Shown in pieces: positions 1 through 37,818 of a stretch of 37,818 bases of DNA. Under the pieces are notes generated by a model, which did no database searches, was not told the DNA's origin, and was given only the letters and a program-made list of their open reading frames with translations. Location: assembly GCA_029245025.1 (NCBI GenBank), contig JAQWQC010000017.1:1-37818 (forward strand). Direction: 5' to 3'. The position numbers and the translations under genes were made by a program. The stretch comes from Rhodospirillaceae bacterium (GTDB lineage: Bacteria; Pseudomonadota; Alphaproteobacteria; Rhodospirillales; Rhodospirillaceae). Within the stretch, counting starts at the first letter, position 1, and every line of letters begins with the position of its first letter.

Positions 1-142
1 CAAACTCCTCTTGGATGCCAGGGACCGCATAACCGAACAGGGACTGGTCCATGCTGGTCAGGCTCCAGCCCAACAAGCAGGTCAGAAACACAATCAAGGG
101 GTATCCCCGAACCTGGGACCAAAACGTTTTATGGGCAGACAT
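1..142 (-). CDS. MFS transporter, N-terminal fragment (runs off the left edge)
   Basis: The reverse strand opens with ATG at 142, preceded by a GGAG ribosome site 9 bases upstream, and reads 47 codons to the window edge without a stop. After a short basic cytoplasmic start (MSAHKTFWSQVRGYP) comes a hydrophobic stretch (LIVFLTCLLGW) and then SLTSMDQSLFGYAVPGI. This is the usual pattern of transmembrane helix 1 in major facilitator superfamily proteins, with an acidic residue inside it (the G-W-x-L-x-x-x-D-x-x-x-F-G-Y type). By family knowledge it would be a 12-helix inner-membrane secondary transporter. The substrate cannot be inferred from this fragment. It is transcribed away from the ACT-domain remnant. 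Confidence 0.6.
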   Translation of the reverse strand, partial: MSAHKTFWSQVRGYPLIVFLTCLLGWSLTSMDQSLFGYAVPGIQEEF

Positions 143-348
143 GAAAGAAACTCCAGGAACTCAGTAAAACGATAAGGTGTTATGCGACGTTGATTTTTCC
201 GTCAACGATAGGGGAAAGCACATCTTCTATAAACGCGTCACCCGCCGCAACGAGACAAAACTCGATGACGCGAACGCCAGCAAGAGGCAAATTAGTGCTC
301 AAAGTCTTATTCCCTTTAAATCATAAGGAGCAGGGATACTGGGTAGAC

Positions 349-360
349 GCCCTATAGGGC
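349..360. promoter_or_regulatory. 12-bp perfect palindrome, possible operator
   Basis: GCCCTATAGGGC is a perfect palindrome lying 31 bases before the ATG of the truncated ACT-domain ORF, in the divergent space between it and the MFS transporter. It could be a regulator site overlapping a promoter. No cognate regulator gene is adjacent, and a palindrome of this length can occur by chance. Confidence 0.25.
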
Positions 361-391
361 AGGGTCTATGTCATTGGATTAGGAGAGGTGC

Positions 392-499
392 ATGGCTGGT
401 GAACGTAATTTGGAACGGCTACTACAAGTTATTGATCCAAGGCTTGACCATGAGACCTATGTGTTCTGCGAGCTTGCTCGCTTATTCATTATTCAGTGA
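392..499 (+). pseudogene. truncated ACT-domain protein remnant (35 codons)
   Basis: A strong ribosome site (AGGAGAGG at 381-388) precedes ATG 392. The ORF reads MAGERNLERLLQVIDPRL, then DHETYVFCEL, and stops at TGA 497-499. The start resembles the N-terminus of small CASTOR/DUF2241-type ACT-domain proteins (about 130 residues), which begin with 'L..LL..M.P.L....YVFC'. Similarity ends after FCEL, and the last 11 bases overlap the 3' end of the convergent SnoaL gene. I read this as the 5' end of an ACT gene whose remainder was deleted when the SnoaL segment was joined. A genuine 35-residue peptide is the alternative. Family assignment is from memory of the motif. Confidence 0.45.
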
Positions 500-914
500 C
501 CGGCGGAATCCCAGTCGGCACTGTGCCTTCATGATGATGCACGATGAGCCATTTGCCGTCGAACTTACGAAACACATCGGTTATGCGCACCCGTCCTTCT
601 GCTGGGTTGGGTGGTTCGTAGGAATAGTTGAGGTAATAGCGGGCGAGGGCGGTGTCTGCCCAGGTGTCGACTTCAGGGTCTTCAACGGTCAGGGACAATG
701 GGCCGCGGGCCTGCATCTGTTCTTGATCTTCGGCATGAAATTTATTGCGTTCCTCTACACCGCGAATCAATTGCGGCGTGAACACATCCCATACTGTTGA
801 GTCGGGGTGCATGTGGCCTTCAATTCCTTCCGGATTGTGGTCTTCGAAGGCGGTAAAGATGCCTTTGATGATGGCAGTCATTTCTTGCGCTGTTGCTGTG
901 TCGTTGTCGGCCAT
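489..914 (-). CDS. SnoaL-like / NTF2-fold protein (DUF4440 type)
   Basis: This 141-residue protein begins at ATG 914, 8 bases after a GGGGAG ribosome site. The sequence has the pattern of the NTF2-like superfamily: an N-terminal helix (MTAIIKGIFTAFEDHNPEGI), an early 'H.HPDSTVWD' segment in which small-molecule isomerases or hydrolases carry polar pocket residues, and a C-terminal strand pair 'RITDVFRKFDGKWLIVHHHEG', typical of SnoaL/DUF4440 proteins. These are cytoplasmic cone-shaped dimers, and many are of unknown function. It is divergent from imuA with the LexA box between them. Its 3' end overlaps the truncated ACT ORF on the other strand. The fold is likely; the substrate is unknown. 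Confidence 0.7.
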   Translation of the reverse strand: MADNDTATAQEMTAIIKGIFTAFEDHNPEGIEGHMHPDSTVWDVFTPQLIRGVEERNKFHAEDQEQMQARGPLSLTVEDPEVDTWADTALARYYLNYSYEPPNPAEGRVRITDVFRKFDGKWLIVHHHEGTVPTGIPPVTE

Positions 915-1007
915 TGTTGTGCTCCCCTGTCAGACCCCAAACGTCGCCTCTACTTCAAGGCGGGTCAAGCACCCCCTGATATTCCTCTTGACCTTCGCGG
1001 GGAAAAA

Positions 1008-1022
1008 GAACAAAAAGAGAAC
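1008..1022 (-). promoter_or_regulatory. LexA (SOS) box upstream of imuA
   Basis: On the minus strand the site reads GTTC-TCTTTTT-GTTC, an exact match to the alphaproteobacterial LexA operator GTTC-N7-GTTC. It ends 49 bases before the imuA ATG. The imuA-imuB-dnaE2 cassette is a known SOS regulon member in this class, so position and sequence support each other. LexA bound here would be expected to repress the mutasome operon until RecA-stimulated self-cleavage. Confidence 0.8.
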
Positions 1023-1071
1023 AGAAATACAAGAAGTATTGTTGAAAGGTACAAATTAGAGGAGGGTGCTG

Positions 1072-1887
1072 ATGCACGGTGTCTCTGGGACGTCGCCCAA
1101 ACTTGAGGCGCTGCGGACACAGATTCAAAAGATCGAAGGCCTACCGCGTACGGCAGAAGACATTCTGCCCTTTGGCCTTGCGCACATTGATGAGACTTTG
1201 CCGTGGGGCGGCTTGCCGCTGGCTTGTTTGCATCATGTGGTCGGTGACGATGATGCGTTGGGTGCATCCGGATTTGCGCCTTCTGCCGTGACCTTTGTCG
1301 CAACTCTGACAGCCCGCCTTAAAACTCAGCGGAAGGAATGCGGCACCGTGCTCTGGTGTCTGCCCCGCTATAAGGCCGCGGATACACTGTATGGCCCGGC
1401 CTTAGATACGTTGGGTCTAAGCGAAGAGGCGCTAGTGCTCGCGCGCGCCAAGGATGAAACCGAAGCTTTGTGGGCGATGGAAGAGGGGCTGTGTTGCTCT
1501 GATGTGTGTGCGGTCATTGGCTCTCTGGCGTCTCCTTTAAGTCTGGCTGCCGAACGGCGTTTGCAGTTGGCAGCCGAACGCGGCGGGACAACAGGTTTTT
1601 TACTTCAGCCCGGTTTGGCTGCAGCGTCAGCCAGTGCCGCTGTGACGCGATGGCGGGTTGGAGCTGCCCCATCTGCGCCGCCGCTCTGGCCTGGTCTTGG
1701 GCAAACTCGTTGGACTCTGACTCTCGACCGCTGTCGTCAGGGAACTCCTCATTCATGGACTGTGGAATGGTGCGATGAAACGTGTGCTTTCCGTTTGGCT
1801 GCCCCGCTTTGCGACCGATCGCTTGACCAGCTTCCAGGCCAGGCCTCAGCGCATGAGCGAACCAGCGCCCTACGCACCGTGGCGTAA
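1072..1887 (+). CDS. imuA: ImuA, SOS mutagenesis accessory protein
   Basis: The 271-residue protein is the first gene of the imuA-imuB-dnaE2 cassette, which performs damage-induced translesion synthesis and mutagenesis. ImuA proteins are RecA/SulA-related. This one shows the typical 'LPFGLAHIDETLPWGGLPLACLHHVVG' start and a later 'GTVLWCLPRY..ADTLYGPAL..LGL' core. ATG 1072 was chosen because AGGAGG (1060-1065) lies six bases upstream; a GTG at 1066 overlaps that ribosome site. The last 113 bases overlap imuB in another frame, and both reading frames look genuine. The LexA box lies 49 bases upstream of the start, so SOS control is expected. ImuA is thought to assist assembly of ImuB with DnaE2; that role comes from the family. 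Confidence 0.9.
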   Translation: MHGVSGTSPKLEALRTQIQKIEGLPRTAEDILPFGLAHIDETLPWGGLPLACLHHVVGDDDALGASGFAPSAVTFVATLTARLKTQRKECGTVLWCLPRYKAADTLYGPALDTLGLSEEALVLARAKDETEALWAMEEGLCCSDVCAVIGSLASPLSLAAERRLQLAAERGGTTGFLLQPGLAAASASAAVTRWRVGAAPSAPPLWPGLGQTRWTLTLDRCRQGTPHSWTVEWCDETCAFRLAAPLCDRSLDQLPGQASAHERTSALRTVA

Positions 1888-3487
1888 GCAACCGTTCGCA
1901 GTGATTGCAGCGGATGCGGGAGCAGTTCGTATCGCTGCTGCCAATAGTACTGCGCGGGCCGCTGGTGTTAATCCCGGATTATCCCTAACAGATGCGCGGG
2001 CGGTGGTTCCTACATTGAAGGTGGTTGAAGCTGACCCTGCCGCTGATCGTGTGTGTCTTGATGCCATGTTGGCGTGGGCGCGGCGCTACACCCCGTGGCT
2101 TGCGATTGAAGGCTTGGATGAGCGTGGCGGTGCTGGGCTGTGGCTCGATATCACTGGGTGCGCGCATTTGTTTGGTGGCGAGCAGGCGTTACTGCAAGAC
2201 GTTGAGTTGCGACTCAATCGTCTTGGTTTTGTTGGTCGTCTTGGTTTGGCTGATACACCGGGAGCAGCATGGGCGGCTGCGCGATGTTTAGCGTCAGATG
2301 GTGCGCCGGCATGTGTTCCTGAAGGGGAGCAAAGAACACACCTTTCAGCCCTTTCTACGACAGCACTGCGGTTATCACCGCGAACCCTTGAGACTCTGAA
2401 TCGATTGGGTGTCATGACTTTAGCTGACTTATTGGTGTTGCCCCGTGCCCCGCTCACGCGTCGGTTTGGTCAAGAGGTCTGTCTCCGTCTCGATCAACTT
2501 CTCGGCCGAGTTGATGAACCCTTGTCGCCAGAGATGGAGCGGTTGCCTTATGTGGCTCGAATCAACTTTGCCGAGCCAATTACCCGCACTGAAGATGTTG
2601 AAGCCGCACTCCGTGACTTATTAGACAGTCTTTGTGTGCGCCTTGAAAAAGACCGTAAAGGGATTCGGCGTTTGGTTTTTGAGGTCTTTCGCGTCGACAA
2701 TACGGCCGATCGGATTAACGTGGGTACCGGGCAGGCGGTACGTCGGACAGAGCATCTGTTCCGTTTATTCCGCGAAAAGATTGATGGGCTTGATGCTGGC
2801 TTTGGCATCGAATTTTTGATGCTCACTGTGACCGCTACGGACCCGATGGCCAGCGAGCAAGAACGCATCAGTATCGGTACCAAACCTGAGTCAGAGAGGG
2901 CAAGTCAGTCTGGCCGAGATCTCGCATTGTTAATTGACCGACTTGAAGCCCGCCTTGGATCGGGGCGCGTTGTCCGGCCACAGATACGGGCTAGTCATAT
3001 TCCAGAACGAGCTGCCGGATTTGTGCCAGCTCTTAGCCGAGCGAATCAAGCCACGTTGCCCGGCGATGTGCGTGAAGCGACTCTACTGCACAGCGATTTC
3101 GGACGTATGCGGCCAGGTGCGCGGCCCATTCATCTTTTGCCTAAACCTGAATTGGTTGACCCTATACCCGTAGGTGCCAGTGCGTCGCCCACGCAGGTGA
3201 TGCCTTTGCCTGGGTTCTCGTGGCGACGGCAGACGTATCACCTTGCGGCGGCGGAAGGGCCGGAGCGGATTGCTGGATCGTGGTGGCGCGGTGCTTTACC
3301 GCCTGATCGCAGTAAAGAACAACAGTCCTATTTTACACTGTGTCAAGATGGCGGCGCCGTGCGGGAATATTGGCGAGTAGAAAGCAAAGGCGGTGCGCGT
3401 TTTTGGCTTTTTTATCTTCCATTCCCGTTGTTGCAGAGTTGTGCTGATCATCAAGCGCGCTGGTTTCTCCACGGTTTGTTTGCCTAA
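1775..3487 (+). CDS. imuB: ImuB, Y-family polymerase-like mutasome hub
   Basis: This 570-residue protein starts MKRVLSVWLPRFATDRL, the hallmark ImuB N-terminus, which fixes the start at 1775 despite the 113-base overlap with imuA. It has Y-family palm/fingers-like regions, including 'GLWLDITGCAHLFGGE' near residue 125, where true Pol IV/V enzymes carry catalytic acids. In ImuB proteins catalytic acids are lost, so the protein works as a scaffold linking DnaE2, ImuA and the beta clamp. The C-terminus is characteristic: 'GPERIAGSWWRGALPPD', then 'REYWRVESKGGARFWLFY' and a terminal 'WFLHGLFA'. A clamp-binding motif is not certain; 'QVMPLPGF' around residue 472 is a candidate. dnaE2 follows nine bases after the stop codon. 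Confidence 0.93.
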   Translation: MKRVLSVWLPRFATDRLTSFQARPQRMSEPAPYAPWRKQPFAVIAADAGAVRIAAANSTARAAGVNPGLSLTDARAVVPTLKVVEADPAADRVCLDAMLAWARRYTPWLAIEGLDERGGAGLWLDITGCAHLFGGEQALLQDVELRLNRLGFVGRLGLADTPGAAWAAARCLASDGAPACVPEGEQRTHLSALSTTALRLSPRTLETLNRLGVMTLADLLVLPRAPLTRRFGQEVCLRLDQLLGRVDEPLSPEMERLPYVARINFAEPITRTEDVEAALRDLLDSLCVRLEKDRKGIRRLVFEVFRVDNTADRINVGTGQAVRRTEHLFRLFREKIDGLDAGFGIEFLMLTVTATDPMASEQERISIGTKPESERASQSGRDLALLIDRLEARLGSGRVVRPQIRASHIPERAAGFVPALSRANQATLPGDVREATLLHSDFGRMRPGARPIHLLPKPELVDPIPVGASASPTQVMPLPGFSWRRQTYHLAAAEGPERIAGSWWRGALPPDRSKEQQSYFTLCQDGGAVREYWRVESKGGARFWLFYLPFPLLQSCADHQARWFLHGLFA

Positions 3488-3496
3488 TCGCTCGCT

Positions 3497-6400
3497 ATGT
3501 CTGTTGAACCCAGATACGTCGACCTACAGGTCACCAGCAATTTCAGCTTTTTGCGTGGGGCCTCTCATCCGGAGGAATTGGCCCGCGCTGCTATTGCCCA
3601 CGGACACACAGCCGCTGCGTTAACGGACCGCAACACATTAGCCGGGGTGGTCCGCAGTCACATTGCGTGCAAGGAAACGGATATGCGCTTTATTCCCGGT
3701 TGTCGCCTTGACCTATTGGCGGCACCGACATGGCAATGGGGTGATGACGTTCATGATTGGCATTTACCACCCAAGGATTTGCGGGATCAAGGGGGTGCCG
3801 ATAGCCACGAAGCGCCCGATGGGCCAAGCCTGTTGGTCTATCCAAAAGACCGTGCGGCATATGCCCGTCTTTGCCAGCTGCTCACTCTTGGTAAGCGGCG
3901 TGCGCCGAAGCAGCAGTGTTTTCTGACGTTAGATGATGTTGCCGCGTATGCGCAGGGTCTCGTTGCTGTCGCTTTGGTGCCAGAAGGTACTCTTTTACAT
4001 GAAGAAATCGCAGCAGACTTTTTACGCACACTCAACCAATTCAAAGATATTTTTGGCGTTGAGATTTCGGTTGCAGCTTGTGCCAATGCATCTGGCGAAG
4101 ACGCGCGGCGGTTGTGGCAGATCGCAGATCTGGCTAATCAATCCGATGTGCCGATGGTGGCTGTGAATGATGTGCACATGCACCTTCCTGCGCGTCGGCC
4201 CCTGCTGGATGTGTTGACCTGTATCCGGGCACGCTGCACCGTCGATCAAGCTGGTCTACGAATACAAAAAAACGGTGAGCGTCATCATAAGCCGCCATTG
4301 GAGATGGCGCGGCTGTTCAAAAACCACCGTGGCGCACTTGCCCGGACGGTTGCGATCGCTGAGGCCTGCACCTTTAGTCTTGATGAGTTGCGTTATGAAT
4401 ACCCATCAGACTCTGTTCCTCATGGAGAGACTCCGCAGTCACAGCTGGCGCGACTGGCTTGGGAGGGTGTGACGTGGCGGTATGCGGATCATGTGTCAAA
4501 GAAGGTCGAAGCACAGATTTGTCATGAGTTAGAGGTGATCGGTGATCTTGGATATGCGCCTTACTTTCTCACGGTTCATGACATCGTACGTTATGCGCGT
4601 GGACGCGGTATTTTGTGCCAAGGTCGTGGGTCTGCGGCCAACTCGGCTGTGTGTTATTGCCTCGGCATTACATCTGTTAACCCCGATGATACGGAGTTGT
4701 TGTTCGAGCGGTTTATCTCTGCGGCCCGCAATGAGCCGCCAGATATAGACGTCGACTTCGAGCACGAACGCCGCGAAGAAGTTATTCAGTATATCTACGA
4801 AAAATATGGCCGTGAACGCGCTGGCTTGACGGCAACGGTTATTACCTACCGCACGCGTTCTGCTGTTCGTGATGTTGGTAAGGCCTTAGGGCTTTCTGAA
4901 GATATCATTGCGTCTCTCCTTGGCACGGTCTGGGGGTCGTCATCTAAACGTATCCCAGAAGAGCAAGCCCGCGAGGCGGGTCTTAACCCCGATGACACGC
5001 GCCTTAAGCTAACACTGGACTTAGCTGAGCAGCTTAAGAATTTCCCGCGTCATCTCTCTCAACATGTTGGCGGGTTTGTCCTTACAAAAGGGCCGCTCTC
5101 TAACATCGTGCCTATTTCCAATGCTGCGATGATAGACCGGACTACTATCGAGTGGGATAAGGATGACATCGACGCGCTTGGCATACTTAAAGTCGATGTT
5201 TTGGCTCTCGGTATGTTGACGTGCATTCGAAAGTCTTTTGATCTTATTTATACACACCATGACCGCGCCTTAACTTTGGCTACGGTTCCGCAAGAAGATC
5301 CCGCGACCTACGACATGCTTCAGCAGGCGGATACTGTTGGGGTTTTCCAAGTTGAGAGCCGCGCCCAGATGAGCATGCTGCCGCGGCTTAAACCGGCGAC
5401 TCTTTATGATCTTGTTATCCAAGTTGCGATCGTCCGGCCGGGGCCGATTCAGGGCGACATGGTGCATCCTTATTTGCGCCGGCGTCGACAAGAAGAACCC
5501 ATTGAGTATCCATCTGAAGGTCTTAAGGGTGTTCTAGAACGCACCCTAGGCGTGCCGCTGTTTCAAGAGCAGGCCATGAGTATCGCCATTGTTGGGGCAG
5601 GGTTTACACCTGACGAAGCTGATTCCTTGCGTCGGGCTATGGCCGCGTGGCGTCGAAATGGAAAGATAGACATTCTCCGAGAGAAATTTACCAAAGGCAT
5701 GTTGTCCAATGGATACACAGAGGCCTTTGCAGAACTGTGTTTCAAGCAGATTAAAGGGTTTAGTGATTACGGTTTTCCAGAAAGCCATGCGTTCAGTTTT
5801 GCGCTGCTTGCCTATGTATCTTCTTGGCTGAAGTGTCATTATCCGGCGGCGTTCACCTGTGCACTGTTGAATAGCCAGCCCATGGGGTTTTACGCGTCAT
5901 CGCAGATTATCCAAGATGCGCAACGGCACGGTGTTATTCTCCTTCCTGTCGATATCAATACCAGTGAATGGGATTCCACCCTTGAGCCGACAACAGCGGC
6001 TAAGGGCGTGGCGTTACGTCTTGGGTTCCGCCAAATCAAAGGGCTTAAGGAATCGGATACGCGTGCCATTGTTGAGGCGAGGGGGTGTGGCTACCGTGAT
6101 CCGTATGATGTGTGGCAGCGGTATCCAGGTGGCGGCACAACATTGATCGATACGCTTGAGAAATTGGCGAAAGCAGATGTTTTTGCATCAATCGTTTTGG
6201 GCGGTGCGGCCTTGAGTCGCCGTCAGGCTTTATGGGCGGTGAAGGCCCTTAAGCAAGCACCTCTTCCATTGTTTGACTCAGAAGAGGACGTGCCACCACC
6301 TGCTGGATTGCAAGGTGGGGCCGATGCGGTTTTTGAATTACCGCCACCCTTACCCACCCTTTCTCTTGGAGAGCAGGTGGTTGAAGATTACACGGCGTTA

Positions 6401-6922
6401 CGGCTGACTTTACGCCAGCACCCTGTGGCTTTTCTGCGTGACAAGTTGGCCCAGCGGGGCGCTATTGTGGCCAGTGACTTATCTGGCCTTTCGGCGAATA
6501 CCAAAGTAGCTGTCGCCGGATTGTCGATTTGCCGTCAACGTCCAGGTAGTGCAAAGGGCACGGTCTTTATTACTTTAGAAGACGAGAGTGGTGTGGTGAA
6601 CCTCATTGTCTGGCCGAAGGTCTTTCAGGCGTTTCGTAAGCAGATTCTGCGCTCGAGTTTTCTGTATGCCGAGGGCATTGTGCAGAAGGATGGACTCGTC
6701 ATCCATGTTTTAGCTGACAAGTTCGTCGATGTGAGTGGCCTTTTGTATGAACTCACAGACCAAGGCCCATCCGTTTCAGTCGTTAGCGCCCGGGCGGACC
6801 GGTTGCGCCATAATAGGCGTTCAACCCCAGTTTTGCCGCGGCGGTTTCAAACGTTAAGTAATGCTGACGAGAGTGCTAGTGGACCGCCTGATAAACTGCC
6901 TCACAAAGAAGCGTCTAGGTAG
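3497..6922 (+). CDS. dnaE2: DnaE2, error-prone DNA polymerase III alpha subunit
   Basis: The 1141-residue C-family polymerase is full length for DnaE2. The N-terminal PHP domain begins 'DLQVTSNFSFLRGASHPEEL'. The polymerase core includes 'GRGSAANSAVCYCLGIT' near residue 374 and the catalytic 'PDIDVDFEHERREEV' near residue 414. 'GFSDYGFPESHAFSFALLAY' follows around residue 753. An OB-fold ('VAVAGLSICRQRPGSAKGT', near residue 1003) precedes the short tail. In SOS conditions DnaE2 extends DNA past lesions with ImuA and ImuB, causing mutagenesis. ATG 3497 follows imuB by nine bases, so the three genes form one operon under the LexA box. No frameshift or missing motif is seen. Confidence 0.95.
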   Translation: MSVEPRYVDLQVTSNFSFLRGASHPEELARAAIAHGHTAAALTDRNTLAGVVRSHIACKETDMRFIPGCRLDLLAAPTWQWGDDVHDWHLPPKDLRDQGGADSHEAPDGPSLLVYPKDRAAYARLCQLLTLGKRRAPKQQCFLTLDDVAAYAQGLVAVALVPEGTLLHEEIAADFLRTLNQFKDIFGVEISVAACANASGEDARRLWQIADLANQSDVPMVAVNDVHMHLPARRPLLDVLTCIRARCTVDQAGLRIQKNGERHHKPPLEMARLFKNHRGALARTVAIAEACTFSLDELRYEYPSDSVPHGETPQSQLARLAWEGVTWRYADHVSKKVEAQICHELEVIGDLGYAPYFLTVHDIVRYARGRGILCQGRGSAANSAVCYCLGITSVNPDDTELLFERFISAARNEPPDIDVDFEHERREEVIQYIYEKYGRERAGLTATVITYRTRSAVRDVGKALGLSEDIIASLLGTVWGSSSKRIPEEQAREAGLNPDDTRLKLTLDLAEQLKNFPRHLSQHVGGFVLTKGPLSNIVPISNAAMIDRTTIEWDKDDIDALGILKVDVLALGMLTCIRKSFDLIYTHHDRALTLATVPQEDPATYDMLQQADTVGVFQVESRAQMSMLPRLKPATLYDLVIQVAIVRPGPIQGDMVHPYLRRRRQEEPIEYPSEGLKGVLERTLGVPLFQEQAMSIAIVGAGFTPDEADSLRRAMAAWRRNGKIDILREKFTKGMLSNGYTEAFAELCFKQIKGFSDYGFPESHAFSFALLAYVSSWLKCHYPAAFTCALLNSQPMGFYASSQIIQDAQRHGVILLPVDINTSEWDSTLEPTTAAKGVALRLGFRQIKGLKESDTRAIVEARGCGYRDPYDVWQRYPGGGTTLIDTLEKLAKADVFASIVLGGAALSRRQALWAVKALKQAPLPLFDSEEDVPPPAGLQGGADAVFELPPPLPTLSLGEQVVEDYTALRLTLRQHPVAFLRDKLAQRGAIVASDLSGLSANTKVAVAGLSICRQRPGSAKGTVFITLEDESGVVNLIVWPKVFQAFRKQILRSSFLYAEGIVQKDGLVIHVLADKFVDVSGLLYELTDQGPSVSVVSARADRLRHNRRSTPVLPRRFQTLSNADESASGPPDKLPHKEASR

Positions 6923-7074
6923 GCTGTATAAAATCAATAATGACCATCGCGTGAATGACAAAAGCGATGTGCCCTTGCGCCTGCTTACTGCTTATGGCTC
7001 ATTTACGTTATATTAAAGTAAACCAACACTAGCTAGGGCAATATGCGCAATCATCTAAAAACACGAGGGAAGTT

Positions 7075-7824
7075 ATGACGGACGTTCAGGGGTGGAGAAA
7101 AAAGTTCGGCGTGCTTGGTCCATCAACCAACACCATTGTTCAGCCAGATTTTGAAGCAATGCGGGTAAATGGTGTAACTAACCACTACAGCCGTATCTTT
7201 ACGCCAAACTCTCAGGCGATCAGCAATGAGACATTTTTGGCCGGCACAACTAAAATCTCGGAAGGGGTTTTAGATGCTGTCCGCAGTGTAATGACATGTT
7301 CGCCCGATTACTTGGTTATGGGCATGTCTGCGGTAACATTCTATGACGGTATTGCAGGTGCGGATGCTTTCGTGAAGAAAGTAGAAGATGAATCCGGAAT
7401 TAAAATTAGTGTCGGATCACACGCTACATCCGCCGCGCTGAATGCGTATGGAAACATCAAGAAAATCTCTTTTGTGTCTCCCTACTACCCAATTGCGAAT
7501 GCAGAAGTGAAGCGGTACTTCGAAGAATGTGGCTTTGAGGTGGTGCGCGATATTTGTCTGCAATGTCCCAGCTGGACTGCAATTGCTGAAGTGCCTGAGG
7601 ATCATCTCCGTACCCTGATAAAGGATGAGCTCAACGGAGACGATGTCGATGCTATCGTTCAAGTGGGCACCAACCTCAGCATGGTTGGACTTGCAGCAGA
7701 GGCTGAAGCATGGCTTGGGAAGCCAGTGATTGCCATTAATACAGCAACCTATTGGCATGCACTGCGAGCTAACGGTATAGAAGACAAAGTGTACGGTCTT
7801 GGACGGCTGCTGTCCGAATTCTAA
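7075..7824 (+). CDS. Maleate isomerase / Asp-Glu racemase superfamily protein lacking the catalytic cysteines
   Basis: This 249-residue protein starts after a good ribosome site (GAGGGA, five bases before ATG). 'FGVLGPSTNTIVQPDFEAM' at the N-terminus and 'AWLGKPVIAINTATYWHALR' near residue 213 are typical of the maleate isomerase/arylmalonate decarboxylase branch. Members normally use two cysteines, the second in a 'CTNL'-like motif. Here the equivalent positions read 'VMGMSAVTF' (near residue 80) and 'VQVGTNLSM' (near 200), so neither cysteine is present. The fold is clear, but the classical thiol chemistry is unlikely. It is probably co-transcribed with the NmrA-like gene 36 bases downstream. 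Possible roles are a decarboxylase- or isomerase-like enzyme with different chemistry, or a non-catalytic relative. Confidence 0.75.
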   Translation: MTDVQGWRKKFGVLGPSTNTIVQPDFEAMRVNGVTNHYSRIFTPNSQAISNETFLAGTTKISEGVLDAVRSVMTCSPDYLVMGMSAVTFYDGIAGADAFVKKVEDESGIKISVGSHATSAALNAYGNIKKISFVSPYYPIANAEVKRYFEECGFEVVRDICLQCPSWTAIAEVPEDHLRTLIKDELNGDDVDAIVQVGTNLSMVGLAAEAEAWLGKPVIAINTATYWHALRANGIEDKVYGLGRLLSEF

Positions 7825-7860
7825 CTATATAAGTTCAATTATCATCTCGGAGGTACAGCG

Positions 7861-8727
7861 ATGACGATGTCAGTGCTGGTGACGGGTTCGCATGGCCGGA
7901 CAGGAAAGCGTGTCGTGGAAGCATTGGCTGAGCAGGGGGCGTCAGTTACGGCGTTCGTCCGGGATTCAAAACAGGACGCTGAAATGAAAGCGTTGGGTGC
8001 AACAAAAACCGCCGTCGGCGATATGGATGCGCCTGAAACGATAAAGTCTGCGATCGATGGGTGTGACGCCATCGTTCACATCGGACCCCCGATGCACCCG
8101 GACGAAAAAACTATGACAGGTCACTTTGTGTCGGCGGCAAAAGAAGCTGGTCTGTCAAAGTTTATTTACTACTCCGTTATGCACCCGTTACGCCGTGAAG
8201 TGAGGCATCACAGTCTAAAGCTTGATACGGAGGAAATCCTCATTGAGTCGGGTGTGCCATATACGATCGTCCAACCGATGCGCTATATGCAGCATCTGGA
8301 ACCTATATGGAAAAGGGTTACAAGTGAAGGCATTCATGCGATGCCGTTCAATACCCACGTCAAATTCAACATTGTTGATTTACTTGACCTGGCTGAAGCA
8401 ACCGCAAAGGTCACACTTGAAGATGGCTGGCTCTACGGTACTTTCGAACTCGCAGGGCCAGAACCCCTGAGCCAGTCTGATATGACGGGCATCATTGGCA
8501 ATGTCATCGGTAAACCGGTCAAGGCAGAGCAAACATCCATCGCCGCGATGCAAGAAAAAGCAAAAGCGGCCGGGGCATCCAAAGATCGGGTCAACCAGAT
8601 GAGCATCATGAATGAGCATTACGACGCATACGGATTCTTGGGCAATCCAAGAATCCTAGAGCTTATCCTCGGGCGAAGAGCAAACACTTTCGAGGAATAC
8701 GTGCGTAGAATTTATACGCAGGGCTGA
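7861..8727 (+). CDS. NmrA-like NAD(P)-binding reductase (atypical SDR)
   Basis: The 288-residue protein begins with a Rossmann nucleotide-binding strand and loop, 'MSVLVTGSHGRTGKRVVEAL' (G-x-x-G-x-x-G), then 'AFVRDS' where the second strand selects the cofactor. 'DAIVHIGPP' and 'FIYYSVMHP' follow, as in the NmrA/YbjT/TMR group of atypical short-chain dehydrogenases. These either reduce small carbonyl compounds or act as redox sensors. GGAGG lies eight bases before ATG 7861, and the gene follows the maleate-isomerase-like gene closely, so the two are probably co-expressed. The C-terminal half gives no substrate clue. Confidence 0.8.
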   Translation: MTMSVLVTGSHGRTGKRVVEALAEQGASVTAFVRDSKQDAEMKALGATKTAVGDMDAPETIKSAIDGCDAIVHIGPPMHPDEKTMTGHFVSAAKEAGLSKFIYYSVMHPLRREVRHHSLKLDTEEILIESGVPYTIVQPMRYMQHLEPIWKRVTSEGIHAMPFNTHVKFNIVDLLDLAEATAKVTLEDGWLYGTFELAGPEPLSQSDMTGIIGNVIGKPVKAEQTSIAAMQEKAKAAGASKDRVNQMSIMNEHYDAYGFLGNPRILELILGRRANTFEEYVRRIYTQG

Positions 8728-9064
8728 TGCCGCTCAACGTTGACAGTGAGCCGCTTAAAATAAGCTAAGCCAAGTCTTTTTTAGTGTTCAAATGATGATC
8801 ACGCTAGGTTTCTGTTAAAAACCTTCGTGTATGGGAATTATTTTATCGATTGTGCTCATACTTCTGGGCTAGTTCATGGAACGGTACCCCAGATTATACG
8901 ATCAGTCGTGAGTGTTTATCGTTTTTCATGCAAAGCCAAGGTCGCACGCGGCGATGACTACCTCAAGGTAAGGTGAAGGGACTGGTGCCTTTTGTATTTT
9001 TTTATGCCGGTATTAAGACTACGGTGATGTGGCAACGAGAATGTCTGAGAAACTCGGGAGCGAG
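8728..9064. other. intergenic stretch before the isochorismatase-fold gene
   Basis: About 340 AT-rich bases without a convincing gene on either strand. A TTGACA at about 8740 is followed 15 bases later by TAAGCT, too weak to call as a promoter. No convincing terminator follows the NmrA-like gene. The stretch presumably holds the promoter of the next gene. Confidence 0.4.
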
Positions 9065-9751
9065 ATGATGACCGCGAATTATATTGAAGAGTTTAGTAGT
9101 TCGTTTTCGATAGACCCAAAGACCACGGCGCTTGTGGTGGTTGATTTGCAGTACGCGACTGGTAGCCCGGATCACGGGTTAGGCAAGCTTTTACGGGAGC
9201 AGGGGCGGTTAGAAGAAGCAGATTACCGTTTCTCCCGCATCGCCGACCTAATTCTCCCGAATACTCAAAGGTTGCTAGCAACGTTTCGTGGTTCCGGTGC
9301 GCCGGTGGTTTATGTCACCTACGGGGCTGAGCATGAGGATTGTTCAGATGTGCCTCGTCATATTAGAGGCATAGTTAAGGCGACGAATAATATTGAGGGT
9401 CAAAGGGAACATCAGATCGTAGAGGATATCGCTCCCATAGTTGGAGAGACCGTTCTTAATAAAGTCACCATGGGTGCGTTTGCATCGACCGGTATTGAAA
9501 GCCGTCTTCGTGCCATGGGGGTCTCTAATATTGTGACCGTTGGCGTATCCACAAACAACTGCGTTGGTATGACTGCGATGGAAGCTTCTGACCGCAGCTT
9601 CGGCGTCGTCCTGGTTTCAGACGCGACTGGCACCTGTGACGATGAGGCGCAGGCCGCCTATGAGGCTATGTTCGGGCGTTTGTGGGGGCGAGTTATGACC
9701 ACCGGTGAGGTGGCTGGTGAAATCTCGGGAGCAGCGTCGCAAACCGTCTAA
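9065..9751 (+). CDS. isochorismatase-fold cysteine hydrolase (amidase type)
   Basis: The protein has the three catalytic residues of the isochorismatase/nicotinamidase superfamily: Asp in 'ALVVVDLQ', Lys in 'LNKVTMGAF' and the nucleophilic Cys in 'VSTNNCVGMTA'. The cis-peptide region precedes the cysteine ('GVSTNN'). Relatives hydrolyse amides such as N-carbamoylsarcosine, maleamate or ureidoacrylate. ATG 9065 was chosen because GGGAG (9055-9059) lies five bases upstream, giving 228 residues; ATG 9041 and GTG 9029 are in-frame alternatives without a good ribosome site. A maleate-isomerase-like gene nearby recalls the maleamate to maleate to fumarate end of nicotinate degradation, but that isomerase lacks its cysteines. 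The actual substrate is unknown. Confidence 0.8.
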   Translation: MMTANYIEEFSSSFSIDPKTTALVVVDLQYATGSPDHGLGKLLREQGRLEEADYRFSRIADLILPNTQRLLATFRGSGAPVVYVTYGAEHEDCSDVPRHIRGIVKATNNIEGQREHQIVEDIAPIVGETVLNKVTMGAFASTGIESRLRAMGVSNIVTVGVSTNNCVGMTAMEASDRSFGVVLVSDATGTCDDEAQAAYEAMFGRLWGRVMTTGEVAGEISGAASQTV

Positions 9752-9753
9752 TA

Positions 9754-9783
9754 AAAAAGGGCGCCTCAATAGGCGCCCTTTTA
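9754..9783. terminator. bidirectional rho-independent terminator
   Basis: An eight-pair perfect stem GGGCGCCT / AGGCGCCC closes a CAAT loop. It is flanked by an A-run on the left and TTTT on the right, so it can terminate both the hydrolase gene from the left and the TonB receptor gene from the right. Confidence 0.9.
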
Positions 9784-9804
9784 GTCTGCGTATTTGACGA
9801 CCGC

Positions 9805-12270
9805 TTAGAAGCGATAGCTAAAGCGGACGCCACCTTGAGGTTTGTCTGGCTCAAAAGTGATGATGGCTAGGTTGCCAAGAGCTGAGAAGTCTCCCGAGCC
9901 CTGGCCACTTTTCACTGTGTCGTCCCCTAGAATATTCTCCCCATAGAGGAATACCGACCATTGTTCGGTATCCACGCCGATGCGGCCATCTAGGTTGAAG
10001 TACGATCCAAAGTAATGAAACGCGTTAGAGTCTTGATTTCTTTTGCTCTGGTATTGACCTGAAAGATCAATAACCAGATCCATGCTGTTGGAAACCGGTG
10101 TGCGATAGGATGCGGCCAGTGTCAAAGCGTGTTTTGGTGTGCGCTCAAGAGCTTCACCAGAAAAATCTGTTGAGCATGACCCAAGACCATTTGGTAGGGC
10201 GATTGGCGTACAGTTTCCAGCCAAAGCAATACCCAGCGCACTTGTAGTTGTAACGACGAAGTCGGTGTACTTACTGTCCAGGTATGTATACCCGAACGAC
10301 AAATTAAGTTCGTCGGTTGGGTTGGCAGCCAATTCAAGTTCTAGGCCGTAAACACGAGCTGAACCGGCGTTACGCACGACAAGGTCGTTGCCTTGGGCAT
10401 TGTTAGGATTAGGTTCAAGAAGTGTGACCTGTTTGCCTGAGTAGTCCATGTAGAAACCAGCAATATTGGCAACCATACGTCCATCGGCGAATGAATTCTT
10501 CGATCCGATTTCGTAGTTCCACAATTTTTCTGGGAAGAACCGGCCATTACCAGGAGCCGTGCCAGCGATGGTCGATACGCCGCCTGGCTTCACACCTTTA
10601 GATGCAGAAGCATAGAGCAGATTACTGTCCGTTGCTTGGTATTCAAGTGCAAAGCGCGGCGTGAAGAAGTTGTCGCTTGAGTCGAGGACTGCTGTCGGCC
10701 CAACGTTGATTGCAACTGGACCGTCTGCACCAGGAAACGGTCCAACAAATCCAACAGCTCCGCGGCCACCAGCAACATATCCAACATCTAGACTTTCGTC
10801 TGAGTAGCGCGCTTCAACGGTCGCTGTAAGTTGATCACTGATGTCGTATTCAATAATCCCATAGACAGACCAGTGATCGGAGTTTCTGAACTCAGGTGAC
10901 GGTGGTGGCACGGTAATGCCTGCAATGTTTTGGGCTGCAGAAGGCAGCAAGCCCGGTAAGCCGAACATGAGTGAGATCAAGTTATTGTTCAACTGATCAA
11001 TACGCTCTTGCCAGTATTGTCCGCCAACAGACCAGCGCAGACCGTCAGAGGTTAAATCACCGATACGGATTTCCTGGTTGAATTGTTTGGTTGTCGTGTC
11101 CAGGTCAAACTGGAACAGGAACGGCAATGTTTCAGCAAATCCAGCTGGTGCTGGAAGTAGGCTAAATCCGGCTGCTGTGCCAAAGAAATCAACATCTTGA
11201 TTCTGCGTCGCCTCGGCCCGGGTGTAACCAGTCCATGACGTCAGAGAAATATTATTGTCGAATTCATACTCGATGACATTGCTGATAACTAGGGAGTCCA
11301 GTGTTGACCCCTTAAAGCGTTCGCCGGTAATGGCATCCTGGCTCAAGAAAACTTGACCAGAAGATGTGATTTCACCAGGGCGCGGCACAAAAGCTTGGGT
11401 GGGAAGCGGAGTAGGTCCAAAAGTACCGGGGATGAGAAGGCCTATGGCACTAGCGGGAAGGTTAATCCCGACGCTGCTGTTTGTTGACAGCGAGAGAAGA
11501 GTCTGTGCGCGTGGCGCGTAGTCATCTTCAGAATAAGAGACCCGGGTATCCATGGTGAAATTGTCAGTCGGCTCAAAGTGTGCAGCAATAGAGAAGCCAG
11601 CACTTTCAAAACCACCGAGTTCTTGACCATCCAGAGCATTCTCGTAATAGCCGTCATGCTTTGCAAAAGCCGCATTGATGCCAAGACTGACTTTGTCAGA
11701 TACAGGGCCGCTTGCGGCGCCACGCAACTCAAACTGACCATAATCACCAACATCTGCTGTGAAGTTTCCTGTGAATTCGTCTCCGGGCTTCTTTGAGATA
11801 TAATTAATTGCACCACCGAACGCGACGCGACCATAAAGGGCACTCTGAGGTCCTTTAACAACTTCGATCCGCTCTGCATCAATTAAGCGGAGGTTAGCGA
11901 GCATACCGCCGCCTGCGGTGAGCATTGACTCCGAAGATACGTCGATACCGTCTATCATTATTCCAACCGGCGGACGGCCACGAGTTGCGGGAAGACCACG
12001 AATTTGGGGTCGAGTATCTTGGGGTACGAAGCCGCCATCAAACACTAGGCCCGGGGTGTATTTAGCCAGGTCATCAATATTTTGAATGCGATTGCGCTCA
12101 AGCGCGGCGGCATCAAAGGCCGTAATCGACATAGGAATCTCTTGCAAAGACTCCTCACGTTTACGCGCAGTGACCAATATTTCTTCGATTTGTGCCGCAG
12201 CGTCTTCGGCAGCGAGGCCCATGGCAACAGATGCTAGGAGCGCGGCGCGCAGAATTCGATTTTTCGACAT
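9805..12270 (-). CDS. TonB-dependent outer-membrane receptor
   Basis: The 821-residue protein starts with a signal peptide (ILRAALLASVAMGLAAEDAAA) followed by a TonB box-like segment and plug start, 'EEILVTARKREESLQEIPMS'. The plug continues through 'GIMIDGIDVSS' and 'RIEVVKGPQSALYG', and the rest is a beta-barrel ending in the aromatic C-terminus 'GVRFSYRF' expected for Bam-dependent insertion. It lacks an N-terminal STN domain, so it is probably not an ECF-signalling transducer. Such receptors import siderophores, vitamins, glycans or other large solutes using TonB-ExbBD energy. GGGGA lies nine bases before ATG. It shares a terminator with the hydrolase gene and diverges from msrA. The substrate cannot be read from sequence. 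Confidence 0.93.
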   Translation of the reverse strand: MSKNRILRAALLASVAMGLAAEDAAAQIEEILVTARKREESLQEIPMSITAFDAAALERNRIQNIDDLAKYTPGLVFDGGFVPQDTRPQIRGLPATRGRPPVGIMIDGIDVSSESMLTAGGGMLANLRLIDAERIEVVKGPQSALYGRVAFGGAINYISKKPGDEFTGNFTADVGDYGQFELRGAASGPVSDKVSLGINAAFAKHDGYYENALDGQELGGFESAGFSIAAHFEPTDNFTMDTRVSYSEDDYAPRAQTLLSLSTNSSVGINLPASAIGLLIPGTFGPTPLPTQAFVPRPGEITSSGQVFLSQDAITGERFKGSTLDSLVISNVIEYEFDNNISLTSWTGYTRAEATQNQDVDFFGTAAGFSLLPAPAGFAETLPFLFQFDLDTTTKQFNQEIRIGDLTSDGLRWSVGGQYWQERIDQLNNNLISLMFGLPGLLPSAAQNIAGITVPPPSPEFRNSDHWSVYGIIEYDISDQLTATVEARYSDESLDVGYVAGGRGAVGFVGPFPGADGPVAINVGPTAVLDSSDNFFTPRFALEYQATDSNLLYASASKGVKPGGVSTIAGTAPGNGRFFPEKLWNYEIGSKNSFADGRMVANIAGFYMDYSGKQVTLLEPNPNNAQGNDLVVRNAGSARVYGLELELAANPTDELNLSFGYTYLDSKYTDFVVTTTSALGIALAGNCTPIALPNGLGSCSTDFSGEALERTPKHALTLAASYRTPVSNSMDLVIDLSGQYQSKRNQDSNAFHYFGSYFNLDGRIGVDTEQWSVFLYGENILGDDTVKSGQGSGDFSALGNLAIITFEPDKPQGGVRFSYRF

Positions 12271-12518
12271 ATAATTTGTTCCCCAGGAATGATCGGAATG
12301 ACCAGCTACTCAGCGAATGACCGAGTATAAACTGTCTACTGCATCTCTGGGATAATATGAAAGTATAGCTGGTCTGACGCTGGTCTTCCTTGCAAGGTGC
12401 TCGACAGGTGAGCAGAATATCTGCTGGTGTCCTATAATTATTTTTGTCTGTGGCTTGTTTGCAACGTCTGACTTCCCGATGTACACAAATGTCAGCGCAC
12501 AAGACGGAGCTAGAACCG

Positions 12519-13169
12519 ATGTTTCTTAACTCGCGAAAAAAGATGGAATTACCAACTGCTAGTGAGTCTCTGCCCGGCAGGATCGAGGCGATGCCTGTCG
12601 CAAACGCCCACTTCGTTAATGGCAATCAGATCAAAGCACCGTTTCCTGACGGGATGGCAACGGCGCTATTCGGATTAGGATGTTTTTGGGGAGCTGAGCG
12701 CGTGTTTTGGGAGCTCGATGGCGTGTATACGACGGCTGTTGGATATGCTGCTGGTCATACGCCCAACCCGACCTATGAGGAAGTCTGCTCCGGCATGACC
12801 GGCCATAATGAAGTGGTTCTTGTTTGCTGCGACCCAAAAAAGATCGCTTTCGCTGATTTGTTGAAGGTTTTTTGGGAGGCGCATAATCCGACACAAGGGA
12901 TGCGACAGGGTAACGACGCGGGAACTCAATACCGGTCTGGTATCTATGTATCCGGTACAGAGCATCTTGATATAGCGAGAGCATCAAAGGGTGCATTCGC
13001 TTCCGTATTGGAAGATGCTGGGTACGGGCCAATTACGACTGAAATTATGGAGATGCCTCAATTTTATTATGCAGAAGACTATCATCAGCAATACTTAGCC
13101 AAGAATCCAAATGGGTACTGTGGGTTGGGCGGCACCAACGTCAGTTATCCAGTAATCGAAGCCGAGTAG
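12519..13169 (+). CDS. msrA: Peptide methionine sulfoxide reductase MsrA
   Basis: MsrA reduces the S-epimer of methionine sulfoxide in proteins, repairing oxidative damage. The catalytic motif '[14 protein letters not shown]' is intact, followed by '[18 protein letters not shown]', '[13 protein letters not shown]' and '[26 protein letters not shown]'. ATG 12519 was chosen because GGAG lies nine bases upstream and the resulting start (MFLNSRKK..., then 'SLPGR.E.MPV') aligns with the longer E. coli-type MsrA (about 212 residues; this one is 216). The first resolving cysteine (GYCG) is present. The second C-terminal cysteine of E. coli MsrA is replaced by serine ('NVSYP'), so the disulfide relay may be shorter. 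It diverges from the TonB receptor. Confidence 0.93.
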
Positions 13170-13171
13170 GG

Positions 13172-13936
13172 TTAGTACATATTTGAACTGCGCAGAAGGT
13201 CTATTGAGAAAGTAAAGCGCCCAGCTGGGTGTTCGCTTACAGAAACCTCGAATACCCGGCCATTTAGATCCTTATATTTACGGACAATAATTAATGTCGG
13301 ACTAGTTGGTTTGACACCCATCTCCCAAGCTTTCGACTCTTCGATAGAGCCAGCAAACAACTCCATCGTAACTTCTTCTGCGACGACGTTAAATTCTTTC
13401 TCCAGCAACATGAAGACGGGAGTCGTGTCCGCTCCAATACGTTGGGTTAGGCTCTCGTGTTCCGGAAGGACATAGACGTCGGTCCAACAGATCGGTGACT
13501 TTTCATCTAGGTATCTGATGGATTCAATTTTATGCCATGAGGTGCCAGGTTCGCAGCCAATCATTTTTGCAGTCCTTGCATCAACCTCGACGGCTGTTGA
13601 ATTCTTGACCATCAATCGAGTATCAGTTGAGTACTGAAGCAACTCATCAATTGAATTCAGTTTTTGCACAAACAACTTCGTCGGGTTTTTTGAGATTACG
13701 ACGGTTCCAGAACCTTGGCGCCGCAAAATCATGCCGTTATCGATCATGCGCCGTAGCGCTTCTCGAACTGTAAACCGGCTAACGTTAAATCGATTACACA
13801 GCTTCAGTTCTGACGGCATTCGGGTTCCTACAGGATAAACCCCCGACTCAATTTCGTTCTGCAAGATATCTGCGAGCGCTTGGTAGCGAGGCTCTTTTGC
13901 GCTCCCGCAGACAGCCACTGGCTCTGAATTCCCCAT
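13172..13936 (-). CDS. GntR-family (HutC/UTRA) transcriptional regulator
   Basis: The N-terminal winged helix-turn-helix is typical of GntR proteins: 'RYQALADILQNEIESGVYPV', 'RMPSELKLCNRFNVSRFTVR', 'EALRRMIDNGMI', then the wing 'RRQGSGTVV'. The remainder is a UTRA ligand-binding domain of the HutC subfamily. ATG 13936 was chosen because AGGA lies about six bases upstream (254 residues). ATGs at 13951 and 13960 are alternatives, and longer forms would run over the operators. It diverges from the acyl-CoA dehydrogenase/CoA-transferase operon, with two matching palindromes between, so it most likely represses that operon and itself and is released by a pathway intermediate. The inducer is unknown. 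Confidence 0.88.
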   Translation of the reverse strand: MGNSEPVAVCGSAKEPRYQALADILQNEIESGVYPVGTRMPSELKLCNRFNVSRFTVREALRRMIDNGMILRRQGSGTVVISKNPTKLFVQKLNSIDELLQYSTDTRLMVKNSTAVEVDARTAKMIGCEPGTSWHKIESIRYLDEKSPICWTDVYVLPEHESLTQRIGADTTPVFMLLEKEFNVVAEEVTMELFAGSIEESKAWEMGVKPTSPTLIIVRKYKDLNGRVFEVSVSEHPAGRFTFSIDLLRSSNMY

Positions 13937-13965
13937 GCGTTTCCTACCCATGCCCTGCATACGTC

Positions 13966-13986
13966 CGGACAAATATAATTTGTCTG
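13966..13986. promoter_or_regulatory. operator 1 for the GntR regulator
   Basis: Arms CGGACAAAT and ATTTGTCTG are separated by three bases; eight of nine arm positions pair. It lies about 30 bases upstream of the chosen regulator start and shares its half-site TTTGTCTG with operator 2, as expected for autoregulation by the adjacent GntR protein. Confidence 0.65.
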
Positions 13987-14015
13987 TACATCTTATCTTA
14001 GATACAGTGTTTGAA

Positions 14016-14038
14016 CAGACAAAATTAGTATTTGTCTG
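14016..14038. promoter_or_regulatory. operator 2 for the GntR regulator
   Basis: Perfect eight-base arms CAGACAAA and TTTGTCTG are separated by seven bases, with the same half-site as operator 1 but a centre two bases longer. It lies about 90 bases before the acyl-CoA dehydrogenase ATG, within the likely promoter of the catabolic operon. Confidence 0.65.
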
Positions 14039-14127
14039 GATAGTAAAGGTTTGGGCCCATCCAGCAGGCATTGGCGTGGCTTTTACCGGTTAGGACACCG
14101 TTTAAAGGCTAGATCAGGAGGCTCCTA

Positions 14128-15294
14128 ATGGCGCCGAAAGACTCGAAATATCAAGATGTGGATGAGTCCCTAATTCTGGACAGCATAGATAAATGGCTCG
14201 ATCGAGACGTTGCTCCACACGCCATGAAGCTAGAGCATGCAGACACGTATCCCTCGGATATGGTTGAGCAGATGAAAGATATGGGTCTGTTCGGCGCAAC
14301 CATCGGACAGGAGTGGGGTGGCCTTGGTTTGTCTGCATCAACCTATGCCAAAGTGGTGACAAAGGTATCAGAGGTGTGGATGTCTCTGACCGGCGTTTTC
14401 AACTCCCATTTGATGATGGCGACAGCTGTAGAAAAATTTGGAACTGAAGAACAAAAACAAAGAATGTTGCCTCGTTTTGTGACTGGTGACGTGCGCGGAG
14501 GGATTGGGCTAACGGAGCCTGATGCGGGGACGGATCTTCAAGGTATACGCACGAGAGCTGTCCGCGATGGTGACGACTACATCATCAATGGCACCAAGAC
14601 GTGGATCACCAACTCCATTGAAGGCACATGCTTTGCTTTGCTGACTAAGACGGATGTTAACGCTGATCCACCGCGCCAGGGTATGAGCATGTTCATCGTA
14701 GAGAAGGGGCCGGGGTTTAAAATCTCCCGTCGCTTAGAAAAGCTCGGGTATAAAGGAATCGATTCCGGAGAAATGGTGTTCGAAGACTTCCGGGTGCCGG
14801 CGGAGAATCTGATTGGCGGTGAAGAAGGCCAGGGGTTTTATCAGGCCGTCGGTGGATTAGAGCTCGGCCGGATAAATGTCGCAGCTCGATCAGTTGGCAT
14901 AGCCAAGCGCGCATTAGATGAAGCCGTAAGATACAGCCAAGAGCGATCGACTTTCGGAAAACCGATCTACAAGCACCAGGCTATTCAGTTAAAATTAGCC
15001 GAGATGGCAACGCGGTTTGAGGCGTCTCGTCTTTTGGTCGAGCAGGCGGCGGCAGCCTATGACGCAAGCCGTCGCTGTGACCTTGAGGCAGGTATGGCAA
15101 AATACCATGCTTCGGAAGCGGCAATTGAGAACTCGCTAGAAGCAATGCGTATTCATGGTGGGTACGGCTACTCCAAAGAATTTATTGTTGAACGCCTCTA
15201 CCGTGATGCGCCTTTAATGGCAATTGGTGAAGGCACAAACGAGATGCAGAAGGTAATCATTGCCAAGCAACTCATTGAACGGAACAAAATTTGA
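14128..15294 (+). CDS. acyl-CoA dehydrogenase
   Basis: The 388-residue flavoenzyme is full length for the family. It has the FAD/substrate signature 'GGIGLTEPDAGTDLQGIRTRA' and 'WITNS', then the C-terminal helical domain with 'RSTFGKPIYKHQAIQ' and 'MRIHGGYGYSKEFIVERLYRDA'. The catalytic base is the Glu of 'IGEGTNEMQK'. It would introduce a trans-2,3 double bond into an acyl-CoA, passing electrons to ETF. A strong ribosome site (AGGAGG) precedes ATG 14128. Its stop codon overlaps the ATG of the following CoA-transferase, so the two are translationally coupled. The substrate is probably a short or branched acyl-CoA made by one of the two CoA-transferases downstream. The operon is likely controlled by the divergent GntR protein. 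Confidence 0.92.
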   Translation: MAPKDSKYQDVDESLILDSIDKWLDRDVAPHAMKLEHADTYPSDMVEQMKDMGLFGATIGQEWGGLGLSASTYAKVVTKVSEVWMSLTGVFNSHLMMATAVEKFGTEEQKQRMLPRFVTGDVRGGIGLTEPDAGTDLQGIRTRAVRDGDDYIINGTKTWITNSIEGTCFALLTKTDVNADPPRQGMSMFIVEKGPGFKISRRLEKLGYKGIDSGEMVFEDFRVPAENLIGGEEGQGFYQAVGGLELGRINVAARSVGIAKRALDEAVRYSQERSTFGKPIYKHQAIQLKLAEMATRFEASRLLVEQAAAAYDASRRCDLEAGMAKYHASEAAIENSLEAMRIHGGYGYSKEFIVERLYRDAPLMAIGEGTNEMQKVIIAKQLIERNKI

Positions 15295-16484
15295 TGTCTT
15301 TGCCTTTAGAGGGTTTGCGTGTTCTTACACTGGAGCAGTATGGGGCAGGACCCTATTGCTCAATGTTTATGGCGGATATGGGTGCGGAGGTCATCAAGGT
15401 CGAAAATCCTTCGTCTAGTGGTGACTTTGCTCGGTCAACCGGCCCTTATTTCTTAGGCGAAAATGACAGTCAGTACTTCCAAGCCTTTAATCTCAATAAG
15501 CGTAGCGTCACGCTTGATCTCAAGGCTGAAAAAGGTCGGGAGGTATTTCACAGGCTCGTCGAGAAATCCGATGCTGTCGTCAACAACATGCGGGGAAATC
15601 AACCAGCAAAACTCGGTATCGACTATGGCGCACTCAAAGACGTCAATCCTGAAATTGTATGTGGGCACATCTCTGCGTATGGACGCGATAACACGCGGGC
15701 ATCATGGCCCGGCTATGATTATCTCATGCAAGCCGAGGCGGGTTTTCTTTCGGTGACCGGTGAGCCCGACGGGCCGCCCGCACGTTTTGGGCTGTCGCTC
15801 ATCGACTTTATGACTGGCACCATGCTCGCCTATGGTGTCACGGCTGCCATATTAAAAGCGAAGAGAACGGGAAAGGGGGGCGACGTTGATGTCAGCCTGA
15901 TGGAGGCCGCGCTACATCAATTGACCTATCCTGGTGTTTGGTACCTCAACGAAGGCTTGATCACTGGTCGGGCGCCTCGCGGTGCGCACCCTTCTGTGAC
16001 GCCGAGTCAGCTTGTGAAGAGTAAAGACGGCTGGGTATTCATAATGTGCCAGAATCCTAAGTTCTGGGGGTTGTTGACCGAAGGGTTAAATCGCAAAGAC
16101 CTGGCGGAGGATCCAAGGTTCGTCGATTTAGGTGCAAGATTGGAGAACCGCATTGCGCTGACGGAAATCCTTGATGAAGAATTTTCTCAACTACCAACCG
16201 ACGCGTGGGTCGAGAGGTTCAAAGGCATTATTCCCATTTCTCCCGTTTACGACATGGCTCAAGCGCTGGACAACCCCTTCGTAGATGAAATCGATATGAT
16301 TACGGAAGTTAATCATCCTGATCGCCCCGGGCTACGGGTGCTGAATAATCCGATCAAGTTGGACGGTAAGCGTGTTCCCATCCGTCATGCCCCCAAGCTG
16401 GGCGCTGATACGGATGTGATACTTAAAGAAGTCGGCTATGACGACGAAAATATTGCGGCGCTAAGAGACGCGGGAGCGATTTGA
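15294..16484 (+). CDS. class III CoA-transferase (CaiB/BaiF family), first copy
   Basis: The protein of 396 residues starts 'LPLEGLRVLTLEQYGAGPYC', the usual family III opening, then 'MADMGAEVIKVENP' and 'NLNKRSVTLDLK'. The catalytic aspartate is probably the Asp of 'FGLSLIDFMTGTML' near residue 175, where formyl-CoA transferase has its acyl-carrying Asp. Family III enzymes move CoA between carboxylic acids in the cytoplasm. ATG 15294 overlaps the preceding stop (TGATG), indicating coupling to the acyl-CoA dehydrogenase. With the second, diverged copy downstream it suggests activation of a carboxylic acid followed by oxidation. The substrate pair is unknown. Confidence 0.9.
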   Translation: MSLPLEGLRVLTLEQYGAGPYCSMFMADMGAEVIKVENPSSSGDFARSTGPYFLGENDSQYFQAFNLNKRSVTLDLKAEKGREVFHRLVEKSDAVVNNMRGNQPAKLGIDYGALKDVNPEIVCGHISAYGRDNTRASWPGYDYLMQAEAGFLSVTGEPDGPPARFGLSLIDFMTGTMLAYGVTAAILKAKRTGKGGDVDVSLMEAALHQLTYPGVWYLNEGLITGRAPRGAHPSVTPSQLVKSKDGWVFIMCQNPKFWGLLTEGLNRKDLAEDPRFVDLGARLENRIALTEILDEEFSQLPTDAWVERFKGIIPISPVYDMAQALDNPFVDEIDMITEVNHPDRPGLRVLNNPIKLDGKRVPIRHAPKLGADTDVILKEVGYDDENIAALRDAGAI

Positions 16485-16539
16485 ACGATGTGTCTGCAGA
16501 ATCAAGGCGCCAATAATTATTTGCAAAAGATGTTTCGCT

Positions 16540-17631
16540 ATGAAGCTTGATGGTGTCCGCGTCATAGACTTATCTATGTATTTGCCTGGTCCACACCTAA
16601 CACTGATGATGGCGGATCATGGTGCTGATGTGTTGCGGGTCGAGCCACCGGGAGGTGAACCTGCCCGCAAATATGGCCCGTTTCAAGATGGTCATTCCGT
16701 TTGGTTCCGGAACACTCATCGGGGTAAGAAAAGCATATGCTTGAACCTTAAAGATGATGACGATCGTGAGCAGTTGCTTAAGTTGTGCGAGACCGCCGAC
16801 GTTTTCGTTGAGGCGTTTCGGCCGGGCGTGGTGAATCGGCTTGGTGTCGATTACGAAGTTGTTAAATCTAGAAATCCAAAGATCATCTATTGTTCCGTAT
16901 CTGCTTTTGGGCAGACAGGTCCTCTTTCAGGAGAGCCGACTCACGATATGGGTGCGCAGGCCCTGTCGGGTTTACTCGCCATAAACGACGGGGCTGACGG
17001 TAAGCCTGTCGTGCCAGGATTACCTGGCGCCGACATGGGCTCTTCCTTAGTTGGTTTGTCTGGTATTCTAATGGCGCTCTATCGGCGAGAAGAAACTGGG
17101 CAGGGGGACTATGTTGACGCAAGTATGTACGACACTCTTTTGTCTTGGACGGCCCATTTAACGGGTCCTGTTCTTGCCGAAGGCGTAGCGCCGACAACAC
17201 GTACAGGCCGCTCTATAGGCGGTGCTGCGTTCTATAATATTTATGAAACGAAGGATGGTCGCTTTATTGCTCTTACCGGTCGAGAGCCTAAGTTCGCTAC
17301 CAGCTTACTGACATTCATGGACAGGATGGACCTGTTTGACCTCTGTTGCGCCGATGATTGCGTGGCCCAGGAACCAGCAAAGAAAGCGCTCCAAGAGGCG
17401 TTTAAGCGAAAGACTCAGGCGGAATGGATTGAGGCGCTTGAGCCGCTCGAGTTGGCGTGGGCACCCGTTCTAGACATGGTTGAGGCGTTTGAACAGGAGC
17501 ACGCCAAAGCGCGTGAAATGATCATCACTGACCCGGCCGGGCTTAGGCACGTAGGTAATCCAATTAAGTTCCGTGAAGAGCCAGCTGAAATAAAATTTGA
17601 TGTGCCGGGAATCGATACCGAACCTTACTAG
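16540..17631 (+). CDS. class III CoA-transferase (CaiB/BaiF family), second copy
   Basis: This 363-residue protein opens 'MKLDGVRVIDLSMYLPGPHL', then 'MADHGADVLRVEPPGGEPAR' and 'NLKDDDDREQLLKL'. The probable catalytic Asp lies in 'GLPGADMGSSLVGL' near residue 167. It is shorter than the first copy and clearly diverged, more like the alpha-methylacyl-CoA racemase/succinyl-CoA transferase side of the family. It follows the first copy by 55 bases on the same strand. No good ribosome site precedes ATG 16540. The pair could act on different substrates, or as partners in a heteromeric enzyme; the sequence does not decide this. Confidence 0.88.
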   Translation: MKLDGVRVIDLSMYLPGPHLTLMMADHGADVLRVEPPGGEPARKYGPFQDGHSVWFRNTHRGKKSICLNLKDDDDREQLLKLCETADVFVEAFRPGVVNRLGVDYEVVKSRNPKIIYCSVSAFGQTGPLSGEPTHDMGAQALSGLLAINDGADGKPVVPGLPGADMGSSLVGLSGILMALYRREETGQGDYVDASMYDTLLSWTAHLTGPVLAEGVAPTTRTGRSIGGAAFYNIYETKDGRFIALTGREPKFATSLLTFMDRMDLFDLCCADDCVAQEPAKKALQEAFKRKTQAEWIEALEPLELAWAPVLDMVEAFEQEHAKAREMIITDPAGLRHVGNPIKFREEPAEIKFDVPGIDTEPY

Positions 17632-18092
17632 CTACGAATTTATATTTTAATTGCTTTTGGTACTCATTGGTTACAGTAGAGCGATGTAAGTGTCTTGCAT
17701 TGGTATCTGTCTAGACCTAGAAATCCGGGTTAATTATCTGTGATTTGGCTACCTATCATGGCTATAGATAAGACATACTTAAGTCTAGTGAAGTCTGTTC
17801 TGGACCAACGTGATCCTGCATTTTATTTCGAATATGACGCGATTTGTGTGTCTATTCTATCGGGACTTGTTGGTGTTAGAGAAGGATCTTGTTGAACTAT
17901 TCGGTGACGGGATTATTTCGAATCTAAAAATTAGAAAAGACGATCAAATGTTGCGAGGGCTGCAAAGCCTTTCAAATGATTAGTTTGCGTGCGACTAGCT
18001 TGATAAGTCGTTTGTGCGCTAAGACAAGTGATCGCTCCGGTGGACACGTAGTGAATTTTGTTTCGTAACTTAAGGCTAGAAAGAACGCACTA
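17632..18092. other. gene-poor 460-base stretch with one broken ORF
   Basis: No intact gene is seen. The middle holds the frameshifted ORF listed separately (17758-17983). The last 110 bases presumably contain the promoter of the gene at 18093. No clear terminator is visible after the second CoA-transferase. Confidence 0.4.
17758..17983 (+). pseudogene. small ORF split by a one-base frameshift, unknown family
   Basis: From ATG 17758 the frame reads MAIDKTYLSLVKSVLDQRDP and then AFYFEYDAICVSILSG before running out at a stop. Shifting by one base near 17860 gives LLVLEKDLVELFGDGIIS followed by NLKIRKDDQMLRGLQSLSND and TAG at 17981-17983. Joined, this is about 74 residues with protein-like composition on both sides of the shift. 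I do not recognise the family. It may be a decayed gene, a sequencing error or chance; no ribosome site is seen. Confidence 0.3.
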
Positions 18093-18998
18093 ATGCCTTT
18101 ACCCGTATATTATGACACGCGGCTTAACCCGGTGACGTTTGACTTTGCTAATTTTCTTATCAATGCCGAATCGTCGCGTCAGTTTACGCCCTACACTTCG
18201 ATGTTTCTTTACATTATTGCTCCTACTTTTCGTCAAGTGAGCCCAAGAGACAATGAATACGATGTCTCAGAGAAAAATTGGCGTGTCCATCATATTCTCA
18301 GCCAAATTCCAAAGCTGTTACCAACCGTTGTAAAAATAGACATTCAACAAAGTCTTCCAAGTCATGAATTGGCTCCTGGTTTTCCGCCAAATTATCCAGG
18401 TGGGCGCGATAAAGACCCCCGTTTTTTTTACTCGCCAAGCTTTATGCTCCAGTTGTTCGATAAGGGTGCAAAGGTGCAACAATTCCAGGCTTCAGAACAT
18501 GCGAAGACTCTAGCTAGAACTTACACCCGGGGGCATTCGTATGTGACCATTTCATTGCGGACTAGCCAGTTTCAGGCGGTTCGCAACTCGAATATCAAAG
18601 CGTGGTATAAGCTTAGTCTAGCACTCAAAGAGAAGGGCATTAGGGTGCTTGTCATTCCGGACTTTGAGGATTGCTTTAATGATAGATTAGCGTGGAAATA
18701 TGATTGGGAGGTAGTTGATTTTGCGGCGCATGATCTTGATTTGCGTTTAGCACTTTACGAAGATGCAACAGATAACTTCGCAGTAAATAATGGAGTTGTT
18801 ACTGCTCTATTTTACTCTAAGTGTCCCTTTAAAATGTTTAATGTTGGCGTGCCTGCACTGCAAACGACTAACGAAAAATTTATCACAATGCACTGGCAAA
18901 CCAAATTTGGGGATTCGCCCAGAATATTTCAGGAGAACCAGAATTGGATCTGGCAGAAAGATAGCCTTGAGAATTTGATGGCCTATATCGACGTTTAG
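18093..18998 (+). CDS. uncharacterised 301-residue protein, possible glycan-related
   Basis: I do not recognise this protein with confidence. It has no signal peptide or membrane helix. The C-terminal half resembles the last Rossmann-like domain of GT-B glycosyltransferase-type proteins: 'SYVTISLRTSQFQAVRNSNI', then 'LALKEKGIRVLVIPDFED', then 'LRLALYEDATDNFAVNNGVVTALFYS' and 'FGDSPRIFQENQNWIWQ'. The last parts resemble the 'ALY..AD......NG....A..S' pattern of heptosyltransferase-like folds. Only a weak purine-rich stretch precedes ATG 18093. The gene precedes a methyltransferase and faces the surface-glycan operon, so a role in glycan assembly is plausible but unproven. Confidence 0.6.
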   Translation: MPLPVYYDTRLNPVTFDFANFLINAESSRQFTPYTSMFLYIIAPTFRQVSPRDNEYDVSEKNWRVHHILSQIPKLLPTVVKIDIQQSLPSHELAPGFPPNYPGGRDKDPRFFYSPSFMLQLFDKGAKVQQFQASEHAKTLARTYTRGHSYVTISLRTSQFQAVRNSNIKAWYKLSLALKEKGIRVLVIPDFEDCFNDRLAWKYDWEVVDFAAHDLDLRLALYEDATDNFAVNNGVVTALFYSKCPFKMFNVGVPALQTTNEKFITMHWQTKFGDSPRIFQENQNWIWQKDSLENLMAYIDV

Positions 18999-19138
18999 CA
19001 GGAAACGGTTGCGTTTAGCGGTAATGGGACGAACGTACATGTAATCACCATGGTAGTTTACCTCTGAGACTCAAAATGTGTTAAATGGCCGGAGTTTACG
19101 GCTCGCCCAGATGCCCAGGTTCTTATAACGGAGATAAA

Positions 19139-19807
19139 ATGGAAGATTCGCAAGAGCTTTGGCTATCCATAAAGGATAAGTTGCCGGAAGACAGGGCGAC
19201 TTTGGGGGCTGCGTATTCGAACACTTATCGCAATGACCCTAAGGCGATTGTCTTTGGCGCATCTCGGTACAAGTTTGTTTCTAAGATGCTCGAGCGCAAT
19301 GCCACGCACGTATTAGAAGTGGGTTGCGGAGATGGCTTCGGTGCGCCGATCGTCGCGCAGAATGTTGAGAAACTTGTATGCACCGATATTGATCAGAAAC
19401 AACTAGATGACAACGTAAACAGATTATCTGGCTACCAGAATATAGAATTTCTGTATCATGATTTTAGGAAGGGCGCACTTGATAGAGGCTCAGACGCAGT
19501 GTTTTTTCTGGATGTTCTTGAACACATCTATCCTTCTGAGTGTGATGCATTTCTTGAGAACGTTTTTGGTTCAATATCTGATGACGGCTGTGCCATTGTC
19601 GGCGTGCCGAATAAATCAGCGGAATCATATGGATCAAAGTATTCTCAACTAGGTCATGTCAATATGATGGACGCAGATGAGCTAACCGACCGCCTCAAGA
19701 AATATTGGAAAACTGTTTTTATTTTCGGAATGAATGACGAGGTCTTACACACCGGTTTTACGCCACTGTGTCACTATCTTATCGCTGTCGTATCAAATCG
19801 AGCTTGA
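19139..19807 (+). CDS. class I SAM-dependent methyltransferase
   Basis: The protein has the SAM-binding motif I 'HVLEVGCGDGFGAPIVAQNV', then 'VCTDIDQKQLDD' (acidic end of strand 2) and 'AVFFLDVLEHIYPSE' (motif post II with the D-x-x-E-H pattern). ATG 19139 is preceded by GGAG eight bases upstream, giving 222 residues; a longer frame from 19085 lacks a ribosome site. It belongs to the small-molecule/glycan methyltransferases of the Methyltransf_11/25 type. It lies after the unknown 301-residue gene and converges on the TylF-type gene, so it may decorate the same glycan. Confidence 0.8.
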   Translation: MEDSQELWLSIKDKLPEDRATLGAAYSNTYRNDPKAIVFGASRYKFVSKMLERNATHVLEVGCGDGFGAPIVAQNVEKLVCTDIDQKQLDDNVNRLSGYQNIEFLYHDFRKGALDRGSDAVFFLDVLEHIYPSECDAFLENVFGSISDDGCAIVGVPNKSAESYGSKYSQLGHVNMMDADELTDRLKKYWKTVFIFGMNDEVLHTGFTPLCHYLIAVVSNRA

Positions 19808-19837
19808 TCTTTCCGGATTAAGGGCTATTCGTGGACC

Positions 19838-20665
19838 CTAAGAAAGAAAAACAATACGTACGCAAGAGTAATCAATTTTTGTGACGTCAATTTCCCGCTC
19901 TGTCTTCGAAAAATATTCTTCTGCAGCTTCCTGCACACCAAGGTGGTGACCAAAGTCGTCCAAAATCACCACTCCCCCAATCGGAATGTGATGCCCGAGG
20001 GCATCTAGGCATATTATGGTTGGTTCATACCAATCCATATCAAGTCTTAGTAATGCGATGCCTTTGTTGTCTGAAGATTTAGCGAAATCGGGTCCTGTGA
20101 CGGATGCATCTCCCTTCACCAACTTCACTATATCTTTGGGGTAGTCTCTTAATAAAACAGAAAGGTTATTTTGCACGTCCTCGATGGTTACCGACGCCCA
20201 TTCGCCATCTCTTTCCATAACTTCATGAAACACTTTGTTCTGATTGGTGCCGTGAATATCCAGTTCCCAATCATGGGGCTCAGGGTGACCTTCAAACGTG
20301 TCAAACCCGAAAAGACGGCGCTTCTCGGATATGGAAACGGACCAATCCAAAACATTTGTCAGGTCAGCCGCTTGTTTTTCCTTCGTGTTCATATTTAATA
20401 CGTTAAAATAATTTACCAATTTCTGATTGGCTGCCAGGGCCATACACCCAAGTGCACCGCCTTTCCACACACCAAATTCAACAAAATCTCCAGCTACTTG
20501 GCGACGGCGCAATTGAATTATTGTAAAATAAAGGTCAACTAGGCGCTCTATAGGGAGCATGGTGTAATCTGCGATTACACGCTCAAAGAACTGCAGTAGA
20601 TCCGAGGGAATCGTTTGCCTCACTTTATTTATGTGGTTTCGGACCTGCTTTTCTTCGGACGTCAT
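19838..20665 (-). CDS. TylF/MycF-type O-methyltransferase
   Basis: This 275-residue protein shows the TylF family pattern: 'GDFVEFGVWKGGALGCMALA' (SAM-binding loop), 'RLFGFDTFEGHPEPHDWELD', 'VKLVKGDASVT' and the metal-binding pair 'LLRLDMDWYEPT' and 'IGGVVILDDFGHH'. TylF and MycF are Mg-dependent methyltransferases of sugar hydroxyls (macrocin and mycinamicin). Relatives are common in O-antigen and capsule loci. It is the last gene of the leftward glycan operon, 95 bases after the acetyltransferase. A GGA seven bases before ATG 20665 may serve as ribosome site. The likely substrate is a hydroxyl of the sugar built by the upstream genes. Confidence 0.88.
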   Translation of the reverse strand: MTSEEKQVRNHINKVRQTIPSDLLQFFERVIADYTMLPIERLVDLYFTIIQLRRRQVAGDFVEFGVWKGGALGCMALAANQKLVNYFNVLNMNTKEKQAADLTNVLDWSVSISEKRRLFGFDTFEGHPEPHDWELDIHGTNQNKVFHEVMERDGEWASVTIEDVQNNLSVLLRDYPKDIVKLVKGDASVTGPDFAKSSDNKGIALLRLDMDWYEPTIICLDALGHHIPIGGVVILDDFGHHLGVQEAAEEYFSKTEREIDVTKIDYSCVRIVFLS

Positions 20666-20760
20666 TGTATTTCCAGAGAATTTGATTGTTGATTATTCGA
20701 TATTGATTTTTTCATCTACTTCATAAAATTAAGCGGAGTGACGTACCATCTTGTCCTCGT

Positions 20761-21942
20761 TTACATGTTGTCTCCCTGAAATACAAATTTCATCAATCGA
20801 CCAAACAACAGATTCTGAATGTTCTCGTATTGATTCGGCGGTATGCTTTCTATGGATTTGCAATCATCACTACTTAGACGGCCAGAAATAAACTCGACAA
20901 AAGCGAGTGTCGATGCATCTGGGCCTTTGGAGACCGAGACGAATGGTTTATCTGCATCATTACCGAAATGTATGGAGAAGCCTTTGAATTTGGCCGTAGC
21001 CTCGAATGAATGGTCTATCTTGGTAACTAGGCTCTGAAGTGAAGGGGCCAACTTCACCGCAGCATCAAATTCATCAGTTATCAGTAGCAAGTCGCCACCA
21101 TGGGTGTTGTTGTGAACCAATCGTTTATTGGGTTCTATGTCAACGATGCTTGCAACCACCGAATTGTCAGGAATCTTTAGTTCGAACGTGTCGTGTCCTT
21201 TCTCAGCATAGTAACTACCAAGCGCAGACAGTGCGGCCTCAATAGATACTTCATCATTTCTAAAAACGATCTCCCGAGGCGATTCAGGAACATATGGATC
21301 ATCGCAGAAATAGCATACAGCGATACCGTTTTTGTCTCTAATGACGCGAGGTTCGTAGAAATAATAAGTATTTGAAGCGTCGTTAATCAGCCAAAGCCAA
21401 TCTTCTATACTACGGGCTGCTGCGAAACAGACGCCTCGAGTGTAACTTTCGTATAAGCTTCTATAAACTTCCGCATCACTGCAATTGCGCTCGACGGAAG
21501 TTCCTGCGTTTTTTTGATCGCTCTTGGCAACAACAACGACGCGTTTTATCTTATCTACGTACTTAGTGAATCCAAAGCTCTGATAATAATGAGGAATTCC
21601 TTGTATGTAGATAAATTCAAAATTCTTTGACGATAAGTGTTCAATGACACTGTTCATTAAGAATTTGCCAACACCTTTGCCTTGCGCATCAGGCTTAACG
21701 GCAACGGGCCCAATAGATGCTGCCGCGAACTTGATGCCGAGATGATTGATGATTCTGGTGCAATACGCCAAATAGGCAATCACTATGCCGTTCTCTTTAA
21801 CAACGAACCTATTGTAGTGGCCGACCCCAGGGGTTTTGCCTAGCTCCTCAAAATTTTGACTTTGCTTGGTGTCTTCAAACGCGGCTTGGAGAAGCGAGAG
21901 TACCTCATCAAAATCGTCTATGTCGTATGGCAAAAAATTCAC
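20761..21942 (-). CDS. GNAT-family N-acetyltransferase with long C-terminal extension
   Basis: The N-terminal GNAT domain is clear: 'GPVAVKPDAQGKGVGKFLM' carries the Q-x-x-G-x-G acetyl-CoA loop, followed by 'FEFIYIQGIPHYYQSFGFTK', where the Y-x-x-x-G-F element is typical. The protein is 393 residues, much longer than a single GNAT domain (about 150). The rest resembles a second GNAT-like domain plus a small sterol-carrier-like end, as in Eis-type enzymes. ATG 21942 overlaps the stop of the aminotransferase gene (ATGA), so the two are coupled. The natural inference is acetylation of the amino group installed by that aminotransferase on an NDP-sugar. Confidence 0.8.
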   Translation of the reverse strand: MNFLPYDIDDFDEVLSLLQAAFEDTKQSQNFEELGKTPGVGHYNRFVVKENGIVIAYLAYCTRIINHLGIKFAAASIGPVAVKPDAQGKGVGKFLMNSVIEHLSSKNFEFIYIQGIPHYYQSFGFTKYVDKIKRVVVVAKSDQKNAGTSVERNCSDAEVYRSLYESYTRGVCFAAARSIEDWLWLINDASNTYYFYEPRVIRDKNGIAVCYFCDDPYVPESPREIVFRNDEVSIEAALSALGSYYAEKGHDTFELKIPDNSVVASIVDIEPNKRLVHNNTHGGDLLLITDEFDAAVKLAPSLQSLVTKIDHSFEATAKFKGFSIHFGNDADKPFVSVSKGPDASTLAFVEFISGRLSSDDCKSIESIPPNQYENIQNLLFGRLMKFVFQGDNM

Positions 21943-23126
21943 TTATCTGATCTGCCAAAAATGTCCACAAGAATAGAAGCGGCCGCAGCCGCCTGGCTCT
22001 CCGAAATAAGAGGATGCAATTCGAGTTCCAGTAATCTTTCTATTTGGTAGTCTTGAGAGACCGGTAATTGGTTGTCTTTGTAGGGAGTGTCCACAGAGGC
22101 GCTGGAGTTAAATGGACTTAGCCAGGGCGCGCCTCTTGCTGGAGTCGCGTAGGGATTGAAATGTGGATGCTCGTTGAGAGGCTGCCAAGTTCTTTTTACT
22201 GGAATTCCGGTTTCATTGGCGCGTCTTATCTTCACGTCAACATCATCACGACCTAGCGGTTTTGTGTCGATAAGGAGGCTGTAGTAAACAGCCTTGGCTT
22301 TATTCGACTGATACACGACCGGTTTTAAAACGCTTTCATCAGGAAGTGCGTGGCAAAAAGCGTCAACGTTTTTTCGGCGTTTGTAGTTGTCATTTTCAAG
22401 CCGCTGCAAACCAACCTGCGCTAGAGCGGCAGAAAATTCAGACATCCTATAGTTATAGCTTAAGTCAGTATCGCCAAAGGAACGTAGGCGATTGACCCGG
22501 TCTGCAACTGATTTGTGCTTGGTAATTAAGGCGCAGCCATCCCCAGTGCTTATGGGCTTCCGTTGTTGCATACTAAAGACGCCGACGTCTCCAAAGAGAC
22601 CGACATGTTTTTGGTTTACGCGTAAGCCAAAAGAATGGGAGCAATCTTCGATCAGAATTATATTATTAGACCTGCAAAATTCTGATATCTCTTCTATCTC
22701 GGCCGGGTAGCCGAACATATGTACAAGAACAATAGCCTTTGTTTTTGGGGTTACCTTTTCTTTGATAGACTTGATATCTAACCCAAAGGTGTTGGGTTCT
22801 ATATCTGCGAAGATTGGTATAGCGTTTTGCATCAAAACGCATGAAGCGCTCGATATCCAGGAATAGGGTGTGACAATAACTTCGTCGTCGACTCCGATAT
22901 CTGTGGCGGCAAGGGCTAGGTGAAGACCTTGGGTGGCATTGCCAAGACCGACAGTATGATCGCTACCTGTAAAATCAGAGAAAATTTCTTCAAGGGCTTC
23001 TAATTCAGGACCATTAAAGAGCCGGTTAGATTTAATAACCCGATTTACCGCTTCAGCATGTTCTTCATCGTAGTGCGGCCACTCAGACCATGAGGCCAGA
23101 TGAATCTCTTTCTCTTCTTTGGTCAT
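21939..23126 (-). CDS. DegT/DnrJ/EryC1/StrS PLP-dependent aminotransferase
   Basis: The protein is a sugar aminotransferase of the StrS family. 'VGLGNATQGLHLALAATDI' and 'DEVIVTPYSWISSASCVL' form the PLP pocket, 'ILIEDCSHSFG' holds the Asp contacting the pyridine nitrogen, and the Schiff-base lysine is in 'FSMQQRKPISTGDGCAL'. These enzymes transfer an amino group, usually from glutamate or glutamine, to a keto-sugar nucleotide or keto-cyclitol. ATG 23126 was chosen because AGGGA lies upstream and the start then aligns with relatives (395 residues). ATG 23153 and TTG 23177 are in frame; the latter overlaps the methyltransferase stop. It would act after an oxidation or dehydration step provided by the SDR or ADH enzymes of the operon. 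Confidence 0.9.
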   Translation of the reverse strand: MTKEEKEIHLASWSEWPHYDEEHAEAVNRVIKSNRLFNGPELEALEEIFSDFTGSDHTVGLGNATQGLHLALAATDIGVDDEVIVTPYSWISSASCVLMQNAIPIFADIEPNTFGLDIKSIKEKVTPKTKAIVLVHMFGYPAEIEEISEFCRSNNIILIEDCSHSFGLRVNQKHVGLFGDVGVFSMQQRKPISTGDGCALITKHKSVADRVNRLRSFGDTDLSYNYRMSEFSAALAQVGLQRLENDNYKRRKNVDAFCHALPDESVLKPVVYQSNKAKAVYYSLLIDTKPLGRDDVDVKIRRANETGIPVKRTWQPLNEHPHFNPYATPARGAPWLSPFNSSASVDTPYKDNQLPVSQDYQIERLLELELHPLISESQAAAAASILVDIFGRSDK

Positions 23127-23169
23127 CCATATTGTCCCTGAGGCGGTGGTCATTAGGGGCGTTTCACAT

Positions 23170-23820
23170 CTAATCAAAATAGATGAAAGAATGATCTCCA
23201 GTGTAACCGGTGTGTTTAAACCACCAGTCCCATTCTTCCGGTGTATTGAATTGTTCGCAGGTGACCTGCCAGTACAACAGGTTCGTTTTTTCTTCTTCTG
23301 TTCTGTAGGATTCTACACACAGGTATTTCTGCTTCCCAACACGCTCCATTTCACGCAGGGCGGAATCAAGGTCGTAAGAATAAAGATTGTGGAGTGCATT
23401 AATGGAGATGACGAGGTCAAATACATTTTCACCATAGGGTAGGGATGTGGCGCTCCCTTCATCAATTTGGTCTTTTATTTCGGATTTCGCATTTTCAATT
23501 GCGTAGCTTGAGATGTCGAGGCCACGGACTTCAATGCCAGGTAAAACCTGGGTGAAATCAAACATCAAAAACCCTTTGCCGCAGCCAACATCTAGAACAC
23601 GGTCCCCAGCCTTGAGGCCGTAATGCTCAACCATCAGAGCAGCAATTTTTGACCAGCGGCCTTCCATGTAACGGTAACCACCGTAATTAATTCGACGGTC
23701 GCCGTCCCAATAATCGTAATCCCATTTCTTTGCGAGGTTTGCCGCGTGTGCTTTTGGGTATTCCGAATCATTGACCCGTGCCAAATAATCACGCTGCGTG
23801 CTCTTGTGTAGAGGGGACAT
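23170..23820 (-). CDS. class I SAM-dependent methyltransferase
   Basis: The 216-residue protein carries SAM motif I 'RVLDVGCGKGFLMFDFTQVL', then 'EVRGLDISSYAIENAK', 'GSATSLPYGENVFDLVISIN' and 'ALHNLYSYDLDSALREMERV', the Methyltransf_11 layout. ATG 23820 lies four bases after the stop of the kinase gene; a GTG at 23865 would extend it into that gene. The tail 'EEWDWWFKHTGYTGDHSFIYFD' is seen in methyltransferases of polysaccharide loci. As a member of the glycan operon it probably methylates the sugar or its phosphate- or amino-substituent. The exact acceptor is unknown. Confidence 0.85.
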   Translation of the reverse strand: MSPLHKSTQRDYLARVNDSEYPKAHAANLAKKWDYDYWDGDRRINYGGYRYMEGRWSKIAALMVEHYGLKAGDRVLDVGCGKGFLMFDFTQVLPGIEVRGLDISSYAIENAKSEIKDQIDEGSATSLPYGENVFDLVISINALHNLYSYDLDSALREMERVGKQKYLCVESYRTEEEKTNLLYWQVTCEQFNTPEEWDWWFKHTGYTGDHSFIYFD

Positions 23821-23824
23821 AAGA

Positions 23825-24859
23825 TCAAGATAGGCCAATTGGCACTCCTTCGGATAACAGGTCACCGGCGCGGGCTAGTCGTTCTTGGATGAGAGTTCCC
23901 ACTGATTTAGAAACATCTACCGCAAGCATAGTGTCTAGTCTCTTCGGCTTTAACACAGCGAGAACAATGGTCACCCACTTTAAGTGCAAGATGGCTGCCA
24001 ATGCGTGGGCGCGTGGCCGCAATATATCCATCGAAATGGTTGATGCAACTGTATTCTCCATAATATTCAGATACTTAGGAGACACACGGATGCGGGGTTG
24101 AAGGAAGAAGTCGACAACCGTTTTCGTAGGGTCGTCCCAGCCCGAAAACTCAAAATCATGAAACTTAAGACCGTCTTGGCAAGATATTGCGTTATGAAAT
24201 CCAAAGTCCGAAGGGGACAGTATGCAGTTCTCGGACAGCAGTGTGTTCGTGCATTTCCCTGCTGAAATGCTTGTTTCCAGGTTTTTAGAAACAATCTGCC
24301 AGCGCTCCTTAACTCTGGAAACCAAAGACACGGCTTGATCTGTGAAGCGACCTGGAATGTGATTGCATTCTAGGCTGTCAATCCTGTTTTCCAGGTCATT
24401 CAAATGTTCATTCAGGCTCATGAAGCCGTCTGCAGCTTGGCTACTGATCTTTTGCCTCGCATTGGTGTCATGAGCATTAAGAGCTGCGAGAAAGTCAGCA
24501 GCTCGGTGTACATCTTCTTTGGACGGTACATACGACTCCTTGAATCCAGTGCCCTCAAGGTACTCCATCGCCACGATCCGAGAGTCAGGATCGCTTTGCA
24601 GGAGATTGGGCACAAATTCAGGGGCGACTTTGTTAGCAAAACTCAAGAATTCAGTTTCAGAGAGGAGCCTGTCGGTCTTGCTAGAATTGATGGGGTTATA
24701 ATGCTTAACAATTGCCCTGCCGGAAGATGTTTCCCACAAAAAGACCTTATTGTTTGCGCCACCGGACTGCTGAGTGGCTGCGGCACCACTCGTGCCCAGG
24801 TGTTTTTCACACCACGCGCGCAACTCCTGCGGCAACGCTTCTATTTGCTGCTCAGCCAC
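23825..24859 (-). CDS. APH-fold small-molecule kinase
   Basis: This is an aminoglycoside-phosphotransferase/choline-kinase-fold protein. The N-lobe shows 'GGANNKVFLWETSSGRAIVK' with the ATP-binding lysine. The catalytic loop reads 'LSPSDFGFHNAI' (catalytic Asp and Asn, with Ser in place of the usual His), and the metal-binding motif is 'KFHDFEFSGWDDP'. GTG 24859 is preferred because an upstream ATG at 24940 would overlap the HAD gene by about 100 bases in another frame. From GTG the protein is 344 residues and starts VAEQQIEALPQEL. Relatives phosphorylate sugars, choline or amino alcohols. Immediate coupling to a HAD phosphatase suggests both act on one phosphorylated intermediate. An antibiotic-resistance role is unlikely in this setting. 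Confidence 0.8.
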   Translation of the reverse strand: MAEQQIEALPQELRAWCEKHLGTSGAAATQQSGGANNKVFLWETSSGRAIVKHYNPINSSKTDRLLSETEFLSFANKVAPEFVPNLLQSDPDSRIVAMEYLEGTGFKESYVPSKEDVHRAADFLAALNAHDTNARQKISSQAADGFMSLNEHLNDLENRIDSLECNHIPGRFTDQAVSLVSRVKERWQIVSKNLETSISAGKCTNTLLSENCILSPSDFGFHNAISCQDGLKFHDFEFSGWDDPTKTVVDFFLQPRIRVSPKYLNIMENTVASTISMDILRPRAHALAAILHLKWVTIVLAVLKPKRLDTMLAVDVSKSVGTLIQERLARAGDLLSEGVPIGLS

Positions 24860-25452
24860 GAGAGTTCTGTCCAATGGCTGATGATTGTTAGTCCACCAGG
24901 GGAGTCTTCGTCTTTCGCACCTGAGCCCAAAGAGAACCATAGTTTTTGGGCTCTCTTCGGGAATTTTTCATCTATCAGAACTTCCACCAGGTCATCTAAG
25001 AACACATCACATTTTAATGAGCCCACGAGGGAAATTTTCTGGTCCCTAGTTTCATTGAGATGCACGTCACTTGTTTGAAACAGCGGCCGACCAGATACCA
25101 GAAGAGTACTGCTAATCCAGTCTTTAGCAGACTGATGCAGATCGTACTGCGGTCCGAGGTACGGGTACCGTGTACGATGACTAATAATAACTGTCGTATG
25201 GCCCGCCTTTTGAAAGTTAGAAATCACCTCTATCGCGGAGGGAAAGGGCTCAGCGTACGCCATGCCAGGACCGTATAGCCTTCCTTGAAACTCAGTCCAT
25301 TCAGGTTCTCTACCCTCAGCTCGCAGATAGTCGCGCACCCCCAATTTGGTTCTTGGGATATCGCCCGGCAATGAGTCCATATCCGAAGCAAGCTGTTCGA
25401 TCGCTGCGTCATAACATACGATCGTATTGTCGAGATCTAGACCTATGATCAT
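24841..25452 (-). CDS. HAD-superfamily phosphatase
   Basis: The 203-residue protein has the HAD motifs: 'GLDLDNTIVCYD' (nucleophile and acid/base Asp), 'TVIISHRTRYPYLG' (motif II), a lysine around 'DQKISLVGSLK' and 'CDVFLDDLVEVLI' (motif IV acids). It lacks the cysteine-rich zinc loop of GmhB, so it is not a classical heptose-bisphosphate phosphatase, although it could fill that step here. ATG 25452 directly abuts the stop of the transketolase C half (TAA-ATG), and the 3' end overlaps the kinase gene, so translation is coupled on both sides. Confidence 0.82.
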   Translation of the reverse strand: MIIGLDLDNTIVCYDAAIEQLASDMDSLPGDIPRTKLGVRDYLRAEGREPEWTEFQGRLYGPGMAYAEPFPSAIEVISNFQKAGHTTVIISHRTRYPYLGPQYDLHQSAKDWISSTLLVSGRPLFQTSDVHLNETRDQKISLVGSLKCDVFLDDLVEVLIDEKFPKRAQKLWFSLGSGAKDEDSPGGLTIISHWTELSWLSSK

Positions 25453-26394
25453 TTACGACGCTGCGCTCTCTACGCTCTTTAGACAATCTTGAGTTGCGTT
25501 AACAATACTGGCTGCATCTATCCCAAAATATGCCCTGGCATAGGATTGGGAGCCCACAGAATGCATGAATTTATCTCCGGTTCCGAGACAAGTGATAGAC
25601 GTAGAAATTCCTTGCTGAGCTAAATACGCGGATACGTGTTCCCCATAGCCACCGTTCTTCGAGTGCTCTTCGACCGTAACAATCGCCTTAAATCGTTGAG
25701 ACAGAGAGGTAAGCATACTCTCGTCGAGGGGCTTGACTGTGTTGACGAGAACAACTTCTGCAGAAATACCGTGAACCTCTTTCAATGTGTCAGCTGCAGC
25801 TATAACTTCGGGTCCAATAGTACCGACAGATAGCACGCAAACGTCTTCTCCCTGGCGTACAACCGTTGCTTCACCAATTCCGGCAGCGTCTTCGTTTGAG
25901 ACAAGGTCCTGCTCACCTTTTTTGCCAATTCTGATGTACGTAGGAACACCAGACCCAACTGCTTCACTCAATACTTTGCGTAAGGATGGAGCGTCATAGG
26001 GTGCTAAGACACGTATGTTAGGAATAGCCCGGAATATAGCGAAATCTTCTAGGGAGTGATGAGTTGGTCCCAAACTCGCGTAAGAAAGACCAGAGCCCGT
26101 GCCGACAATGACGACAGGGGCGTCATGATATGCAACGTCGACCCTAATCTGTTCGAGACATCTGGTCGTGGTGAAGGGCGTGATCGTGTATACGATTGGC
26201 CGCAAACCGCTTAATGCCATGCCCGCCGCGACACCCATCATATTCGCCTCGGCCACGCCGCAGTTCATAAATTGTGATGGGTAACCTCCGCGTAATTCAT
26301 CAAATAGGCGGTTACCGATATCGCCGGACAATAAGACCAACTTAGGGTCCTCAGCCGCCATCGCCGTTACTTCTGCTGCGAATGCATTTCTCAT
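25453..26394 (-). CDS. Transketolase, C-terminal (pyrimidine/transketolase_C) subunit
   Basis: This 313-residue protein corresponds to the second half of transketolase. 'FMNCGVAEANMMGVAAGMAL' holds the conserved Glu that activates thiamine diphosphate, and 'GPTHHSLEDFAIFRAIPNIR' is the usual pyrimidine-domain signature. The C-terminal domain includes 'VLSVGTIGPEVIAA' and 'IVTVEEHSKNGGYGEHVSAYL'. It pairs with the N half encoded 10 bases upstream, together making the active site at the subunit interface. Split transketolases move two-carbon ketol units and can make sedoheptulose-7-phosphate from pentose phosphates. Presence inside a sugar operon with a GmhA-like isomerase suggests a dedicated heptulose supply. 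A role in branching a deoxysugar by ketol transfer is an alternative. Confidence 0.9.
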   Translation of the reverse strand: MRNAFAAEVTAMAAEDPKLVLLSGDIGNRLFDELRGGYPSQFMNCGVAEANMMGVAAGMALSGLRPIVYTITPFTTTRCLEQIRVDVAYHDAPVVIVGTGSGLSYASLGPTHHSLEDFAIFRAIPNIRVLAPYDAPSLRKVLSEAVGSGVPTYIRIGKKGEQDLVSNEDAAGIGEATVVRQGEDVCVLSVGTIGPEVIAAADTLKEVHGISAEVVLVNTVKPLDESMLTSLSQRFKAIVTVEEHSKNGGYGEHVSAYLAQQGISTSITCLGTGDKFMHSVGSQSYARAYFGIDAASIVNATQDCLKSVESAAS

Positions 26395-26404
26395 GGAACT
26401 GACC

Positions 26405-27244
26405 CTACGCCTCTATACCTAGTTCTTTGGCGGCGAGACCCACTTCTTCAGCAGTAGGAATGCGGTAGTGCCAATTATTGTCGTCTTCCATGAAGGAAAC
26501 TCCGCGCCCTTTTACGGTGTTAGCTATGATTGCCTTCGGGCGGGGGTCATTTCTATTTTTCTCAATGGCGTCGGCCATTTGATTTAAATTGTGGCCATCA
26601 ATTTCACTAACACACCAACCAAAAGCGCTCCATTTTTCTGCTAGTGGCGCTAGGCCTAGAACTTCATTGCTGCGCCCCGTGGCTTGCCATTTGTTGTAAT
26701 CAATAGCGACTGTTAGGTTTGAAACCTTCTGGGCGGCGGCCAGCAGGGCTGCTTCCCATACTGAACCTTCATTGCATTCGCCATCGCTTAAAATTGCGTA
26801 TACCGAGTACGGTACGTCGGAAATGCGGGACGCTAGTGCCATACCTAAGCCTATAGGCAAGCCATGCCCAAGAGAGCCGGTTGCAGCCTCAATGCCAGGC
26901 AGTGCTGACGGCGTGGGGGGGTGTTCACCAAAAAGGGAGCCGTCTTCTCCATAATTATTCAGATCGGAAACCGGGAAAAATCCTCGCTCAGCAAGCACTT
27001 GAAATAATGCCGGTGCCGCATGCCCCTTGCTAAGGAGAAATCGATCTCTTTTGGGGTTCGTGGGGTCCGTAGGGTCGATCTGGAGAATGTGCCAATACAA
27101 GAACACTAACAAATCAATGCAGGACAAGCAGGAGCCAAGGTGAGGGGTCCCCGATTCATGAGACGTCTTGATAATGCGATGCCGGAGCATTTGAGCTATT
27201 TGCTCGAGAGATCCCATGTCATTTTGGATCGGTGCTTCAGGCAT
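26405..27244 (-). CDS. Transketolase, N-terminal (thiamine diphosphate-binding) subunit
   Basis: The 279-residue protein is the diphosphate-binding half of transketolase. 'SHESGTPHLGSCLSCID', 'LSKGHAAPALFQVLAERGFF', 'GSLGHGLPIGLGMAL' and the ThDP/metal motif 'ILSDGECNEGSVWEA', ending at 'DYNKWQ', are in the expected order. The usual GDG of the metal motif is SDG here. ATG 27244 is taken as start; ATG 27217 is an alternative, and neither has a strong ribosome site. It lies 17 bases after the preceding SDR gene and 10 bases before the C half, so the two subunits are certainly co-expressed. Confidence 0.9.
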   Translation of the reverse strand: MPEAPIQNDMGSLEQIAQMLRHRIIKTSHESGTPHLGSCLSCIDLLVFLYWHILQIDPTDPTNPKRDRFLLSKGHAAPALFQVLAERGFFPVSDLNNYGEDGSLFGEHPPTPSALPGIEAATGSLGHGLPIGLGMALASRISDVPYSVYAILSDGECNEGSVWEAALLAAAQKVSNLTVAIDYNKWQATGRSNEVLGLAPLAEKWSAFGWCVSEIDGHNLNQMADAIEKNRNDPRPKAIIANTVKGRGVSFMEDDNNWHYRIPTAEEVGLAAKELGIEA

Positions 27245-27261
27245 GGTTTATTGGAGTCCAG

Positions 27262-28251
27262 TTAGGGGCGATGAAAATATGAAAGTGGTTGCTTACGCAA
27301 TGTTTCCAAGTTGTCTTTAGCCCAACCTATGCAATGCTCCAAGCCGGTTTCAAGGCTTATTTGGTCGGTCCACCCGAGAGTTGACCGTATTTTGTCGCTG
27401 TTGAGCCAATAGGCATCATCTTTACCGACTCTATCGGGTGCAACGTCGACACAATCCTCAAACGGTGCATCCAACATTGCGCAAATCAATTCAACTAGTT
27501 CTCGTATGGAAACAATTTTCGGTGTCGAGATATGATATGTTTCACCTACTGGGGCATTTTGAGCGACAGCCCAGGTGGCTAGCGACACGTCGTCCATATG
27601 TATGAATGATCGCGTGGAAACCCCGCCACCATGGAGCTGTAACTTATCTCCTAAGAGGACAGATAGGATCGTCCTCGGAATAATGCGGTAAAGGCGCTGA
27701 CCTGGCCCATAGACATTCGCAGCTCGCGTGCCGACGACCGGAAGTCCAAAAGATTCTCTATAAATATCGAATGTCATATCACCCGCTGCGCGAGAAACCG
27801 CATAAGGCGTAGATGGAGCAAATTTTTGGTCTTCTATGATCCAGCCGTCTGTGGAGCCATAAACTTCCGGCGTGGTGACGTGCACATACTTGTCGAGGAA
27901 ATCAATATGACGCAGCTTTTCGGCTAACTTAGAGGCGGATACAACGTTGGTCATCATCCAGTCCTCAGGGTGATCCCAACTTTGCCCAACCATACTCTGA
28001 GCAGCAAAGTTGACGATGGTTGAGAATCGTTCCGTATTTATCATTGACACCAAGGAATCCAAATCGTGATTGAGATCCACCTTTTCGAAATGAAAAGTTC
28101 CAGGCTTTTTCTCCCAACGGTATGGAAGAAAAACAGGATCTGGCTCTTCGGAGCGACTTGCGCCAACGACATCGATACCTTGGTCCAATAGGTAACTGAT
28201 AAAACTCGTGCCCGAGAATGAATTACTGCCAAGAACGAGGACTTTAGACAT
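27262..28251 (-). CDS. SDR-family NAD-dependent sugar epimerase/dehydratase-like protein with altered catalytic residues
   Basis: This 329-residue extended SDR resembles NDP-sugar 4,6-dehydratases: 'KVLVLGSNSFSGTSFISYL' (nucleotide-binding loop, first Gly shifted), 'NFAAQSMVGQSWDHPEDW', 'VHVTTPEVYGSTDGW' and 'STPYAVSRAAGDMTFDIYRE'. Two catalytic positions differ from classic RmlB-like enzymes. The Tyr-x-x-x-Lys pair reads Y-A-V-S-R, and the catalytic Asp-Glu of 'TDEVYG' reads 'TPEVYG'. The substrate side has 'ANVYGPGQRLYRIIPR'. The protein probably still binds NAD and an NDP-sugar, but the chemistry may be an epimerisation or oxidation rather than dehydration. It sits between the dehydrogenase and transketolase genes. 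Confidence 0.85.
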   Translation of the reverse strand: MSKVLVLGSNSFSGTSFISYLLDQGIDVVGASRSEEPDPVFLPYRWEKKPGTFHFEKVDLNHDLDSLVSMINTERFSTIVNFAAQSMVGQSWDHPEDWMMTNVVSASKLAEKLRHIDFLDKYVHVTTPEVYGSTDGWIIEDQKFAPSTPYAVSRAAGDMTFDIYRESFGLPVVGTRAANVYGPGQRLYRIIPRTILSVLLGDKLQLHGGGVSTRSFIHMDDVSLATWAVAQNAPVGETYHISTPKIVSIRELVELICAMLDAPFEDCVDVAPDRVGKDDAYWLNSDKIRSTLGWTDQISLETGLEHCIGWAKDNLETLRKQPLSYFHRP

Positions 28252-28290
28252 AAAATTATTGGTTTCAGATTTTAAGTGGTGTGGGGCGAA

Positions 28291-29358
28291 TTAGAGCGAG
28301 AAATCAATTAAGCATCGTCCTGTGGACTTACCGTTCCGCATCTTAGCAATTAGATCATTGACCCCTGAAAGAGGTTCGACCTCGGTAATGAGGTCGTTCA
28401 GGTCAACATTGCGAGCCTCGGTGAGGGCCATGTAGCGAGGAATATCTTCATGAGGTATTGCCTCGCCCCCAGTGGTGCCTGTGATCGACTTACCAAAGTG
28501 TAACGGAAGTGTATGGATCGCAGTGTCGTTGCCCGACCTAGGTACGCCTACGAGAATTGTTCTACCCCGGTTTGATGTGAGTTTGTAACCCTCGGCAATA
28601 ACAGTCGGGGCGCCGGTATTATCGATAAACACGTCCAGTGGTTCGTCAGCAAAAATTTCTTTCAATCGGTCCCAGGGATTTATCTGTGAGCCATCAATTG
28701 TCTCAGTGGCCCCGCAGGATTTCGCGAGCTCAAGCCGATTCGCGAACCGGTCGATGGCAATGATTGCGCGAGCACCAGCTAATGCGGCGCCTTGGACGAT
28801 ATTTAATCCGATGCCACCAGCCCCGAAAACAACAACGGTATCGCCTAGACGAACATTTGCGCAGTTGTCAATTACGCCAAATCCAGTCGTGACCGCGCAT
28901 CCATACAAAGCGGCGGCCTTTAGGTCGGTCGCTGCTGGAATTGGGGTTAACCGGTTTTCAGAAACAACCGCGTAGTTGTTAAAAGTGGTAACCCATCCTG
29001 CGTTTACTATTTTGTCATACCATTTGTATTTTGGTGCTGCAGATTCGATACCCCGAGACGGCCGCCAATGCAGCACCACTGTATCTCCCGGTTGTACGTG
29101 TTTAACACCGGGGCCAATGGCGAGTACATAGCCTGAGCCTTCGTGCCCGAGTAGGTGAGGAAGCCAATGATCAGGGCCTTTGACACCGTCAATCTCACCC
29201 AGTTGAGAACCGCAGATTCCGCTATATTTTATTTCGACGAGCACTTGCCCAATATCCAGGGTGTCGGGCAGTGATATTTCGTCGATCACGAGGTCAGTGT
29301 TTTGCTCTACCAGGACTGCTGCTTGGGTGGTTGTTGGTCCGTCGTTAATTGCTATCAT
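28291..29358 (-). CDS. medium-chain zinc-type alcohol dehydrogenase
   Basis: The MDR-fold protein has catalytic-zinc ligands in 'IKYSGICGSQLGEIDG' (Cys) and 'HLLGHEGSGYVLAIG' (His-Glu), and the cofactor loop 'VVVFGAGGIGLNIVQGAALA' followed by 'IIAIDRF' (Asp at the end of the second strand, favouring NAD). The structural-zinc lobe with four cysteines is absent; its place is taken by 'LHWRPSRGIESAAPKYKWYD'. ATG 29358 lies one base after the stop of the isomerase gene and gives 355 residues. It probably oxidises a hydroxyl of the sugar or an intermediate to a ketone, which the aminotransferase could then aminate. Neighbour context is the basis for that inference. Confidence 0.85.
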   Translation of the reverse strand: MIAINDGPTTTQAAVLVEQNTDLVIDEISLPDTLDIGQVLVEIKYSGICGSQLGEIDGVKGPDHWLPHLLGHEGSGYVLAIGPGVKHVQPGDTVVLHWRPSRGIESAAPKYKWYDKIVNAGWVTTFNNYAVVSENRLTPIPAATDLKAAALYGCAVTTGFGVIDNCANVRLGDTVVVFGAGGIGLNIVQGAALAGARAIIAIDRFANRLELAKSCGATETIDGSQINPWDRLKEIFADEPLDVFIDNTGAPTVIAEGYKLTSNRGRTILVGVPRSGNDTAIHTLPLHFGKSITGTTGGEAIPHEDIPRYMALTEARNVDLNDLITEVEPLSGVNDLIAKMRNGKSTGRCLIDFSL

Positions 29359-29359
29359 T

Positions 29360-29977
29360 CTAGTCAGCCCACGTCGGTGCAATGTCGCTGCGCTTTGCAT
29401 AAAGCCACTGCATGAGGAGGTGACCGACTGTCATCTGAAGGTCTTCGGATATTTGCATGTCATCGATGGCGACATGTATTGGATGATCAGCTAGAGCCAA
29501 AGCCTTACCCCCAGTGTATCCGAGGATGGCATAGGATTCGATACCGGCTTCTTTGCAGTACTCCAATGCCTTTACGATATTAGGTGAGTTCCCGCTGCCG
29601 GAGAGCGCGATGGCGATATCACCCGGTCGGGCGAGAACGGCAAGTTGGTATGAGTAAATACTTTCATACCCTTCGTCATTGGCAAGGCAAGTGGTCACTG
29701 ACCCATTCGACGGTAAGGCGGTCACCCGAAGTCCACTACCAAAGGTCTTTGAAATACCGTATATCCAGTCGTTGGCCAGATGCATGGCGTTACCAGCCGA
29801 TCCACCATTGCCGAAAATAAACACCTGCCGTCCGTCCTGCCAGCTGGACATTAACGCGTCTGCTAAATGTTTAACTGCATCTAAAGGGATGCGATTACTG
29901 GCCTCAGTCAGGCGTTCAAAATAGCTGGTGGCGAAGGCTGCGAATTCTGACGACGCCGTGGTGGGCTGATCATTCAT
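29360..29977 (-). CDS. gmhA: SIS-domain phosphoheptose isomerase-like protein (GmhA-like)
   Basis: The 205-residue SIS-domain protein matches GmhA: 'VFIFGNGGSAGNAMHLANDW', 'VTALPSNGSVTTCLANDEGYE', 'PGDIAIALSGSGNSPNIVKAL' and a C-terminal 'SEDLQMTVGHLLMQWL'. GmhA converts sedoheptulose-7-phosphate to D-glycero-D-manno-heptose-7-phosphate, using zinc held by His, Glu, Gln and His. By eye the His ligands are kept, but the Glu and Gln positions read Asp and Glu, a variant seen in some surface-sugar clusters. Its stop overlaps the neighbouring dehydrogenase region and its ATG abuts the SDR gene. With the split transketolase it forms the basis for calling this a heptose pathway. The symbol is by similarity. 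Confidence 0.8.
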   Translation of the reverse strand: MNDQPTTASSEFAAFATSYFERLTEASNRIPLDAVKHLADALMSSWQDGRQVFIFGNGGSAGNAMHLANDWIYGISKTFGSGLRVTALPSNGSVTTCLANDEGYESIYSYQLAVLARPGDIAIALSGSGNSPNIVKALEYCKEAGIESYAILGYTGGKALALADHPIHVAIDDMQISEDLQMTVGHLLMQWLYAKRSDIAPTWAD

Positions 29978-30912
29978 TATAGAATCTTCTCAGTCATCCA
30001 TTTCATACAATAGAAGCGGTCTTCATCCTTTAGTGCCCCAGTATTATAGGCATCGGCTACTTCGGAGATGGCATCTCTCACAGATTTCTTAGGTTTGAAG
30101 CCAGTCGCAAGGATCTTGTCTGAATTAATGCGATAAGATCGAGGGTCGTTGGATGGCTCAATATTGATTTTGGCAGGAATGTGCTCGGCAATGGTCTCTG
30201 CGATGGTTCGGATCGACAGATTCTCAAATCCTGCGTTAAAAACACCTTGGACATCTGGTCGATCTAATAGAAACACATAGAGATCGGTTATGTCGTCAAT
30301 ATGAATGTTGGGGCGGGTCTGGTCTCCGCCAAGGACAGTTATTGCTCCTTTTGTAAGGGCCTGCATCGCAAGCATATTCACTGCGACGTCTAGGCGCATG
30401 CGAGGAGACAAACCGCAAACTGTGGCCGGCCGCAAGATCTGGACAGCCATCTGATCGGCGTAGCTAAGTAACACCCGCTCAGCGACCATTTTGGTCTTAT
30501 TATATTCAGATAGAGGAACGAGCTCTAGATCTTCCGTTACGTGCTCTTCCTCTTTGAGGCCATAAACGCTGCCAGATGACGCATAGATAAAGCGTTTGAC
30601 CCCTTGGCGCACAGCCTTATCTGCCAGCCGCATCGTGGCGAGGCAAGAAACCTCCCAAGTGAGCTTAGGGTCCAAATCTCCACATGGGTCATTAGCAACC
30701 GATGACAGATGGATGATGGCATCGCACCCCGTTAGATCAAGGTCTTCTGGGTCACGAATGTCAAACTGACGGACTTCTAGGTTTGGGTGAGGTTGAAGGT
30801 CGTTCCCGAACCACATGATATCGAGTGCGGTTACATGATGGCCAGCATCAAGCAGTTTCGGCACGAGGACGTTTCCTTTGTAGCCACACGCACCAGTAAC
30901 AATAAGATTCAT
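29977..30912 (-). CDS. SDR-family NAD-dependent epimerase/dehydratase
   Basis: This 311-residue extended SDR has an intact cofactor loop ('LIVTGACGYKGNVLVPKLL'), 'LDIMWFGND', the 'DAIIHLSSVANDPCGDLDP' segment, 'FIYASSGSVYG' and the catalytic Tyr-x-x-x-Lys as 'SEYNKTKMVAERVLL'. It is of the UDP-glucose/heptose epimerase type and probably acts on the NDP-heptose made by its neighbours. ATG 30912 overlaps the stop of the nucleotidyltransferase gene (ATGA); a start four codons earlier is possible. In contrast to the other SDR of the operon, all catalytic residues look normal. Confidence 0.88.
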   Translation of the reverse strand: MNLIVTGACGYKGNVLVPKLLDAGHHVTALDIMWFGNDLQPHPNLEVRQFDIRDPEDLDLTGCDAIIHLSSVANDPCGDLDPKLTWEVSCLATMRLADKAVRQGVKRFIYASSGSVYGLKEEEHVTEDLELVPLSEYNKTKMVAERVLLSYADQMAVQILRPATVCGLSPRMRLDVAVNMLAMQALTKGAITVLGGDQTRPNIHIDDITDLYVFLLDRPDVQGVFNAGFENLSIRTIAETIAEHIPAKINIEPSNDPRSYRINSDKILATGFKPKKSVRDAISEVADAYNTGALKDEDRFYCMKWMTEKIL

Positions 30913-31631
30913 TTTGTATTCCAAACAAAGTCGGACTCAGCCTTTTTGAGCGCCGCTATCGTTCCAATATCCCGGTGAAAAGTCTCGTTAAAAAACGTAT
31001 ACCATTTGCCAGTTAGAGATGGCACCACATCGCCGCAAAAATCGAACGCCTCAGGGTTCGCGCAGACCCAATCAAGTACTTCAGTCTCAAGAAGAAAAAC
31101 AGCCCCATTTGCAAGGTTTCCTGGTGGATTTTCTACTTTCTCGTGGACGCATTGCACGACTTCATGGCTATCCAGTTCCAAAATCCCACATGATTGTGGT
31201 TGATCTGTCTCAAAGGTCATAATGGTGCCCACACATTCCCGTGGACGACTTTCGTGGGTTAAAAAGTAGGCCGCGGGATCAAAGACTGAAAGATTGTCTG
31301 CGTGGGCCATGAAAAAAGGACTCTGGCCACGAAAGTAGTCGTGATTCGCCCGAAGTGTACCTGCGGTGCCAAGTAATTCTTCCTCATGTACTAAGTCTAT
31401 CTGATCTTGCCAAGTATCACTGTTGCAGTAGTCGCGGACTTGGTCTGGCAGGTAGTGGGTATTGATGAGTATGCGTTCAACGCCTGCATCCAGAAGCATA
31501 TCTATCCAGTATCCCAAGACAGGCCTTCCTTGAACCGGCACAAGACATTTTGGAATGGTCTCTGTCAGGGGCCGCAAGCGTGTACCAAGACCACCGGAGA
31601 GCAGTAACGCACGGCTTGGCACATTCATCAT
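30909..31631 (-). CDS. sugar-phosphate nucleotidyltransferase (HddC/RmlA type)
   Basis: The 240-residue protein begins 'ALLLSGGLGTRLRPLTETIP', the pyrophosphorylase loop G-G-x-G-T-R-L-x-P-L-T, followed by 'PKCLVPVQGRPVLGYWID' and 'INTHYLPDQV'. 'FFMAHADNLSVFD' carries the metal-binding Asp, and 'CVHEKVENPPGNLANGAVFL' binds the sugar. It fits the group that includes D-glycero-alpha-D-manno-heptose-1-phosphate guanylyltransferase (HddC) and mannose-1-phosphate guanylyltransferases; the nucleotide cannot be settled by eye. The start ATGATGA overlaps the stop of the HldE-like gene, so the two are coupled. It is the second nucleotidyltransferase in the operon. Confidence 0.87.
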   Translation of the reverse strand: MMNVPSRALLLSGGLGTRLRPLTETIPKCLVPVQGRPVLGYWIDMLLDAGVERILINTHYLPDQVRDYCNSDTWQDQIDLVHEEELLGTAGTLRANHDYFRGQSPFFMAHADNLSVFDPAAYFLTHESRPRECVGTIMTFETDQPQSCGILELDSHEVVQCVHEKVENPPGNLANGAVFLLETEVLDWVCANPEAFDFCGDVVPSLTGKWYTFFNETFHRDIGTIAALKKAESDFVWNTK

Positions 31632-33064
31632 CGCGTTAGAGAATCTGTTAGTTCTTCAGTAGAAATGGGTACATTGCCGACGCGACCGGTCTGTACCCCA
31701 GCGGCAACTGAACCTAAAAAGGCGGCTTCCCAGGTTGAAGCGCCAGCCGAAAGAGCTAATGAAGCAGCGGTTAGCATGGAATCTCCTGCGCCGGAAACAT
31801 CCTTGGGTAGAGCATTAAAGGCTGGGAGTCTGTCCACTTGCTGTTCTTCTGGTGCTTGCTCAGCGGAGACAATAAGGACACCCGCGGCACCAAGCTTAAC
31901 GAACACATTCGCGCTATTCGTTGCAGACAGCAAATCATGGCCCATTTTGGCCAGCCCACTGTTTTGGTCTCGCAAGGCGAGCCGGGCTTCAAACTCGGTT
32001 GGCGTTAAGAGATGGGCGTTCTTGTACCTTGAAATGTCTCCGACCTGAGAGGACGACTGGCTATCTGCAACAAACATAGTCGAGCTTTGTTTTGCAGTGC
32101 TGGCCAAGTGATCAATAAGGGGTTGCGGTAGGCAGCCATAGTTAAAGTCAGAAAAGATAACAAGGTCTGCTTTAGAGCACAAAGCTACGAAAGTAGATGC
32201 TATTTCGCTTTGGTGATCACGGGATATTTCGTGCTGTCTTAGGTGGCTTACGCGCAACATGGTGCGATCCTGGGCCCGAAATCGCTGTTTGAGTGTTGTT
32301 GGTCGGCTAGCGTCAGTAATCAGGTGGGCGTTCACGTTGTATTCTGGCAGCCATGTAGCAACCCGATCGCCCGTTTCGTCATCGCCGACGATGGACAAGA
32401 AATCAACTGAAGCACCCAGACTGGCGGCGTGTGCGGCCACGATGCCAGCGCCACCAATAAATCGATCGGTGGATTGCGGTGAGACGACAATTGAGGGTTC
32501 TTCCTGTGACATCCCTAAGGGTTCACAATTGATATACTCATCGATAATGAGATCACCGACGACGATCACCGAAAGGTCAGAAAAAGTTTTAACCCGATTG
32601 ACCAGTTGATCGTTTCTTAATCCGTGGCGTTCTAAAAAGTCTTGAGGAATATTGAGCCGGGCGGCCTGAGAAAATTGATTGTCGTGGGCAAGAAGATCTG
32701 AAGCTGAATATGTCGATTCACCGGATGCGAAGATGAGGTGGCCACCATATTCTTTTATGATTGGTTCTTCGGGATTAGAAGCTGACTCGAACTCTTTTCC
32801 TTTGATCACGATGTTGGGCTTAATTTCGCGTAGATAGGCCTCAACCCCATCATTTAGAACGACAACGCGGTCAACTATACCTAACTCCCGCAATGCTGCT
32901 GCTCGTTCTTCGGGAGGAGGAACGTCTTTAGATGGCCGTGTGGCCGAGACGCCGACTATTAGGGTATTGCCGCTTTCGGCAGCAAACTTAAGCACCCTCA
33001 CATGCCCCGGGTGAAGAGCGAAGAAATTACCGGAAATAAAAACGACGGTGTCAGACTTTTTCAT
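31628..33064 (-). CDS. HldE-like fusion with reversed domain order: nucleotidyltransferase then PfkB kinase
   Basis: The 478-residue protein has two domains. Residues 1-135 form a cytidylyltransferase-fold domain with the H-x-G-H motif ('SGNFFALHPGHVRVLKFA') and 'KPNIVIKGKEFE'. Residues about 165-478 form a PfkB/ribokinase kinase with 'VIVVGDLIIDEYI', 'FIGGAGIVAAHAASLGA', and the anion hole and catalytic Asp in 'LPKDVSGAGDSMLTAASLAL'. Classical HldE has the same parts with the kinase first. The kinase phosphorylates heptose-7-phosphate at C1, and the other domain adenylylates heptose-1-phosphate. It is the first gene of the leftward glycan operon, and the following gene overlaps its stop. Function is inferred by domain content. 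Confidence 0.88.
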   Translation of the reverse strand: MKKSDTVVFISGNFFALHPGHVRVLKFAAESGNTLIVGVSATRPSKDVPPPEERAAALRELGIVDRVVVLNDGVEAYLREIKPNIVIKGKEFESASNPEEPIIKEYGGHLIFASGESTYSASDLLAHDNQFSQAARLNIPQDFLERHGLRNDQLVNRVKTFSDLSVIVVGDLIIDEYINCEPLGMSQEEPSIVVSPQSTDRFIGGAGIVAAHAASLGASVDFLSIVGDDETGDRVATWLPEYNVNAHLITDASRPTTLKQRFRAQDRTMLRVSHLRQHEISRDHQSEIASTFVALCSKADLVIFSDFNYGCLPQPLIDHLASTAKQSSTMFVADSQSSSQVGDISRYKNAHLLTPTEFEARLALRDQNSGLAKMGHDLLSATNSANVFVKLGAAGVLIVSAEQAPEEQQVDRLPAFNALPKDVSGAGDSMLTAASLALSAGASTWEAAFLGSVAAGVQTGRVGNVPISTEELTDSLTR

Positions 33065-33240
33065 TTGAAGGCTTGCTGCTGCGTTGGCCGATTACTAGGT
33101 TTCTGGGCTGCAAATTCCCTTATCGGGCCAGAAAAGCTCGGTTTCCGTTATCATGGTTGCAGAGCAGAGAGATTTGCCATGGATAGGCCGTAAATACAAT
33201 CTACACGCCAGTCTTCAGCTAGGCACCCGTAATAACCCCA

Positions 33241-34911
33241 TCAACCCCCCGGTTCCATAATCCGAACCGTCTGACGCCCGGATAGGCTGGTTAAAACCTG
33301 TGTCGTTCCGCTCGGCCATGAGACCTCGATACGGTCGACCGTATCTGAATCGCCAAGCCCAAACATTAAAATTGGGTCATTCGTTGAGTTGTAGCCGTGA
33401 GCGCTGGTGTGTTCTCGTATTTGGGTGAGTTCACCTGATTTCACTTTGACCTTGGCGCCATACCCATTTCTATTGCTGATTGATCCGGTTAATTCGATCT
33501 TGATCCAGCTGTTCTCGTTACCTTGATTCATTAGCAGGTGATTCTGTTGTGCAATGTTCACCCGTTTCCCTTCGCTATAGTAGGTGCGGTTGGTCATGAA
33601 TAGATCAGGAAATCCGTCGTCATTAATATCAGCCGCGCCAACGCCGCTACCGATGCCAAACCCCTCTGCACCCGAGCCACTTGTCACATCAGTAAAGGTC
33701 CCGTCCCCGTTATTTCTAAATAATTTGTTATCGGCGGGCTGCCACGCGATATAGAATTGAACGAAAGGGACCATTGTGCTGATTACGTCGTTAATCAGAA
33801 CGTTAGAGAGTCCACCGTTATTGACATAGATATCAAGCAGTCCATCGTTATCGAAGTCCGCCATAGTGCAGCCCCTGGCGCCACCGGGATCCCCCGCACC
33901 TGATGTCAATGTTATATCATCAAATCCAACCTCTCCGTTATCCGACAACGTGCTGATGATTAGGCGGTTGGCTTGATCAGCTGTCGGCAGATAGAAATCA
34001 AAATCTCCGTCATTGTCGACATCACCAATGCAAGCCCCATTGGCGTTACCAGGATTCAGAAACGCAAATCCATTGGGGCCAAGGCGGTTTTTTGTGATGT
34101 CAGTGAAGGTTCCGTTTTTATTATTTAACAGGATGATTTTGGAATCACCTTCGTTGGTGATTAGAAGGTCAACCCAGCCATCGCTATTAAAGTCTGTCCA
34201 ATTCGGTGCACCTTGAGAATTTGCTTCTAGGACTTTGCTTTGTATGGCAACACCGGATGTTGCCGTTACATCAGTAAAAGTTCCGTCCCCGTTATTGCGA
34301 AACAATGCGTTCTCGATGTCGTAATCGGCGCACTTCCAGAAGAGGTCAAGATCGCCATCATTGTCATAGTCGCCCCAGGCAACACCTGCGCCGGTGTCAG
34401 ACAACCCGCCAACACGCATATCATCTTCGTTACCTTCTCGCATGATGCCAGCAGCGCGCGTGATGTCCTCAAAATCGGCTTTGCCAGTCTCAATCAACAA
34501 ATTTTTGTATAGAGTTGTTGGCACGTGTTTTATGGCGCCTGGTCCGGGTCCCATATTTGAGATGGCCAGGTCTTGATCACCGTCATTGTCAAAGTCACCC
34601 CAAGAGGCACCCCGTGCGAGTCCGCCGTCATTATCGACTTGCCGTTGTGCAGCGACATCACGAAAGCGCCCCGTACCGTCATTCTCCCAAAGGCGATTGT
34701 TGAGCCCCTCCGCTAAGGCTTCTCCGGCGACATAGATATCGAGATCTCCGTCATTATCGTAATCGGCGAAAGCAGGGCCTGATCCATTGACGGCTAAGTC
34801 ACTAACACCGACAGAGTCGCTCACGTCCTCGAAAAGGATGGGCGGGGACGCTGCGAGCGCTGAGTGGGCTGTGAGGTACGCTGCAATAAAAGTGAATAAC
34901 CGGTGCCGCAT
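33241..34911 (-). CDS. secreted FG-GAP/VCBS repeat protein with ASPIC/UnbV domain (CRTAC1-like)
   Basis: A signal peptide (FTFIAAYLTAHSALA) is followed by seven calcium-binding FG-GAP/VCBS repeats. They can be read as 'DYDNDGDLDIYV', 'DFDNDGDQDLAI', 'DYDNDGDLDLFW', 'DFNSDGWVDLLI', 'DVDNDGDFDFYL', 'DFDNDGLLDIYV' and 'DINDDGFPDLFM'. This is a beta-propeller like integrin alpha chains. The C-terminal 'NGYGAKVKVKSGELTQIREH' to 'DRIEVSWPSGTTQVL' matches the ASPIC/UnbV domain. Such 550-residue proteins are widespread in marine bacteria and are thought to be exported and calcium-stabilised; function is not established. It precedes the glycan operon on the same strand, 176 bases upstream of its first gene. 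Confidence 0.88.
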   Translation of the reverse strand: MRHRLFTFIAAYLTAHSALAASPPILFEDVSDSVGVSDLAVNGSGPAFADYDNDGDLDIYVAGEALAEGLNNRLWENDGTGRFRDVAAQRQVDNDGGLARGASWGDFDNDGDQDLAISNMGPGPGAIKHVPTTLYKNLLIETGKADFEDITRAAGIMREGNEDDMRVGGLSDTGAGVAWGDYDNDGDLDLFWKCADYDIENALFRNNGDGTFTDVTATSGVAIQSKVLEANSQGAPNWTDFNSDGWVDLLITNEGDSKIILLNNKNGTFTDITKNRLGPNGFAFLNPGNANGACIGDVDNDGDFDFYLPTADQANRLIISTLSDNGEVGFDDITLTSGAGDPGGARGCTMADFDNDGLLDIYVNNGGLSNVLINDVISTMVPFVQFYIAWQPADNKLFRNNGDGTFTDVTSGSGAEGFGIGSGVGAADINDDGFPDLFMTNRTYYSEGKRVNIAQQNHLLMNQGNENSWIKIELTGSISNRNGYGAKVKVKSGELTQIREHTSAHGYNSTNDPILMFGLGDSDTVDRIEVSWPSGTTQVLTSLSGRQTVRIMEPGG

Positions 34912-35008
34912 ATTAATCTCTCTAATTTTTGATGTTGCACACCATTGTGGGTGAGGTGGTAACTTAACCCAATACTACCCCCGTCCTTAACCACGGTGAG
35001 AACAGGCG

Positions 35009-35242
35009 TTACGTCAAGCGGTCAATATTCAGCGTTAACGAGTCCGGTGTGTACGCCTGAAATTTGACAGCGTCAGCACCAGCTTTAGCCGCTGCGGCGA
35101 TAATTCTTAGGGCTCGTTTAAGATCGCCTCCCTGATTGGCTTACAGTTTGGCGACTAAGAATGGAGGGTGCTCAGGTCCTACCGTTCTGCCCGCAATCAT
35201 GACAGTTGGTTTTGCCGAAGACCGAAACGGATCATGGGTCAA
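35009..35242 (-). pseudogene. truncated pseudaminic/N-acetylneuraminic acid synthase (PseI/NeuB) remnant
   Basis: From TTG 35242 one frame reads LTHDPFRSSAKPTVMIAGRT, then VGPEHPPFLVAKL, an in-frame TAA, and then ANQGGDLKRALRIIAAAAKA and GADAVKFQAYTPDSLTLNIDR. It ends at TAA 35009-35011. PseI/NeuB proteins begin with the same elements ('IG..HPPFIIAELS.NH.GSL..AL..I.AA..AGADAIK.QTYT.DSLTL'); the internal stop falls where the Ser of 'AELSANH' should be. The rest of the roughly 350-residue enzyme is absent. The frame begins 15 bases after the stop of the surface-carbohydrate gene, matching the normal order of nonulosonate operons. The assignment is strong and the gene is certainly non-functional. 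Confidence 0.75.
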
Positions 35243-35257
35243 TTTCTCAGCCCAATC

Positions 35258-36592
35258 TCACTTGGCGTACATAAGAAATAGGCTATCATCAAGTTTCTGA
35301 ATCCCGATTTGTTGATTAAGTCCGGCAAGATCTGCCATCGCTTTGAGGCGTACGGCAAATTCTTGATTCTCAACCGTAAACTTGTCCTGCCACTCCTGTC
35401 GGCGCTCCAGTTGGTACCACGGTTGTCCCGGTTTGAGGGTCCATCGATAAGACCGGTCGATGGTGCCACCCTTGCGTTTTATTATGTCGACTAATCCATC
35501 GGCAATTTGGCCGGCAGACGTTCCACGGTCCCTGTCAGGGTAGAACTTGTCTAATGTACTTCGATAATTGTCGGCATCCGTCATGGTTCTGTTAGAGTTA
35601 TCAACAAGAGCTGTTAGCACCTCATAGGCTTCTTCAGCATTTTTGACGGTCGGATTTACCTGGTTTGACAAAATGTAATCGTGCTGAGGTGCCTTCGGAC
35701 GTGGTGTGATACTCAAAGCAGGCACATCCAGAAGTGCTGCCTCCATGCCGGTTGAGCAGGTCGTATGCACTAGCGCTGCGCTGGCTATTGTCCAGGGAAT
35801 ATGCGGTGTGTTGTCTGCGATTAAGACGTGCGGTGACCTAGCATACTTGGATTTCCAATACCCTGGGTTCTCAGCCGGATGAGGGCGGATGACTGCCTTG
35901 AAGCCCGGCAAACCTAATTGCATCCAGTTAATAACCTTCTCGAGTTCGGTCATGTTTGAGCGCTCCCACTCAAGCTCAGTCTCGAATGCTGCAACACTGG
36001 CGGGATCGTCAAGCACAAGATGGCCGGTGCGAATTGCAATCTGTTTTGTATCCTCCTTTGCATTCCAGATTGAGTTTATCCAACCAAAATTTGTGTTGAA
36101 TAGGACGTAACGGCCAACTTTCTCACGAATCGTTGCAACTTGGTTGGTAAAGCTGACACGGCCCCATGCTGTTAGGAGGTCAATTCGTGGATTTCCAGTA
36201 ATGCGAACGCGGTCAGATAGATTTGGGTATTGGCTAATAACTGTATCAGCGTGCTGTTGACCCTGAGCAAAAAACATATCGAGCGTTTTGGCTGCTGTTC
36301 GACCCATCCCTGATTGAAAGCACGAGTCACAGGCACACGCTAAAACCTCTTCATCGCTGGCTGTTATCGCATAGCCCGCGGAAGCAGCATCAGTCATGTA
36401 TCCAGCCTGAATTTCGTTTACGGTCTTAAATAAATATGCGCCCTGCGGCATTGATCTGTTGTTTTTTGAAAGGACCCATTGCTGACCGATTATGACGTTT
36501 AGGCCCCGCTTGACCGCTTCTGCCGCAACAAGGAGGCGTGGATCGAGATCGCGGGCCTTAAGTTCCAATGAAATGTAAGCTATGGGATTCAT
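35258..36592 (-). CDS. surface carbohydrate biosynthesis protein (GT-B-like, nonulosonate-cluster family)
   Basis: This 444-residue protein has the layout of the 'surface carbohydrate biosynthesis protein' family that usually sits between a nonulosonate cytidylyltransferase and a synthase. Features are an N-terminal Rossmann-like half ('ELKARDLDPRLLVAAEAVKRGLNVIIGQ', split here by reading as two parts), 'VRITGNPRIDLL', 'YVLFNTNFGWIN' and a C-terminal half with 'KAVIRPHPAENPGYW' and 'ALVHTTCSTGMEAALLDVPA'. The last two resemble the nucleotide/lipid-linked sugar site of CDP-glycerol or KpsC-type transferases. ATG 36592 overlaps the stop of the broken cytidylyltransferase gene (ATGA). It appears intact, although both usual partners are broken, so its substrate may no longer be made locally. 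Confidence 0.8.
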   Translation of the reverse strand: MNPIAYISLELKARDLDPRLLVAAEAVKRGLNVIIGQQWVLSKNNRSMPQGAYLFKTVNEIQAGYMTDAASAGYAITASDEEVLACACDSCFQSGMGRTAAKTLDMFFAQGQQHADTVISQYPNLSDRVRITGNPRIDLLTAWGRVSFTNQVATIREKVGRYVLFNTNFGWINSIWNAKEDTKQIAIRTGHLVLDDPASVAAFETELEWERSNMTELEKVINWMQLGLPGFKAVIRPHPAENPGYWKSKYARSPHVLIADNTPHIPWTIASAALVHTTCSTGMEAALLDVPALSITPRPKAPQHDYILSNQVNPTVKNAEEAYEVLTALVDNSNRTMTDADNYRSTLDKFYPDRDRGTSAGQIADGLVDIIKRKGGTIDRSYRWTLKPGQPWYQLERRQEWQDKFTVENQEFAVRLKAMADLAGLNQQIGIQKLDDSLFLMYAK

Positions 36593-37216
36593 GAGCTTCT
36601 GGTAGCTCGTGTGTCGGCATATTGAGATAGGAGCTTCAGGTCTTCTTCAGTATCGACATCAACGGAACATTCCGGGGGCATCACGTACCCCCGCAATCCG
36701 GGTCCGTAGAGTGACTTGCTCTTTAGAAATGAAGGTACATATACGGCGTATCTAGAGCCATTGCCAAAAACGTACCTTGAAACTCCTTGCGAGTTGAGGT
36801 GCATAAGGTCTGGCCACACAACACCCAAAATTCCGTTATCGGTAATAGAGAGCGCTTGATGAATCGGTCTATCAGTTTGACTAACCGTCATGGCAAATGC
36901 GCTTTTTTCTGCTTCTATCATGTTAACCACTGCGGAAATATCATCTACCGTTCTCAAAGGAGCTGTCGCATAGACACACGCTAATGCGCTTAAGATTCCC
37001 CATTTTTTGTTAGTGCTCTAGGACGTTGATCAGCACTGGAGCTGTTGTGGCTGAGGACGTGACGACTTTCTCAAAACACTTAGAATCTAAAGCCGCAAGG
37101 ATCGTGTGCGCGATGAGGGGGGTACCGTTAAACTCTATGAGCGCTTTTCGCTTTAGACGCGATGAGCCGCGTCTTGCTGGAATCACCGCGATTCTGCGGT
37201 ATTTCGCGCTACTCAT
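36589..37216 (-). pseudogene. broken nonulosonate cytidylyltransferase (PseF/NeuA-type)
   Basis: The 5' part reads from ATG 37216: MSSAKYRRIAVIPARRGSSR, then LKRKALIEFNGTPLIAHT and 'FEKVVTSS', matching the CMP-sugar synthetase start (usually 'IPARGGSKRIP.KN'). It then joins directly to 'ATTAPVLINVLEH', so roughly 45-50 residues between the 'VSTD' loop and the 'TT.PV' segment are missing, and hits TAG near 37018. One frame over, 'NKKWGILSALACVYATAPL' and the C-terminal third (to 36589) continue normally, with 'ECSVDVDTEEDLKLL' at the end. A deletion plus a frameshift therefore inactivate the gene. The Lys-Arg/Lys pattern of the substrate loop is also altered (ARRGSSRLKRKA). Confidence 0.72.
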
Positions 37217-37470
37217 CAATTTTATTCCACTAATCACCGGTTCGTCGGTTGTACCAGCCACGATAAGATGGATCAATGAGCGCCCATCCGCTTGCGTAAG
37301 CCTGATGTGGAACCTGAATCGTTGGGGTTGTCGTCTGAAACTTTGGAGCCCGTGCTGACAATAAACCTCAATGCGCCATTGGCTGTCGATATTGTCGGGC
37401 ATGTTGTGAGGCCTGCCCTGCGTTAACTTTTTAACATGGGGCTTTCAGCTGCCTGTTTATTCTGCCCCCA
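37217..37470 (-). other. stretch upstream of the broken cytidylyltransferase, no recognisable gene
   Basis: A frame continuous with the cytidylyltransferase start runs back to 37402, but its residues (for example 'SFRRQPQRFRFHIRLT') match nothing I recognise and no ribosome site supports it. Another frame reads 'YASGWALIDPSYRGWYNRRT' before a stop. This could be the remains of a further gene of the nonulosonate locus. No intact gene is seen. Confidence 0.35.
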
Positions 37471-37507
37471 AAAGAAAAAGCCTGCCGTGAGACACGGCAG
37501 GCTTTCT
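37471..37507 (-). terminator. rho-independent terminator of the H1-like gene
   Basis: A perfect 11-pair stem (AGCCTGCCGTG / CACGGCAGGCT) closes a three-base loop. Read on the minus strand it is followed by TTTTTCTTTT, just downstream of the H1-like gene stop at 37540. The plus-strand side also has a T-rich tail (TTTCTTTG), weaker in that direction. Confidence 0.88.
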
Positions 37508-37539
37508 TTGTCTTTATTGTTATAAGCTGACTAAAACTT

Positions 37540-37815
37540 TTAGCGCTTCCGAGAAGCCGGGCGACGCTTCTTGGCTGCTTTGCGCTTAGCGGGCTTACGC
37601 TTAGCTGCTTTGCGCTTAGGAGCCTTCTTCTTAGCAGCTTTCTTCTTAGCTGCTTTGCGCTTAGGAGCTTTCCTCTTAGCTGCTTTCTTCTTCGCGGCTT
37701 TCCGCTTAGGAGCTGCTTTCTTCTTCGCGGCTTTCCGCTTAGGAGCTTTCTTCTTTGCAGCTTTACGCTTAGGAGCTGCTTTCTTCTTCGCTTTAGTCTT
37801 CTTCTTAACTGCCAT
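37540..37815 (-). CDS. lysine/alanine-repeat histone H1-like DNA-binding protein
   Basis: The 91-residue protein is made almost entirely of Lys, Arg, Ala and Pro, in tandem units of the 'APKRKAAKKKA' type, ending 'KKRRPASRKR'. Composition and repeats are those of bacterial histone H1-like tails (AlgP, BpH1, HctA-like), which bind DNA or RNA through charge and may compact the nucleoid. It has no globular domain. ATG 37815 lies at the window edge, so its ribosome site and promoter are not visible. A strong terminator follows. Because of the repeats, length is expected to vary between strains. It is unrelated to the glycan genes. Confidence 0.85.
   Translation of the reverse strand: MAVKKKTKAKKKAAPKRKAAKKKAPKRKAAKKKAAPKRKAAKKKAAKRKAPKRKAAKKKAAKKKAPKRKAAKRKPAKRKAAKKRRPASRKR
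37560..37800. repeat. tandem repeats inside the H1-like gene
   Basis: Imperfect direct repeats built on units such as TTCTTCGCGGCTTTCCGCTT followed by AGGAGCT recur along the coding region and encode the Lys/Arg/Ala-rich protein repeats. Near-identical copies favour slippage, so unit number may differ among relatives. Confidence 0.75.
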
Positions 37816-37818
37816 AGT

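Follow-up and report, generated by a model that had tools for sequence, protein, structure and literature searches.

The window, a stretch of 37,818 nucleotides from a Rhodospirillaceae bacterium, carries a close-packed operon of thirteen genes on the minus strand (20761-33064), which we propose with moderate confidence to direct the synthesis, for a surface glycan, of a heptose-type sugar nucleotide with a two-carbon branch. This reading draws on the gene families present, their conserved context, the exchange between transketolase and E1-type enzymes in related loci, and residue changes in the transketolase. More tentatively, the operon may represent a widespread family of surface-glycan pathways in which an NDP-keto-heptose receives a two-carbon unit to give nine-carbon branched sugars, either through a split transketolase (ketol), as in the window, or through an E1-type pair (acetyl); H461G would then mark ketone-accepting transketolases outside antibiotic producers.

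Organization of the operon

The genes are listed below in 5′ to 3′ order, followed by a downstream neighbor.

31628..33064, minus strand: HldE-like protein with reversed domains (PF01467 at 11-92, PF00294 at 165-463)
30909..31631, minus strand: RmlA/HddC/MurU-like sugar-1-phosphate nucleotidyltransferase (PF00483, 99.3 bits; HddC model, 62.6 of 300 bits)
29977..30924, minus strand: SDR2, candidate NDP-heptose C4-dehydrogenase (closest PDB entries 6vo6/6vo8, E 2.8e-31)
29360..29977, minus strand: SIS-family GmhA-like isomerase, ligand set H-D-E-H (TIGR00441, 104.4 of 209.45 bits)
28291..29400, minus strand: zinc-type alcohol dehydrogenase, ADH (PF00107, PF08240)
27262..28251, minus strand: RmlB-like SDR (TIGR01181, 195.7 of 365.1 bits)
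26405..27244, minus strand: split transketolase, N subunit (PF00456, 120.9 bits; closest PDB entry split transketolase 6yak)
25453..26394, minus strand: split transketolase, C subunit (PF02779, PF02780; H461G, D469L, R520K)
24841..25452, minus strand: HAD-like protein, not GmhB-like (DLDNT motif alone)
23825..24940, minus strand: APH-family kinase (PF01636, 26.1 bits, cut-off 23.2)
23170..23865, minus strand: SAM methyltransferase (PF13847)
21939..23177, minus strand: DegT-type aminotransferase (PF01041, 255 bits; closest PDB entries scyllo-inosose aminotransferases)
20761..21942, minus strand: GNAT N-acetyltransferase (PF13527, 58.3 bits)
19838..20665, minus strand: TylF-type O-methyltransferase (PF05711, 91.2 bits)

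Eight of the twelve junctions overlap and the largest intergenic gap is 39 bases, a spacing which suggests that the thirteen genes are read from a single transcript. The 100-base overlap at the APH gene is probably a start-codon artefact, the real start lying further in. The TylF-type gene lies 95 bases downstream of the operon, and its membership is uncertain. Every gene named in the first-pass annotation was found again and its family confirmed; that inventory was incomplete, however, since the APH-family kinase had been overlooked. The order from the HldE-like gene to the methyltransferase gene is repeated in four relatives (L002-L005), which rules out a chance neighborhood. Moreover, much of the gene set, reshuffled, is also present in G381.

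The split transketolase and its exchange with E1-like pairs

A Transketolase_C gene was located within 15 kb of a reversed HldE gene in 15 of the 16 genomes searched, with an expectation of 0.84 under random placement when the genomes are treated as independent, which they are not. This search covered 14 of the 17 non-window genomes, omitting G099, G473 and G497 (contigs of 7 to 15.3 kb), and G043, found through its SIS gene, was added. Among 24 related loci, we observed a split transketolase in ten, a pyruvate-dehydrogenase-E1-like alpha/beta pair in ten, and neither in four. On the HldE tree, where the rows of G043 and G259 stand on long branches, the type of ThDP enzyme requires four changes, three of them forced by starred branches, versus 7.3 in shuffles. 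The type is thus clustered on the tree, indicating that the exchange has not been frequent.

The ThDP-contact residues Glu411 and His473 are kept as E and H in all aligned rows, and the catalytic residues of the operon transketolase are intact. His461, Asp469 and Arg520 serve in substrate binding and recognition by transketolase (PMC4601599). At these positions, placed on our alignment by motif, the operon enzyme has G, L and K, versus H, D and R in the housekeeping enzyme of the same genome. Judged as an EC 2.2.1.1 enzyme, it therefore retains the ThDP contacts and departs at the substrate site. D469 is lost in catabolic split transketolases too, and position 520 is K in one annotated apulose transketolase, which leaves H461G as the only change that separates the sets. 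G occupies position 461 in all 15 sequences on one side (the 14 rows of the sugar-cluster group and G381) and in none of ten other split transketolases. A Ruegeria split transketolase outside the sugar-cluster group also carries G at this position. One E1 beta row was left out of the later residue tables.

The 14-row group, whose support of 92/87 falls short of the starred level, places the operon transketolase beside split transketolases from keto-nucleotide-sugar clusters; the sequences grouped did not include the miharamycin and amipurimycin transketolases. A transketolase match was obtained for 413 plasmid records, and 15 regions were examined, two of them without annotation; the plasmid search with the HldE-like protein as query gave no match. 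In Methylovirgula and Paenibacillus, the split transketolase genes adjoin CDP-glucose 4,6-dehydratase genes, downstream of them, and neither SIS nor HldE was matched in these stretches. Paenibacillus also has SDR-transketolase fusions, as does Ruegeria, where the SDR domain is partial. The first-pass annotation had held that relatives of the operon without isomerase and HldE-like genes would refute its pathway. This applies in part, as Solidesulfovibrio carries the HAD-APH-transketolase-methyltransferase block with neither of them.

A plausible heptose-type start of the pathway

The GmhA-like isomerase, the reversed HldE-like protein and the Cj1427-like SDR make a heptose-type start plausible. 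The HldE-like protein carries its nucleotidyltransferase domain (HPGH) N-terminal to the PfkB kinase domain (GAGD), the reverse of the HldE arrangement of kinase then adenylyltransferase, and scores under both HldE cut-offs (210.1 of 345 and 66 of 181.5 bits). That it is the ordinary HldE of the genome is ruled out by a canonical HldE at C20. Likewise, the window-clade genomes tested (n=4) keep a canonical HldE, and neither a second SIS_2 protein nor a GmhB match was found in them. The GmhA, GmhB and HldE tests excluded the L003 genome and the GmhB search excluded G043.

The operon isomerase lies under the curated TIGR00441 (GmhA) cut-off, as do separate GmhA-like proteins of nine other cluster genomes (180-194 bits). 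Its metal-ligand positions read H, D, E and H in the window, and not H, E, Q and H, which we take to be the ligand set of GmhA; in six cluster-free or separate isomerase copies the first three of these positions are H, E and Q, and the fourth is H or Q. Hence, a C7 substrate is not secure. In Kind II relatives, an isomerase of the same family and a reversed HldE stand alongside a GmhB-like phosphatase, which falls under the curated GmhB cut-offs in four of four tested, and a transaldolase, which exceeds its curated cut-off in three of three. The heptose backbone proposed in the first-pass annotation thus gains from the Kind II association but is left insecure by the differing isomerase ligands. 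The operon holds candidates for all NDP-heptose enzyme types, namely isomerase, kinase, phosphatase and nucleotidyltransferase, although the phosphatase candidate, the HAD-like protein, is not GmhB-like and tracks with APH and transketolase.

A PDB search with SDR2, whose catalytic motif is intact, placed 6vo6 and 6vo8 well before the next structure (E 4.2e-20); 6vo6 is presumably the GDP-heptose C4-dehydrogenase Cj1427. The RmlB-like SDR has TPE and YxxxR where TDE and YxxxK are usual, and the R in place of K is a point against the explanation we favor.

Proposed pathway and alternative readings

In the proposed pathway, the SIS isomerase would convert sedoheptulose-7-phosphate from central metabolism into aldoheptose-7-phosphate, from which the kinase of the reversed HldE-like protein, a phosphatase (perhaps the HAD-like protein) and one of the two nucleotidyltransferases would generate an NDP-heptose. 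A ketone would be introduced by the Cj1427-like SDR together with the RmlB-like SDR, the ADH or both, and the split transketolase with its altered substrate site would transfer a ketol (hydroxyacetyl) unit to this ketone, giving a C9 branched sugar that the methyltransferase would then methylate. The HAD-like protein and the APH kinase accompany the transketolase version of the proposed branch. Carbon count and sugar identity are what we infer from sequence.

The first-pass annotation had cast the split transketolase as a local source of sedoheptulose-7-phosphate for a linear NDP-heptose, which would then be aminated, N-acetylated and methylated. We consider this quite improbable. Although the gene families fit, the catalytic residues are intact and the Kind II transaldolase shows that ketose-phosphate enzymes do enter such clusters, E1-like pairs substitute for the transketolase in 10 of the 24 loci, its substrate site is altered, it groups with enzymes of keto-sugar clusters lacking SIS and HldE, and the genome has a housekeeping transketolase as well. 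Moreover, G225 and G121, two loci from a single genus, each contain a split transketolase together with a transaldolase.

Aldehydes are the normal acceptors of transketolases, and an ADH-like gene is present in the operon and, in G381, adjoins the HAD-APH-transketolase-methyltransferase block. Both observations favor chain extension, whereby a terminal alcohol of the NDP-heptose would be oxidized by the ADH, and the transketolase would add two carbons at the resulting aldehyde, yielding a linear nonose-type sugar. This appears very unlikely, given that the Methylovirgula, Paenibacillus and Solidesulfovibrio stretches gave no ADH match and that the neighbors there are keto-sugar genes. It also seems unlikely that the operon merely unites two co-travelling blocks, with isomerase, HldE-like protein and SDR2 making a heptose, and the second nucleotidyltransferase, RmlB-like SDR, transketolase, HAD, APH and methyltransferase making a branched hexose. 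The presence of two nucleotidyltransferases, which we count against the branched-heptose explanation, the occurrence of the HAD-APH-transketolase-methyltransferase block on its own, and the fit of branched hexose precursors to Methylovirgula argue for two sugars; the co-location in 15 of 16 genomes, the single gene order in the clade, and the Kind II relatives, which keep the ThDP pair but no second nucleotidyltransferase, argue against them.

Relation to known systems

The branched-heptose pathway has counterparts in part. YerE and E1-type enzymes (alphaKADH2) perform ThDP-dependent two-carbon branching of keto sugars, as in yersiniose, with pyruvate as donor and an acetyl branch (PMC12247030, PMC4753412). 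E1-like pairs hold the place of the transketolase in the related clusters described here, whereas the transketolase type of the window is expected to give a hydroxyacetyl branch. A 2025 review calls such branching by split transketolases pending and lists 13 proposed enzymes, all from Streptomycetes and none characterized in vitro (PMC12247030). Those of miharamycin and amipurimycin share with the operon a split gene accompanied by sugar-oxidizing enzymes and a proposed hydroxyacetyl addition to a keto sugar, a likeness by description and not by sequence; the clusters considered here are mostly proteobacterial, of the surface-glycan type and with a heptose-type backbone. Through the window and its relatives, ketone branching could be tested beyond Streptomyces: H461G supplies a sequence mark, and the E1-like pairs found in the same gene setting are natural exchange partners. 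If the proposal is correct, a new class of branched higher sugars exists on bacterial surfaces, and the enzymes might serve in tertiary alcohol synthesis.

The Campylobacter capsule GDP-heptose pathway likewise employs an isomerase, a 1-kinase, a 7-phosphatase, a nucleotidyltransferase and a C4-dehydrogenase, and the paper describing it nowhere uses the word transketolase (PMC10680097). In contrast to that system, the operon has reversed HldE-like domains, differing isomerase ligands and no GmhB-like phosphatase. Kind II relatives resemble the lincomycin cluster, where transaldolase, isomerase, kinase, phosphatase and nucleotidyltransferase genes (LmbR/LmbN/LmbK/LmbO) lie together and lead to a C8 sugar; we know of no split transketolase in that octose pathway.

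Accessory and late-acting genes

The HAD-like protein matched nothing in Pfam, NCBIfam or PDB; its gene is conserved in L002-L005, G381, G043 and Solidesulfovibrio and tracks with APH and transketolase across related loci, HAD and APH being absent from four of ten transketolase loci. The APH-family kinase has the conserved motifs LSPSDFGFHNA and DFE..GWDDP. Its pairing with the MurU-like nucleotidyltransferase as an anomeric-kinase pair was considered and not adopted, because no APH match appeared in relatives that combine this nucleotidyltransferase with an E1 pair. All 16 loci that carry the methyltransferase have a ThDP pair, and the methyltransferase is absent from four of 20 ThDP loci (L007, G454, G043, G298).

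In this strain, the sugar probably also receives an N-acetylated amino group through DegT and GNAT. They are not conserved in the clade, and we dropped them as core steps since L004 and L005 carry other genes at that place; the L003 contig stops before it. Thus, the amino and N-acetyl steps of the first-pass annotation hold for this strain and for L002, where an aminotransferase and an acetyltransferase are present, the latter running off the contig end. G381 contains two distant DegT genes.

Gene content of the operon

The window is contig C25 of an assembly of 3.09 Mb that is 98.15% complete. The operon is filled by thirteen ORFs, which overlap at 8 of the 12 junctions, and it is accompanied by three further features.

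18093-18998, plus strand: protein with no match in Pfam or NCBIfam, a relative (about 26%) of genes that lie close to the clusters in the related genomes G381 and G259
20761-33064, minus strand: operon, from the HldE-like gene to the GNAT gene
33241-34911, minus strand: FG-GAP/UnbV protein 5' of the operon, with 72-96% identity in the related loci L002-L005
36589-37402, minus strand: PseF-like cytidylyltransferase, split over two ORFs in differing frames

All families named in the first-pass annotation are present at 20761-33064, and its gene set was right as far as it went, although it had overlooked a gene for an APH-family kinase. In the HldE-like protein of the operon the nucleotidyltransferase domain precedes the kinase domain, which is the opposite of the order in the canonical HldE encoded on C20 of the same genome (kinase 14-326, nucleotidyltransferase 351-486).

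Distribution and kinds of related clusters

Whole-genome searches revealed this reversed HldE in 13 of 385 genomes of the class (E <= 1e-60) and in 6 of 398 genomes of the phylum (E <= 1e-55), the own genome being counted in both, and a scan with the HldE-like protein as query yielded six named loci. The nearest named relative of the window is L002, labelled Alphaproteobacteria. The gene order from HldE to the methyltransferase is kept in L002 to L005, members of the window clade, as is the FG-GAP gene upstream. Beyond the methyltransferase, L002 carries DegT and the start of GNAT like the window, the stretch of L003 stops shortly after, a gene encoding Methyltransf_13 and _14 domains follows in L004, and L005 continues with genes other than DegT and GNAT. 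Since L004 and L005 differ at this point, the proposed amination and N-acetylation, for which the window and L002 do hold genes, are not conserved in the clade.

The related clusters fall into two main kinds, split by the second nucleotidyltransferase. Kind I, which contains it, comprises the window clade, L006, L007, G381, G168, G323, G342, G454 and, more loosely, G259; SIS is absent from the fetched stretches of G168 and G342, but both genomes have a SIS match some 12 kb away from HldE. Kind II lacks it, and in G298, G225, G121, G059, G086 and G181 combines SIS, a GmhB-like phosphatase and a transaldolase; G107 and G427 hold parts of this set, and G099, G473 and G497 are represented by short contigs. 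All three transaldolases tested score above the curated cut-off of TIGR02134, and each of the four GmhB-like proteins scored, including one from L006, falls under the GmhB cut-offs. A third kind, G043, has SIS, HldE-like protein, SDR2, HAD, APH and both transketolase subunits.

Evidence for a possible heptose

The SIS protein of the window and the other cluster SIS proteins share the set H-D-E-H at the compared positions, which we take to be ligands, except for L023, where the last site is N; six separate or cluster-free copies show H-E-Q followed by H or Q. In four genomes of the window clade (G000, G744, G745 and G746) the cluster SIS is the sole SIS_2 match, canonical HldE is retained above its cut-off, and GmhB gave no match at 1e-10; a GmhB match was found in 5/5 searched relatives without the cluster. 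Relatives without the cluster do not share this lack of a separate GmhA-like SIS and of GmhB. The pattern in the four genomes fits a wider role in heptose metabolism for the isomerase of the operon, and perhaps for its HAD. Speaking against this as a rule, 9 of 12 other cluster-bearing genomes encode a separate GmhA-like protein (180-194 bits). G381 has a second GmhA-like protein at 118 bits, and G298 and G086 have a single match each.

The best solved relative of SDR2 is 6vo6/6vo8, presumably Cj1427. PMC10680097 describes Cj1427 as the C4-dehydrogenase with GDP-heptose as substrate.

Role of the split transketolase

The heptose idea is plausible, but the role assigned to the split transketolase, namely the supply of sedoheptulose-7-phosphate, is most likely wrong. 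A more probable function is the addition of a two-carbon branch to a keto-sugar nucleotide.

In 15 of 16 genomes the reversed HldE has a Transketolase_C match no more than 15 kb away, the exception being G427 with a contig of 24 kb; 0.84 genomes are expected by chance from match counts and genome sizes, and the formal probability is ~4e-19 when related genomes are treated as independent. Ten of the 24 related loci have transketolase subunits (L002-L005, L007, G381, G225, G121, G454, G043), ten have a pyruvate-dehydrogenase-E1-like alpha/beta pair (L006, G168, G323, G342, G259, G298, G059, G086, G181, G107), and four have neither (G099, G473, G497, G427). E1 enzymes of the relevant family use 2-oxo acids as substrates and are not a source of sedoheptulose-7-phosphate. 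Most simply, either ThDP pair would transfer a two-carbon unit onto the sugar. The methyltransferase occurs in 16/20 loci with a ThDP pair and 0/4 without, HAD together with APH in 6/10 transketolase loci and 0/10 E1 loci, and a transaldolase stands alongside the transketolase in two loci, both of one genus. On the HldE tree the ThDP type requires 4 changes, of which starred branches force 3, versus a mean of 7.3 with shuffled labels; therefore, the type is also partly inherited. An acetolactate-synthase-like ThDP enzyme is encoded near the E1-type loci L006, L022, L023 and L024.

The substrate site was compared at His461, Asp469 and Arg520, which PMC4601599 places among the residues for substrate binding and recognition and which we transferred to the alignment by motif. 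These positions read G, L and K in the window transketolase versus H, D and R in the housekeeping enzyme of that genome. On the transketolase tree, the sugar-cluster group has H461G in all of its 14 rows; G381 and Ruegeria have it too, against 0/10 other split transketolases. R520K is found in 12/14 rows of the group, the exceptions being Azospirillum (R) and L007 (truncated), and also in one annotated apulose transketolase; loss of D469 is common to catabolic types and not specific. In L007 (Lentisphaerae; 9330-9812) the C subunit comprises just 160 residues and stops short of the C-terminal domain.

Transketolases in other gene settings

Support for the sugar-cluster group is 92/87, under the starred level. 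Within it, the Methylovirgula pHY1 transketolase lies behind rfbF-rfbG-oxidoreductase-rfbH, with a HAD-IIIA hydrolase gene cut off at the edge of the stretch, and the Paenibacillus transketolase behind rfbF-rfbG. Solidesulfovibrio pDCAR1 shows the order pseB, pseC, HAD, APH, TKn, TKc (the N and C subunits), methyltransferase. Neither SIS nor HldE gave a match in these three stretches. By its gene names, the Methylovirgula cluster makes CDP-4-keto-3,6-dideoxyglucose, given as the substrate of YerE in PMC12247030. The same review calls keto-sugar branching by the transketolases of two antibiotic pathways pending and counts 13 further candidates, all from Streptomycetes. Searches of an open-licence library turned up no title or abstract opening on the gene set of the operon.

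The Paenibacillus N subunit is fused to an SDR domain (L056:7097-9004), and in Ruegeria (L070:7908-8867) a transketolase pyrimidine domain precedes a partial short-chain dehydrogenase domain. On the Azospirillum argentinense plasmid AbAZ39_p5 (L057), a split transketolase of the group lies between genes for a B12-binding radical SAM protein and a cobalamin-dependent protein. On a separate branch of the tree, the Streptomyces plasmids L059 and L068 carry a split transketolase with a DegT aminotransferase, adjoining LysW-type genes.
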